A stretch of 64,000 bases of DNA from Phallus indusiatus (Eukaryota > Basidiomycota > Agaricomycetes > Phallales > Phallaceae): positions 1,922,001 through 1,986,000 of the forward strand of contig JAQFWX010000007.1 of the NCBI GenBank assembly GCA_027605045.1, in the 5' to 3' direction. This document shows positions 1 through 64,000 of this stretch, in pieces. Position numbers and translations under genes: made by a program. The stretch's first letter is position 1. The number at the start of each line of letters is the position of its first letter. The notes below the pieces were generated by a model. It did no database searches, had not been told where the DNA came from, and saw only the letters and a program-made list of their open reading frames with translations.

Positions 1-833
1 TCTAGCACCTCAAGAACAGAAGAATTTGAAAGAAACGTTAGAAGTTGAGGGAGAGAGGGCGGGTTAATTGGATGACAGAATGTGAAATGTGTTAATTTGT
101 TGTATGGGAGCTCCCATGGCACGAGGTCCAATCCAATAAATCTGAGCTCGCGGAGACAGGAGATGTCAACCGACTCCAGTAATTCTGGCCGTTCGTCAAA
201 TTGGACACTGACAGAGTCCCCAATCAAGGAGATATCCAAGTTTTGTAGCTGGAGTGGCTGAAATCTAGAGCTACGAATAGCATGGTGAAACCGAGTGAAT
301 CTGGAGTACGTGGAGTGTACAGTCAAAGACCTTAACCGAGATAGAATTAAGCTCGTGTGAGACAAGAAATACGACATTGACGAGGCTTCTCCTCCGCCTC
401 TTATCCAAAATAGCGCGAGAGGAGCGTTTTGTGAACGTTTGATATATAAATCCATGAGCAAATAAGACTTGTTCAAATCTAAGACTCCCCATAAAATGGG
501 AAAAGTCAGTGCGAGCTTCCTCCAGTGGTTGCATACGTGCGAAATATTTAATGAGGTTGTGTCCGATGCGGTCGTCTGGTATGGAGTTGAGTCCAATGAG
601 TCGTACACAGCCAATGTGAAAATATTGTAGAGAATGTCTGGATGAAGTTTGTTTATACCGAACTTGAAGTTTCGGATCTTGTTCAACCGGAGAATAATGG
701 AAGAAAGGCTTTGATGTATTTCGTCTATGGTTCCCAAAGTCAGATCTTCTGAGTTTAACCTGTAGTGCAAACATGATTTTTGTGTTATTTATGATTGGAG
801 ATATCTAAAAGAACGCAACTCACTCAATTTCAT
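1..833 (-). CDS. F-box/LRR protein, 5' part (runs off the left edge)
   Basis: F-box proteins are substrate receptors of SCF ubiquitin ligases, binding Skp1 through the F-box. My model has a 14-base first exon (833-820), a 60-base intron (819-760, GTTGCG..CTACAG) and a second exon open from 759 to base 1, about 250 codons in total. Residues 44-52 read HPDILYNIF and residues 80-95 contain VCNHWRKLALTFPILW, the usual agaricomycete F-box signature. Leucine-rich stretches follow (for example LQLQNLDISLIGDSV and LPQLLTFLSNSSVLEVL). A 167-codon ORF at 271-774 on the same strand is in another frame and is a shadow. The tiny first exon is the least certain part; the F-box reading itself is clear. Confidence 0.7.
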
Positions 834-1478
834 TTTCAATGCTAACAAAATGTGGTTTCAGCTTATCGATCATCGTCGACGTTGAGAATTGGTTAAGAAG
901 AAAACGTGTTACGAACCGGCGTTTGGTCGCCGAGCGTCTAAACTAATCCAGCCACAACTCAACCACAACTATGTACGTTGTTGCTACGTTGTCCATTTTA
1001 TGGCGAGGACACAGTATATCGGACCCACGACGTCCATGAATCTCCGGGTGATCATTGTCATCCTACCTCACTGGAGTAGCGTTTATCCGGAACGTGTCTC
1101 GGCGCATTAAGGACGTTTGCAGTTGATTACAGGCGTCCGGCGCACTGGGGTTCTCGTCGACCTGAGTTGGTGGTACCCGATGCAAAAGTATTCGCTTTGT
1201 CGCCTTTGTTACACTGGAGCTTTTCGCGCCCGATCATAACCTCCGAAGGACTGGCCATAGGGCTCGCGGACTCAAGGGACTGACCGGTAATTACTATCAA
1301 TAAGGTGTTGCATTCTCAGACGTAATTGTCCAAGATATTCGGAGACCGGTCATTCTATATGGAAGGCCCGATGAGAAGTGGCGTCCGCAACATGGATTTT
1401 CTAAGATCTATGGGCACTGTCTATGGCAACGTTTCAAGGACTTACATGTTGTTTTTGTCCTCTTGACCTTTTCAAGTC
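834..1478. other. Intergenic stretch
   Basis: Between the divergent F-box gene and the small ORF at 1600. A 73-codon ORF at 889-1110 has no recognisable content. I see no RNA gene or repeat. Confidence 0.4.
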
Positions 1479-1488
1479 ATATATAAAA
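1479..1488 (+). promoter_or_regulatory. TATA-like box
   Basis: ATATATAAAA lies about 115 bases upstream of the ATG at 1600. It is followed by a C/T- and A-rich leader without an intervening ATG, a typical basidiomycete promoter/leader layout. Confidence 0.45.
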
Positions 1489-1599
1489 ACCATCGCGCTT
1501 CCCTCTACATTCATCATTTAACACACAACACAAAAATTCCATCCAAGCTTCGCACCCGTTTATCCAGCTTCCCCTCCATCGAAAAACCTTGACAACATC

Positions 1600-1896
1600 A
1601 TGTCCGCATTCGATTCTCATTCATGGTCGACAATGGCACAGTCCTGCAACACCCCACCGAACTTGAAACGAGAGAACCAAGAGAATGTACCGCCTCAAAA
1701 ACAACTGAAAGATTCAAGAAAACTTCGACCTTGCCGCGTCAAACGCAGTTGTCTAACCAAGAAAAAACGGTCGGGACAGACCGGAAACGTAAAATCCCGC
1801 TTACTCACAGGAACAATTTGGGGCAAGTTACCACCAGGACCGTCACGAGTACCAGGAGAAGATATAGTTCCCGTTCCCCGCTCTTTTGCTGAGTAA
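1600..1896 (+). CDS. Small basic hypothetical protein (98 aa)
   Basis: This ORF starts at the first ATG after a well-formed TATA box and a pyrimidine/A-rich leader, which is the main reason to take it as real. The product is rich in Lys, Arg and Pro (KKKRSGQTGNVKSR near residues 54-67) with no membrane segment or domain I recognise; the basic patches could be a nuclear signal, which is inference. A second ORF (1623-1892, 89 codons) overlaps almost all of it in the next frame and stops four bases earlier, so the true frame is not certain. It could also be the first exon of a longer gene. Confidence 0.4.
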   Translation: MSAFDSHSWSTMAQSCNTPPNLKRENQENVPPQKQLKDSRKLRPCRVKRSCLTKKKRSGQTGNVKSRLLTGTIWGKLPPGPSRVPGEDIVPVPRSFAE

Positions 1897-2276
1897 GGTC
1901 ACAATACTATATTTTTGACTTTAAATTGCGAGCCTCACCTTTGCGACCCCTCTAGAATTGAACGTATTCTAAAAAGTAAAATCGAGCTGTAATGCGCGTC
2001 CTTCAAAGAACAACCGTCACCCTACAATACATTGTCTCACAATAATGTTTCTATCTCTGAATTCTCTGTTGACAACTACTTAGCTTGCAGTTAATTGAAT
2101 TTCCGTTTTATTTTTTTCAAATCGTGTGTCGAGCTCAGTGAGTGAATAAATGACTTGGCCGCGTGACGGCGCGTGTGTCGATCCCCGGACTTACGCGTGG
2201 GCTCGTGACGTTTTTTTTTCATTAACCACTACGGTTGCTATCCCGCCAATATCCCACTGCTCGTGGAATAAAAACA
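1897..2276. other. Intergenic stretch
   Basis: AT-rich spacer between the small ORF and the gene starting at 2277. A poly-T run lies at 2211-2219. No other feature seen. Confidence 0.4.
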
Positions 2277-3481
2277 ATGGGTCAGAGTTGGAATTTGTCA
2301 GTAGAGCTAAGGTCACGTCTTATCACTATAACAAGTGCGACTTACGGTTGTTTTTAGATATAATCTGGACAAACACGAAGTCTGTTATGCATACGGTAAA
2401 CTGGGAGAATTTTTCTTTTCACCTGATACAGGATCCAGGTTGCAAGAGCTCCTCACTCGGCCTGAAGAGAGTTCCTCCATGGTTCATCGTATTGAGAAAG
2501 ATGTGCTGCATAGCATCAACCAAACCAAAACTAATCAGTAGAAAGAATTCGGTTTTTGCTCCCGCACTGGACGACTAATCCCTTTTCAGGTTGAAACCCG
2601 ATTCGTCTGAATTAAACAAGTCGATTGTACGCAAAAAAATCTCAAAAGAAATCCTTAGCACGATCTGTGGCTTTATCAATAATTTGGATACCATCATATT
2701 TTTCGCCCTGGCTTGCCCTCGTTTCTGGGAAGTTGCGAAACCTCATATTGTGCGCGTCCGGGATAATCTCATTGCCGAGAGGACATGGGCAGGATCCCGA
2801 ATCATTTGTGCCGGCGACTATCAAGATCACGACGACTGACCATCGAGTATTGCGAAAGAAGAATACAAGCTATTTCTTGCCAAGGATGACTGGTCTGACC
2901 GCAGGAAGAGCGCTCGTTTCGTTGACTTCAGGAGCAGCTGTCGACAAATGTTCTACAAAATAACTAAATCGGAAAGGACCGCGTGTAAACATATTTGTGA
3001 CACGTACTGCGATGGGGGTTCATTCATCCTTCGAAATATCTCGAAAAAGCTATTCGTCTATGAAAGAAGTTTCGATAAACTTCTAGAGGGATGCGTTGAA
3101 TTACGACCGGAAGCTATTACACTCGGACACGTCGCCCTCGCGCAAATTTGCTGGTCTACCGATCCCTCAACGTCTTTGTGTTACGAAGGACCAATTCACC
3201 GTGGGCCGTGGGCTGGGGATAGGCTAGAGATTGTTTCGATCAACCAGCATATCAAAGAAATAACTGAAGCGACAAAAACAAATCAAAACGGTCTAACTAA
3301 TACCGTCGAACAAAGTTCTCCGTTCACCGACAGCCATGCGCCGACATGTACAACTCATTCCGGATGGGAAGATGTGACTGAGAAATGCATGAAGTTGATA
3401 GAAAATATCTGGGAAGAAGATTATGGCGACGAATGGAAAGAGAGGATTTTGAAGCGACCTCAACCTTCAGAATTCTGGTAG
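2277..3481 (+). CDS. Expanded agaricomycete family protein, interrupted by an in-frame TGA (possible pseudogene)
   Basis: My model has three exons: 2277-2311, 2358-2537 and 2590-3481. The introns are 46 and 52 bases; the second has a CTAAT branch-like site before TTTTCAG. The summed exons are a multiple of three (369 codons). The product starts MGQSWNLSVEL, runs through KLGEFFFSP, an F-box-like segment ISKEILSTICGF with FFALACPRFWEVA, then WAGSRIICAGDY, CDGGSFILRN and WAGDRLEI, and ends ILKRPQPSEFW. From memory this order fits a multigene family of agaricomycetes with no assigned function. One TGA (2837-2839) breaks the frame just after GDYQDHDD. Either it is a nonsense mutation, or a 51-base GTGCCG..GAAAG intron (2808-2858) removes it in frame. 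I favour the mutation, because the intron would delete the GDY segment I take to be conserved. Confidence 0.6.
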
Positions 3482-3767
3482 ACCGGATATCTGGCAGGAG
3501 TATCAGTTGATAGCGGCCGGCGCTTGTCTTGAGAGAAGAGACATCTTCAAGTCGGGTCGACGTTTTCATTACAAATATCGCGTGAAGTGAAAAGGCCACC
3601 CTCACTGTTGCTCCCATCATTGACTGTTCGATGGAGCAGGTGTGGATAAGAGAACCGTCCAGTTTCCACACGTAGATTGGAGCCGGCTGTATGGTTTCTT
3701 TTTCACTGGGAAATTCGTCGTCTTCGAATAAATCGCCTGGCCAACAGGTTTCAATTGGCACTGACAT
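3324..3767 (-). CDS. Hypothetical protein, converging on the preceding gene
   Basis: A 147-codon ORF with a plausible N-terminal half: a start MSVPIETCWPGDLFEDDEF, then APIYVWKLDGSLIHTC, RVAFSLHAIFVMKT and TSAGRYQLILLPD. The periodic hydrophobic pattern looks like a folded globular domain. The last 50 or so codons lie antisense to the 3' end of the gene at 2277-3481 and look less protein-like, so the real 3' end is probably before 3481 or reached by splicing. I recognise no named domain. No promoter signal was resolved. Confidence 0.4.
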   Translation of the reverse strand: MSVPIETCWPGDLFEDDEFPSEKETIQPAPIYVWKLDGSLIHTCSIEQSMMGATVRVAFSLHAIFVMKTSTRLEDVSSLKTSAGRYQLILLPDIRSTRILKVEVASKSSLSIRRHNLLPRYFLSTSCISQSHLPIRNELYMSAHGCR

Positions 3768-4100
3768 TATTCGGTTAGTTTCTTTGGGGGGTCTAAATGT
3801 ACTTTGCTTACTTTACTTAGGCCTCGCCATTTGTGTTTGGCGTTCTGAATGAACTGATTCAAGTGCGTCCGAAATAGTTAGAAATGGCTGGGGTGGTCAT
3901 AATAATTTTTTTTACAAGTACCTTTCTTCAGTCAAAAAACATTTTCTTATTGTCTTTGGAAGCTCGTTCTTCTCAAGAAACCCTTGATGACATTGAAGGC
4001 TGCGATAGCCATGTGCTAACGGAGATGAGAGGGTTTGAACTTTGAAGGGTTCGTCGACTCGGAGGCTCCGAATCTCCCTACTATACTCAAGTGGACACCC

Positions 4101-4954
4101 ATGGGCAATGGTGAGAAACAATTGTGCGATGGACAAGGATTCCTTTTAGATCTGATGGCACCTTTTCAAGTCATGCCGGGAAAGTATGACTCTTGTGTAT
4201 CGTCAAGCGGTCTCACATCTCATAAAGAAAAGTTTTTTCGTAGGTCATTGCGGCAATTATTTCAGCCGTTTCGATATGCAAAACGCCAAATACCGTTTCG
4301 TGGGAGGTCCTCCTGTGATCCCGTCTTGGCTTAAGGTTTACAACAACGCAATCGACTTGCTGAAAAAATTCGAGAGATTGGAATGCAAAGACACGGCATC
4401 GCGGAATTTGTTTCACATTCGCGACGGCAAACTAGTTGGTGTCTCCTTCTCATCACGTTACTTCTTCTTGAGGGTACGTTGCAAGTGAAGATAGTCTATT
4501 ACTCTGACCTGAAATTTATGTTTACATTTTTACAAGGACCGGAAGTTCAAACCTTCTTCCACAACTGACTACGAAACATGGTTGTCTTCCGCTGCCGATG
4601 TTGATCCAGAGTCCAGACTCTAAAGTGGATATGTCCAAATACACCATGACGAATAGACAAGCTGCCGCTTACGAGAAGATTCAGCCTGACTATGCCATCG
4701 ACAGTTTTAGGGTATACGAAGGAGGGAAGAAAGTGGAAGCGGACAAAATACCCGATATCCTTTGGAACGCCTTGGTATTACGCGTGAACTTTACTCTTAC
4801 GAGCTGTCATTTCGAGAAAGAGAAATACTTTTCCTTCACTGCCGATGTTTTTCAGGTGCATGTAATTTAAAGGGCCACAACTGGTTCTGGTTCACCGTCC
4901 AAAAGAGAGTTGTTGGACGACGGGCCCCTCTCTGTCTTCTCAGAGAAGTTGTGA
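4101..4954 (+). pseudogene. Decayed member of an expanded agaricomycete family
   Basis: Homology-like segments appear in order but not in one frame: an N-terminal exon (4101-4194), a 49-base intron (4195-4243), then NYFSRFDMQNAKYRF, FVGGPPVIPSWLK, NLFHIRDGKLVGV and FSSRYFFLR up to a second intron (about 4474-4540). Next come WLSSAADVDPESRL, an in-frame TAA (4621-4623), a frame change, TMTNRQAAAYEKIQPDYAID, FRVYEGGKKVEADKIPDILW, and a second TAA (4868-4870) followed in the same frame by SPSKRELLDDGPLSVF. The order matches what I remember of a functionally unassigned agaricomycete gene family. Two stops plus a frame change indicate a pseudogene. Its neighbours at 2277 and 3324 may be remnants of the same kind of expanded array. 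Confidence 0.55.
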
Positions 4955-5626
4955 GAAGGAAATTCTACTCCAATTGAATTAATTGCTGTATCTACATGAA
5001 GCTTAATAAAACTGACATGGACTGAAAAACAGGGTGAATAACAAAAAAAAAAGGGAAAAAGGAGGAACTAAGGGAGGAGGATGGTCAAGGAAAAGATAGC
5101 GAGAGATCGAACGGGACACAGGAGATACACATACGGTGTCATACTATGGTGATCAGAAGGGAAAAAAATGACGCAGTGTGTCAATGGCAGCGACAGTGCT
5201 CACCTGCTCAGATGTTGGTGCTGGCAGGTGCTGGCCGGCACCTTGCTCATTGGTTTCCTAATGTTGGACTTGACAGACATCACATAATCGGATCATGTCA
5301 CGTCATCGAAGCACTCGCATTTTTAATCCCGGTGCTCTGTGGGCTAAGAGAGCGAGGATGGTTTAAAATTACATATTCATATCTTACGTTTTGAAAACAA
5401 AACCAATAAAAATTGGGTTATATACGGGCCTATTTCTTGTGTCCTTGAGGTAAGCTCGTACGAGCTTGGAAATTTGCCGCCCCGCCAGCCTTACCTGTCA
5501 TGCTGACTTTGAAATTTTCTGAGCCCATCAGGTTCACTTTCTCACATGGAACTTGAGGACCAGCACCCGACATCAACCTTATACATGTTAACCTTATACA
5601 TGTACGTAGACAGCAAAGACTGAGGT
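4955..5626. other. Intergenic stretch
   Basis: Spacer with an A-rich patch near 5040-5075. Short ORFs on both strands look like noise. No repeats matched elsewhere in the window. Confidence 0.4.
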
Positions 5627-7378
5627 ATGTCAAACGTTGACTCGTTAATCGGAGAGGGAAAATATTCACTCATTGCTCAGATGCCTCAGATGCCATCCCT
5701 GCCTTTCAATTTCAAGTTTGCTCAACGCAAAAAGAAGAGATCTGTCAATAATTCCTGCGCGTTTAACCGCCTTCCCTACGAGATATTCAGACGAATAATA
5801 CTCTATGCGGACGATAGAGTGTCATCACGTTTGTTGCTTTCAATGGCAAAGTCGGAGATAATTCCACCTCCAATAACAGCGTCGCATGTTTGTCGGTCGT
5901 GGAGAGCGGCGCTTCTATCTGACCCAACACTGTGGACATGCCTCAGGATTCCGCAAATGGAACCGCGACAGATAAAAGAGATGCTTCGTCGATCTGCTCA
6001 TGTGCCATTGAACGTGTTCATGGATACAAGTCGCTATGCTTTCAATGCCTCTTTTAGTCAGTGGAAAGTGTACCAAAACGAAGTTCTTCCCTCGGTTTTC
6101 AAAGAAATGAGCCGATTCAAGAGTTTCCGAATGGACTTCTCGCTGCACAGTCATTACACATTCAGAGCACTGGCGAACCGAGTCTTGGAGTTGCTAGATC
6201 AGCCGGCACCCATTTTGCAGGAGTTTTATCTAACAATCGGAACGACCCATCGCGAACAATTTTACGAAAGCGTGAAAACCCTTATGCGAAACATGCTCTC
6301 CGATACTCCTAATCTGAAACATCTATATCGACAAGTTTTGGATGATTTCCGACACCTTTCATTTCCATCTCATTTTCGAAATTTATATAGTCTTCATCTA
6401 GAGCTGGGGGAGGGCGTGGTGATTTGCTGTGATACTTTTTTTGATGTGCTCGAATCATCCCCTTTTCTTCGTACTCTTCAAATTGTAGCGTTTTGTGAAC
6501 CAACGCTTATTCCTCCGGCGTCTGCTGCTCGACGAGTCTCGCTGCCACACCTACAAAGCCTCAGCATCACTCAACTCAGTGATGTCCATGTCGCGGATCT
6601 CGTTTTCCGCCATCTCGTTTTTCCTGAAGAGATCAATTATGACATCGATTGCAGCAATTATTATCGAGAACTATCTCATACTTCATCGTTATTGCGATTT
6701 ATCACTCAACGACGACCTACGGATTTAAACCTATCGTTTCCCCCGAGCGGACGGCCTGTATTCACGACCTTCAATTATTTGGGACTACATACGAATACGC
6801 TTTCAATGAACGAGTATGTGGATTCCCAACATGAGGATAGCCTCCATAATCTGTTGCAAATTTTTACATTATCCGATGTAACAAGCTTAAATCTACGTTT
6901 CGCAGATGGATCAACAAATCCACCAGATAATTTGGTAAACACATTTCCCTTGCTGATCAATCTAAAATTCCTCCACATTCGGTACGACTTCTGGGATACT
7001 CGTTGTCGCACTATAATAACGGCGTCTATTCTCACATTAATCTCGTTTCCGCCTTATGCATGTTGGGTTCGAGATGGTGGCCCCAGTAACGACGAAATTC
7101 ACGACGCCCTTCTTAATCCTCAATACCCAAGTTGTCCTCTTCTTCACACGTTATCTATAGCCGTGGATCGGGACTGTTCGCAGCTAGACAAGACATATGC
7201 TACCGTGCTAAAAGCATGTTCACAGTTCCGACGGAGAGCGGGATATCCCCTTGAAGCTATAATCATTCGTTGTTCAAAATCAAGTTTGACCGAAGCAGCC
7301 GCAGCAATGTTATTGCCTCGTCGAGGTTTCCCCGTCACCATAAATTTAGAAGAAAATCTGGGATCACATCGGTTTTAA
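5627..7378 (+). CDS. F-box/LRR-like protein (583 aa)
   Basis: An uninterrupted ORF. The F-box starts near residue 45 (FNRLPYEIFRRIILYADD) and continues to HVCRSWRAALLSDPTLWTCL around residues 87-106, the canonical fungal pattern. The remaining 470 residues hold repeated leucine/hydrophobic segments such as LPHLQSLSITQLSDV and VTSLNLRFADG, in keeping with the irregular LRR solenoid of agaricomycete F-box proteins. By family it should recruit substrates to an SCF ubiquitin ligase through Skp1; the substrate cannot be inferred. The first ATG is taken as the start, and an internal Met near residue 20 is an alternative. It appears intact. It lies in a cluster with other F-box genes, as expected for a rapidly duplicating family. 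Confidence 0.85.
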   Translation: MSNVDSLIGEGKYSLIAQMPQMPSLPFNFKFAQRKKKRSVNNSCAFNRLPYEIFRRIILYADDRVSSRLLLSMAKSEIIPPPITASHVCRSWRAALLSDPTLWTCLRIPQMEPRQIKEMLRRSAHVPLNVFMDTSRYAFNASFSQWKVYQNEVLPSVFKEMSRFKSFRMDFSLHSHYTFRALANRVLELLDQPAPILQEFYLTIGTTHREQFYESVKTLMRNMLSDTPNLKHLYRQVLDDFRHLSFPSHFRNLYSLHLELGEGVVICCDTFFDVLESSPFLRTLQIVAFCEPTLIPPASAARRVSLPHLQSLSITQLSDVHVADLVFRHLVFPEEINYDIDCSNYYRELSHTSSLLRFITQRRPTDLNLSFPPSGRPVFTTFNYLGLHTNTLSMNEYVDSQHEDSLHNLLQIFTLSDVTSLNLRFADGSTNPPDNLVNTFPLLINLKFLHIRYDFWDTRCRTIITASILTLISFPPYACWVRDGGPSNDEIHDALLNPQYPSCPLLHTLSIAVDRDCSQLDKTYATVLKACSQFRRRAGYPLEAIIIRCSKSSLTEAAAAMLLPRRGFPVTINLEENLGSHRF

Positions 7379-7863
7379 TTCTTTTTTTCGTAATACGGTC
7401 CCTCTAACATTATGAATTATTCTTGCGATATCTTCTGGTATTAGCAGTCACGCGTTGAAAAACAGCTACCATATACGTACGAATACGACGTTGTTCGTTT
7501 GTTATTGTTTGTGCACAAAGCTTGCGCACTTCCGTCTTCCGAGTCCTCAACCTACTCTAGATCTTTACTCTCCAACTCATTTTCTTGTTTGACCTTGATC
7601 TTATTTAATTACTTTGTATGTAGTATATTCATTTCCATTATGAAAAATACATACTAGATATTCTCATCTCACACCCTCTACGCCATTTCCCTCGTGCGAG
7701 GTTCACACGGGTGTCATATTTGATATTTGCCTGTTGCGGTCGTCTCAGGAATTCGCTATCTGGCAGTCGTAGTTCACGAGCATGTGAACGGATGCCATGG
7801 CGTCCAAGCCTTGTCGGAAATGTATACGGAAATGAACTTTTATTGAATATTTAGAATGATCTA
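7379..7863. other. Intergenic stretch
   Basis: 3' flank shared by the F-box gene at 5627 and the converging gene that ends at 7864. AT-rich. No structured element recognised. Confidence 0.4.
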
Positions 7864-9047
7864 CTACCGAGAGGGTTCAATCATCAGAGCCTGTTTATCC
7901 GCAATTTTCTGCGATTCTGAAACCTCATCGTAGTCTATGATAGGATCTTGTAGATCCGAATACACATCTGTGGATGAATATTCCTCCAGATCTACCCGTA
8001 GAACGAAGTCGAGGTATCTGTGGTGATGACGTTAATGCTGGTGGAAAGATACAGGTATGGGTTTCATACGCTTGGTAGCGGGGAGGAGTTGGGTACTCTC
8101 GCGAACAGTTCGATAATTTCTGGTCTACAAACGACCAAAAGCATTCAAGAGAGTCTTCTTCTTCGTGCTGCACATAAATGGCGCGCTAAAACGAGGAATT
8201 CAGGATATCTCAGGACGGAAATTTGTAAAATACCTTACCAGCAGAGCTAAACGCTGCAGCCATTCATTGGTGATAGCAACGACGCGCTTTCCTCCAACCG
8301 AGCATGAAGCTGTTAGAATGCGCGCAATCGTAATAATATCTAATATTCGATCCTCTGCGGTTATATTCTTCGTCGTTTTTCCCAGCGAGTATTCAAGCTG
8401 AATAAATTAGTACGGTGATTCAAGCAACAAAACAGAGAGGACATACAACTTTTCGAATATTATAACGCACTTTGATGCAATGTCCACTGATTTCCGCGAG
8501 AATGACACTCATTTGCGCAGTATCGCTGGGCGGCGGCAGATTCTCGACTCCCCCCTCTCGCATAGCGGCCTGCATCCAGAATCAGAGTGGCCGCAAGTAT
8601 CAGGAAAGGACGATAAGCAGTACCATCACAACGTTGTCCCATGGAACACTGTATCTTTTCAAGTATGGGGATAAACCGAATTTATAGCTGTATTCTTGGA
8701 TACTGTTACTCAGTTCGCGGGAAAGCGTGTAAGCGACCTGAGGTTGCGCAGCTTGGGGTTTGCATTCTCGGACTAAAGCGTGCGTTCCAAGAAGACGACC
8801 GTACAACATGATATTGGATTGAAGTTTATCGCCCTAAACATGTCAGTTAACAAGAATGAAATAAATATGATAGGGTGCGTGATACCTCGGAAAATGATTG
8901 TATGTCAGCTTCATCTTCAGGCGTTAGCGGAAATTCGAGCTTCAGCCTGTTGATACATTCCTGTGCGACTGAGTTCCGACGTGGAAAAGAGACATCAGCT
9001 GTACTCCCGATGGAGACTTCGTTAAAACTGGGGCTGGCTAAACCCAT
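7864..9047 (-). CDS. Unrecognised six-exon gene
   Basis: Splicing was worked out by eye: exons 9047-8886, 8833-8624, 8569-8471, 8397-8239, 8185-8070 and 8017-7864, with introns of 52-73 bases having GT..AG ends and mostly good branch sites (TACTAAT before TTATTCAG in the third). The sum is exactly 300 codons. The protein begins MGLASPSFNEVSIGST, contains an acidic segment TPEDEADIQSFSE, helical stretches such as LSRELSNSIQEYSYKF and DRILDIITIARILTA, and ends IADKQALMIEPSR. I do not recognise a domain. The upstream ORF 9038-9280 (starting MSHKTPRRHAI) is in another frame and may supply an additional 5' exon. The consistent splice phases make it very likely to be a real gene. Confidence 0.6.
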
Positions 9048-10516
9048 TTCCGTTCGAATTGTTCGTGTGTAATACGGAAAGATTTGGGATGTGTAAAGGT
9101 GAAAACTTCGAGATGTATTGTTATATAGTCCTCAAGACTAGGACAGGAATATTCCTCATGGACATCGTTTTGGGAACCATTCAAGTTGGACATGGTAGAT
9201 TCTGACAGAAGGGCGTCCGCGTCAGGACTCGGGACAGTCGCCAGTGTGATCGCGTGACGACGCGGCGTCTTGTGTGACAATATCCGACTCGAGGGAGCCA
9301 GTGGCCACTACTTTGTCTCCACTATAAACGTGTTAAAATGATGTTTTCTTTGGGACAATGACCAGGAATTCATGTCCGTGGTTAGCTTTAATCATTTACT
9401 CGATAATGAAGCGAAGGTTCCAAGGATTCTGATAAGACAATCAGGTTTCCAGGTATGGGTGATGATAAATCACCATACTCAGTGATAGTGTTTGTAAGTA
9501 CACACATCCATAATACACAATTTGATTGATTGTTGAAGATTTTTAGGCTGTTGTAGCTCCATCACTTCTGCACCAAAATACCTGATGTGGTCCGTCCGCT
9601 TTGATTGGTTTTTATTGGGGGCTACCCACGCACAGTCTAGACAAACTTTCGTCCTTCATCTCGCGCAATCCAATCCAAACAAATCCTTGCATTAGGTGCT
9701 AGAAAAAAAAAATAACATGGCTTTTGTATAGTTTTCACTGTGCTTTTACTTTATTCTCAAGACGCGGTTACACTGAATATCTGAATATGCTCAGTCGGTT
9801 TTTACTAAGCATGTCTATTCCGTGCCTCGGCTCGCAAATTTTGGACACTGCTTTCGAATTTCCGTGGCAATTTTTGTCACGGAGACGGTGCCATCATTAG
9901 ACCATCTGCCATAGTGCTTCTCTGGCGCGTGAATTTCACTTACTCATACAATAACATCCGCATGATGAGTCACACACTAGGTATGAAACTTTAACTGGTT
10001 CACAACTGTCAATTTACCATGGCTTCTAAAGTGTCGTTTTCTGGTTTTTGAGTGTTTCAGCCTGCTTCCCTTCCAAACGAATAAGCTGCTATCATCGTAG
10101 TAATCCCTCAGGTTCTAATTGCGCGTTCATACCGGCGATTGACCGTATAGTGATGACTGCTCAAGTCAAAGACCAGGTCCTGCTGCAAGGAAGTGACCGC
10201 TTTGATTGAAGATTTGAACGATCCCATTACGCACGTGGAGTCAAGCAGTTTGATATTTTTTTACGGCATGTCAATAACTAACTAATGACAGCACGGGAGG
10301 ATGGCGCTCCATGGAAAGAGTGATTTTTCGACGAATCAACTAATTCATCTGTGCAGATCGCTGACAGGACTGATCGTGGCTGCGGTTAGCCATGTACGAC
10401 CCCACTTATTGGCTGGCACTTAATACATATATAAGGCCTCCACTTCTGTCCTCTCTTAGCAGCTTGCACACCTCTTAATATCTTGCTGTGTGTCAGATTT
10501 ACACTTTTTGAAAACC
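9048..10516. other. Intergenic stretch with promoter of the DUF6533 gene
   Basis: Bases 9048-9280 may hold a 5' exon of the gene on the left. Beyond that I see no coding signal. A TATA-like ATATATAAGG near 10427-10436 is about 85 bases before the ATG at 10517. Confidence 0.45.
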
Positions 10517-12439
10517 ATGTCCGACATCGCTCAGCTCATCCAGGAGTTAGCCGACACGGTGCAAGGCGGTAACACCCTTTCGTACAACTCAGGTGAGATG
10601 AACATCAATCTCTTCAGGACGCGATTCAGTACCAGCTTTCAATGTTATCTATTATCGGCCACGTTTTTACTGATCTATGAGATTACTCTCACCTTTCCTG
10701 ATGAAGTCCGATATATATGGCTGTATGTCAATGATGTTCCTCCGTTTATTGAGAGACTGCTTATCTATTCACCTTTTTATGGAAAGATCACCATGGTCGT
10801 TTGTCACGATTCTTTATCTTTTGATTCGGTACTTTACGCTCACTCTTCTTATCCTCAACTCTTATGGTAAGACCCAAGATGTTTGACTGAATGCCTCTAA
10901 CTCTTGGCCTTGCCGCTTCCTTAAGCATCCATCAACACTGATCTATCTATTCCGGTAAGGCTCCAGTATGTTGTTATTTTACGCATTGAATTTTTTTCTA
11001 GTTGTGAGGACAAAACCATCTGACTGATAATAATTATTCATGAATGATGAACTTGAACATGTTTTAGCTGCAATATTTTTATCAACTTCCAAATATGGTA
11101 TTCCAGCAGTTTTCACATTTATCAAAGTGCTGAATAGTCCTTAGGAGTCCAGTAGCTCTCGTTCCAGCGGTTGATATTCTCATTGTGTTAAGAGTTTATG
11201 CGCTTTATAAACGAAGTAAATTGAGTGCGTCAGGATTCAGCCGGACTTCCTTTCTTATTTCAAATGACCTTTGATCAGTAGGGTGCTTTTTGATATTTCT
11301 TTGGCTGGGTAGGTGGATTTCACTGTTCGGCAATCTCTCTCTCAGACTCTTATCTTTGTTTCGCAGGCGAGACAGTGGTATGGTTTATCCTTTCTACTGC
11401 AAGAAGGACTGCACTCCCTTGCTTGAAACTAGATCCTACTCGTTTTGACCGGCTTAGGGTTCGGCCCCCAAAAAGGTGCATCGCCAAATGCATTGCCAGG
11501 TGTACTACAGAACTGCAATCCCATTGATCCCTTCAATATTCACAACCTAATAATCGGAGGGTAATAATTCCTTTGGCTGCCAACAGTTATAAAATCGCTT
11601 ATCTATTCTCTTTAATCTCAATTTTACGGTAGAAGCGTCGCTATAGGATTTCAAGGTACTACTCGGCTCCTTAAGGGTGATTCTGACTCAAAGGTTATTT
11701 ATTATTGTTCCCCAGCGGTTTACTTAGGGCTCGCTTTATACAAACTTCTCATACAAATCAAGTCCATAAAACGTTTGACGCCACTTTTAGGAATATTCAT
11801 TCGGTAAGTTATACTTTTTTTCTATATATAGGCTTTGTTGAATCGTGGATGAACACAGAGATGGTACCTTATACTGTTTCAAGTATGTCCGTTACTTTCA
11901 CTATTATTATAGCTATCATTATAATCAACTTCCTTTCGCCAGTATCCTAGGTATTGATTACACAGGCTTATTAACTTATCAGAACCTTCTGAATGATTGC
12001 TTTGATTTTTAAGCCATGTACGCTTTAAGCGTCTTTTTCGCACAACACTATGGACCGAACACCCCATTAGAGGGCTTAGGCGGAGTGTAAGTTTCAGCCC
12101 CTTTCTTCGTGATACCGCATGAGCCACAATATTTGGTAGATGGCTCATCTCAATCATCGCTATCACCGTAGGTTTTCCAAGTTAGTTTATAACCAACCAG
12201 CCGCTTACTTATAGTTATCCTATCAGGCTGGAAAATTAGTTCTCAACCTTAGAAGAAGCGTTCACCATGACTCTCCAAATAACGCTAGTAATCTTTCCGA
12301 ACAATCCGGATCTTACGAGCTTCAGTTCACGACCCCAATCGAACCTATTCACTCAACGATCATCATTGATGCATCTCGAATACGTGAGAACACCGAGATA
12401 GAACCGCTCCCCACTTCACATACCGTGGCGCTGGTTTAA
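10517..12439 (+). CDS. DUF6533-type multi-pass membrane protein
   Basis: Multi-exon gene. Exon 1 starts MSDIAQLIQELADTV. The DUF6533 core follows: SATFLLIYEITLTFPDEVRY then IW, a GTATGT intron from about 10713, and SPWSFVTILYLLIRYFTLTL, which fits the DUF6533 consensus of a TM helix, a Y/D-E-V-x-x-W stretch, and a second helix ending in RY. Later exons give a Cys followed by NIFINFQIW, then VPAVDILIVLRVYALYKRSK near 11165-11220 and a middle segment around 11480-11570. The final exon (from about 12226) encodes a hydrophilic tail, LVLNLRRSVHHDSPNNASNL to TSHTVALV, stopping at 12439. Members are basidiomycete multi-pass membrane proteins without a known biochemical role. Internal exon limits are only partly resolved, and I cannot exclude damage in the middle. 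Confidence 0.62.
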
Positions 12440-13320
12440 TCTGAACGAAAGAAACCTGCTTATCTCTCTCAGAAGCTATCACTACAACACTCTTCAAATC
12501 TGTCTCGTCTTCTTCAACGTAATGACTCAAGTTCTATCTCAGGCCGGAGCATCATGATACATGATAAATTTATGAACTTTTCCTTTTCCACCGGACTCAT
12601 ATTCTAAACCTGTTCTGTTTGTTATAAATATCTGAATATCAACGACGTAATTGAAGCATATCATCCGAGTCTGGTTCATATGGGAATTCATCAGCGTCAA
12701 GGGTATGTAGATCACAAGGCCCACCCATCAGCTTCTCAATGGATCAAGTTCTGCACTGTTCTGCGCAGCCGATAAAAATAGACTGGATTTTCCCCGCATC
12801 AAGGTCAGTCCAGGCGAGTTCAGGCTCTGAAGATCTGAAGAGCTGAATTCTCGGTTGTCTCCTATGACAGCTCACCGGCTGAATCCGCTGATGAGTTATT
12901 TCACTTGTCACCAAACCGCAATAAAACGAGCTTTGCAAATCTGAACTTTCACGAGGTTTCGCACCAAGATTAGACAGGGCTGTTTGATTACTGGCTCACT
13001 TCTTGGACTCAGAATTCTAAATAACACGTTGATGTTTGAAAGTTTTGAATACCGTCGAGTATCTATATTCACTCATGCCACATGTCTTGCTCATATCGTG
13101 AGATTCAATCTCAATTCACTAGGATTTCGTTGACACTCTCTTTCAATTTCACCTAATTCATTTATTCAAGTCAACGTTAACGGGATGAGGTCTACACTAC
13201 CCATAAAGGTGTGCGTAAAACATTTCTTTTCGGTGAGAAACCAAATATGAATATATGATCTGATGCTTTGAAATTTTATGTCCTTTATGACGCAAGGCCA
13301 TCGGCCTTGCAAATAGTTAG
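12440..13320. other. Intergenic stretch
   Basis: About 0.9 kb between the DUF6533 gene and the next gene on the same strand. Only short ORFs without recognisable content. No repeats or RNA genes seen. Confidence 0.4.
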
Positions 13321-14945
13321 ATGGACCTTGAAAAGGAAGAGATGTGGACGGGTGTCGCAAGATGCCGAACCGCGGAATCAAAAAAGTTGCATGGCATGTC
13401 ATCCTCGTTCGTCGACATCCGAGTTATCAAAGGCTCGCCATCCACCATATTCTGGTCAACATCACTCCTAATATTCATCACCTATCTGATATTTACTAAT
13501 AAAAACATCAAATATGCTGTTTCATCGCCTGGTTCCAATGTACTTGCATTGGTCCGTTCGAAAAGAGTCCTTGTAGCGGTACTGGTGGGTCTACATTCAG
13601 AAGTCGTCGCGAAGAGTGTATTATGTGAGTTTTTTGTATTGCTTAAAAGGTAGTCGCTGAATACCCTTAGATGCACCTGTAAACTTGTTTACGCATTTTG
13701 ATCTTCCGCTGATGACACCTATCAACGTCCTGCGCTCAACATTCAAACTTCATATGTTAAGACCGACAACACCGCCTACACATCTTCTTCCGTCCGAACT
13801 CGAGACACTTCTGACACGTTCATCATCCTTAGAAGGTCGTCTCACATGTCTAAAGTAAACATCCTTGCCCACCACCGTCTAACGCCCACTCATATCTTCT
13901 CAGATACGATCCCAGCCCACTACAACCTGCCCATCAACATTATGCACCTCTCAAAGCGAATTTACGCTTTTCATTTTTCCAAGTACAGCCTTAGTGTACC
14001 TCACCACTCTCATCCTGTGCTCGCTAATGACCGTTCAAAGCATATTTGAACGCGGATACTGGAGACGACCTGTACTAGTGACTTTGAGTATCTGCTTTGG
14101 ATCCGAAGGGTGGTGGTGGTGGTGTTTGACTGGTACTTTCGGTGCGAACGCCCAGAGTGTGGATGGAAAGGTTACTGGGCTTGTAAGTCGTAGTGATGCA
14201 AAGTAAATTCATGCGTTTACCTTGAGCTAATTATGTATTTTACCCACGTTCACCTCATGCGAAACGTCATTTCTTCTTCCTCTCATGCTACACCACCTAC
14301 CGCCAGGTTCAACTCTTTCCGCACTACCACCTTTCATAGTCACTCAACAATCTCATCGTGCCCATTCCGTGCATCAAGGTACCCAAACAGCGACGACACC
14401 AATTAATGTAACTCCCATGGTGGCGTTGGATTCGATCATAAACGGCATGGGATCGACCTTGAACGCGCTTCAAGCATTGAAGTTATTCCACGTTACGGGG
14501 ACCAGGAACGTTGGAATTCGCGAGCGTGTCCCTCGTCGATTTCTTCGTGTGGCTGATGAATGCTATATTGTGTTACGTTTCACCAGATCGCGGATTATCA
14601 TACCACAATTGGACGGAACGCTGCATTGGTGAGGGAGGATCCTCTCATGAGCGAGCATGCTAGGAAAGAAGGCTTTGGGTATCAGGAGTCGCATTCAGAA
14701 AAGAGGATGACATTAGTGTATGTCTTTATTTATAACTTCTTGTTTTGTCAAACTGATAAAGACTTTAGAGAAAGACTCCTGTCGAAGACGATCAATCATT
14801 CCATCAGGAGAATGGCTCTAATGTTACTGGTGCTGATACCACAGCATCGAGCCCACGTTTGGACCCTGATCTCAAGCTAAGAGACAAATCGAGAGAAGTC
14901 GCGCTGAGTATTATTGATACTTATGTACTTCGAAAGCAACGTTAA
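13321..14945 (+). CDS. Multi-exon agaricomycete membrane protein, reading frame probably damaged
   Basis: The first exon encodes a hydrophobic helix (FWSTSLLIFITYLIF); the start is 13321, or 13396 in the same frame. A 46-base intron (13625-13670, GTGAGT..CCTTAG) joins to YAPVNLFTHFDLPLMTPINV in frame. Further on, SEFTLFIFPSTALVYLTTLI, GYWRRPVLVTLSICFGS and LDSIINGMGSTLNALQ follow. A last intron (about 14718-14770) leads to VEDDQSFHQENGSNV and LRDKSREVALSIIDTYVLRK, stopping at 14945. The order resembles a conserved agaricomycete family of unknown function that I recall only vaguely. Between GRLTCLK (about 13855) and CPSTLCTSQSEF (about 13935) no intron reconciles the frames, so a one-base indel is likely. 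Confidence 0.5.
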
Positions 14946-15861
14946 CTTATATGAAATTTTGATGTATCAAATAACATAGTGTCTAGAGGTTTATGATTCA
15001 GGAAGTTTGGACTATCGCTTGAAGCAAGATACTACGAGCATTACATCATTTTTCAACGTTTTTCACGAACAATCATGAGCAAAATCCATTTTTGAGAGAA
15101 GAGCGTTTAGGTATTTCTATGCATTTCAAAAAGCCAGAACGTGATGGGTTTAGGGTTACAGGTTGCCAGTTTGTCGCACTAAAGGCGCAGGCTGGACGAC
15201 TAAGCATATCGTCACCGGTTTTATCCGTCTCAAATAACAAACCTTCATCAGATCATCTGAAGTATGGTGTACCCAAACTCTTCATTCTAATCCAAGAACA
15301 GGCAAATTCATGTCATAAAGCAAAATATGTGGAACTATATCTTATCATAGCACTTACTAAAATAGACCCCGCAATGGCCTATTAGTAATTTGACAAACGT
15401 CCCAGGAAATAATGAAGAAAAGAGGAATGGACATCGTACAAGATAAGGTATGAGTAGTCCAGGGACTTTTTTTTGTGGATATTTATATCATTGTCAGGCT
15501 TTTCAAGTTTCATCGCTGTATATTCCGCGTGGACTCATCTTCAGCTTCGGCTTCAGCCTGAGCGTGCTTTGTTCTAGAATCAGACCCAAGTGTCATCAAA
15601 TAAGCATAGGATCGCTATCACGTTCAATTAGCAGGGATATTACTTAGTGCTGGTTAGTCCTAATTTCTTGTGCTCTAAATGTCCACAACATAAAGTATCG
15701 ACGCTTGTTCATCCATATTTGGAAGATGTTCCTGAACATCTTTAAGACACCCTTATTATCTGGATGTCCATACTCTGGACGATACATTGTCCCCAAATAA
15801 AACGCGGTAAATCGATGCCCTAAAATACTTGCTCTCTTCAGTGGCAGTCTCGCATTTCGCA
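14946..15861. other. Intergenic stretch
   Basis: No convincing gene. ORFs of 65-97 codons lack recognisable content. The ORF at 15644-15862 on the minus strand crosses the F-box start and is probably spurious. Confidence 0.4.
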
Positions 15862-17454
15862 ATGGATCATGTTCTATATGAAATCTTCTCCTACCTCCTC
15901 ACCTCAGATCAGGCTGTTATGACTCGTGTTTGCAGACAATGGTTTCACTGTGTGATTCCTCATCTGTACAAAACCGTGTGCATTTCACAAGCGGTAGCTC
16001 CCCTGGGAGAGCTGGTGTTACAGCCTGACAACTACTTCGTATGTGATTCTCTACAAGCTAGATTCATAATTTCTCATTCGCGGATATTCTTATAGCAATT
16101 CCGCGATCCAATCGCGGGGTATAACCGTCTCGAACGGTTTCTCGTATATGCAATCTACGTGCAGTCTTTAATTGTAAACGATGAGAGGTATAGTTTGGTT
16201 GTACAAAAATTAGCATGGTGGTCAAACCAAACAACGCCCGGCGCATTTCCTTTCCCGCGCCTTCGCTTCTTACAATGCGCGGGTGGAGACAAGAAATTTT
16301 GGGATAACATGAGCGCGTTACTCCCCCCTTCCGTGGATTACTTCTCTCTGTGCGCGTTTGAATGTTCACAAACCTATTTCCACAGTCTTTATCGTACTTT
16401 AACCGCTAATCGTACGGATCTCTACTTCCTCAATTTCGACAGTTGTTGCGATTTACAAGATGCCGCGTACTATGTATCAATATTCGAAAAGCTTCTCGAA
16501 TATTTCGCACATACGCTGGTATGGGTCCAACTACCGGAGATGTTGATTACCTCGTCTCTTCTCACCCGACTGGCGAACATAAAGAATCTTTGTAACCTTG
16601 CGATCGGCCCGCAGAACCCTCATCCACTGGCAGATCCTGATCCAATACGAATCACGAAAGGCTATACAGGTGCTAATGGCCAGGGGAACTTCGATGTGCT
16701 GCGTCAATTATATTACTATGAACTTCCCACTCCCTTGTGCGACGCCTTCCTTTTGAGTCACAACCTAACGTCCGTATCGTCATTCCACTGGGACTTCGAC
16801 TTTACCAAGGAGATCAAAATCGAATACCTTTTCACAATGCTCCATCGTCTCTTTCCCAGCCTAACCAGTCTACAACTAGGAAGCTCGGATATGTATGATT
16901 TCCATGATGTCGGGTTTGACGACATACCTCTGTTAGAATGGTCGTCATTATACCCGGTCTTGGGATGTCAGCATCTAACCGAGTTATCTGTGCATGTGAT
17001 GCGCTTGTCCATTACGCAGGAGCAATTGGTGGACATTCTCAGAAACAGGTCGTCTTGGAAAAAACTCGAACTGTACGCCGAAGAGCCGTTTGGCTTTCAA
17101 GAAATCAATCTCTTTGCGCAGCACTGTCCAAACCTAAGGCACCTGGGCCTATATTTCGACTTGACATATCGAGAAGACTCTCTTGGCTATTTAGATCACT
17201 CGGCAACTTTTCAACATCTGCAGTCGATCGATTTTGCGTATAGCGCGCTGATGTGTAATTGCGTTCACATAGTTGCCAGGTATTTCTACGGTATCTGTAA
17301 GAATCCACCTCGTCTTTTTGGCTGGGAAATGGAAACTTGGGACATGGTTGAGCGATACATCGCTGATTTCTATGTTGATGAGGAAAGAAAGACTGGGCGG
17401 CCGATGTCATCAGAAGCAAGAGATTATGTAGAGCAACTGGGTGTTATAAATTAA
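15862..17454 (+). CDS. F-box protein with LRR-like C-terminal region (511 aa)
   Basis: Two exons: 15862-16038 and 16096-17454, with a 57-base intron (GTATGT..TTATAG). Together they give 512 codons. The product starts with a short F-box, MDHVLYEIFSYLLTSDQAVM followed by TRVCRQWFHCVIPHLYKTV. The rest is the leucine-rich architecture of agaricomycete F-box proteins (for example LTSLQLGSSDMYDF, HLTELSVHVMRLSITQEQL, CPNLRHLGLYFDL). By family it is an SCF ubiquitin-ligase adaptor. The ATG at 15862 is chosen because it places the F-box at the very N-terminus; upstream codons in frame have no ATG. The frame looks intact. Confidence 0.85.
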
Positions 17455-18210
17455 AGTGGATTCTGAGATATTTTTTTGATGTTGACGATGAGATAGCTAC
17501 TATCGACAACCAATCTTTCAGCTCTTGTCAGATTTACCATTAAAGTTCCTATGTCATCTTTATAAATATATGCATTATATCTTATCTAAAAATTATAGTT
17601 TGAATTGATCTCACAGGTGTGAGGAAATCGTGGGTCACGATGAGACTGTATATGTATATTGGATGTTAGTTTTGCCGATGGTGGCATGTGGTTGTTACAT
17701 AAAGATGACTGAGCGTTTCCGATGATAAAAAGAACTTTTGACGAAATTACCCCCGTAATGCTGTATGTACAGTCATAAACATTGATAAGGCGCAATGAGA
17801 GACTCATATGGGCGCGATTTTATATGATGATATCTTCAATATAGCATGCCATAATAGTGTCCCACGAGGAACCGTAAGCGTCCCGCGACAAACCATAAGT
17901 GTCCCCCAATAGTCTGATCCGCGCGTCGCCCCGTGTCATAGCGTCCCAAGTTTCATTATTTACTCAACCACATCTGCGTTTTATGAGCTTTCTAGACGAA
18001 AATGATTGTATTTACGAGTAGAATTAAGGAAAATTATTTCCATGCCGTAAAAAATTCAAATGACCGATCACAGCCTTAAAAGCAGCGCTCACACTTGAAT
18101 TGGGCGACTAGGCGCATTCTAAGCGTTATATAATTTGAGAAGGAACAGGAAGGCTGAGGAAACATATTTTGTATATATTTATTTAAGGTAACTGTCTATT
18201 TAAGAAAAGA
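17455..18210. other. Intergenic stretch between convergent genes
   Basis: 3' region between the F-box gene (ends 17454) and the Ulp1-like gene (ends 18211). AT-rich. A short imperfect direct repeat (gtcccacgaggaaccgtaag / gtcccgcgacaaaccataag) lies at about 17860-17901. Nothing else recognised. Confidence 0.4.
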
Positions 18211-21200
18211 TTATTCGCAAAAGGGAGCATAATCACCACTTTTAATGAATGCGTGGTTGAGGGCAGCTTGACGCTTTGATCGTCTTAGAGCGACTGGGAT
18301 ATCTATATCATCATGTATACTAGTTCTAGTTTTATCTTGAGACACGGGTCGCGGACTTGAATATCTTGTATCATTCTTGGTGGCAACGCCATGTACAGGT
18401 AGGGAGCTTGTGTATTTCGTATGCCTCTGGGAGGTAACATGTAATTCAGGAATTGTCGACTCCTAAGTATGAATCAATCTACGTTAAGGTGAGATATTCT
18501 AGAGACGTACTGGAACAATGGAGCTTGATCTCGAAGATTCTGCGGTTGGCGGTTTAACCGAGCTTGAGCGTGAAGATTCGGCTGTCACGGGTTCGGGGGG
18601 TTGGGGAGACGAGTTGGGTATACTTGTAACATCTTTATCTGGATTTGTCTGCATGAAGAGAACTTCAGTTTCTCATCACAAAAAGCAGAGGCAGAGAGAA
18701 GACATACCGGAGGCAGAATCTCTAAGTTTGGAAGCTCTATTGTCGCATCAACTACACGGTGGGTAGTTCGGAACGATATCCAATTCTCTTGTTGATTGTA
18801 CATCACGGATGCTTCGATTTTCTTCCACGCTTCTTCATGAAAAATTGGTGGGCGCGAAATTCGTTCATCTCTGTTGAGAAAATAAGCAGCTTCTGTCGTC
18901 GTGTTGAGATAATATGCAAGACAGAGATATGCGAAGATACTTTGGCCTAAGCCTAAAACCGCATCCATGTTCTCGGATGTTTCAGTGCGCGATAAAAATT
19001 TCCATGTGGTAATATGTCGAATAATCAATTGGTCGTGTTTGTCCAGGAGCGAAAGGTGTTTGGCCGCGAACTCAAAAGCCAGATGGCTACGCTGCCCTGC
19101 TGGCCATGACGAACGGAACATCGACCAATCCGTGTGAAGTTCTTCAAGTACTTGAATTTTCCGGTAAAATATGTTTCGTGCTATACTCAAGTTAGCCTTT
19201 AGCATCGAAAAGATTACTTGTTTCTGGGGACTGAGGTGCGCCCAAAATTCGGTTTTTTCGTCAGCGTCATATGTGTATGCTTGCATGTGAGTATCCAATG
19301 CAGTATCGTCCAGGACAGCAGGCCAGCGTAGGGGGCCGATCTGTGGTATTTCAAATGTCAGTATCCAATTCATGACAGAAAACTAACCTACCTGAGAGCA
19401 ACGTAGGCCCCTACTAGTAAGAGATTGCATATTGACATAAGAGCGAAAGGTCTCAACAGCCACGTGGTCATAGGTAGCCCTATTTTCTATGTAAATAAAT
19501 TCGCCAGGAATTTCGTACTCAAATGTGCGCTGTTCTTCGTTGATCTTTCTTATTCGTCCCGGATAGAAAAGCCCGTTCAAGGGTAGTTTCCACATATGCC
19601 ATGCGCCCACCTCCAGGCCAGGCAACAAAGATCTGTTCATTGGGGTTGGTTTAATAGGAGTAATCATGGGCATTTGGCTTAAGATGCGTCGGGCGTCAAC
19701 AGCAGCAGCGACATCCATCGGAAATTCCGCCAGTCTTAAGTTTGGTGATGTTGGACGGGATGTTGGGTGGGACTCAGACTCGGATAAGGCATGAGACGGG
19801 ACTGGGGGCTTGTGAAGCGACTTAGAACGAGAAGATGAATGAGATGGGATTGGGGGAGATGATGAAGGAGACGGAATTGGGGGCTGATCCAAAACGACAA
19901 TGTCCTGAACAAACGGCAGGTCATGTAGGGTCTCTTTCAATGATTAGATTGCATACCTCTGTTGGAGATCCCGGCGTGGGATCTTGTTCACATCGAAACC
20001 TTGCAAAACCACACGCGATATCACAGCGAAGTTCGGCCACTCCATCCGTGGGCATCCTTGCAAATGAATCATGTTTACCGTGGCACAAATCGCGACAAAA
20101 ATGCAGCATATATATGCCGCAGCTGACACCATCCTTCTGTTGGTCATTGCTAATGGTCTAGTATTCCATTATTAGTGTTTGTGGCGAATCAAGATATAAA
20201 AATGGTCTCACCACGGTCTCAAAATACCTTTCTTGATTTTCGCCCCATTCTAGAGGAAAAGAAACCGTCGTACCGTAGTGTTGATGGTGTTCATATTCTA
20301 ATGCTCGCTTCACGCGCTTCGCAACCCATCATGAGTAATTCTAAAATAACGCGAATGACATTGAGTGTACATACCTTCAGAATTTCGGTATGCTTCCGCG
20401 TGATAGATGTGGCTGCACTGTCATATACTCGAATTTCTTTGTAACGTGGGCGAACTGTAATTAATATCCAGTGCGATGGGTGACCCCGTTGCGCCAGGTA
20501 CCACGGTAAAAGGATTATGTCTTTTTCGAAAATATTGCACTAGAATAAATCAGCATATATATACATGCCAAGCAGATATCTGATCTTACCTTCGGAAACC
20601 AGCATTCTTTGTTTCTCCCAGGTTTAAAAGGGTTCGACCATGGCTGTGATGAGATTTTATCTGCAACAAGCGTGTCTGCAATAAAAAAGTTCGGAATTTC
20701 AGGTCTGAAACTTCGAAGGACCTCAAGTTCCTCTCCCATCAGTAATAGATAAGCATTGACCACTGCGTCGGTAATCTGTCCGGTGGTATTATAGGTCTTG
20801 TGGTCTGTATCGAGGATCCTTCTAATATGCTCAACCCCGAATCTGTGTGAACCCCCAGGCGAACTGATGGAAATGTATAATTCGCGATCTGCGAGCATCT
20901 CGTAACATGGGAAAACCTTAGAAGTCATAGCAGGCGTAGGCGGAGTAGTCTTCCGAGGAGCATTGTGTTTAGCAAACGAAGCCGTTCCAAAGGGCCGTCG
21001 TGCCACCTGAACGGGTTCAATGTTAACAGGGATTTGCAAACTGTAAAGTAACTCACAATATGACCCGGATTAAGCGGAATCCTGCAAGTCGGGTCTGGAG
21101 TGTACCTCAGGTCCCGACAAATGCGCTCTAATACACTCGCATCAACCCCAGGATCACGCAAGAAGGCAATCCAGAGTTTTTTCAGGTACATTTTGACACG

Positions 21201-22564
21201 ATCAATCGAGATTTGGGAGAGCTTGGGCGAATCGTATGGAAGGTCGAGCAGGGAGACAAGCACGAGAAAAACAGACCAGAAACCACATGTCGAAGAGTCA
21301 GTTTGTAGGCCAGTGAGCACAGACTTGACGCGTGATTGTGAGTGGTTCTGATCAAGAGATATTATTACATGATTTGATAACAATTATAACCACTTACGCT
21401 GATGTCAGATAGTTGGTGCAGGTTGCGAATGGCATTGAGAATTACACGGTGAGTGTTTGCACTCCCGGTCTCAAGTTGAGACAGGTGGCCCATCGAATTT
21501 ATGGCGATGGCTCGAACATCATCCTTTAATTGATGGTAATCCCAAACAGTCCAATGGAAATTCGAGAGGTTTATGAACACCACACGCCGAAAGAATGTGC
21601 GCTTGAACATCGCACAAGTATTAAACGCGAAATCGCCTGTCTGGTTTTCGAGATTAGACAGGTCAGAGGAGGCATAATTAAAGAGTGAACATACTACAAG
21701 CGGTTTAGAAGATGTCAACGCATTCACGACCTGTAACTCAAATCCGTTCTCCCCGGAAATAGCGATCCATGTGTGCAGGTGGTGTAAAATGCAGATGGAG
21801 TTTAGAAACTTCACGAAAATTTGCATCTCTTCGATTCGTAGGGTGTAGGCCGGGTTATCCCAACGGCTCAGATCTTCGGTATAGATCTGAGTTTCCTCTA
21901 GCTCCTCAACAGAGAAGCTATGGTGACCAACACGAGGGGTTATGTCAAGCGGAGAATGATGAGTGAGGTGTGTGGGAGGTGGACTGGGGGCACTAGGTGG
22001 AGATGGTTGTTTCGAGCCAGACCGTCTCTTTCGTGTAAGTGTTTTCTCTTTCATCTTGATCGTGCGAAGCTGAGATTTGAGGAAAAGTGAGTTCTTGGCC
22101 CGTTGTTGTCGTTTGGGCCCTCTCTTGAGCTGAAACGCGACTCTGCGTTTGGCGCGATGAGGCATTAAAGGAGTAATTCGCGCAGGCCATCCCGCTCGTA
22201 TATACCCACTGCGAACTAGTGAATTTGGACATGAATTTAGATCAGTTGATCGCAAATGCATGAATAGTATTTACTTACAGCCATTCGAGCTTGTTGAACT
22301 GGCATCGGATCCAGGCGATTGGAGAACTATGGCACTCCTGGAGGCTCGCGAGCCCGTTGTTTGAGCGTCGATACTAGTGTACTCCGGATCATGAAGTAAT
22401 TGGTCGATTAGTCTGGGAATTTCAGCGTCAAATGCAGCATCCGCAAGTTGGCGAGTTTGGGCAGCTGAACCTGTCGGGGTCACTGCTGATCTTTGAATTT
22501 CGGTTTCTTGTTCTGCACAATATATGCGTTTGCCATTATGCGATATCATGACGAAATCAGACAT
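18211..22564 (-). CDS. Large protein with two successive Ulp1-like (C48) peptidase domains
   Basis: Eleven exons read by eye: 22564-22279, 22215-21398, 21347-21057, 21006-20590, 20539-20375, 20316-20212, 20157-19957, 19904-19392, 19340-18708, 18648-18511 and 18462-18211. Introns are 48-63 bases; the total is 1273 codons in one frame. The second domain has the full Ulp1 layout: HWILIT (His near 20472), VYDSAA (Asp near 20421) and QQKDGVSCGIYML (Gln/Cys, Cys near 20120). The first carries NFHWTVWDYHQ (His near 21555), AINSMG where Asp would be expected, and LQTDSSTCGFW (Cys near 21286). The tail holds Pro/Ser-rich linkers and ends RRSKRQAALNHAF..SGDYAPFCE. Ulp1 peptidases cleave SUMO or ubiquitin-like modifiers, and related genes are also carried by some DNA transposons. 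I saw no terminal inverted repeats here. Confidence 0.78.
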
Positions 22565-22696
22565 ACTGTAACGGTTCCGCTATGACCAGCGGACTACTAT
22601 TACCCATAGTACATATTAGTATATATATACAATTGCATGCAGACGATCGTCGTCTGCACAAGTACCTAGTATTATGTAATGTACATAGGCGCCGTC

Positions 22697-23017
22697 TGTA
22701 ACGTTTCGTTACTTTTTATAGTGTACCGCTTGCGGTACACAGTTTATATCACGCTGTAGTTTCACGCCACAAGTAACAGACCAAAGTGCTGTATTTTCTT
22801 TGTGGAGTAAAACAAGTTGCGCATGCTGAATCAGCACGCGCGTAGCTACTACTAATGTATAGTTATTACATAATGGCTCGCCGCGCCGCGGCGAGCCAGA
22901 GGCGTTAAGCGCCTCTGTTATTAGAGTAAGTAATAGTAACTACTGCAGAGGGCGAAGCCCTCTGCATATGCCTATGTGGCATATACTCAATCCACCGCAT
23001 GCGGTGGATCCGTTACA
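22697..23017 (-). repeat. G1 3' LTR
   Basis: Starts TGTAACG, ends CGTTACA. Made almost wholly of palindromes: 22698-22712, 22721-22740, 22875-22897 (arms GGCTCGCCGC), 22946-22966 and 22990-23009. Pairs with 31563-31883. Confidence 0.9.
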
Positions 23018-23693
23018 TCCTCCCCTTGTGACTTGGACTCCAAGTCATAGGATCGCGAAGAGGAAGCATCTGACTGTAATCAGTCAGAGGGATTGCTGTA
23101 GTCAATCTCCATGCTCTCCGAGGCACTCGGATGCGGTGCGTCAAGGTCCTCAGGGGCCTCAACAATTCCTCGTCCGTCATCTGAATTGGGACGGACGGGG
23201 AGTAAACCTTATTAGGCGGGCCTGCCACAATACTGGCAGGTGATGCCGACGCATGGACGGCGGGGGCGGCCGACTGAGTCGTACGCGCCTTTTTTGTTGG
23301 ACGATCCAGTCCACGGCGCACGCGATAGTCATGCGCGATGCGATTAACATCTTCTCCATTGGCGTAACGTTGGAGAAGGGGCGCGATCACCTCAGTGACG
23401 CGTCTTGTCGTCGCTCCATTGGCGTGCATGGAGCGAATCACCTCCTCTATGGTAATGGAGGAGGGGGATTTGCACTCGAAGGAACGAGTGTAGCCTTCCA
23501 TGAGCGTGGAAGGCAGGTGGGTGGAGGAATTACCCCTACCACCGAGAACTTCTTCCCACACAGTAAGTGCGGGGTCGAGGAGGCACTCAGCCGCCTTCTC
23601 GAGGAACTTGGCACGCACTTCACGAGTACGTGTGACTCGTTTGAGCCATGCGAACACCTCAACATCTTGAGGGTTTAATGATCCATCCGACAT
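23013..23693 (-). CDS. G1 accessory ORF C (226 aa), unknown function
   Basis: Last ORF of G1, ending inside the first bases of the 3' LTR. It starts with ATG overlapping the stop of the preceding ORF as TAATG. The first half looks helical (VFAWLKRVTRTREVRAKFLE, ITIEEVIRSMHANGA, IAPLLQRYANGEDV); the second half is low-complexity and basic (VRRGLDRPTKKARTT). I recognise no domain. No counterpart exists in G2 or G3. Its position suggests an accessory product peculiar to this family. Confidence 0.55.
   Translation of the reverse strand: MSDGSLNPQDVEVFAWLKRVTRTREVRAKFLEKAAECLLDPALTVWEEVLGGRGNSSTHLPSTLMEGYTRSFECKSPSSITIEEVIRSMHANGATTRRVTEVIAPLLQRYANGEDVNRIAHDYRVRRGLDRPTKKARTTQSAAPAVHASASPASIVAGPPNKVYSPSVPIQMTDEELLRPLRTLTHRIRVPRRAWRLTTAIPLTDYSQMLPLRDPMTWSPSHKGRM
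23018..23028 (-). other. G1 polypurine tract
   Basis: On the minus strand AAGGGGAGGA abuts the 3' LTR start, the usual primer site for plus-strand cDNA synthesis. It overlaps the end of accessory ORF C. Confidence 0.6.
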
Positions 23694-24832
23694 TAGTCGG
23701 ATGTAGGGAGGACCTGGTTAGGGTCCGCATTCCAAGTATTGATTAAATACTTGATCTCGGGGTGGATTAACTCTCCCGAGATAAACACCACCGATGGACG
23801 GTTGGCGGCAGCCTCCATAGCTTCAAGCTTGGCTGTTTTCCTCGCCAGGCGGCGCTCCTTCATGGATCTGCGCCAACGAGTCCATGCGTATGAAATACGC
23901 ATGTGAACCCCTCTGTCATCGGGGTACGTGAACACCGGGGGGTCGGTCCAAACCCGGGTTCCAATCTCGACGAACAATGGTTCGTCGAGGCTGCAGGTGT
24001 TATACCATGCAGTAGGATTGGGGGTGCCAGGCACCAGAGAATGATCCCCACTAACAGTGGGGTCGAAACCCTTGACGAAGAAGGGCCATGGGTCCCTATT
24101 GGAGTCCCATCCTGGCTTGGTCCGTGGATACGGACCAGAGGGTTTCCTTGGAGAAACCGGGGCAGCATCGCGAGAGCCCGATGCCTTGGTTGCATCAGCG
24201 TAGGTACGCTGAGGCTTGTGTTTGGTGGACGACGCGATGGAGGCGTCGTCATCATAGTCATTATCATCGACTATATCTTCCATGTCGTCGTCAGACGACA
24301 TGTCGTTGAAGATATCAGGCAAAGGGGCTGCCTGGGATGGTTCAGGCGCTTTATCGGCCTGGTCTCTCGACCGCTTTTGGAGGTCGATGGGGTAGTCGAC
24401 GGGCCTGCCGTCGACGCTGAACGTTCAAGTTCAGCAATGCGAGCTTTCAGCTCGCAGATATGACGATTCGCATCGTCGAGGTGGTCTGTCAAGGACTTGA
24501 CGTCCTTTTCAGCTTCTTCTAGACGTTCGTCTAGATGATAGTACTCCTCTTTATGAAGGGAAAGGCCTTGTAGACGGCCTGCTTGACCATATCATGGTCA
24601 AGGATGATTGCCCCGCTGCCAGCGGGGCCTGCCAGGTGACTGGCAAAGTCGTTGCACGCAGTGCAACTATCATTGTTATGATAGACGGATATGCATCCGT
24701 CCATCGCGTCTAAGGTCCATTCGGACCTTTGCAGGGCCAGTTGAGCCTCTGCTTTTTGAACCTACTAACAGGTTGCGGCGTAGGCGACCGCGAGCGTGAT
24801 CGTTCGCGTTGTTTTCCCTTGCTGTCAGGCAT
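23693..24832 (-). CDS. G1 accessory ORF A/B, frame-broken, unknown function
   Basis: Starts MPDSKGKQRERSRSRSPTP at 24832 and ends at 23693. The content is an Arg/Ser-rich start, a short segment with CTAC, a coiled-coil-like part (HLDERLEEAEKDVKSLTDHL then ICELKARIAELER), an acidic patch (MSSDDDMEDIVDDNDYDDD), and a conserved-looking C-terminus (DPWPFFVKGFDP, FTYPDDRGVHMRISYAW, RRSMKERRLARK). At least two frame changes (about 24720-24550 and near 24390) separate these pieces in this copy. I cannot assign a function. A nucleic-acid or capsid partner role would fit the composition, but that is inference. Confidence 0.5.
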
Positions 24833-24911
24833 GGGGGTGTGAGGAGAAAAGACCGTGAACGGACTTTTGGGTTATATACTTGGGCGGCCTCATGGAGCGC
24901 CCAAGTGAAAA

Positions 24912-25892
24912 TTACCTCACCGCGTAGCAGTGAAGTGCCAGTGGATCCCTGTGGGTGGGATCTTCAAGCAGATCCCGAGTGGGATCTGGGCGCTTGTTGT
25001 TGGTCCGCGACTCTCCGTGATTGGATAGTCGTGGCAGCTGCCGAGGCTCGTTTACGCCTCGTAATTGCAAGTACTCGTCTAGAGCTTGCAAGTCCTTACA
25101 GTTACTGTAAGGTTCCCAAGTGGTATCCCCAAGGGTTCACTGGACTAGGAACTCGAGATCTTTCTCGCGAGTTCCACTCCAGCGATGAGCTAGGAGTTCC
25201 TCGACGTGCCATTCAGCATCGTCTGGCTGTCCAAAGTCATACGCCGTGAGTGTATCGCGGCGTGGAAATCTCTCATCGTCGTTGGCGATGTGAGGTTTAA
25301 TCAAATCCACGTGAAATACGGGATTTATGCGACGTTGCTTGAGCTCTTCAGAGAGCTCAAGTTTTACTGTGATATTGTCTTTAACGGACAATATTTTGTA
25401 TGGTCCCACATAACGCGGGATCAACTTCTTAACTCTCCCCTTGGGGAGGTTGAGATTCCTCGTCGACAGATAGACGAGGTCACCCTCTTTGTACTCCGGT
25501 GCATCGCGCCGTGAGTTGTTCGCGTAGTGAGCCTGTTTAACGCGATTGGCTATGATAGCGTCATGCGCTATCATGAGGTTCCACTTTGCCTGTTGAGCAA
25601 AGTGTTGAACACCTTTGAATTTGGTGTTCGTCTCAATTTTCCTTCCCAAACTGGGAAGGTAGCCGTAGTTGAGTTCAAACGGCGCGAAACCAGTGGTTTC
25701 GCTGGTGCTGCTATTAATAGCAAACTCCACCATTGGGATCCTTTCGGCCCAATCTTTTGATCGTTCTGTATGACGGAACGAAGTATTTGACCAATTGAGC
25801 GATTGGCTCGCTCGGTAGATCCATCCGTTTGCGGATGGAACACCGTGGACATGAGCAATCGTGTCCCCATTAGGCGTTGCAGTTCCTGCCAA
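24912..25892 (-). CDS. G1 integrase C-terminal part with chromodomain
   Basis: Continues integrase after a frameshift near 25755: WAERIPMVEFAINSS, FAPFELNYGYLPS and VGPYKILSVKDNITVKLEL, the region after the DDE core. The chromodomain follows, EWHVEELLAHRWSG..LEFLVQ, then TLGDTTWEPYSNCKDLQALD. An in-frame TGA at 25137-25139 replaces the Trp expected between VQ and TLG. Chromodomains direct Ty3/Gypsy chromovirus integration to modified histones. The product reads on to a stop at about 24912. Confidence 0.75.
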
Positions 25893-26368
25893 AACTTGGC
25901 AGTGAATCGTGCATCCCTGTCACTCACGATTGAGTCAGGGACACCGTGGAGTCTTACGACTTCACTGAGGTATAACCAGGCTGTGCCCTTGGCGGTCAGC
26001 TTGGTGGTGGTTGGCATCAGACGAACCATAGAGGTCAGTCTGTCAATCACGACGAATAGGAAGTCGTGGCCGTTTGAAACGGGTAATGGACCGACGAAGT
26101 CCATTCCAATCGATTCCCAAGGTTTATTGGGAATCAGGAGTTGTTTTAACAGACCACTGGGGTGATTATTCTCCCCTTTGTTGGTCTGGCACGTTCCGCA
26201 GGATCTGCAGAACGTATCGATGTCTTCAATCATCGATTTCCACCAGTACGCTTGTCTAACGTACTGAGACGTTTTGTAACGTCCAAAGTGCCCAACAATT
26301 TGGTGGGCCTCACTGATTATAATCTCAGTGATCCTCCTCCCCTTGTAAAATGCGTTATGGGGACGCAT
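25571..26368 (-). CDS. G1 integrase (zinc-binding and catalytic core)
   Basis: Inserts cDNA into host DNA. It has the H-H-C-C motif (HQIVGHFGRY..CRSCGTC) followed by a DDE core: GMDFVGPLPVSNGHDF, SIVSDRDARFTAKFW and TDGSTERANRS provide D, D and E. The frame is entered after a one-base loss in a C run near 26360 (CCCC here, CCCCC in the fragment at 32490) and lost again at an A run near 25755 (AAAA here, AAAAA at about 34370). Confidence 0.82.
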   Translation of the reverse strand: MRPHNAFYKGRRITEIIISEAHQIVGHFGRYKTSQYVRQAYWWKSMIEDIDTFCRSCGTCQTNKGENNHPSGLLKQLLIPNKPWESIGMDFVGPLPVSNGHDFLFVVIDRLTSMVRLMPTTTKLTAKGTAWLYLSEVVRLHGVPDSIVSDRDARFTAKFWQELQRLMGTRLLMSTVFHPQTDGSTERANRSIGQILRSVIQNDQKIGPKGSQWWSLLLIAAPAKPLVSRRLNSTTATFPVWEGKLRRTPNSKVFNTLLNRQSGTS

Positions 26369-27510
26369 AATACATCGCGGAGGAACTGATTCTTGGTAAA
26401 GATCAGTTGATTTTTAATTCCAAACGCCTTGTGAGCGTTTGGGTTGGCAAGAACCAGCTTAAATACTGGGTCCTTGTGATAACCTTGCTGTATCAGCGAG
26501 GTAAATTCAGCAAAGCCCTCAATTTTGGCTTTAAGAAGCTTGCTGTCTTGCTCTGCACTTAGAGCAAGTATATCCTCATCGGATTGCGCTTCTGTAATAT
26601 CAGAAGGTGTAGTATTTGAGGGACCTTCAACTCGAGGTTCCTCTCGTACTCGTGAACGTGTAATAACGTTCACTCTCACTTCATCCCTTCTTTCGATGGG
26701 AAGATGATCCCCTTCGGGATCAAGTCTAACGTCAGCGTTGACGTATACCTCCGGAGGGTGAACCTCATCCGGAGTGTCCTCTTCGTAATAACGAGAGAGG
26801 CCATCGGCGACATTGTTAGTGACACCCTTGACATGAATCGTCTCGTAATCAAAACGAGACAGGTATTCATACCACCGTGCTTGGCGCGGTGACATGCGAG
26901 GCTGGGTCTTGAAGTGGACCATGGCCTCGTTGTCCGTTACTAGGGTGAATCTACGCCCTAGTAGTTTGTCTTCCCACTTAAGGAAGGCTTCAAGTACCGC
27001 GATGAGCTCATGCTCATGGGTGCGGTAGTTGTACTGAGCAGGGGTGAACTTCTTCGAGAGAAACCCTGCTGGCCTACATGTTTGCCATGTAGGCCCTTGC
27101 CCATAATAGGCACCGACGCCACATTTAGAGCCGTCGGTTACGACCCAAATTGGATCTGGGTCGTCCACGTTAATAGGCTTCAAGATAGGAGCCTTTCGCG
27201 TGAGTGCTTTGATTGAATCAAAGCACTTGTTCAACAACGGCGTCCATACGAACGGTCTGTTGTTGTACGTACACCCTGATAGTGGTGTAGTGTATGCGGC
27301 TACCCCTGGTAGGTATGCCGCAACGTATTGTACGAGGCCCAGAAATTTCTGGACATCGTTATACGTGCGTGGAGTTCTCCACTCACGTATTTTATCCATC
27401 TTCTCTTGATCGGGATGGATGCCATCATCGTCAATGATGTGGCCTAAGCACTCCAGTCGCTTAGAGTATAAGTCAACTTTACGACTACTCAGGTAAAGTT
27501 GTGCCTCTCA
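26317..27510 (-). CDS. G1 RT thumb/connection and RNase H
   Basis: Starts in frame with CLGHIIDDDGIHPD and MDKIREWRTPRTYNDVQKFL, a typical Gypsy connection. RNase H follows: IWVVTDGSKCGVGAYY, HEHELIAVLEAFLKWEDKL and FTLVTDNEAMVHF with D, E and D present. The linker to integrase reads through VRVNVITRSRVREEPRV. The frame differs from the upstream RT ORF by an indel near 27510. Confidence 0.78.
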
Positions 27511-28024
27511 AACGCGAGAAGGCGTTCTCTAGATGCTGCTGATGCAGATCTATTGTGTTTGAATAGACGAACACGTCGTCTATGTATGCATCCGTCGAAC
27601 GACCGATGCAGTCCCTAAAGATATGGGTCATCAGACGTTGAAACGTCGATGGGGCATTGCAGTCTCCTTGCTGCATGACATGGCTCTTGAAAGTGCCATA
27701 GATGGTGGCAAAGGTCGTCTTGTGGACGTCCTCTGGGACTATGCGTACCTGCTCGTACGCCTCAGTCAGATCAATCTTTGATCTGTATTTGTGTCTCGCC
27801 ACGTTCTGGCGGATGGTTTCCTGGTCAGGGAAGGGCGTTACGTCCTTCTCTGTGTTTTCGTTCTGCAGGCGCAGATCGAACACGGTCCGTAGTGCTAAGA
27901 CCACGGCTCGTTTCTGCAGGCAAAGCATAGGGATTGCCTGTGTAGCTACAGTTGGTTCCCACCAACCTGCAGCTACGTATCGCTGAATCTTTTCAGCGAG
28001 TAGCGCTTGAGCGCATCCGGGCAC
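27485..28024 (-). CDS. G1 reverse transcriptase (fingers/palm)
   Basis: Copies the element RNA into DNA. Motifs: WEPTVATQAIPMLCLQKR, VFDLRLQNENTEKDVTPFPD, YRSKIDLTEAYEQVRIVPED, HVMQQGDCNAPSTFQRLM and the catalytic YIDDVFVYS. A perfect 8-bp hairpin (27563-27583, arms ATAGACGA/TCGTCTAT) lies over the YIDD codons. The frame is shifted against the protease ORF near 28010. Confidence 0.82.
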   Translation of the reverse strand: MPGCAQALLAEKIQRYVAAGWWEPTVATQAIPMLCLQKRAVVLALRTVFDLRLQNENTEKDVTPFPDQETIRQNVARHKYRSKIDLTEAYEQVRIVPEDVHKTTFATIYGTFKSHVMQQGDCNAPSTFQRLMTHIFRDCIGRSTDAYIDDVFVYSNTIDLHQQHLENAFSRLRGTTLPE

Positions 28025-29100
28025 CTGGGAAGGTGGTACCGGATCTTCTTATTGGGTTCAATAAGAGGAATCTGATGATTCACTTCCCGAAACGGGGGAA
28101 GTCGGGAAGGGACAGGACCGAAAAGGTCACTGTACTTGTTCTTCCAGTACTCGATGAGTGCTGGGATATTCTCTTCCGTCATCTCAGGGACGGAGGAGCT
28201 GGAATGTTGGGTGCTGGCTAGCACCATCGCTCCTGTTTCAGGAGCGTGTCCAATCACATGGTGATTGGTGTCAATCACCTCGCCGTCGCGGGTGATTGTA
28301 CCTCTGCTGAAATCCAGGCAGATGTTGTAGCGTCTCAGGAATGGGACGCCAATGATCACATCATAGTGATCGATGTTGACGATGTCAAAGTACTCTTGGA
28401 CATCGATACCTCCGAATTGGATTCGGGTGTACGTTCCATACTGGATGGAAGACTTGCTGCCCTTAACGGCCAGCTGCAGCACGACAGGTTTGTCGAGCTT
28501 GAAGGTTCTTGCCCCGGTGGCAAGAGAGAAATGAGGGGACATGATCATCCCCTGGCATCCACTGTCGACTAGGCAGTGAGCCAATTGGCCATTAACTGGC
28601 CAGAAACCCTCAATGGGTCTCGATGCGTTTCTGTCTCGTGTTGGGGCACGAGAGCTCACTCTAGCCGTATGGTCATAGAGTGGTTCCTTGCTCGTAGCGA
28701 GCGAGGACTCATTGTCATCCAATGGCGATGACTTGTGGACCGCGAAGTGCAGTCTGCGCTCCTCATACTCGTCACCAATTGTGAGGAGCATGTATACACT
28801 GGGACCATTGTCATCATCGTCCCATTGGTATTGGATGCCCTCGTCGTCCTCGACGGGGTCGTTGGTGGGCTCGTCTTGGGCCACCTCTTCCTCCACAGCT
28901 TGTTCAGCTGTGGGGTCTTCCACGTTCTCCTGCGGGGCATCGTTCGATGTCTCGCCAGAGGTCTCTTCAACCTCTTCGATACGACCCACATTGGCTCGTA
29001 CCTGTCTCAGTCTGGGGCACGCATTTCTGTAATGTCCCACCTGCCCACAGTTGAAACACGTGGGAGGGGTAGTGCTAGTGCGATTGTTCGTACTAGTTGG
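27973..29100 (-). CDS. G1 zinc knuckle, acidic linker and aspartic protease
   Basis: Begins with a CCHC zinc knuckle CFNCGQVGHYRNAC, continues through an acidic Glu/Asp-rich linker (EEVEETSGETSNDAPQENVE), then the retropepsin: LVDSGCQGMIMSPHF (DSG instead of DTG) and YDVIIGVPFLRRYNICLDF. It ends at the RT start (KKIRYHLPRCPDAL). The frame is open back to about 29180, so a frameshift from the gag ORF at 29007-29954 is needed to join them. Confidence 0.75.
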   Translation of the reverse strand, partial: PTSTNNRTSTTPPTCFNCGQVGHYRNACPRLRQVRANVGRIEEVEETSGETSNDAPQENVEDPTAEQAVEEEVAQDEPTNDPVEDDEGIQYQWDDDDNGPSVYMLLTIGDEYEERRLHFAVHKSSPLDDNESSLATSKEPLYDHTARVSSRAPTRDRNASRPIEGFWPVNGQLAHCLVDSGCQGMIMSPHFSLATGARTFKLDKPVVLQLAVKGSKSSIQYGTYTRIQFGGIDVQEYFDIVNIDHYDVIIGVPFLRRYNICLDFSRGTITRDGEVIDTNHHVIGHAPETGAMVLASTQHSSSSVPEMTEENIPALIEYWKNKYSDLFGPVPSRLPPFREVNHQIPLIEPNKKIRYHLPRCPDALKRYSLKRFSDT

Positions 29101-29954
29101 GGCAGTCCTAGCGAGCTGCGAGTTATGATTTCTCGAGCTTGATGAGCTCGAGGGCGATTCCCCAATGGGGAATTGCCATTAGTTCGCGTCTCATGGGGAC
29201 GCGCAGAGGGACCGTGGTTCCTCTGGTTCAAGCGCATATTGTTTGAATGCGCTTGTCTGGCCAAGTTGGTGTGGCTGCTGCTGCTGCCACTACCACTACT
29301 GCCACTACTACCCGTTGGACGGGTAGTGCTTCCTTGGGAGGCCGTTATCGACCTCCGCTTCTTGAACGCCTCCTCTACTTGGATGGCGAGTGCAAGTAGT
29401 TCCTTAGCAGACATCTGCTCAGGACTACCGCCTCTGAATGCTACTTCAGCGGCGAGGCTGTGGTTCAGCCCATCAAGGAACCTCCTCCTGAATGTATAAT
29501 CATCAGGAGGGTGCGCTAGTCTGTTGGCTAGCGTGAGTAACGCACTCATGTATTCGTGTACAGAGTGCGATCCTTGCCATTCGCGTTCGAACTGGATCGC
29601 CACCTCACTTCTCGAGTGGGGTGGGAGGAATCGTTCGTGTAGTCTCCGTAAAGCGGGGACTAGGGTCCACTCATGCATGGGACGAGTACCTCGTTCCACG
29701 TTCTGGGTGAACCACTCTTGTGCCAACCCTTCTAGGCGCATGCCTAGAAAGGAGAGTTGCTCTGCTTGGCTGACTTCTCCAAGCAGGTGGTTTACGCGTA
29801 GCCAGCGTAACAGACCCGACACAAAGTTGTCGAAGTCCTCGGCTCTGGACGAGCCGCTATATGTGGGCGGGAGCCCTATCTTCGCTCCTGCTTTCGCAAG
29901 GGGCGAGTTGCCTGGCATCATATCCCTGTTTGCAATCAGGGCTTCTTGAACCAT
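29007..29954 (-). CDS. G1 gag, capsid-like part
   Basis: Contains a Ty3/Gypsy capsid pattern: GLPPTYSGSSRAEDFDNFVS, LRWLRVNHLL, LGMRLEGLAQEWFTQNV, IQFEREWQGSHSVHEYMSAL and FRRRFLDGLNHSLAAEV, then a basic Ser/Gly-rich tail. ATG follows the stop of the upstream ORF by two bases. Its last 35 codons run in the wrong frame past the zinc knuckle, where the next ORF takes over. Confidence 0.78.
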   Translation of the reverse strand: MVQEALIANRDMMPGNSPLAKAGAKIGLPPTYSGSSRAEDFDNFVSGLLRWLRVNHLLGEVSQAEQLSFLGMRLEGLAQEWFTQNVERGTRPMHEWTLVPALRRLHERFLPPHSRSEVAIQFEREWQGSHSVHEYMSALLTLANRLAHPPDDYTFRRRFLDGLNHSLAAEVAFRGGSPEQMSAKELLALAIQVEEAFKKRRSITASQGSTTRPTGSSGSSGSGSSSSHTNLARQAHSNNMRLNQRNHGPSARPHETRTNGNSPLGNRPRAHQAREIITRSSLGLPQLVRTIALALPLPRVSTVGRWDITEMRAPD

Positions 29955-29956
29955 GG

Positions 29957-31477
29957 CTATGACGCCCTCAAGTACTGGGCGTCGTCGTTGAAAGGGTCAA
30001 ATCTTTCAACACGTTCCTCATCGAACGGTGTGGCGCGGAGATCCTCGCCATACTGTGGTCGACGAGCGTATCCATCATATGGATCGATACGTGGTGCTTC
30101 TGCTGGGTTAGCAGATGCTTGCCTCTGCCCATTGGGCTCGGCACTTTGCCTTGGCAGTTGTCTGCCAGGGGGTGATGCTCTGTCGTCTGGACGACTTGAG
30201 CTTGTGGCTGGGTCTGGCGATGGGATCCTATCGCCAGTGATGGCATTATAGCCACCTTCAAGCACACGAGCATGGCGGACCGCGTTCATACGCGCGTCCC
30301 TCGCGATGCGGATCCTATTTTGGATGATCCGCATTTGCTGCTCGTTGGGAGTGTCAGTCTCGAGAGAGCCTGCTACAGCTTCCTCGAGCGCATTAGTGGC
30401 CGTCTCCACAGCCCGTGCATGCGTACGGATTGCTCTGTCGGAGAGTAGCCTTGCTATCCTCTGGTATTCGAGGGCAGCTTGGGCGACCACTTCAGCATCC
30501 TCTCGTGGGGGTGCTCCATTTCGCGACTGGTTCACCAGTCGCGTGGCTATCTCGGTATCGATATAGTCACCAACCGCGTCAGACTCGTGAGGCGGTTGTC
30601 TTGTGAAACGGTGCATTCGTCTCACTGTTTCTCTGCCAGCCTCTATTTCAGGGCCGGGGTTTCTAGGAGCTGTATATGCCGTAGCTCCTTGAGTAGGAGG
30701 TCTATCAGGACGCGTACTCGGTCCTGGGGTAACGTTCTGAGAACGTTGTCTGGTGCCTGTTGGTGCAGGCTCAGGGGATTGGGAATTACCAGCTGTCGCT
30801 GGTGACGGACTGGCATATGTCGGTCCCGTCGGTGTAACAAACCTAGCTTGTGGGGCTGGGTTTGTGAATTGATATGCAAGGCGACTCGTCGGCCCTGCTG
30901 GTCTAGGACGAGTAGATCCAGTACCTGATGCAGGCGGATCTACCGCTCTGCTTTTTCCTTTGTCAGAGCGTGCTCGTGCAGGCTCTGCTTCAGGAGACAA
31001 GTCTGTTGTCCTGACTTGGTCCCTGTCAGTGCCTGTAGTAACAGGCTCTGGCTCAGGGTTTTCAACTCCTGCGTTGACATTCTCGATTAATCGAGCTAGT
31101 CTCTGCAGTTCTGACGGGGACATATTCCCGTTCCTCACGCCATCGAGTAACGATGCGTGAACAGCGTTCATTGTCTCGTCCCTTCGGATGGACCTGTCGC
31201 TCCTGACGCTAAGTCTGGAGCGACCAGATGCTACGGACTTTACGTCCTCATCTTCTTCATCAGCGAGTTGGGGCTGATGTTCCATCGTCTGCGACGCAGG
31301 ACGAGTGGGATTTTGGGTTGATGCATCCACTCTCTCCCATGTGGATGACTCTCCTTCGAGGGTTCCTTCCCTAGACGGGTCGGGATTTTCGGTTTGCACT
31401 GGCCCGGGTGGGTCAGGCTGATTGGAATCAGGTGTACCACGATCTGGTGCACTCTGACTCCTGGTAGTAGGAGCCAT
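29957..31477 (-). CDS. G1 gag-like N-terminal ORF (506 aa), largely disordered
   Basis: First ORF after the 5' LTR, starting MAPTTRSQSAPDRGTPDSNQ. The composition is Pro/Ser/Thr/Arg-rich and probably disordered, with helical pieces (EDAEVVAQAALEYQRIARLL, EQQMRIIQNRIRIARDARMN). It ends two bases before the capsid ORF. It may be an N-terminal gag extension translated separately. No enzymatic motif seen. Confidence 0.65.
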   Translation of the reverse strand: MAPTTRSQSAPDRGTPDSNQPDPPGPVQTENPDPSREGTLEGESSTWERVDASTQNPTRPASQTMEHQPQLADEEDEDVKSVASGRSRLSVRSDRSIRRDETMNAVHASLLDGVRNGNMSPSELQRLARLIENVNAGVENPEPEPVTTGTDRDQVRTTDLSPEAEPARARSDKGKSRAVDPPASGTGSTRPRPAGPTSRLAYQFTNPAPQARFVTPTGPTYASPSPATAGNSQSPEPAPTGTRQRSQNVTPGPSTRPDRPPTQGATAYTAPRNPGPEIEAGRETVRRMHRFTRQPPHESDAVGDYIDTEIATRLVNQSRNGAPPREDAEVVAQAALEYQRIARLLSDRAIRTHARAVETATNALEEAVAGSLETDTPNEQQMRIIQNRIRIARDARMNAVRHARVLEGGYNAITGDRIPSPDPATSSSRPDDRASPPGRQLPRQSAEPNGQRQASANPAEAPRIDPYDGYARRPQYGEDLRATPFDEERVERFDPFNDDAQYLRAS

Positions 31478-31562
31478 TGAATCCTCCTGTAATAGGAAGG
31501 GTTAATTTCGCTTGCTTAATACAGCGGCGGGTTGTTTTTAACGCCTTTGGTGTTAAAAAAGA

Positions 31563-31883
31563 TGTAACGTTTCGTTACTTTTTATAGTGTACCGCTTGCG
31601 GTACACAGTTTATATCACGCTGTAGTTTCACGCCACAAGTAACAGACCAAAGTGCTGTATTTTCTTTGTGGAGTAAAACAAGTTGCGCGTGCTGAATCAG
31701 CACGCGCGTAGCTACTACTAATGTATAGTTATTACATAATGGCTCGCCGCGCCGCGGCGAGCCAGAGGCGTTAAGCGCCTCTGTTATTAGAGTAAGTAAT
31801 AGTAACTACTGCAGAGGGCGAAGCCCTCTGCATATGCCTATGTGGCATATACTCAATCCACCGCATGCGGTGGATCCGTTACA
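31563..31883 (-). repeat. G1 5' LTR
   Basis: Same 321-bp sequence as 22697-23017; the only difference I see is in the palindrome around 31685 (gcgcgtgc here, gcgcatgc in the other copy). Ends at a G2-type LTR fragment. Confidence 0.9.
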
Positions 31884-32074
31884 CGTCTGGCACTTAGCTG
31901 TGTCAGGGCCGCACGCCGCGTTATCGTTTTTCATGTATATAGTCGCAGTCCCTAGAGTGAGGGTCCCTAAGCTTGTTCTCTTAGGATCCCCTCCCTCTAG
32001 GTGAGTAGTTAGTTCTCCCTAATATATTTCTCTTAGGATCCCCTCCCTCTAGCTTGAGCTGAGTAGCCCTAACA
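31884..32074 (+). repeat. G2-family LTR fragment
   Basis: Ends GCCCTAACA like other G2 LTRs (in inverse orientation to 38244 and 50668). It contains the twice-repeated ggatcccctccctct motif, a TATA (tatatag) and the self-priming 11-mer AAGCTTGTTCT. The other end is missing at the G1 junction. Confidence 0.75.
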
Positions 32075-32596
32075 AGGACGCTCCGGATGAGATTCATCCT
32101 CCGGAGGTATACGTCAATGCTGACGTTAGACTTGATCCCGAAGGGGATCACCTTCCCATCGAAAGAAGGGATGAAGTGAGAGTGAATGTTATCATGCGTT
32201 CACGAGTACGAGAGGAACCTCGAGTTGAAGGTCCCTCAAATACTACACCTTCTGATATTACAGAAGCGCAATCCGATGAGGATATACTTGCTCTAAGTGC
32301 AGAGCAAGACAGCAAGCTTCTTAAAGCCAAAATTGAGGGCTTTGCTGAATTTACCTCGCTGATACAGCAAGGTTATCACAAGGACCCAGTATTTAAGCTG
32401 GTCCTTGCCAACCCAAACGCTCACAAGGCGTTTGGAATTAAAAACCAACTGATCTTTACCAAGAATCAGTTCCTCCGCGATGTATTATGCGTCCCCCATA
32501 ACGCATTTTACAAGGGGAGGAGGATCACTGAGATTATAATCAGTGAGGCCCACCAAATTGTTGGGCACTTTGGACGTTACAAAACGTCCCAGTACG

Positions 32597-33225
32597 TGTA
32601 ATGTATTTGCTCTGGTTCAAGGTATAGGCACCTTGTACTGTTGCAAATAAGAGAGCTGTTTAGGGGGAACCTAGTCTAGCAACAAAGGTCTTGTTATTGA
32701 GGGTGAGACAGAGCTTGCTGCTGCTGTTGAAGACTTGAGCTGGCTGCTACTGATAGTCTTGAGGTAGAGATAGAAAAGAGAAAGAAAAAGAAAAGAGAAA
32801 GACCAATTTAATTGGTAAGCACTATGGTGCACTAGTATAGATGATAAGGCAGATTCCTATTTACAAGAGAAATCAGCCCCTATTTATACACTTTGGGGCT
32901 GCTACAAATAAAGCAAAATATTAGTAATTAAAAGATAAGGAATTACTTAGAAAGGAAATTAATTAGTAAAGGTGGAGTAATAAAAATTATAGTGAAACAT
33001 TATTAGTGAGACAGAAAAATAAAAGTACCTGGAACTGAGTCATATGACTGTTCCTAGAAAATAAACAAATAGAGATACACAAATACAAGTAAGAGCTCAA
33101 AAAAGAATAGTAAAAAACTGACATAATGTGGGCTTTTGTTGTTTATATGCTGTTTTTGGATTTAGTGGCTGTGCCTTTTGACTTGTTTTTGCTGAGCTGG
33201 GTAAAAGTGCCCTAGATACATGACA
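32597..33225 (-). repeat. Solo LTR of family E, copy 1
   Basis: 629 bp, TGTAATGTATT..ATACATGACA as written, flanked by the 5-bp duplication GTACG. Inverse orientation of 33400-34029. A TATA-like tatttataca is inside. No coding content. Confidence 0.85.
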
Positions 33226-33399
33226 GTACGTTAGACAAGCATACTGGTGGAAATCGATGATTGAAGACATCGATACGTTCTGCAGATCCTGTGGAACGTG
33301 CCAGACCAATAAAGGGGAGAATAATCACCCCAGTGGTCTGTTAAAACAACTCCCGATTCCCAATAGACCTTGGGAATCAGTTGGAATGGACTTCGTCGG

Positions 33400-34029
33400 T
33401 GTCATGTATCTAGGGCACTTTTACCCAGCTCAGCAAAAACAAGTCAAAAGGCACAGCCACTAAATCCAAAAACAGCACATAAACAACAAAAGCCCACATT
33501 ATGTCAGTTTTTTTTACTATTCTTTTTTGAGCTCTTGCTTGTATTTGTGTATCTCTATTTGTTTATTTTCTAGGAACAGTCATATGACTCAGTTCCAGGT
33601 ACTTTTATTTTTCTGTCTCACTATAATGTTTCACTATAATTTTTACTACTCCACCTTTACTAATTAATTTCCTTTCTAAGTAATTTCTTATCTTTTAATT
33701 ACTAATATTTTGCTTTATTTGTAGCAGCCCCAAAGTGTATAAATAGGGGCTGATTTCTCTTGTAAATAGCAATCTGCCTTATCATCTATACTAGTGCACC
33801 ATAGTGCTTACCAATTAAATTGGTCTTTCTCTTTTCTTTTTCTTTCTCTTTTCTATCTCTACCTCAAGACTATCAGTAGCAGCCAGCTCAAGTCTTCAAC
33901 AGCAGCAGCAAGCTCTGTCTCACCCTCAATAACAAGACCTTTGTTGCTAGACTAGGTTCCCCCTAAACAGCTCTCTTATTTGCAACAGTACAAGGTACCT
34001 ATACCTTGAACCAGAGCAAATACATTACA
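33400..34029 (+). repeat. Solo LTR of family E, copy 2
   Basis: 630 bp, TGTCATGTATC..AATACATTACA, flanked by GTCGG on both sides. Removing it restores the FVGPLPV codons of the integrase. Internal tataaatagg is a probable promoter element. Confidence 0.87.
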
Positions 34030-34415
34030 GTCGGTCCATTGCCCGTTTCAAACGGCCACGACTTCCTATTCGTCGTGATTGACAGACTGACCTCAATGGT
34101 TCGTCTGATGCCAACCACCACCAAGCTGACCGCCAAGGGCACAGCCTGGCTATACCTCAGTGAAGTCATAAGACTCCACGGTGTCCCTGACTCAATCGTG
34201 AGTGACAGGGATGCACGATTCACTGCCAAGTTCTGGCAGGAACTACAACGCCTAATGGGGACACAATTGCTCATGTCCACGGCGTTCCATCCGCAAACGG
34301 ATGGATCTACCGAGCGAGCCAATCGCTCGATTGGCCAAATACTTCGTTCCGTGATACAGAACGATCAAAAAGATTGGGCCGAAAGGATCCCAATGGTGGA
34401 GTTTGTTATTAATAG

Positions 34416-35282
34416 TGTCAAGTACCGATATCCGGGAACGGTAATAGATACTGTAATGTATTTTAGTCGCTGAATATAATACCAATAACTGTCACCGTTG
34501 GTTGACGACAATCAGGACTTGGCCTCAACCTATAAGAGGTTGTGCCACGACAGTCTTCTTCAGGATTTGTCCTGACGTTCGTCACGAGTGTCGAGTTCGT
34601 CAAGGACGTTTCTGATATGTGCGTTCCGAGCTTCGAGAGCCGCGAGCTGTATCTCGTATTGAATGATATCAAGCTCGACAATAATGAAGAAAGCTGCAAT
34701 ATGTAGCTCTTGGCAACGACGGATGGCTTCCGTCACTGCAAGTCTCGAGGAACGATCTCGACGTTCAATGATGAAGAGAGTAAGAGAAAAGAGAGTTTTA
34801 TAGAGATATCGAACTACGTTCGATATTAAGTCTGAAGAGCTATCTACGTGTATGCTAGGGTTTATATACACGTCAGATAAATAATTCTAGCTCAGTTCGA
34901 AATAGATTCCGAACTTGAGAAATACAAACAAGTCGTGAGATTCGTAAGTTACATCAATATATGCAGGGTATGATGTCTCATGTGATGAACATGAGGTGTG
35001 CAGGGATGAGAGCTGTGCATACATGGACCTACGTTCGTCATCTATGATATCATAACCGGAACGTGCGTGGAATATTCTAGAAAGGGCTTTCCGCGGATGT
35101 TCCAGGAGTTAAGAGAGACGGGTGCGTCTCTATTCGAGTTGTAAGGTTGATTGAGACGACTGAACGCGAAGGTCATATCGTGAGTGACGTAAGCGAGATA
35201 AGATTACGGAGATAAACGGTAAATGATCGGATATGGATTACGTAACGTTACCGGAAGTGATGTTATGAATCGGATCATGACA
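34416..35282. repeat. LTR-like repeat D (TG..CA, 867 bp)
   Basis: Begins TGTCAAGTACCGATATCC and ends CATGACA. It abuts the broken G1-family fragment on the left and a broken G2-type element on the right. No flanking duplication. Several short palindromes (for example arms CAACCT/AGGTTG near 34530). No ORF recognised; orientation unknown. Confidence 0.55.
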
Positions 35283-36267
35283 GGTGGTCCCATTTCTTCG
35301 ACTGTGGTAACGAGTCAAACGACTCCTTCGAGAAGATGTCGGCAAAGTCATGGAATGTCTCTGGCATGATATCCCGAAAGCCTTTGGGCGTTGGTGCATC
35401 CGCATTGTTGGCATGGGCCTGTGCCAGTCGCTGAGAGATGGTCTCGGTGGCATATATGCGGTGAGCATTGGGCTCGTCGGGTAGCATCGATATCGCGAAC
35501 AGTCGATCACCCTCTTCGATCTCAGACTCGACGTCGACCAAGTCTGGTATGTCAGGATCACTGGCCTCAGTGTCATCGAGCTCCAGCAGAGGTGCATGTC
35601 GGATTTGCTGGAATGCACGTTTAGAAAGCTTACCCGCTGGCCAGCGTGGAGTGCAAGACCGACAACTAGGGCTGCAGCGCATGAACTCTACCTGGCCAGT
35701 TGTGTAGTCTATGACGGGATTGTGGGCCTTGAACCACGGCAGTCCAAACAAGACGGGATACTTGAGAGAGGTAACGGCGAATAGAGTGTGTTCAGAGTGA
35801 TCCCGAAAGCGAACGACGAGGTTGACAACATGGGTGATAGAGCCAGCATGGTTGGGCGTACCATCGACATTAAACACGGGAATGGGTCTGGGAAGTCATA
35901 CAGCGGGAAGTCGATGTTTCTCGACAAAATCACGATCGAGGAACATACCGCTAGCTCCAGTGTCCAGCATGGCCTTGCTGTGCAACAGGGCTCCAGTGTC
36001 GACACTTTGCAGTTCCACCGGAATCTCTAGCTTTTGCATACCAGCAGTAGCTGCGAGTCGGTATTCACTTGGCAATGCACAACGTTGAGATGCCGTCAGC
36101 ATACATGGAGTTGAAACAGAGCGTGTAGCAGGTGGAGACGATTCTTTGGGTTTATCAGAGGATGCAGCAGGGGTAGTTAGATTCGAATCAGAAGTGTCAT
36201 TTTGTTCGCGGTCTATGTACAAAATGTCGAATCTATTAGATGTTGGCAATGAGGGTGCATCGTTCAC
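35283..36267 (-). pseudogene. G2-family protease fragment
   Basis: The start reads PSLPTSNRFDILYIDREQND; the protease core is SKAMLDTGASGMFLDRDFVE (DTG) and YPVLFGLPWFKAHNPVIDY. The frame changes between 35877 and 35896, and the RT is cut off at 35283. It overlaps the gag end by a few bases in the -1 frame, as in G2. Confidence 0.7.
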
Positions 36268-36962
36268 TCGTCGCCGTTTTGAAAATCCTCTACTTCTGTT
36301 GCAGCCACAGTCTCACCCTCTGCTGGTGCAGAGTCAGCACACATCTGAGCCTCTAGCGCGTCTTTCTGGGCCAACAGGTGTGCGATACTGTTGTCTAGTT
36401 CGTCTGGCTGGAGGTACTGAATGTCGTACACGCGAGGACATTCACGAGCCCAATGACCTGCCATGCCACAGCAACGGCATCTGGTGGATTCCACGTTTGC
36501 GCGTGGGTGGGCAGCATCAACGTCCATCGGGTCATGCCTAATCTGGGGTACAAGAGCAGGAGCCGCTGGTCTGGGGGGCATTGTGGGTGTGATCTGAGGT
36601 GCTGGCCTGGGAGATGGATGGGAAGGAGCTGGATAGAGGGGGGCGAGGGGCCTCCTTTGGATCAGAGGGACCTGGTAGGACGGGAAGGGGTTTGGGCGAG
36701 GTCGATTAATGGGGACAGCTGCGGGATTTGTCTGAGCTGTTCCAGAGCCCACGAGTCGGCGGCGAGCAGCAGTGAAGGCTTCGTTGGAACGCTTGTCCAT
36801 GTCAAACATACACGCTTGTCTGATCCAGCCTTCATAGTCATGAAGTGCGGGTCGGTCCTTCATTGTCGCTACCAGAGATGCGATTGCTGGGTCTACGCCA
36901 TTACGAAAGTACATGTTGATGGCAAGTCCTTCCATGAAGCCAGCGTGCTCAATGAGTACGCA
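36264..36962 (-). pseudogene. G2-family gag C-terminal part
   Basis: Reads LIEHAGFMEGLAINMYFRNG, a Pro-rich stretch, then the zinc knuckle CRCCGMAGHWARECP, and ends EVEDFQNGDE. About 200 bases of gag present in G2 (60257-60455) are missing where repeat C was inserted. Confidence 0.7.
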
Positions 36963-37655
36963 TGTCAAGATCCGAGACTGTTCGAGATCGCAAGATCGAG
37001 GGATCGAGAATTGTCACGAGCCGATTTTCTTGTGACATCGAATTAACGATTTATTTCGATTTCACAATCTTTTCGAACTCGAATGAACGAACCTTATAGA
37101 GATCGCACTCTATGCGATCTCTCGAATTACCAATTACCGATTTATTCACTTTGACGATCGGTGAGGTTCTATGATATAAATAGAATACTTCTATTTCTTT
37201 CTTTATGATTCTAACGAACCTCACAACTTCCTCAAGTACTATTATGTACTTATCCAAATTAGTACTTTCTTTGTACTTGACCCTGCATCACTTTGTAGTA
37301 TTTAAACTCGCTGTAAATACCATACAAAGTCGTCTTGAAATCGAACTCTGATTCAATTCAAATATATTTCATTGTATTTCAAACCTCCTTGAATTACAAC
37401 TCGTCTCTTTATCTCGAAACCCCGATTTTCTCGATTCTCTCGATCTCTCGCCTTTGGTGACTCCGTTGCCAAAGTCTTCATTATCTCCGGTTGTTCTTTG
37501 TTGTGAGTGCTGATTTGTCACGATCCAAATTGAGGAATACTCTCAGGCCTTTGGAGCAGGCGCAACACATAAGTTAAAGCCAAGTTCCTCATCCCTCGAT
37601 CTCTCAATTCTCGATCCCTCGATCTCGCGATCTCGAACGGTCTCGGATCTTGACA
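36963..37655. repeat. Repeat C: 693-bp insert with about 50-bp terminal inverted repeats
   Basis: Left end TGTCAAGATCCGAGAC, right end GTCTCGGATCTTGACA, with the arms continuing as imperfect inverted repeats through gatcgagggatcgagaattg. No flanking duplication. Part of its interior (about 37240-37440) recurs at 50482-50667. It may be a non-autonomous DNA element or a small LTR derivative. Confidence 0.55.
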
Positions 37656-38079
37656 TAAGGGCACGGCCTTCATTCATGTACGACATTGCCCAGCTGATCT
37701 TGAGTTCCTCAGTGTCGAAATTGCGACTGCATATACTCATGTAGAACTCGACGGTATTCCAGAAGGCACGACCCTTGGTGCGATCTCTGTCGAACGAAGG
37801 AGGTACAGCAGGTCGGGTATTTCGGGAAGAGCGTGGACTGGCTTGATGCTCAGGAGCCGGTGGTTGTCCAGGTGAGGGCACTTTGTCAGTAGGGGGGTTT
37901 TGGGCTGGAGCAGCTCTAGCTGCATCTCGGATGCTCCGTAGCACCTCAATCATCTGTGAGGCCTGGGATTCTTGTCTTGCCATGCAGGCATCCATTTCCG
38001 TGAACTGCCACATAACCATAGTCGCCACATCGTTGAGGGTGACGATTGGGGGTGCAGAAGGTGGGGGTGAAGAATCCAT
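37656..38079 (-). pseudogene. G2-family gag N-terminal part
   Basis: Starts MDSSPPPSAPPIVTLNDVAT at 38079, with the helical part MARQESQASQMIEVLRSIRD and the capsid start FDRDRTKGRAFWNTVEFYMS. It is cut at ISWAMSYMNEG by repeat C. It keeps the codon CGA (RNTRPAV) that became TGA in G2. Confidence 0.7.
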
Positions 38080-38243
38080 GAAAGAGAGAAAGGGAAAGGG
38101 GTTTTTAGGATGGAGCAGAGGGGTCGGTTATAGATGGAACTCGAGGGAAAAATACGACACTGCGATAGTCGGTGTTGAGCGCGATTTTTCGATAACAAGT
38201 GTCGATAGAAACAGCCAGTCTGTGAGTAGAAGCTTGTTCTACT

Positions 38244-38376
38244 GTTAGGGCTACTCAGCTCACACTAGAGGGAGGGGATCCTAAGGTATATATATTGGGA
38301 AAATACTAACTACTCACCTAGAGGGAGGGGATCCTAAGAGAACAAGCTTAGGGACCCTCACTCTAGGGACAGCGAC
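38244..38376 (-). repeat. 5' LTR of the damaged G2-family element, first part
   Basis: Starts TGTTAGGGCTACTCAG. Split by G3 after GCGAC; the sequence resumes at 47070 (duplicated GCGAC) and is recognisable to about 47175. Confidence 0.8.
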
Positions 38377-39007
38377 TGTCAAGATCGGTGTTCCGGACAA
38401 ATCCCGGATATTTCCGGACTACTACGAAACACGTAACTAGAATACGGAGGAGTACGGAGAGAGGGACTTGGCTTCAGCTTATATGCTGCGCCCACTCGCC
38501 CAGCTTACGATATCCCTCAATTTCAGAGAACGAGGAAGTACGTAGCTAGTACGTATGAGTACGACGTCAAGAACGTAACGTCGAACTCTGAGTCTACACC
38601 GTCAGACGACGGCTCGAACTCTGAGTACGAGATAGTACGCAACGAGTACGCACTGGAGCTCGCGAGTACGGAGTAAGAACTGAGGCGGAACTAGAGACGG
38701 AAAGTAACTAATATTCAGACTGACTCTCCTAGCTGAAAAGCTAGGATTTAAATACAAGATAGTACGGACTAAATAGGAATAGTGCCCAATACGGAACAAT
38801 GGGAAATTAACATGAAAGAAGCGAGCGGGGATGTGAATCAAACAGATGGGACTTCTCGTCCCTTGTGGTACATTACTAAAAGGGTTTCCTTCTACGAGAT
38901 GGAGTACGGCGCTGAGTACGGAAATCGGACTTGTTAAAATGATTGTCCCGAATTCGGAACTGTATCGGAACCCCGGGTTTGGATTCCGGGTTACGCGGAG
39001 CGTGACA
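38377..39007 (-). repeat. G3 3' LTR
   Basis: 631 bp, TGTCAAGATCGG..GCGTGACA as written on the plus strand. A TATA-like TATTTAAAT and the self-priming 16-mer are present in minus orientation. Confidence 0.92.
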
Positions 39008-39020
39008 GTACTCCCTCCTC
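39008..39020 (-). other. G3 polypurine tract
   Basis: Minus-strand GAGGAGGGAGTAC directly precedes the 3' LTR, the expected plus-strand primer. Confidence 0.55.
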
Positions 39021-39132
39021 AAGGCCGAGCCCCTGCGAGGACATTCTCGTTATGTAATTGGCGGAGTTTGTTCTGGATTATATAAGCTGAAAAGTTTGGT
39101 GTTTCATCCTTACTTTTTCTTCGTCTACCGCC

Positions 39133-40157
39133 ATGTCTCAACCTTCTGTCTCTTCTCCACCTGCCATCAACCCAGCGGATGAGTCGACGTTGTCTTCCTC
39201 GATCAAAGCGAAGACTCCGGCACCTGAAAAGGTGGTAACTAAGAGTACGCACCCTGCTTGTCGCGAACTCGATTTTCCAGTCAAAACGCGCTATATACGC
39301 GACGACCTTTATCAGGAGATGTTGGCGGAATACGAAGAACTGAGTAAGGGGTTGATCGCAGCTTGGGAAGTGAAAAAGGCGGAGGAGGAGCGAGAGAAAC
39401 AAGAGTTAGAGGAAATGAAGAGGAAAGTGGCAGAGAGGGAAAAGGCAATTAAGGCGCGGGAGTCGCCTAAGGTAAGTTTCCGTAAGGATATCCCTAGCGC
39501 GTACTTAGTTTTCTTTCTTTAGAAAGTTGTTGGTACTAAGCGTCCTCGGGAAACTGAGATCGTAGCCCCTCGTACTTCATCGTCTGGTAGCAAACCCAAG
39601 CCCGCGAAGCGTGCGAAAAAAGTGAGTACTGTGAATCATTTGATCACGTATTAATAATTCGATAGAAGGATGATTTCATTGTCCCGGACTCGAGTCCCGA
39701 CGAGGATCTCGGTGACATCGAGACCGATATCGATTGGAAAGACCCGTTTGTCGAGGTAGCGCAACGAAAAAAACATCTTCGCGACTACTTCGAGAAGATT
39801 ACGGTTGATCCCGTTCTATACGATGCCCCGTGCGATAGTTGTAAGGAGAATGACTACCGCTGCCATAAGCAGCTCAACCACGTCTCGGCTCGAGGAAAGT
39901 CCGCTTGCGCGGAGTGCTCTGTGGACCATCATGTGTGTAGTTATAGCACACTGGCTCCACATACGAGGGGTGGAGGAAAGGGAAAGGGTAAAGGAAAGCA
40001 ACGGGAAGAGAGTACGGTGAGCGGTGACTCCGGGAGCGCGGAATTGTTGGGGGTAATGAAGGGAATTAGCGCGGAGATCTCGGAATCCAATAGGATACAA
40101 CGTCGTATCGAAGGACTTTTAACGGACTTGATCGGGTACTTGTGTCCCGAAGAATAA
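39133..40157 (+). CDS. Spliced Zn2Cys6-like gene, antisense inside G3
   Basis: Lies antisense to the retroelement, between its 3' LTR and the end of pol. TATATAAG at about 39080 precedes the ATG by some 50 bases. Exons 39133-39471, 39523-39621 and 39666-40157; introns of 51 and 44 bases with consensus GTAAGT and GTGAGT donors; 309 residues. Features in order: Ser/Pro-rich start, a coiled coil (EELSKGLIAAWEVKKAEEER), a basic patch (KPAKRAKK), an acidic segment, then two C-x2-C-x6-C half-sites (CDSCKENDYRC and CAECSVDHHVC) 14 residues apart, resembling a fungal Zn(II)2Cys6 cluster, and a GKGKGKGK stretch. A DNA-binding role is inference. It converges on pol with 100 bases between stops. Confidence 0.75.
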
Positions 40158-40257
40158 ATGTATAGTAACATCGAATAAATTGTAAGATTTTAATGTTTCG
40201 AGATGGGAGCAAGAAAATGGGGATGAACTATGAGTGAACGGAAATGAGGAATGAAAA

Positions 40258-42659
40258 TCAGATAATGTAGGATTGAGTATCTGGATTGAAATGAAGTTTT
40301 GAGAGGGGTCCGGGTTTGTCAGGATACGATGCGTGAAACTCGGAAATGGACTCTTCTGCATGTAGTTCGTTTGCTAGTACCCAAGACTCAGAATCGTCCG
40401 TATTATCGTAACCCGTCCATTTGACTCTGTATAATAATGGACAAGATTTACGACGTCTGTCAACCTTAGAGTCCAGAATACAATCAATCTGGTACTCATC
40501 TTCCCCATCTACCTCAACCGGGCCCGGGGGGTCCGGAGTACGGTTAGGGATAGCACTTGGGGTGAAGGGTTCGAGCATGGATACGTGGAATACGGGGTGA
40601 ATAGAACGGAGATCCTGAGGCAATCGTATCGTATATGAGTGTGAGCCAGGTCGGGCTATGACTTCGTAGGGTCCGAGAAACTTTTCTGAAAGTTTCTTAG
40701 TGGGTCTTGTAGTGCGGATAAACTCGGACTTGACAAAAACTTGAGTCCCAAGTTCGAACACTGGTGCCTCTAAACGATGTTTGTCAGCTGATGCTTTATA
40801 TCGTACTTGTGCAATACGAATCTGTTCCCGGACTACGGAGTGTAGTTCGTCCAGTTGTACCGCATAGTTAGAAGCAAATATTGACGTAGTCTCCGCAGGT
40901 TCGACATTAAGGCTCGGGTGGTAACCCTTGTTGGCAAAAAATGGGGATACTCCCGTCGTAGCACTCTCGGAGTTGTTATACGCAAACTCCGCGAGTGGAA
41001 GCAGTTCGGACCAATTGTCCTGTTGATAATTACAATAACAGCGTAGATACTGTTCTAGTGTCTGGTTAGTTCTCTCCGTTTGTCCGTCAGCCTCGGGATG
41101 ATATCCAGACGTGAAATGTAAGTTCATATTTAATAACTTCCCGAGAGATCTCCAGAAGTGTGAGACGAACTCCGAGCCTCGGTCCGAGGTGACGTTGGAG
41201 GGAACTCCGTGTTTGGAGAATACGTGGAGTACGAACAGCTTCGCCAAGTCCTGCGAGGTTATTTCATCATATGTGGGAATGAAAATACCTTGTTTCGTGA
41301 AACGATCCACGATGACTAAGATGGATGTGAATCCTGAGGACTTGGGAAGGTGTTCGATAAAATCCATGGATATATCTCTCCATGGGCGATCAGGGATTGG
41401 GAGGGGCTTCAAAAGCCCATAGGGTTTATGGCGTTGAGACTTCGATCGAAGACATGTAGTACAGGACTGGCAGTAGTCTCGGACTGTAGTACGGAGGTTA
41501 GTCCATGAGTATTTCCGGCGTACCAAGTCTAATGTTTTATTCTGACCGAAATGGCCAGATGTGGGATGATCGTGACAGTACTGCAAAACTCGAAGCCGTA
41601 GGTCATCAACGTCAGGTACGTACATCCTACCATCAAACATAAGGTGTCCGGAGTCACTCGTACTCCAGCGATGTTTGGGTAGTGTAGTACGGATAGAGCG
41701 AACAATATCGTCCGTGTTCGAAGCACTTAAGATATCTTGATGTAGTTTTTCGATATCCATGAGGATCGAAACCCGGGCGAGGACGTGTCGAAGTTGCGTA
41801 CTCCGAAGGGACGACGCCAGTGATTCTGAGGTGAAGATTGGCTTAATGTTATGAGAGTTAGCGCTGGCGTAGTCGCTACTCCCCTCTTTAAGGTAGACGT
41901 CGAATCGTCTAGTTAGAGTGTCTGGTTTAGTACCAATTTTACCTGGACGAAAGTTGATTTCCAGGTTAAACTGGGAGAGGAACTCCGACCACCGAGCCTG
42001 TCTACGGGTTAAGATCTTGGTTTTGGTGAAGGATTCCAAGTTCTTATGATCCGTATACACTTGTACGGGGTGTACGGAGCCTTCCAAGTAGTGACGCCAC
42101 TTGGAGAAAGCTTCGTGGATGGCGAGGAGTTCCTTGTCGTGGATGTCGTAGTTGAGCTCCGGGGCAGACATAGTACGGGATAGGAATGCAACCGGGTGAA
42201 GTTCCCCGGAGGAGTCGTACTGGGAGAGAATGGCAGAGATAGCATAATCCGAAGCATCTGTCTCAATAATGGTTGGATGTTCGGGGTGCCAATGCCTGAG
42301 TACGGGAGCGGTGGTGAATGCCTTCTTAAGGGACTCGAAGGCAGCGCGACACTTGTCATCGAAGTTGAACGGAGTGTCTTTACGAGTGAGCCGGGTGAGG
42401 GGTACAGTGATACGAGAGTACCCATCAATGAAACGGCGATAGAAGTTAGCAAAGCCCAAGAACGACTGAATGTCTTTTACTTTACGAGGTTCGGGCCAGG
42501 TCATAATCGCGGAAATCTTTCCGGAGTCCATGGCCAAGCCGTCGTTCGATAATACGTAACCAAGGAATTCCACAGTGTCTTTGTGAAACTCACATTTCTT
42601 GGGTGATGCGTACAAGCCGTTCTTGCGTAGTCGTCGTAGTACTTCGCAGACATGTTCCT
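40258..42659 (-). CDS. G3 pol, part 2: RT end, RNase H, integrase, chromodomain
   Basis: Open for 785 codons: RT thumb and connection (KKCEFHKDTVEFLGYVLSND), RNase H (PTIIETDASDYAISAILSQY, VYTDHKNLESF), integrase zinc finger (HDHPTSGHFGQNKTL, CQSCTTC), DDE core (MDFIEHLPKSSGF, VTSDRGSEFVSHFW, DGQTERTNQTLEQY), post-core segment (FVKSEFIRTTRPTKKLSEKF) and chromodomain (YQIDCILDSKVDRRRKSCPL, VKWTGYDNTDDSESWVLANE). All key residues are present. It is cut off from the upstream RT half by the fold-back element at 42660-43246, so no complete polymerase can be made in this copy. Confidence 0.9.
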
Positions 42660-43246
42660 CTCAGTAAAAAGGGGATTCAGTGATTCGTCAGGATTTCGTC
42701 AGGATTTGGGCGTTTGTCAATTTAACCTCAATTTGGTAGTGATATCTTACGTAATTTTGACGAAGTTTGAAGTTAATTGAAGTTGATTTGAAAGGTGGTC
42801 GATTAGGAAATAAATAAAAAAAACGGCATAATAAGGGATCGAACTCAGGGTATAACATTAACATCTATGCAATTAACGACTGAGCCACAGCGCTTTCTTC
42901 TCCCCATGTTAACCGACTCTATAAGTTTATGGGTCATCAAAAAAATGGAGTATTGATCAATACAGTCCTTTTATCCGTATATAATGATAGCTAATAAAAC
43001 GGCAAAAAGGTGAAACGTGGCGTAGTTGTCTGGGTGCATCCACATTGGCATTATGTTGCTAGTTCGAATCCTCGTTATGCCGTTTTTTTTATTTATTTCC
43101 TAATCGACCACCTTTCAAATCAACTTCAATTAACTTCAAACTTCGTCAAAATTACGTAAGATATCACTACCAAATTGAGGTTAAATTGACAAACGCCCAA
43201 ATCCTGACGAAATCCTGACGAATCACTGAATCCCCTTTTTACTGAG
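42660..43246. mobile_element. Fold-back element with two tRNA-like cores
   Basis: 587 bp inserted in G3 pol, with the 7-bp duplication TGTTCCT on both sides (42653-42659, 43247-43253). Ends CTCAGTAAAAAGGGG / CCCCTTTTTACTGAG begin inverted arms of about 170 bp. Each arm leads inward through a T8 run to a different tRNA-like module: on the minus strand A-box TGGCTCAGTCG with B-box GAGTTCGATCC (42840-42895), on the plus strand A-box TGGCGTAGTTG with B-box GTTCGAATCC (43018-43070). The T arms pair badly, so these are not functional tRNAs. No ORF. Confidence 0.85.
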
Positions 43247-44573
43247 TGTTCCTGGTGATGGGACATGTCATCGGAATAGATGAGGATGTCGTCTAAATAG
43301 ACTACGACGCATACATCGAGAAGATCGGAAAAGATGTCGTTCATAAAACGTTGAAAAGCAGATGGGGCGTTGGAAAGACCGAAGGGCATGACAAGCCATT
43401 CAAACGATCCATAACGAGTACGGAAGGCTGTCTTCCATTCGTCGCCTTCAGCGATACGGACGAGATGATAGGCGTGTTTGAGATCAATCTTGGAATAGAT
43501 CCGTGCCTTACGAGGAGCATCGAGAAGATCGGAGATAAGGGGTAATGGGTACTTGTCTTTCTTGGTAACGCGATTGAGACCACGAAAGTCAACACAAAGA
43601 CGAAGCGACCCATCCTTCTTACGTACGAAGAGTACGGGTGCTCCGAAAGGACTACGGGCAGGCCGGATGAATCCAGTACGGAGGTTCTCCTCCAAGAATT
43701 CACGGAGTGCCTGTAATTCTATGACGGATAAGGAATAGATTGGGCCTAGCGGGGGAAGGGCACCGTCCTCAAGGTTGATCCGAAGATCATAAGGTCGATG
43801 GGGAGCGAGGGTGTTGGCCTGAGCTTCACTGAACACATCAGCAAACTCATGATATTCTGCAGGGACGTTCTCCAAAGGCGAGAGTACGGAGTTAACCGTA
43901 GTAGTGGAAGCTCGAGCGCGTACTTCAGGGCTATCAAAGAAAACCCTAAAGGTTTCAGAACCAGAAAGTTTACACGCCCGGGAGAAGGCCCAGGCGTTGA
44001 CAAACGAAATTCGGGGAGCCTTTGGTGTCGGATGCGAAGCATCCCTAGGAGTAACGTCAAGAGGTACAGTAGCGGCAGAAGCAAGGACGGAAGGTGGTTC
44101 TGAGTACGGAGACGGGAGACCAGTACGAGAGATCGCGGGGTCCCGGAATGTGATACTGCGTTGTACCCAATCAACCAACGGGTTGTAGCGGGTTAGCCAG
44201 TTTAATCCGAGGACTACGTCCGAAGTACGGTCTAACGGAGTGACAAAAAAGGTTAGGTTTTGAACGGTGTTACAGGGAAAGACTACGGGAAGTTCTACAG
44301 ATTGAGTAATACATGAATTAGTACTACCATCAATGAGAGTTAGCGGAATTGGCGGAATTGTTTTTGTTTTTAGTTTATGTTGTTTTACGAAATCGGAACT
44401 AGCTAAACAATCAGACGAGCCACAATCGATAAGGGCTTTAAACGGAACAGAGACCATAGGAGAGGAAACATAAGAGAGAAAAGAAGAAGACGGAATGGCA
44501 CTATGACGGAAATGAATAGTACGACCGGAGTTAGCGCCGTCCCCGAGTCGTACTTGGTCCTCGGGGACGACAA
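43247..44573 (-). CDS. G3 pol, part 1: protease and RT
   Basis: Reached from gag by a -1 frameshift; the pol frame is open through [15 protein letters not shown] before the first Met. The protease has [18 protein letters not shown] (DCG) and [17 protein letters not shown]. The RT holds [78 protein letters not shown] and [10 protein letters not shown]. The frame enters the fold-back element after SHHQEH and ends inside it. Confidence 0.88.
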
Positions 44574-44890
44574 CTAATTTTTTGCCTCCGTACTCTCGAT
44601 CTTGGCCTCGGTCTTAACTTCGGCGTTGGGAGTACTGGAGTCAGTGGTATTGGCGCCCCGGGCGACCTTGGACTTAGCAGGTGGTTGGGCAGAGGAAGGG
44701 TTCGTACGGGCTTTCGGGCAAGTCGAGGCCATATGGCCTTTTTCAGCACAGATTAAACAGAGATTGTTGTCCAATCGGCGTTGACGTTCAACCGGAGTCA
44801 GCTTACCGTCTTTCCCGAGATGGGAAGGGTTAGCCTTGGATTGGTTGTTTGATCCGGACGACTTCTTGTTGTCGGATTTGTTGTTGCTGT

Positions 44891-44921
<31 letters not shown>

Positions 44922-46379
44922 AGAGGACTTGCCTTTGTTCGTATTCGTGTTAGACGATCCCGCGGGGGAGGTCTTCTTATGTTCCGAGACAATACGGTCA
45001 TGGAGACGCTTTTCGTCTTTCTTGCGATTGACACGTTCCCAATGTATAGCGTCGTACTTGAATACGAGGTCGCGTAGTTGACTGAGAGTAGCGGGGTCTT
45101 GTCCGGAATCGTCAATACGGTCCCGAATACGGTCGGGGAGATGACTTTGTGCCAAAGAAAATAAGGCGCGGTCATCCCAACTAACCTGTACAGCGTACTT
45201 GGCGAACTCAATAAAGTACGTCGACGCTTTACCATTATCTGGGAAACGGAGAGCGCGGAGTTTACGTTCGGCCTCTTCCTCAGGGCGATGAGACCCAAAA
45301 ATAGTGCTGAGGAAGCGCGTAAACGCATCCCAGTTGTCAAGCCAGTCGTAGTCTTGTCCGGCTTCGACGTACGGCGTAATCAGTTGGGTAGCGGCATCAG
45401 AGAGGTGGGTCATGGCAAAGATGACTTTTTGAGAATCGTTTCGGAATTGGTCGGGATTCGCACGGAAATTCAACAGACATTGAGTTTGAAAGATCCGTAG
45501 CTTTTCCGTGGACGATCCATCGAAGGAGTCGGGGGGTCGGACTTTGATCTTGGTGGGTTGTACTGCAGCGACGGGGGTTGCTCGGATTGCCTGACTGTTG
45601 ATGAGGGTTTGGTTGGCGACAACCTCCGTAAGTCGGGCAAGAGCCGCAGCAAGTTGATCACTCCCAGAGGGTTGACGCGGAGATGCAACTCCGGGAGTAC
45701 GAGAATGTGGTGTGTATCCCCCGTCGTCAGGAGGATCTGAGCCATCGTCGCCTCCTCCTCCTGGAGGTCCAGGCGGGCCCGGAGGCCCGGGTGGTCCGGG
45801 AGCGGCGGAGCGACTTGGGGCTTGGGAACGAGAACGATGAGATGGTGTATGGGATGGGGGTCCTCCGGATCCGTTATCGCCTGGCCCTGGATGAGGGTCT
45901 GGTGGTTGGCCCGAAGGCCCAACATGGGACTGTTCTGGCGCAGGCTCAGTTGGTACCTCGCCATCATTATGAGAATGAGGTTGAGAGCGAGGTACGAGTA
46001 CTTCGTCTACGTCAATACGGGATTGGTTAGAGGGTGGCAAAGGAATATCAGAAGCAGTAATTAAAGGTTCTTCAACAACCTCTTCAATGCGTGCGGGAGG
46101 AATGACAGGGTGAATACGAGGGAACTCCGGAAGGGTAGACTGAGAACTACTAGGAGTCGCCACTCGATCTGCACGTTGTTCCGCAGCATTACGAGGAGCT
46201 GGTTCTTCGGAAGGTGCTCGTACTGTGGAGGATTTAACGTTAGGATTGCGAGGAGTCGGAGTGATAGTCCGACTTCTAAGAACCCGTATTTCCTCAGGGG
46301 TCTTGGGAGAATTGGCCCCTTCACGAAGTCCGTGTGGTTGGCCAGTACGAGAGGGACGGGTAGTAGCTGTGCTAGACAT
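44574..46379 (-). CDS. G3 gag (601 aa)
   Basis: Structural protein. A Pro/Ser-rich N-terminus is followed by a capsid region ([57 protein letters not shown]), an Asn/Ser-rich linker, and the zinc knuckle [14 protein letters not shown]. It ends KIESTEAKN with TAG directly after a slippery heptamer. The Asn/Ser linker gives a spurious poly-Leu ORF on the other strand (44836-45081). Confidence 0.9.
44577..44583 (-). promoter_or_regulatory. Putative -1 ribosomal frameshift heptamer
   Basis: Minus strand reads GCA AAA AAT TAG in gag frame: A AAA AAT is an X XXY YYZ slippery site, one codon before the gag stop. Slipping back one base puts ribosomes exactly in the open pol frame (TTA GTT GTC). No downstream structure was assessed. 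Confidence 0.65.
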
Positions 46380-46420
46380 GATACTAGAAGAGCTTTAGCA
46401 GACTGGCGAAGCTGGTGAGC

Positions 46421-46436
46421 GAGTCAGTCTGAATAT
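46421..46436 (-). other. G3 self-priming site
   Basis: Two bases after the 5' LTR (minus strand) lies ATATTCAGACTGACTC, the exact complement of a 16-mer inside the LTR (46773-46788 for this LTR) that lies about 30 bases after a TATA-like TATTTAAAT. This is the layout of Tf1/sushi-type self-primed elements. Confidence 0.65.
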
Positions 46437-46438
46437 AC

Positions 46439-47069
46439 TGTCAAGATCGGTGTTCCGGACAAATCCCGGATATTTCCGGACTACTACGAAACACGTAACT
46501 AGAATACGGAGGAGTACGGAGAGAGGGACTTGGCTTCAGCTTATATGCTGCGCCCACTCGCCCAGCTTACGATATCCCTCAATTTCAGAGAACGAGGAAG
46601 TACGTAGCTAGTACGTATGAGTACGACGTCAAGAACGTAACGTCGAACTCTGAGTCTACACCGTCAGACGACGGCTCGAACTCTGAGTACGAGATAGTAC
46701 GCAACGAGTACGCACTGGAGCTCGCGAGTACGGAGTAAGAACTGAGGCGGAACTAGAGACGGAAAGTAACTAATATTCAGACTGACTCTCCTAGCTGAAA
46801 AGCTAGGATTTAAATACAAGATAGTACGGACTAAATAGGAATAGTGCCCAATACGGAACAATGGGAAATTAACATGAAAGAAGCGAGCGGGGATGTGAAT
46901 CAAACAGATGGGACTTCTCGTCCCTTGTGGTACATTACTAAAAGGGTTTCCTTCTACGAGATGGAGTACGGCGCTGAGTACGGAAATCGGACTTGTTAAA
47001 ATGATTGTCCCGAATTCGGAACTGTATCGGAACCCCGGGTTTGGATTCCGGGTTACGCGGAGCGTGACA
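46439..47069 (-). repeat. G3 5' LTR
   Basis: 631 bp, apparently identical to 38377-39007. The embedded spurious ORF has the same translation in both copies. Confidence 0.92.
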
Positions 47070-47074
47070 GCGAC

Positions 47075-47175
47075 TATATACATGAAAAATGATAGTGTGG
47101 CGTGCGGCCCTGGCACAGCTAAGTGCCAGACGCCCGAACCGAACATAAGCGACGTGATGCCATAGGCGTCACGCT
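47075..47175 (-). repeat. 5' LTR of the damaged G2-family element, second part
   Basis: Continues the G2-type LTR after the G3 insertion (tatatacatg, cacagctaagtgccag, aagcgacgtgatg) and stops where a different sequence beginning TGTAACGATCC starts. Confidence 0.7.
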
Positions 47176-47710
47176 GTAACGATCCGATGAATATAGCTTA
47201 GTGTATGCCGGCTATAAGTGATCGGAATAACTACGAAGATATTTGTTTATAGAGGTTGTTAGTCTTCCATGGAGCGGGTCCTGGTGCTGATTTCGGGTAA
47301 TGAGAGAATGGGTAAATGGGAATGGGGATGTGGGGATGTATGCGCTGATATTGAAACCAACACACACAAACTCAAACACTAACTGCAACGACTAGATGTG
47401 ATCGTAAGCAAAGTGCAAGGGATTGAATGAACAAAGAGTCGGCAAGTGAACTTGGATTGCGACTAGGACGGAGGATCTACAATCAATGATGACAGTTATC
47501 CTTCTGCGAGTTAGTGAAGCGACAATAGAATTGAAATGAAAATCGCTAGTTTATACTCCGAGACCTCACTCAGAGTTAATCCAAAGATAAAGATGTGAGC
47601 GTAGAATTTAGACTAGAGACGAAACTTGACTTGAACTTGAACTGAGCTTGACTTAAACTGAACTAGACTTAAACTGTGAGACAACCCGTATCGGTAGATT
47701 GCTGCTGTTA
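47176..47710. repeat. Possible LTR of another family (TG..CA)
   Basis: Starts TGTAACGATCC and a candidate end GCTGTTACA lies at 47710. No second copy in the window and no flanking duplication, so this rests only on the end motifs and on the abrupt end of the neighbouring LTR. Confidence 0.25.
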
Positions 47711-48226
47711 CAAGTATTTACATGCAGTATTTATACCTTTCAAGAAACGTAGCATTGGTAAGACGATTATTCATCGTTCACCAAGATGACAAATAGAAAG
47801 AAACAAAAAGAACAAAAGGGAACAAAAAGAAATATGGAATAGGGGGGGTGCGAGAGAGGAATGAGTAATACAAGTACAACAAAAGAATGATATCACAAAT
47901 CAATAGGAGAAATGATGAAACCCAAACAAAAGAACAAAAGAAAAACCAACAAAGGAACAAAACCGGCCTAAGACACAGCCTTTGTCAGAACTGGCACCTG
48001 ACTCTTCTCACGCTGCCTCTTTATCCTGAATCGCATCGTTACCATCCTAATCTTCTTACTGATCAGTCATCCATAGATAGGATCGTCTTCGTCATGAATA
48101 TGATACATTCATGAATCCTAAGGCTATGCTTAGTATCCTCGGATCGCGCACCAGATCAGCATGGAGCTCAGCATAGGCCAAGGGAGAGATCTTAGTTATA
48201 TCATATGGTGTTTTGATCGATAGATA
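47711..48226. other. Unassigned stretch
   Basis: AT-rich, with an A-rich purine block (47790-47970). No gene or repeat match within the window. Confidence 0.35.
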
Positions 48227-48832
48227 CTATTCTAATCTTCTTCGTTGACTAGGTCTTGGTATAATTTGCATAGGTCCCATGCGATTTCGATTAGTACATA
48301 GTCGAGGGGCATCGGGGACAGGTTCTTCAGGTTCTTCATATTCTGGCAATGGAGTTGTATGCTGGTGGGGAGGGGGTTCTACAAAAACATCCCAGGGAGC
48401 GTCTAGAAAGAGAACATAATTGTGGAATAAGGCAGGTCGATAGAAAATAAGACGCCAAATGAGAATCCCAGGGCGATGTGATACGAGGGCCCCAATCAGA
48501 GTATACGATGCTTGCATAATTGGTATATGAATGTTTTCGTCTACTTTGACTTCATCAGGTAATTGTAGATCGTCGTAAAAATACCGAAACTCGAGTGCTG
48601 GATTGGCGTATCGTGGCCAGGGATTATCTTCTTCCACTTCTACTTCGTCGCTCTCCAATTGGTATTCACGAACCATAGTCTGAAAGTTATCATGCCGTCT
48701 ATATGGAGGTGGAGAATTAAACTCAGGATAAAAGGGAAATGGAATGATGGAAAGTGTGTGATAGCCAATAGGTTGGATAGACATAATGGTGAAAAAAAGA
48801 CAAAGTTGAAAAGAATTTAAGCTCCGAAACAA
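48227..48832 (-). CDS. Hypothetical protein (about 185-201 aa)
   Basis: Likely starts at MSIQPIGYHTLSIIPF (near 48784). Pro- and acidic-rich segments (LESDEVEVEEDNPWPRYANP) surround an aromatic-rich core (FRYFYDDLQLPDEVKVDE, GILIWRLIFYRPALFHNYVL), then a Pro-rich tail ending RRRLE. Not recognised. Flanked by transposon remains, so it may be a captured or transposon-borne gene. Confidence 0.45.
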   Translation of the reverse strand: MFRSLNSFQLCLFFTIMSIQPIGYHTLSIIPFPFYPEFNSPPPYRRHDNFQTMVREYQLESDEVEVEEDNPWPRYANPALEFRYFYDDLQLPDEVKVDENIHIPIMQASYTLIGALVSHRPGILIWRLIFYRPALFHNYVLFLDAPWDVFVEPPPHQHTTPLPEYEEPEEPVPDAPRLCTNRNRMGPMQIIPRPSQRRRLE

Positions 48833-49123
48833 GAAGGATGGTTTTTAGATGAGTGGATAGGTGCGAAACTTCTCTTGTATTATCCCTTTTATTCTCTATT
48901 GTTCTCCTGATTCTGATCGGGTTCGTTCCAGGAGGCCAGAACAGACACGTCGAAGTGTGCGAAGGGTTTGCTGATATCGGGGAGGTCATATGGTCATTTC
49001 GGAGGAAGTAGGGGATTGAGGGGGTGAAGGATCATGAAATAGAGGGTTTAGAGGTTCTTTAGGAATGGGATTGGGTGATCGATAAAATCCTAAGGCAGGT
49101 TGATGATTACATGCTATTAGGAT
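48833..49123. other. Spacer between two unrecognised ORFs
   Basis: Short, no recognisable content. Confidence 0.3.
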
Positions 49124-49612
49124 TCATCGGCTGGGAACATCCAGGACCATAATCATGTAATCCAATCCAACTTGTGCTGTTAGCCAAACACAATATGAAT
49201 CTTGTAGAGCTGATTCTGGAGTTGAATAAACATGAGTGACTGTGAACCATCTTAATTCTTTCTCGATGTAAACTTCCTTTCCAAAAGCCAAAAAGGGGTG
49301 TATGATATCTGAACTTCTACACTTAGCGATAGTTCGAGGAACCTTGTGTGAGTAGACTGGGAGTAATGTCTTTGGGTCGATCTCGAGAATAGGAGTGGGT
49401 GAATAATATGTGAATAAAGTCGTCTCGATATCCAGATCGTGAGTGCGAGGACTATCGTGAGAATAACGAAAGATTGGGGGTGAAACATCTTCTTCTGGGG
49501 AAGGTTCTTGAAAAATAGGAGTAGGAGAAGGGTGTTTGAAAGAAATGGAGGAAGAGAGTCGAAGATTGAACATTTTATTGTTTTGTTGATTTGGGTAAAC
49601 TGGGGGTGTCAA
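49124..49612 (-). CDS. Hypothetical protein (149-162 aa)
   Basis: Starts MTPPVYPNQQN or more probably at MFNLRLSSSISF (49573). Pro/Ser-rich N-terminus, then FTYYSPTPILEIDPKTLLPV, FGKEVYIEKELRWFTVTHVY and a C-terminus VGLDYMIMVLDVPSR. Similar in size and style to the ORF at 48227, though I cannot show homology by eye. Not recognised. Confidence 0.45.
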   Translation of the reverse strand: MTPPVYPNQQNNKMFNLRLSSSISFKHPSPTPIFQEPSPEEDVSPPIFRYSHDSPRTHDLDIETTLFTYYSPTPILEIDPKTLLPVYSHKVPRTIAKCRSSDIIHPFLAFGKEVYIEKELRWFTVTHVYSTPESALQDSYCVWLTAQVGLDYMIMVLDVPSR

Positions 49613-49714
49613 ATGAGCTGGAAGTGAGTAGTTCAGGAAGAGTAGATTTAGAAGTCCGCTTTAGGAAGAACCATCCCTATTACCAAATAAGGAAGATTTT
49701 GGTGCGCGACAACA

Positions 49715-49841
49715 CGCAACTTGTTTTACTCCACAAAAAAAAAATACAGCACCTTGATCTGTTACTTGTGGCGTGAAACTACAGCGTGATATAAACTGTG
49801 TACCGCAAGCAGTACACTATAAAAAGTAACGAAACGTTACA
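49715..49841 (+). repeat. G1-family LTR fragment
   Basis: Inverted relative to 22697: from cgcaacttgttttactcc to AACGTTACA. The remaining two thirds of the LTR are missing. Several substitutions mark it as older than the G1 LTRs. Confidence 0.85.
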
Positions 49842-50253
49842 AATACATGGATTTCTGGAAAATCTTGAGAAAACTCTAATGTCACATATTGTGACCTCAA
49901 GTTTTAATTACACAGAAAGTCAATATTTCCCACTCCTTCAAAATTATGATAAGAAATTGTATTGATAAGTAATTATATTAACTTCATTATGTAATTTTCA
50001 GCTATGGTTAATGATAATATATGTTTTATTTTATATACTGTTTGATTGAATAGAAAAAGTTATTGATAGTGTTATATAAGTCAAAATTCTTACATAATTT
50101 AACTAAGATAAAAATAGTAACATACTGATAATTTTTCAAGTCAGAATCCCTTGATCTGAGTATTAGTTATAATATTATATTACAACTTAGTGAATTGTCA
50201 TATGCCTATGCCTCGAACCATAATTTTCTTAAGATCCTTTTTTTGGCTAAACC
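49842..50253. other. AT-rich spacer
   Basis: Strongly AT-rich (poly-T/A runs). No ORF or repeat match recognised. Confidence 0.4.
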
Positions 50254-50481
50254 CTACAATGTCTCCAGTGAGGCGCCCAAGCCGAACCTAAGCGATGTGA
50301 TGTCACGGGCATCACGCCGGGTACGAGTGCGCGACGCGCGCGAGTAGAGAAAGTGAAATAGAGACAGAACAAGGAAACGGAGAGTGAAAGTAAAATATGG
50401 AAATGATAAATAAAATAGAAACGGAATGATGCCGATGATAATAAATAAGAAATTGAGAGACGGCGGTAGCATACCCTGACA
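50254..50481 (+). repeat. G2-family LTR fragment
   Basis: Matches the G2 LTR from ggcgcccaagccg to the end ACCCTGACA; closer to the variant at 60473-60806 than to the G2 LTRs. The other half is missing. Confidence 0.75.
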
Positions 50482-50667
50482 ATTATGTACTTATCCGAAT
50501 TAGTACTTTCTTTGTACTTGACCCTGCATTACTTTGTAGTATTTAAACTCGCTGTAAATACCATACAAAGTCGTCTTGAAATCGAACTTTGATTCGATTC
50601 ATTTGTATTCAAACCTCCTTCAATTACAACTCGTCTCTTTATCTCGAAACCTCGTTTTCTCGATCCC
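50482..50667 (+). repeat. Repeat C fragment
   Basis: About 185 bases nearly identical to 37243-37440 (tacttatccgaattagtac through ctcgaaacctcg). It lies directly against the G2 3' LTR. Confidence 0.7.
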
Positions 50668-51064
50668 TGTTAGGGCTACTCAGCTCAGACTAGAGGGAGG
50701 GGATCCTAAGTAATATATTGGAAGATAACTATACTACTCACCTAGAGGGAGGGGATCCTAAGAGAACAAGCTTAGGGACCCTCACTCTAGGTACAGCTAC
50801 TATATACATAAAACGACGACACGGTGTGCGGCCCTGACACAGCTAAGTGCCAGGCGCCCAAGCCGAGCCTAAGCGACGTGATGTCACGGGCATCACGCCG
50901 TGTACGAGCGCACAACGCGCGCGAGTAGAGAAGGTGAAATATGGACGGAGAGAATAAACGGATGGTAGAGGTAATGCACGGGAAATATAAATAAGATAGA
51001 AACAGATATATACCGATGATAATAAATAAGGAAAAATGAGGGGACGCGGTAGCGTACCCTGACA
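50668..51064 (-). repeat. G2 3' LTR
   Basis: 397 bp, TGTTAGGG..CCCTGACA. Contains a direct duplication of agagggaggggatcctaag (near 50691 and 50745). A polypurine tract (minus-strand GGGGGGGTGGTG, 51065-51076) abuts it. Confidence 0.9.
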
Positions 51065-51075
51065 CCACCCCCCCT

Positions 51076-51727
51076 TCAACGAGGCGGCGTCCCGACGCCT
51101 GTAGCTTCGACTAATGATGCTTGCAACTTGGAGAAATCGAACCGAGGGCGACGATGGAAAAGGAGACCATTTATCGAGCGCGGCGCACTCGGGTGCTCAC
51201 GGTGGAACTGCCTAATGAGATCTGGGGCTGCAATATTCGACTCGGGTTCCCATTGATCATGCTCGGGACCATAGCCTTCCCAACACACCTTATATTCGAG
51301 TCGTCTCCGGAATACACGACTGTCCAAAATCCATTCCACGACGTAGTGCTCACCGTCATCTCTGATCTCTGGAGGTGGGGGAGCCTTGACGTGACGACCC
51401 GGGATTGTATCTTCAACCTTTGGACGCAACTTCCCGACGTGGAATACTGGATGAAGCCTTGACATCAACAGTGGTAAACGCAGCTTATATGCGTGCGACC
51501 CGACCTTGCTGACTATCGGAAAAGGCCCTAAGTACCGATGCGATAACTTGGCAGAGGGCCTGGTGGTATGAATGTCGCTCGAATCGAGGTATACCTTGTC
51601 ACCAACCTTGTATTCAGGTGCCGGGATGTGTTTCCGATTGTAGTACTTGGCCATCTCGTCCTTCGACTTGGCTATGGCGGCCTTGGCTTCCTCTATCGTC
51701 GACTCCATGCGCGTCTTGAACTCGTGG
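51076..51727 (-). CDS. G2 integrase C-terminus and chromodomain
   Basis: Reads STIEEAKAAIAKSKDEMAKY, DKVYLDSSDIHTTRPSAKLS, MSRLHPVFHVGKLRPK, then the chromodomain YVVEWILDSRVFRRRLEYKV with CWEGYGPEHDQWEPESN. Separated from the integrase core by the solo LTR at 51728. The stop is at 51076, next to the polypurine tract. Confidence 0.85.
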
Positions 51728-52086
51728 TGTCACGGTACGCTAGCGCCTCTTCCGCCTCTTCCGATTATTCGATTTCTTCAATTTCTTTCGGTTTCATTTC
51801 GTGTTACGATTTCCTTCATTTCCCATACTTTGCCGTTTCCATTAGTTCCATTATTTTCTCAATTTCTCGATTTCTTCGATTTCCTTCGATTTCTGTTTGT
51901 ATCTCCTCGGATCCCATGGAGATCAGTTGGGCGCTTCGTATCCTGTACTTATATGCGTTTTCCCTAGAGGGGGATACCTAAGCTTGTTCTCTTAGGTTTT
52001 CCCTCCTCTAGGTGAGTAGTTAGTCGCTGCCCCTCAATAGATCTTAGGTTTTCCCTCCTCTAGGTGTGCCCTGAGTCGCCCTAACA
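51728..52086. repeat. Solo G2-related LTR inside G2 integrase
   Basis: 359 bp, TGTCACGGTACGC..GCCCTAACA, a diverged relative of the G2 LTR. Flanks gtggtg / gttgac suggest an imperfect duplication (one mismatch). Removing it joins DSKIKSVN to EFKTRMEST. Confidence 0.75.
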
Positions 52087-53273
52087 GTTGACAGATTTGA
52101 TCTTTGAGTCGGCAACCAGCGGTTCGAATCCCATACGAGGATGTCATCCAGTGTCGAGCTCAAACGGTGTCACGCGCGTTGCTGAGTGTACGTGGTTGTT
52201 ATATGCGAACTCAGCCAAGGGCAGTATCTGGTCCCAGTCGTCCTGTCGCTCAGAGGTGAAAAGTCGAAGGTATTGTTCGACTTCTGTGTTGACACGTTCT
52301 GTCTGACCATCGGTTTGAGGATGATATGCCGTAGAGGGTGCAAGCCGTATGCCAAGGAGCCTAGAAAGCTCCTGTGTGAAGCGGGACGCGAACTGGGGGC
52401 CCCTGTCAGAGATCACCTTCATGGGGAGACCATGGAGCTTCCAGACATGTTGAAGGTACAGACGGGCTAGACCTGTCGCGTCAAGTGTCGTAAATGTCGG
52501 CACGAAATGAACCCGTTTGGTGAGAGAGTCGACGACAGAGAGGATCACGTCGAAACCGTTGGATTCTGGTAGCTCCACGATGAAGTCGACTGAGATGTGT
52601 TCCCAAGGTCGACTTGGCACTTCTGTGGGTCGGAGAAGGCCATAGGGAGCATGACGAGACGGTTTCGTACGTAGACACATGTCGCAGGCCTCGACATAGC
52701 GTTGTACATACCTAGAGACACCTGGCCACCAGAAGGTGCGCGAAACGAGCTCGAGAGTCTTGAAACGACCCGGGTGACCACCGAGTTTGGTGTCGTGGTG
52801 TCTGGAAAGGATTTTCCAATGCAGCTCGTCGACGTTTGGCACGTAAACCTTGCCACGATAATAGAGGAGGTCCTGGTCTTCAAACCATTCCGACGAGTGA
52901 GCTGAACGACCACCCAGTGCACGAAGTGTTGCAACGGCTTTGGAAACACTATCTTCGACCTTGCCTTCCCGATTGGCCTTGCGAATCTGGCGTAAAAGGT
53001 CCTCCTCCTCCCCTTTAAGGCGGAATGTTTGCAGAGCATTGATTGCAAACATTTCGGGTCGGATTAGGGTGACGCCACGATTGTCGTCCTTTCCCAAGCC
53101 ATGATCTGGGCGACGGGATAGGCCATCAGGTTTACCCATCGACTTACCCGGTATATGCTGTAGGGTGAAGTCGAATCGCGAGAGATATACTGACCATCTA
53201 GCTTGACGACGATTGAGGTTACGCGTGGACATGAAATACTCGAGATTCTTGTGATCAGTCCGTATGTCGATAG
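52087..53273 (-). pseudogene. G2 RNase H end and integrase
   Basis: Reads MSTRNLNRRQARWSVYLSRF, integrase zinc finger (HHDTKLGGHPGRFKTLEL, CDMCLRT), DDE core (VDFIVELPESNGF, VISDRGPQFASRF, DGQTERVNTEVEQY) and EFAYNNHVHSATRVTPFEL. A TGA at 52144-52146 stands where Trp is expected before HPRMGFEP. The hAT transposon interrupts the N-terminal side at 53282. Confidence 0.8.
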
Positions 53274-53281
53274 GGTGAGAT

Positions 53282-56200
53282 TAAGGATGGCCACGGGTAT
53301 ATACCCGCGGGTTCGGGTACCCGTTCATGGGTACCTGCGTCACTCATAACCCGTACCCGGATCCGCGGGTTTTTTACTTACGGGTAACAGGTACCCGTGG
53401 CAGGTACCCAGGTATTACCCGTTTTTCTACTTATACCCGGGTACCCGCAGGTTTCGCCCGCAGGTACCCAGGTTTCACCCGTTTTTTTACAGAACCTGTG
53501 TACCCGCAGGTTTCACCTGCAGGTACCCGGGTATGGAACTTTATTTTTTTACCAAAATTAACTAGTAACTACTACTATGTATCTACGACTATAGGTGTAG
53601 CCTTTACAGTTTCAGAAGAAGTATTTTTACCCCTACGCCAACCGGCCACCAATGTTTCCTTGAACATATCCTCACTCCCTAACTCTGGGAAAGATAACCA
53701 TGAATTTAAAAGAACCGTCCGACGAATGTTATGATCGGTGAGATTGCAGCGAAGCGGCGAGACAATCCGTCCACTGAGCGAAAAAGCCCGTTCGACATCA
53801 GTAGAAGTTGCTGTAATAATATCAGGAGTTTGTATGAAGTGTCAAAGGAGAATGTACTTACCAGGTGCACCAAGATAATCTAATGCCATTTGCGCCAGAG
53901 CTGCTGGTAAGACTCCACTCTGACTTTGCGCATGCCAATACATTATTGGGTCATGGCAGTCAATGGTTCCGGTGGACAAATAAAGCTCGAGAGGATCCGG
54001 CCCTTGCAAGGTCATGTGGTTTGTGTCCCAAGCTTCAATTTCATCATATGTGCGCTGGGAAAAAAGATCATAAAACAGTAATATAACAATTGACATAAAA
54101 CTTACCCGGGGTTTGGATGCACTCTCTTGCACCATTTTTGGGAGATACTTCTCGTTCCATATCTTGCGTACAATGTCTATTGCCGTTTGTATCCATTCCT
54201 CCGGCCATTCCTTCTGTTTGAAATATTGTGTCTTGTAGCGCGGATGGAGAACTTTCATTTGAAGATTCAGAATATAGCGTATGAATATGAGATTAGACGT
54301 AGTTACTTACTCATTGCTGTACGGTAAATCTCACTCTGGTCAGATAGGCCGTAATACTTGTCTAGGACGTGAGTCCCACGCTTTGCAGCATGACGGACGG
54401 CATGATGCAAATCTTCATTGTCGATGATCCTGTCTAAATGTTCGCGAAGATAGTCGATTGTTGGGATGACTTGATAAATCAGCGCAACGTCTGAATGACT
54501 CATCTTCTGTGTCGCGACTTTGAAAGCCTGTAAAGATAAAATGTCAGTAAAGAAGATGGACAAGAAAGATCCATACCTTCAAGAGCGGTTGTAATTGTTC
54601 AATGATACTCCATTCATGAGCACGCAGATGGAATTTCTCCAGTTTGAGATGCTCATATCGAGCGGAAGTGCAGAGCTTGGTGACGGCCGGGCGATTGTGC
54701 AAATGTCGTTCCATGGCCTCAACGTGCGTGTTCCACCTAGTAGGAACTGCTTTGATAGGGGCCAAAGGTGTTATACCTTCAGCTTTCGAGCATTCAGCAA
54801 GCGCTGTGCGTTTGGTATCGGACCGAGCGAGTGAGGTAGCAAACCCAGTAACCTGATGTATTTAGTACTCAAAAAATGATAAGATGAGACATACAAACAT
54901 ACCTTCTTTAATGTAAACATGGCCTCTTTACGCTCCATGTTTGAAAGCGGCCCCAAAATGGACTCCACATCTTCCTCTATCTCATTGACAACGTCCTCCA
55001 TCTGCTCATCGCGGAAGATGTCAACATCATCCACATCCTCCGTTTCCTCATCCAGACCATCCTCGCCATCTTTTTCTTCATCAATCTCCATAATATCGAG
55101 TTCTTCTTCGTCTGGGTTGAGCTCTTCCAGCTGATTGACATCCTCATCGGACAGGGACTTGCCGGGTAAGAACCCACGAAGAACAGCCTTCTGTACGATT
55201 AGTTATCTGTTAAAGCAATAAAGAAACGTGCTTGCCTTTTCTGTGAGACTGAGGATGTGGTTTGTGCAGCGAACGCGCGACTTCTGACCACCCCAGCTTA
55301 GGATCTGTTTCCCAAGCTCAGTAGTCATAGTGTCGTTGTTTGACGCATTGTCTCCAGTCAGCGCAAGCAACTGTAGTAATATGAGTCCACCATTTGCATA
55401 ATAATCAATCCACGCACCTTATCCGTAAGCCCAAATCTTCCTAAAATCTTCAAAACCTGGTCCGCAAGGTTTTTCCCTGTATGGGAATGTGACGCTCTAG
55501 GTGAAAAAGGTGTAAGTTGTTATTGTAAGTGAATATGAGAAAGAAAAAGGCGTACCGAACAAAGTCAAGAATCATGTGTCGCATATCACCAGTTCTGTTA
55601 TCAATCCAGTGGACCGTAAGAGCCAAAAAGGACATGGCTTTTCGCGAGGTCCACGCGTCCAGGGCTATGTGGATTGAATGGGTGTGTTTCTGAGCGTGAG
55701 TAAGAATAAATGACAAGCTGAAAACAAGGAGAAAACATACTTGAAATAGTTCAACAACCTTCGCCATGGTGAGCTTGAACAACGTCTGAATGTCGCGGAC
55801 TACCGATTGTCGCGATGGGACTTCCAGAGTTGGGTGTAGCATTTTGAATACCTCGATTACTTCAGCGTCTTCAATTATCGAGTATGGGCGGTTGCATTTG
55901 ATGATCCATTTCACAATGGCGAAACGGAAACCTTCACGCGTATATGTCGATCCTTTGGCAAAGTGTGCCATGATTTGGTTTGCTTTCGTGATCTCGGGGT
56001 CGCAGTCTTTGACGTGGCGGTTCAAGTTACCCGTTGACACGTCGTTGCAGTGTCGGGTGATTACTTTCGAGGGATTTCTGGAAGAAAGGGAAGGAAAGAA
56101 GGTAAGCCTGGGAATTTAATGAAGTAATTGTTGATTGGCTAACTTACTTTTTGCACGTGAAAGCGTAAACTAAATTACCGCGGGACTTCGTACGACTACC

Positions 56201-56894
56201 TTTGCTGTCTAGGTGAAACACTGCTGGCTTGAAATGATTATATACAGCGGATGTGAATTTGCGCCGCTTCCGGTCTATTCAAAGTGAGCAATGACAAATT
56301 GACTGTATAATTGATATTACTTACGAAGAATTTTGGTATCCTCAGAAGCGTCAGTTGGTATTCCGTCATCATCTTCATCATTTCTGGAAGTATTAGTTAC
56401 TGCTGCATCTTCGAGTTCATCGTCGTCCAATGTTGGATTGGGAGTCCCAGGCAGACTGGTATCGGAAATTACAGCGGCTGCGGGGGATGAAGATAGAATA
56501 GAATCTTCTCTTTCTGTATTTGACTTTTTAGACTTCTTTGAAGAGCGACCAGATTGAGTCTCTTTTGAGGCTGTTTTACCCTTCGAGGGTTGTTTGCGTT
56601 TCATGGTAGATTTTTTTCATGGACCATTATGGGCTTCATATTTATAATAAAAATGCGGGGCGCGTCCGTCACGCCATGTAGTATTAAAGGAAAAAAAAAA
56701 GTAGTACCAGTTAAAAATTGATATTGCTAAAACGAGAAAAACCCGCAGGTATTAGAAAATCTCAGACAGTCATACCCGGATCCGCGGGTAAATTGGGCCA
56801 CGGGTACCTGCCAACGGGTACCCGAAACCCGCGGGTCCAAACCCGGGTACCCGAACGGGTAACCCGTTTTTACCGAAACCCGTGGCCATCCTTA
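53282..56894 (-). mobile_element. Complete hAT DNA transposon
   Basis: 17-bp perfect terminal inverted repeats (TAAGGATGGCCACGGGT / ACCCGTGGCCATCCTTA) and a perfect 8-bp target duplication GGTGAGAT (53274-53281, 56895-56902), diagnostic for hAT. Both subterminal regions carry arrays of GGGTACC/GGTACCC motifs. Encodes one multi-exon transposase. Inserted in the G2 RNase H region. Confidence 0.93.
53575..56604 (-). CDS. hAT transposase (multi-exon)
   Basis: Cut-and-paste transposase. Starts MKRKQPSKGKTASKETQSGR (basic), then an acidic linker and a BED-like zinc finger (KSRGNLVYAFTCKK joined to NPSKVITRHCND and NLNRHVKDC). The RNase H-like core follows: IALDAWTSRKAMSFLALTVH, LLALTGDNASNNDTM and VRCTNHILSLTEK; an acidic insertion of about 60 residues (DGEDGLDEETEDVDDV); then TRWNTHVEAMERHL; and the C-terminal hAT dimerisation domain (ATSTDVERAFSLSGRIVSPL, LLNSWLSFPELG). 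Introns of about 45-60 bases separate the segments; I found no stop that introns cannot remove. With intact ends and duplication, it may be active. Confidence 0.8.
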
Positions 56895-56902
56895 GGTGAG
56901 AT

Positions 56903-57089
56903 GCGCCTTCGAGAAAGTGTCACCATTCCTCCAAAGATCGTATGATAGCGAGCATCTCCTTGTCGTGAATCTCGTAGTTGCGTTCGACAGGGCTAAGGGC
57001 TTTCGAGAAGAACGCAACTGGGTGCCATTTACCGTCCTCGTTCGACAACTGTGAGAGAACCGCACCTGTTGCAAAGTCAGAGCTGTCTG
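56903..57089 (-). pseudogene. G2 RNase H fragment between hAT and MITE
   Basis: Reads [20 protein letters not shown] and [19 protein letters not shown], then TGA (56920-56922) where Arg (CGN) is expected before HFLEGA. Continuous with the pol blocks either side once the insertions are removed. Confidence 0.75.
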
Positions 57090-57097
57090 CTTCAACC

Positions 57098-57659
57098 TAA
57101 GGCTCTCAACGGGTTAGAGGTCGCACAGGTTTAACCCGCAGGTACCTGTATCCGTACCCGCAGGTCACGGGTACCTGTCACACAGGTACCCGGCGCCTAA
57201 TTGACCCGGGTCGGGTACAGGTAGCCATTTTCGAAACCACGGGTACCCGTGCTAACCCGCCCTATAAGACATAGTGACAGGTGGGTGATTTTCGAGTGGT
57301 GTTTGTCGTGATTTTTTATTTATTTTTGCTCTAGAGAGCTCAAATCTTACTTAAAATGGAAATAAAAAAATATGCCAACAATATTTTTTAATTCTCTACA
57401 AGATAAGTTGGGCGCTTAAATAAGCGCCCATCTCGCTTAATAACTTAATCTAGTAACATCTAGTCACACGTGACATTACCTGCAGGTAACACACAGGTAC
57501 CTGCAGATTACCTGTTGTCACAGGTTGACCTGCCTACCCGCAGGTTGTCACGTGACCCGCGGGTTGAAACCCGGGTCAGGTCGAGGATACCCAAATTTTT
57601 GACACTGACCCGCGGGTACGGGTACCCGTACCCGCGGATCCAACCCGTTGAGAGCCTTA
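57098..57659. mobile_element. 562-bp hAT-like MITE, copy 1
   Basis: 18-bp perfect inverted repeats (TAAGGCTCTCAACGGGTT / AACCCGTTGAGAGCCTTA) and the 8-bp duplication CTTCAACC. GGTACCTG/GGGTACCC arrays at both ends. No coding capacity. Inserted in G2 RNase H. Confidence 0.92.
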
Positions 57660-57667
57660 CTTCAACC

Positions 57668-59574
57668 CGGTAAGGATTAGCGGGGTTGGGAATGAGAAGA
57701 ATGGGGGCAGAGGTGATCGACGACTTCAGAGTATCGAAAGCATGCTGACAAGTGTCGGACCAGACGAAGGGTGTATCTTTCTTGGTTAACCCAAACATGG
57801 GATTGGCAACACGCGCGAAATCCTTGATAAACCGACGGTAGAAGTTGGCGAAGCCCAAGAAGGACTGAACCTCAGTGACGTTCTTCGGGACAGGCCAGTC
57901 TCTGACACCCGAGACTTTTGCGGGATCCATCTCTACGGTGTTCTCGGAAATGACGACACCTAGGTACTCGATTTTAGTCCGACAGAACTCGCACTTCTCC
58001 GCCTTGAGATACAGCTTGTGCTCGCGGAGACGTTCGAGAACACGTCGTGTTACCTGGTCATGTTGTTCCCGATCCCGAGTATAGATGAGAATGTCGTCGA
58101 TGTAGACGGCAACGACACCTTCCGAGATCATGTCTTCAAAGATCTCGTTCATCATCGTCTGGAAGGTGGCAGGGCTATTTGTGAGACCAAAGAACATCAC
58201 CAGAGGCTCGAAAAGACCGCGGTTGGTGCGGAAAGCAGCCTTCCACTCGTCCCCTTCCTTTATCCGCACGTTGTTGTAACCCCAGCGCACGTCCAGCTTG
58301 GTGAAGTATTGGGCACCTTGCAATCTGTTGATGAGCTCTGAGATCAGGGGCAGCGGGTAGCGGTTCTTAATCGTCATAGCATTCAATGCCCGATAGTCCT
58401 GGATGAGACGAAGGGAGCCATCTTTCTTCTTAATGAAGAATACTGGGGACGCCATGGGAGACTTGGAGGGTCGGATTCGTCCAGACGCAAGGTTTTCTTC
58501 TAGAAACACGTCTAACTCAGCCTGTTCGTTGGGCGACAACGGGTAGATCTTGCACGACTTGGGCTCAGAACCTGGCACAAGCTCTATCGGGTGATCCCAC
58601 TTCTTCGACTGCGGCAATGAGTCGAACGACTCCTTCGAGAAAATGTTGGCAAAGTCGTGGAACATCTCTGGGACAATATCTCGAAAACTTTTTGGGGCCG
58701 GTGCGTCCGAGTTGTTGGCATGGGCCTGGGCCAGTCGCTGGGAGATGGTCTTGGTGGCATATATGCGGTGTGCATCGGGCTTGTCGGGCAGCACTGTTAT
58801 CGCGAATAGTCGATCACCTTCTTCAATCTCAGACTCAACGTCGACTAGGTCTGGAATGTCAGGATCGTCGGTCTCAGTGTCGTCAAGTTCAGGCAGAGGT
58901 GCGCGTCGGATCTGCTGGAACGCGCGCTTAGAGAGTTTACCCGCTGGCCAGCGTGGAGCGCAGGATCGACAACTAGGACTGCAGCGCATGAACTCTACTT
59001 GACCAGTTGTGTAATCTATGACGGGATTGTGGGCCTTGAACCACGGCAGCCCAAACAAGACGGGATACTTGAGCGAGGTAACGGCGAACAAGGTGCGTTC
59101 AGAGTGATCCCGGAATCGAACAACCAGGTCGACGACGTGGGTGATAGAGCCAGCATGGTTGGGCGTACCATCGACATTAAACACGGGAATGGGCTTAGCA
59201 AGACATACGGAGGGAAGTTGATGTTTTTCGACAAAGTTGCGATCGAGAAACATACCGCTAGCCCCAGTGTCCAACATGGCCTTGCTGTGCAGCAGGGCTC
59301 CAGTGTCAACACTTTGCAGTTCTACCGGGATCTCCAGCTTCTGCGTACCAGCAGTGGCAGCGAGTCGGTATTCGCTTGGCAGTGCACGACGCTGAGAAGG
59401 CGACAGCATACATGGAATGGAAACAGAGCGTGTAGCAGGTGGAGGCGATTCTTTGGGTTTATCAGGGGATGCAGCAGGGGTAGTTAGATTCGAATCAGGA
59501 ATGTCATTTTGTTCGCGATCTATGTACAAAATGCCGAATCTATTAGATGTCGGCAACGAGGGTGCATCTGTCAC
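57668..59574 (-). pseudogene. G2 protease and reverse transcriptase
   Basis: From the gag overlap (VTDAPSLPTSNRFGILYIDR) through protease SKAMLDTGASGMFLDRNFVE (DTG) and VLFGLPWFKAHNPVIDY, to [90 protein letters not shown] and CEFCRTKIEYLGVVIS, ending SAPILLIPNPANPYRVE at the MITE. This block is open throughout; the gene is broken downstream. It begins in the -1 frame relative to gag. Confidence 0.88.
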
Positions 59575-60467
59575 TTGTCGCCATTTTGAAAATCCTCTAC
59601 CTCTGTTGCAGCTACAGTCTCACCCTGGGTCAGAGCAGAGTCGCCACGTGCCTGGGCTTCTAACGCGTCTTTCTGGGCCAACAGGTGTGCGATATTGTCG
59701 TCCAATTCATCAGGCTGAAGATACCGAATGTCGTATGCACGAGGGCATTCGCGAGCCCAATGGCCTGCTGCTCCACAACGATGACACCTGGTCGATTCTG
59801 GGCCTACACGTCGACGTGCAGCGTCAACGTCCATCGGATCGTGCCTAACCTGGGGTGCAGGAGCAGAAACCGCAGGTCTAGGGGGCGGTGCGGGCATGAT
59901 CTGGGGTATAGGCCTGGGAGGTGGGTAGGCAGGAGCCTGGTAGGAAGGGGCAGGGGGCCTCCTCTGGATCTGAGGAATCTGGTACGACGTGAAAGGGGTG
60001 GAACAGGGTCGATTGAAGGGGATAGTCGCGGGATTTGTCTGAGCTGTTCCAGAGCCCACGAGTCGACGGCGAGCAGTGGTGAATGCCTCGTTGGAACACC
60101 TGTCCATGTCAAACATGCGTGCTTGCCTGATCCAGCCCTCGTAATCGTGAAGCGCGGGTCGGTCCTTCATCGTCGCTACCAGAGAGGCAATTGCCGGGTC
60201 CAAACCATTACGAAAGTATGTGTTAATGGCGAGCCCTTCCGTAAAGCCAGCATGCTCAATGAGCACACGGAAGGCGTCTACATACTCTTCTACAGTCCTG
60301 TTGCCTTGGATGTAGCGGTTGGAGTAGAGGGTGTTGATGGCATCCTCTTGCTCGGATTGTGGAAAGAAATCCGCCTTGAATCTTTCCCGAAAGGCGTTCC
60401 AGTCGGCGAAGGGCTTCTCTCCTCTTTGATACTTTTTCAGCATAGATTTGCTGAAGGTAAGGGCGCG
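59571..60467 (-). pseudogene. G2 gag, C-terminal part
   Basis: Reads MLKKYQRGEKPFADWNAFRE, ERFKADFFPQSEQEDAINTL, EYVDAFRVLIEHAGFTEGLA, a Pro-rich region and the zinc knuckle CHRCGAAGHWAREC, ending EVEDFQNGDK. Split from its N-terminus by the solo LTR at 60473. Confidence 0.85.
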
Positions 60468-60472
60468 GCCTT

Positions 60473-60806
60473 TGTCAGGGTACGCTACCGCCGTCTCTCA
60501 TTTTCTTATTTATTATCATCGGCATCATTTCTTTTCTATTTTATTTATCATTTCCATATTTTACTTTCGCTCTCCGTTTTCTTGTTCTGTCTCTATTCCA
60601 CTTTCTCTACTCGCGCGCTCGTACCCGGCGTGATGCCCGTGACATCACGTCGCTTAGGTTCGGCTTGGGCGCCTGGCACTTAGCTGTGTCAGGGCCGCAC
60701 GCCGCGTCGTCGTTTTATGTATATAGTCGTTGTACCTAGAGTGAGGGTCCCTAAGCTTGTTCTCTTAGGATCCCCTCCCTCTAGCCTGAGCTGAGTAGCC
60801 CTAACA
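60473..60806 (+). repeat. Solo G2-type LTR inside G2 gag
   Basis: 334 bp, TGTCAGGGTACG..CCCTAACA, flanked by the 5-bp duplication GCCTT (60468-60472, 60807-60811). A different subtype from the G2 LTRs. Confidence 0.9.
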
Positions 60807-60811
60807 GCCTT

Positions 60812-61220
60812 CATTCATGTACAACATCGCCCAGCCGATCTTGAGTTCATCAGTCTCGAAGTCGCGACTGCATATACTCATGTAGAACTCGATGGTGTTC
60901 CAGAAGGCACGACCCTTGGAGCGATCTCCGTTGAACGAAGGAGGTACAGCAGGTCGGGTATTTCAGGAAGAGCGCGAACTGGCTTGATGCTCATGAGCCG
61001 GTGGTTGTCCAGACGAGGACGTGTTGCCCACAGGGGGGTTTTGGGTTGGAGCAGCTCTAGCCGCGTCTCGGATGCTCTGTAGCACCTCAATCATCTGTGA
61101 GGCCTGGGATTCCTGTCTGGCCATGCGGGCATCCATTTCCGCGAATTGCCGCATAATAATAGTCGCCACATCGTTGAGGGTGACGAGTGGGGGTGCAGAG
61201 GGTGGAGGAGAAGAGTCCAT
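60812..61220 (-). pseudogene. G2 gag, N-terminal part
   Basis: Starts MDSSPPPSAPPLVTLNDVAT at 61220; helical MARQESQASQMIEVLQSIRD; then SSRSS, TGA (60963-60965), NTRPAVPPSFNGDRSKGRAF. The related copy at 37.8 kb has CGA at the TGA position. Confidence 0.8.
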
Positions 61221-61371
61221 GAGAGAGAGAAAGGAAAATGGGGTTTTTAAGATGGAGCAGAGGGGTCGGTTATAGACGGGACTCGAAGGAAAAATACGAC
61301 ACTGCGGTAGTCGGTGTCGAGCGCGATTTTTCAATAACGAGTGTCGATAAAAACGGCCAGTCTGCGAGTAG

Positions 61372-61382
61372 AAGCTTGTTCT
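61372..61382 (-). other. G2 self-priming site
   Basis: Two bases from the 5' LTR, minus strand AGAACAAGCTT is the exact complement of AAGCTTGTTCT in the LTR (61480-61490), about 30 bases after the LTR TATA (61518-61523). Eleven bases is the length used by Tf1. Confidence 0.65.
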
Positions 61383-61384
61383 AC

Positions 61385-62351
61385 TGTTAGGGCTACTCAG
61401 CTCACACTAGAGGGAGGGGATCCTAAGTAATATATTGGAAGATAACTATACTACTCACCTAGAGGGAGGGGATCCTAAGAGAACAAGCTTAGGGACCCTC
61501 ACTCTAGGTACAGCTACTATATACATAAAACGACGATGCGGCGTGCGGCCCTGACACAGCTAAGTGCCAGGCGCTCAAGCCGAGCCTAAGCGACGTGATG
61601 TCACGGGCATCACGCCGTGTACGAGCGCGCAACGCGCGCGAGTAGAGAAGGTGAAATATGGACGGAGAGAATAAACTAAGGCTCTCAACGGGTTGGATCC
61701 GCGGGTACGGGTACCCGTACCCGCGGGTCAGTGTCAAAAATTTGGGTATCCTCGACCTGACCCGGGTTTTGACCCGCGGGTCACGTGACAACCTGCGGGT
61801 AGGCAGGTCAACCTGTGACAACAGGTAATCTGCAGGTACCTGTGTGTTACCTGCAGGTAATGTCACGTGTGACTAGATGTTACTAGATTAAGTTATTAAG
61901 CGAGATGGGCGCTTATTTAAGCGCCCAACTTATCTTGTAGAGAATTAAAAAATATTGTTGACATATTTTTTTATTTCCATTTTAAGTAAGATTTGAGCTC
62001 TCTAGAGCCAAAATAAAAAAAAAATCACGACAAACACCACTTGAAAATCACCCACTTGTCACTATGTCTTATAGGGCGGGTTAGCACGGGTACCCGTGGT
62101 TTCGAAAATGGCTACCTGTACCCGACCCGGGTCAATTAGGCGCCGGGTACCTGTGTGACGGGTACCCGTGACCTGCGGGTACGGATACAGGTACCTGCGG
62201 GTTAAACCTGTGCGACCTCTAACCCGTTGAGAGCCTTAGAATAAACGGATGGTAGAGGTAATGCACGGGAAATATAAATAAGATAGAAACAGATATATAC
62301 CGATGATAATAAATAAGGAAAAATGAGGGGATGCAGTAGCGTACCCTGACA
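61385..62351 (-). repeat. G2 5' LTR (interrupted by MITE)
   Basis: 61385-61676 plus 62247-62351 give the 397-bp LTR; the MITE at 61677-62238 and its GAATAAAC duplication account for the rest. Confidence 0.9.
61677..62238. mobile_element. 562-bp hAT-like MITE, copy 2
   Basis: Inverse orientation of copy 1, same length, same 18-bp inverted repeats, 8-bp duplication GAATAAAC (61669-61676, 62239-62246). Lies inside the G2 5' LTR. Confidence 0.93.
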
Positions 62352-62598
62352 GAATGTACATATAGCTTCCTCGCTCTATCTACATTGCTCTATCCACGTC
62401 CGATCTATCTACAATGGCTCTATCTACAATGGCTCTATCCATGTCCGATCCATCTCAAATCGCTCCATCTTGTACAAAATGTCAGGGAGCATGCAGGGAA
62501 ATTATTGATGATAGATCGCGAAGGATCCATCACACATCTGAAAAAGGAGGAGATTCTGTTCGTAAGAAATTGTTGTATGACAAGCATGATAATCACAC
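62352..62598. other. Spacer right of G2
   Basis: Contains short direct repeats (ctatctacaatggctctatc) around 62400-62435 and an ORF of about 70 codons (62414-62623) with CTKCQGACREII that is interrupted by the solo LTR. Not recognised. Confidence 0.35.
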
Positions 62599-62918
62599 TG
62601 TAACGCTTCGTTACTTTTTATAGTGTACTGCGTACGGTACACAAGTTTTATCACGCTGTAGTCCTCACACCAATATAACAGACCAAGGGTGCTGTATTAT
62701 GATGGTGTAAAAACAAAATGCGCGTGCTGAATCAGCACGCGCGTAACTACTACTAATGTACAGTTATTACATAATGGCTCGCCGCGTCACGGCGAGCCAG
62801 AGGCGTTAAGCGCCTCTATTATTAGAAGTACTAATAGTAATTACTGCAGAGGGCGAAGCCCTCTGCATATGCCCAAGTGGCATATACTCAATCCACCGCA
62901 TACGGTGGATCCGTTACA
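62599..62918 (+). repeat. Solo G1-family LTR
   Basis: 320 bp, TGTAACGCTTCG..CCGTTACA, same palindromes as the G1 LTRs with some substitutions, flanked by the 5-bp duplication CACAC (62594-62598, 62919-62923). Confidence 0.92.
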
Positions 62919-62935
62919 CACACCTAGCCTAACCA

Positions 62936-64000
62936 TTAAAGCCTCATGTCAACTTCAGCATCTGAGTTTTTCAAATAGAGTTGTGCTTTGTTCCACGACT
63001 CTTGACACTCAGACGCCCGTTGCTGATAATAATGGCTGATTCGAAAGCAGTACACTCGTTTTCCATTTTCATTTGTGGCTGCCATTGAACTCCACGCATG
63101 AGCCAATCGGATGTACCCACGATGTATTCGGTCAAAGTCTGCCTCTCGAAGAAAGATTTCTTCTTGCCACCGTTCTGCTGCTGCTCGTGTTTTGAACCAT
63201 CTGACCCGAGATACTGAATCATACTTGAAATCAATTACAAAGGTATTAGAAATACACAAACTTACCTTCATTGTTCCACTCTTCAAACCCATTTTTAGCT
63301 TGAACACTGTGCTGCCAGATCCATGGCTCTCGCAACCTGCTTTCACCAAGATGAAGCACTTTTGTAGGGTCTTTCATCCACAGATCAGTACTTTTGTCAA
63401 GTGGTAAATATACCTTAGCAATCTCTGGTTTACGTTCGAAAGCACCAAGGTTGAGCAAGGCTTGGCGAGCAATGTTGTACACCTCTGCGGACTGGATTTT
63501 TTTGCGATGAATTCGCTGAAGAAGGGCGGACGCTCGGGTAGTTGATCCTGTGCCAAACGCATGCTTTTTTTTCTGACTTTGAGCTGTCACCTCAGTGTGA
63601 ATATCATTGCGCAGAGACTCTAAGGCATCATTCGCTTGTCCGCATCGAAGTTGGGTCTCAATATCTTCTGCTGATGCCAGTCCGAATTCCTGACGCTGAC
63701 GAGATGAGAAGTCAGAAGGTAATCCAATTGTAATGTTCTCAGGATCGTCATAGTTTGATATATCCAGTTCAGCGTCTTCGGCGATCAACGGAAAACGGAC
63801 GGTAAGTTCCTTCACCCAACGCTGAATATTAACCGTAAGTTTGAGATGCTGGGTCTTAAGGTCTTGGTACTCCCGACTGTCGATGTTATCTGGTACCAGA
63901 TTTCTCCTAATTCGCAGATCATATCTATTAAAATGTAAATAGCTTATGTAACGGAGAAACTTTCATACACATACTGTGCAACTTGCAGCTGAATGCCTGT
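62936..64000 (-). CDS. KDZ-type transposase, C-terminal part (runs off the right edge)
   Basis: At least three exons. The edge exon ends GIQLQVAQ; an intron (about 63926-63980, GTATGT..TAATAG) leads to YDLRIRRNLVPDN, KELTVRFPLIAEDAEL, ITIGLPSDFSSRQRQEFGLA, LRCGQANDALESLRNDIHTE and EVYNIARQALLNLG. A second intron of about 42 bases (63224-63265) leads to YDSVSRVRWFKTRAAAERWQ and ends AEVDMRL. The GLPS..RCGQANDALE..LR segment is the C-terminal signature I associate with fungal Kyakuja-Dileera-Zisupton transposases. The catalytic region would lie beyond the window, so activity cannot be judged. Confidence 0.65.

Follow-up and report, generated by a model that had tools for sequence, protein, structure and literature searches.

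How short hairpins can fill a retrotransposon through its long terminal repeats (LTRs) and its protein-coding regions, and what keeps or produces them, is the question raised by a Ty3/Gypsy element found in the window, i.e. the whole 64-kb stretch of Phallus indusiatus DNA that was analysed. The element, referred to here as family A, carries its gag-pol region on the minus strand. Both LTRs start with TG and end with CA, as in Ty3/Gypsy elements (Table 1). Target-site duplications were inspected at the window copy, which is flanked by a 4-bp duplication (CGTC/CGTC), and at a related solo LTR nested in another copy (L031), where the duplication is 5 bp. Pfam matches place the protease (PR), reverse transcriptase (RT), RNase H (RH) and integrase (IN) in this order along the minus strand, and the same order was found within one long frame of another copy. 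Sequences with basidiomycete names are among the database hits of the RNase H part. In the integrase part, Integrase_H2C2 scored above the cut-off and the rve core below it. In another copy's long frame, SH3_Tf2-1 passed (47.6 bits) and Chromo reached 22.1 bits against a cut-off of 25.1. Family A is thus similar to Tf1/Tf2-like chromoviral Ty3/Gypsy elements in its LTRs, its gag-PR-RT-RH-IN order and its SH3_Tf2-1 match, with the Chromo match below cut-off, but differs in being saturated with hairpins throughout and in containing two ORFs that lack a significant Pfam match, one of about 500 aa ahead of gag (ORF1) and the other, the 3' ORF, reaching 606 aa. The 3' ORF, split in the window copy, is a single 606-aa frame in copy L034, and no homologues of it were detected at E ≤ 0.001 among 8000 candidates scored. 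Single-sequence structure predictions were of low confidence both for the ORF at 23013–23693 (mean pLDDT 42) and for ORF1 (47), the latter being mostly helical. No Rfam match at gathering scores was found within 22000–32500, and no tRNA in the 64-kb window (ARAGORN, bacterial setting).

Table 1. Features of the family A element and hairpins with compensatory changes (window positions; hairpin counts in coding parts are for arms of at least 6, observed against codon-preserving shuffles)
Feature	Position	Strand	Evidence or remark
Whole hairpin-saturated Ty3/Gypsy element, family A	22697..31883	-	LTRs, Pfam domains, hairpin excess
5' LTR (element's sense), 321 bp	31563..31883	-	TGTAACG...CGTTACA
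ORF1, 506 aa	29957..31477	-	No Pfam match; 18 hairpins vs 3.6
gag ORF (Retrotrans_gag)	29007..29954	-	13 hairpins vs 2.0, segment 29043-29954
Protease part (RVP_2)	27973..29040	-	20 hairpins vs 3.3, segment 28025-29040
Reverse transcriptase part (RVT_1)	27485..28024	-	7 hairpins vs 1.2
RNase H part	26317..27399	-	17 hairpins vs 2.1, segment 26371-27399
Integrase part	25571..26368	-	10 hairpins vs 1.7, segment 25895-26368
Downstream ORF piece, position of integrase C-terminal side	25137..25892	-	15 hairpins vs 1.7
First piece (209 aa) of the 3' extra ORF	23693..24322	-	12 hairpins vs 2.7, segment 23696-24322
Second piece (226 aa) of the 3' extra ORF	23013..23693	-	No Pfam match; 12 hairpins vs 2.5
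3' LTR (element's sense)	22697..23017	-	TGTAACG...CGTTACA
Hairpin, clearest compensatory case	26244..26266		At two pairs, both partners differ between family A and family B with pairing kept; same loop
Hairpin, same-copy double change	25372..25394		A-T in 9/12 copies, G-C in 3/12
Hairpin, same-copy double change	24438..24456		G-C to A-T in 1/12 copies

Hairpins were counted as perfect, non-overlapping inverted repeats with arms of at least 6 and loops of 3–13. The whole element including both LTRs contains 162 of these, against 19.3 (sd 4.3) in 20 dinucleotide shuffles; at arms of at least 7 and at least 8, the numbers are 105 against 4.6 and 68 against 1.2, respectively. The nine coding segments contain 124, against 20.7 in 30 codon-preserving shuffles (sd 3.4, highest shuffle 27), or 49 against 3.2 at arms of at least 8, and an excess is present in every segment. 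The hairpin saturation of the element is therefore real and extreme. The initial annotation, made from the sequence alone, had described a high palindrome density running through LTRs and coding regions, and this description holds against both types of shuffle. All ten inverted repeats that it named are present at the positions given, with outer perfect arms of 5–10, and the hairpin at 27563–27583 sits inside the reverse transcriptase part. The 5' LTR contains nine hairpins with arms of at least 5 (arms 5–11), covering 56% of its length. When loops of up to 15 are counted, there are 168 hairpins, which together take up 39% of the element, and the mean spacing between hairpin centres is 55 bases.

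The enrichment is limited to loops of up to about 14–17, arms of up to 8–9 and spans of up to about 30, and the longest perfect arm at loops of at least 3 is 11. The excess declines with loop length and is almost absent beyond about 17, a decay that fits a folding single strand and thus counts for an explanation by folding. No period was found in the spacing of hairpins along the element, a check proposed in the initial annotation, and the three codon registers of pairing are represented by 43, 36 and 45 hairpins, without marked preference. No common loop or arm motif was noticed on by-eye reading of the listed hairpins, so that recognition by a protein, one of the causes first considered, is not indicated. 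A strict 22-nt guide model, i.e. a small-RNA size limit, is not supported because spans reach 29–30 and the folding excess per base still increases up to windows of 60–90. With z values of 2.3 to 2.4, Watson–Crick stems become more frequent toward the 3' end; this gradient was considered as a sign of time spent as single-stranded minus cDNA but was set aside because it vanishes when antisense wobble pairs are included (z 0.35 and −0.56).

The same hairpin density was found in 11 other family A copies, namely those with close LTR pairs (LTR pairs >10 kb apart, on C121, C123, C148 and C168, were left out), and in none of nine host stretches. Two other Gypsy elements of the same genome, G2 and G3, are close to chance with a mild excess at arms of at least 7. 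At arms of at least 6, 7 and 8, the three ORFs of G2 contain 18, 9 and 1 hairpins (12.9, 2.9 and 0.7 expected), and those of G3 contain 19, 8 and 4 (10.8, 2.7 and 0.8 expected), respectively. Among 30 pattern matches in viral contigs, no relative was confirmed. Hairpins were also considered as landing sites for nested elements and rejected as such: 3 of 10 target-site centres of insertions nested in family A copies lie inside hairpins, which cover 37%, and the mean distance to the nearest hairpin axis is no shorter than random (P 0.43).

A relative with 71% DNA identity, family B, shows the same pattern in weaker form; both families are dense, yet many hairpins are not common to both. L053, a fragment taken as a possible intermediate, is another family B copy. 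Where pairs of family A hairpins are altered on both sides between the families, 18 of 32 are complementary, against 61 of 243 slid controls (P 0.0006), and for family B hairpins the numbers are 14 of 24 and 37 of 141 (P 0.003). About half of the double-sided changes seen are silent on both sides; in the hairpin at 26244–26266, both changes at pair 26250/26260 alter an amino acid. A degenerate form of this hairpin occurs at 109 places in the genome; the A state accounts for 50 of these, the B state for 53 and other states for 6. Compensatory changes, whose absence the initial annotation had named as one way to refute its claim, are thus present between families, and two further cases were found among 12 family A copies (Table 1), a search that left out about 27666–27830 of L034, where gap characters matched themselves. 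On the sequences compared, family B suggests that folding itself is being preserved.

Stems of at least 7 pairs with one interior mismatch were divided according to whether the mismatch can be repaired silently. Silently repairable A-C mismatches number 14 against 3.1 expected, whereas G-T mismatches are near chance (4 vs 2.8, with 7 vs 5.6 at ≥6 pairs and 12 vs 12.9 at ≥5), as are the remaining six types combined (5 vs 6.2), which somewhat exceed expectation at ≥8 pairs (5 vs 1.9). Non-repairable mismatches occur at 4–14 times expectation for every type but T-T (1 vs 0.5), and imperfect stems are in large excess. The excess over codon shuffles, the retention of double-sided pairs and the near-chance number of repairable mismatches other than A-C bear out the earlier view that something must keep or produce the palindromes despite coding. 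Because A-C in the coding strand corresponds to G-U wobble in the opposite strand, this bias may point to an antisense folded molecule. Stems of at least 9 number 54 (5.5 expected) with antisense wobble counted, 20 (2.6) with sense wobble and 13 (0.8) with Watson–Crick pairs. Directly outside arms of 8–12, repairable A-C pairs number 13 against 5.0 and G-T pairs 2 against 5.4, an asymmetry absent outside arms of 5–7 (15 vs 17.9 and 13 vs 12.0). The A-C:G-T ratio is 17:7 at ≥6 pairs, which is not significant (P 0.17), and a borderline 29:12 at ≥5 pairs (P 0.053); with the ≥6 threshold set apart, the one-sided P values of the other three thresholds range from 0.017 to 0.053. In family B there is only a hint, A-C and G-T numbering 6 and 1 at ≥6 pairs (2.7 and 1.4 expected) and 7 and 4 at ≥5 pairs (6.5 and 4.0). 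At fourfold-degenerate sites, A (314) and T (325) are nearly equal, so there is no sense-strand A bias, C (372) exceeds G (264) in the sense strand, so some strand bias exists, and arms are not richer in G+C than unpaired sequence.

The reading that we tentatively prefer, with somewhat less than even confidence, is that families A and B form a clade of Ty3/Gypsy elements whose whole sequence is shaped to fold as short local hairpins. With similar reserve, we consider that local folding of a single-stranded form may be kept by selection, acting on single-nucleotide changes, and, more tentatively, that the antisense strand is a more likely target than the mRNA. The folded molecule might then be antisense RNA (an antisense transcript or a product of a host RNA-dependent RNA polymerase, RdRP) or minus-strand cDNA during reverse transcription. 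Speculatively, a self-folded antisense strand would anneal poorly to sense RNA and give poor guide RNAs, which could make the element a weaker substrate for host RNAi; the host genome contains Argonaute, Dicer and RdRP matches. It is improbable that the entire antisense strand, LTRs included, has been made a hairpin chain by largely silent changes as a structural defence against RNAi or sense pairing.

Variation among copies and folding energies do not support selection for antisense folding. Local folding energy beyond that of codon shuffles counts for a folded single strand, but it does not mark out the antisense one. Among the 12 copies, variable sites are as dense in arms (42.4 per kb) as in spacers (42.1; loops, 60.4). 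Changes shared by at least two copies do not fall significantly less often in stems than private changes do (27:65 against 106:214, P 0.53; with only silent changes counted, 9:46 against 29:103, P 0.43), whereas amino acid change is lower among shared than private changes (P 0.015). Mismatch repairs in stems show no clear excess (12 vs 8.2, sd 2.8). A shared-versus-private difference in stem breakage (P 0.0017) was discarded because the direction of shared changes is not known.

Mutational maintenance, in which imperfect hairpins of folded minus cDNA are made perfect at every replication cycle by template switching or by mismatch repair within the hairpin while protein selection purges harmful products, is a serious rival to selection for folding, if on the whole a doubtful one. 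It requires no benefit to the element and accounts for the turnover of hairpins, the lack of G+C preference in arms, the span limit and stems as variable as spacers; correction of single mismatches would also leave the non-repairable ones. As far as the available text of the reports goes, quasipalindrome correction by template switching turns imperfect into perfect inverted repeats at short range (PMC8604942, PMC7202029), arm homogenisation of this type is described for one yeast lineage, in 39 of its protein-coding genes (PMC8604942), in contrast to the whole-element saturation here, and conversion has been proposed to keep perfect inverted repeats in mitochondrial protein genes of Nematomorpha, which are gained and lost while the proteins are preserved (PMC6649704). 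In the described part of the nematomorph data, however, arms reach 284 bp and long ones are nearly always perfect (PMC6649704), whereas family A has perfect arms of 6–11, spans of up to about 30 and abundant imperfect stems, and its pattern extends over a whole mobile element including LTRs. Template switching, suggested initially as a cause, should moreover bunch differences in one arm where whole tracts are converted, but A–B differences are spread evenly over both (P 0.55 for A hairpins in B and 0.31 for B in A), with the caveat that later single changes at 29% divergence could blur bunching. Mutational maintenance also leaves unexplained the sparing of A-C but not of G-T mismatches, and why G2 and G3 are near chance in the same genome.

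Folding of the genomic RNA or mRNA along its whole length appears distinctly unlikely, whether it would serve packaging, stability, control of translation or concealment from guide RNAs. Some RNA viruses have genome-wide ordered RNA structure, defined by folding energy far beyond shuffles, coding regions included, and by sense RNA in which G-U is accepted. Family A resembles them in the first respect, its local folding energy exceeding composition- and codon-preserving shuffles along the element (z −5.4 to −15.1 against codon shuffles in nine segments, both strands), and the z value is stronger for the sense than the antisense strand in eight of nine segments. It differs in that its hairpins are short and local, its genome is that of a retrotransposon, and silently repairable sense G-U is not spared. 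One-sided differences likewise show no G-U bias (25 G-U, 34 A-C and 62 other for A hairpins in B; 22, 18 and 24 for B in A), so that packaging of sense RNA, an initial suggestion that predicts G-U tolerance, is not favoured. For Ty3, also a Ty3/Gypsy element, structures have been mapped in the genomic RNA, whose coding sequence contains palindromes and hairpins, but the available part of the report describes six palindromes of 6 nt close to the 5' end and one palindromic dimerisation site, and no saturation (PMC11381356). A role in duplex DNA (cruciforms, integrase targets, or chromatin or transcription factors) is very improbable, for although symmetric Watson–Crick pairing would suit both strands and LTR-element insertion in plants has a weak palindrome preference in the part of the report available (PMC6911290), the absence of a noticed motif, the loop-length decay and the placement of nested insertions all speak against it.

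The element is a natural case of secondary structure and protein coding fitted together across 9 kb, and no comparable hairpin density in any retrotransposon was found in the open-licence PMC literature, searched by titles and abstract openings. Within that literature, either cause would be new. If selection is responsible, the single-stranded form would be targeted by a strong factor, either of the host or of the replication cycle; if mutation is responsible, reverse transcription in this clade would correct hairpins fast enough to shape whole genomes.

By gene content, family A, the hairpin-saturated element family, is an ordinary Tf1/Tf2-like member of the Ty3/Gypsy group; its hairpin saturation, unlike its gene set, is not ordinary. 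The copy in the window is bounded by two LTRs of 321 bp each (TGTAACG...CGTTACA), between which ORF1 (506 aa, without a Pfam match) is followed by gag, protease, reverse transcriptase, RNase H and integrase, with a 3' extra ORF last. Its reading frame is interrupted at several points, and long open frames were found in other copies (gag-pol, 1665 aa; ORF1, 502 aa; 3' ORF, 606 aa). When the genome (67 Mb in 206 contigs) was searched with the LTR, at least 44 family A matches were listed, at least 40 of them near full length, which is a lower bound (40 of 157 candidates scored). The RNase H search listed at least 115 matches for family A and its relative with weaker hairpin density, family B, taken together, likewise a lower bound (113 of 438 candidates scored). 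Going solely by names attached to protein hits, the host is probably a basidiomycete.

Loci L031-L041, fetched from the genome, carry ten nested insertions, 158-595 nt long, with target-site repeats of 5-10 bp. One 400-nt kind (TGTCAGGGTACG...GTAGCCCTAACA) occurs in L032 and L035 and twice in L040, where one of the two is inverted.

Locations of the family A element, neighbouring elements, and other stretches observed
Locus	Coordinates	Strand	Feature
Window	22697-31883	minus	Family A element, Ty3/Gypsy LTR retrotransposon
Window	22567-22696		LTR of a different type (TGTAACGGTTCCGC...) adjoining family A; solo copy in L033, likewise hairpin-rich (six hairpins, arm >=5, across 264 bases)
Window	32075-34415		Partial pol copy of family A, 96-98% identical, split by the apparent element copies of the next row
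Window	32598-33223, 33401-34029		Seemingly two copies of a ~627-nt element in opposite orientation, 99% complementary; a large inverted repeat inside 32075-34415
Window	49712-49841		Diverged solo or partial family A LTR, 95% identical
Window	62599-62918		Diverged solo or partial family A LTR, 88% identical, eight hairpins (arm >=5) retained
Window	5627-7378	plus	Open frame, 583 aa, without a Pfam match
Window	16159-17454	plus	Open frame, 431 aa, without a Pfam match
L016, L023	373-647 (L016), 2564-2827 (L023)		Hairpin cluster outside family A, arms CCCCAGAC, GCCCGGAC, AGTCCGGA
L045 (host background)	~2101-4076 (C111:1002101-1004076)		RdRP match; three relatives found of a nearby exon
C140	G000:C140:1592397-1593121		Two stretches with A_deamin (adenosine-deaminase domain) above cut-off

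The palindrome density of family A is real. The initial annotation had described short palindromes throughout the window copy, and all 10 of its named examples proved exact. With arms of at least 6 and loops of 3-13, the whole element contains 162 non-overlapping perfect hairpins, compared with 19.3 (sd 4.3) in 20 dinucleotide shuffles; with arms of at least 8, the numbers are 68 and 1.2. The density exceeds that of codon-shuffled controls in each of the nine coding segments, which together hold 124 hairpins versus 20.7 (sd 3.4) in codon-preserving shuffles (30 per segment) at arms of at least 6, and 49 versus 3.2 at arms of at least 8. Eleven other family A copies, picked by LTR pairs no more than 10 kb apart, carry 16.2-18.0 hairpins per kb, and host background carries 1.7-3.4 in all nine 10-kb stretches picked by coordinate. 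The other two Gypsy elements of the window, G2 and G3, were said to lack this density, and their counts (three ORFs each) indeed lie close to chance, arms of at least 7 being mildly enriched.

The enrichment is almost absent beyond loops of about 17 and spans of about 30. With the LTRs excluded, arms of exactly 6, 7, 8, 9, 10, and 11 number 59, 40, 44, 12, 3, and 1, respectively (expected, 14.5, 3.8, 1.0, 0.4, 0, and 0). The family A hairpins show no period in their spacing and no marked preference of pairing for a codon register, the G+C content of arms at fourfold sites is no higher than that of unpaired sequence, and no common loop or arm motif was noticed when the hairpin list was read by eye. 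Local RNA folding is stronger than in codon shuffles in all nine segments and on both strands (z -5.4 to -15.1).

Family B, whose protein is 70% identical to that of family A, is represented here by fragments of three copies, all from the same part of pol (L051, 3.0 kb; L052, 2.0 kb; L053, 0.75 kb), which contain 11.7, 14.5, and 12.0 hairpins per kb, respectively, at arms of at least 6; arms of 8 are scarce (2 in L051). The alignment of the two families spans 2678 bases at 71% identity; the stretch under comparison holds 60 hairpins of family A, 50 of which fall wholly within aligned sequence. Compensatory changes, which the annotation had called for, are evident between the families: double-changed pairs of family A hairpins are Watson-Crick in 18 of 32 cases, compared with 61 of 243 over eight slid controls (P 0.0006), and those of the 35 family B hairpins in 14 of 24, compared with 37 of 141 (P 0.003). 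With each change judged singly in family B's codon, both sides are silent in nine of the 18 kept pairs, one side in six, and neither in three. In the clearest kept hairpin (26244-26266), the nine-base loop is unchanged and two pairs are swapped on both sides; the swap at 26250/26260, read from the aligned sequence, is non-synonymous on both sides (V to I, A to V). Among 109 genome matches to this hairpin, counted only at places fitting a form degenerate at six positions, 50 have the A state, 53 the B state, and 6 another. Many hairpins were found in only one of the two families, so individual hairpins turn over. Among 12 family A copies, seven pairs vary on both sides, and the same copies carry both changes in two of them and not in the other five.

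Tract conversion predicts that differences between the families cluster in one arm; they do not (P 0.55 and 0.31), which speaks against that process. Silently repairable mismatches are at about chance level, and mismatches whose repair needs an amino-acid change are several-fold above expectation in seven of eight types. The unbunched differences and this mismatch pattern favour selection. The main rival is mutational correction of hairpins in single-stranded cDNA, and the mismatch pattern is also what mutation would leave after filtering by selection on the protein. Several results from the copies also count against selection: shared changes are not significantly rarer in stems than private changes (27:65 versus 106:214, P 0.53, 12 copies), variable sites per kb number 42.4 in arms, 42.1 in spacers, and 60.4 in loops, and mismatch repairs show no clear excess (12 versus 8.2 expected, sd 2.8). 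Stem breaks are below expectation (44 versus 63.6, sd 7.2). Variation among the copies likely arose mostly after insertion, which makes these tests weak; though weak, they do not favour selection.

Mismatches within stems suggest that the folded strand is more likely the antisense than the sense strand. If folding of the mRNA were important, sense-strand G-U pairs should be spared, and they are not: silently repairable G-T mismatches in stems of at least 7 pairs number 4 (2.8 expected). The corresponding A-C mismatches, which are G-U pairs on the antisense strand, number 14 (3.1 expected). One-sided P values for the split are 0.026 (at least 7 pairs), 0.017 (8), 0.17 (6), and 0.053 (5); the six remaining repairable types, pooled at 8 pairs or more, are likewise above expectation (5 versus 1.9). 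Stems of at least 9 number 54 (5.5 expected) with antisense wobble and 20 (2.6 expected) with sense wobble. Immediately outside arms of 8-12, repairable A-C and G-T mismatches number 13 (5.0 expected) and 2 (5.4 expected), respectively; outside arms of 5-7 the split is absent (15 versus 17.9 and 13 versus 12.0). At fourfold sites of the sense strand, a mutational A bias is not visible (A 314, T 325), and C (372) exceeds G (264). Family B gives only a hint (A-C 6 and G-T 1 at 6 pairs or more; 2.7 and 1.4 expected). Folding energies fail to single out the antisense strand, the sense z being stronger in eight of nine segments relative to codon shuffles, perhaps because shuffled antisense sequence already folds better.

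In some RNA viruses, RNA structure extends genome-wide. Among titles and abstract openings of the open-licence PMC articles listed, in part the best 10-15 per search, no retrotransposon with such hairpin saturation was found; the nearest known cases are long perfect coding palindromes in Nematomorpha mitochondria (PMC6649704), template-switch homogenisation in yeast genes (PMC8604942), Ty3 genomic RNA structure (PMC11381356), and LTR elements whose insertion weakly favours palindromic sites (PMC6911290).

If selection acts on folding of the antisense strand, the molecule that folds locally could be either antisense RNA or minus-strand cDNA. Antisense RNA folded on itself would pair poorly with its target and be a poor source of guides. 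Hairpin spans extend to 29-30 rather than 22, which argues against a strict guide-size model. The lengthwise gradient expected of a role in cDNA is seen for Watson-Crick stems and is gone once antisense wobble is counted. The genome contains matches to Argonaute/Piwi (20 stretches), RdRP (33), and Dicer (2), so that avoidance of RNAi by family A is possible; a role of the fold in the cDNA, in compaction, protection, or strand transfer, is equally open.
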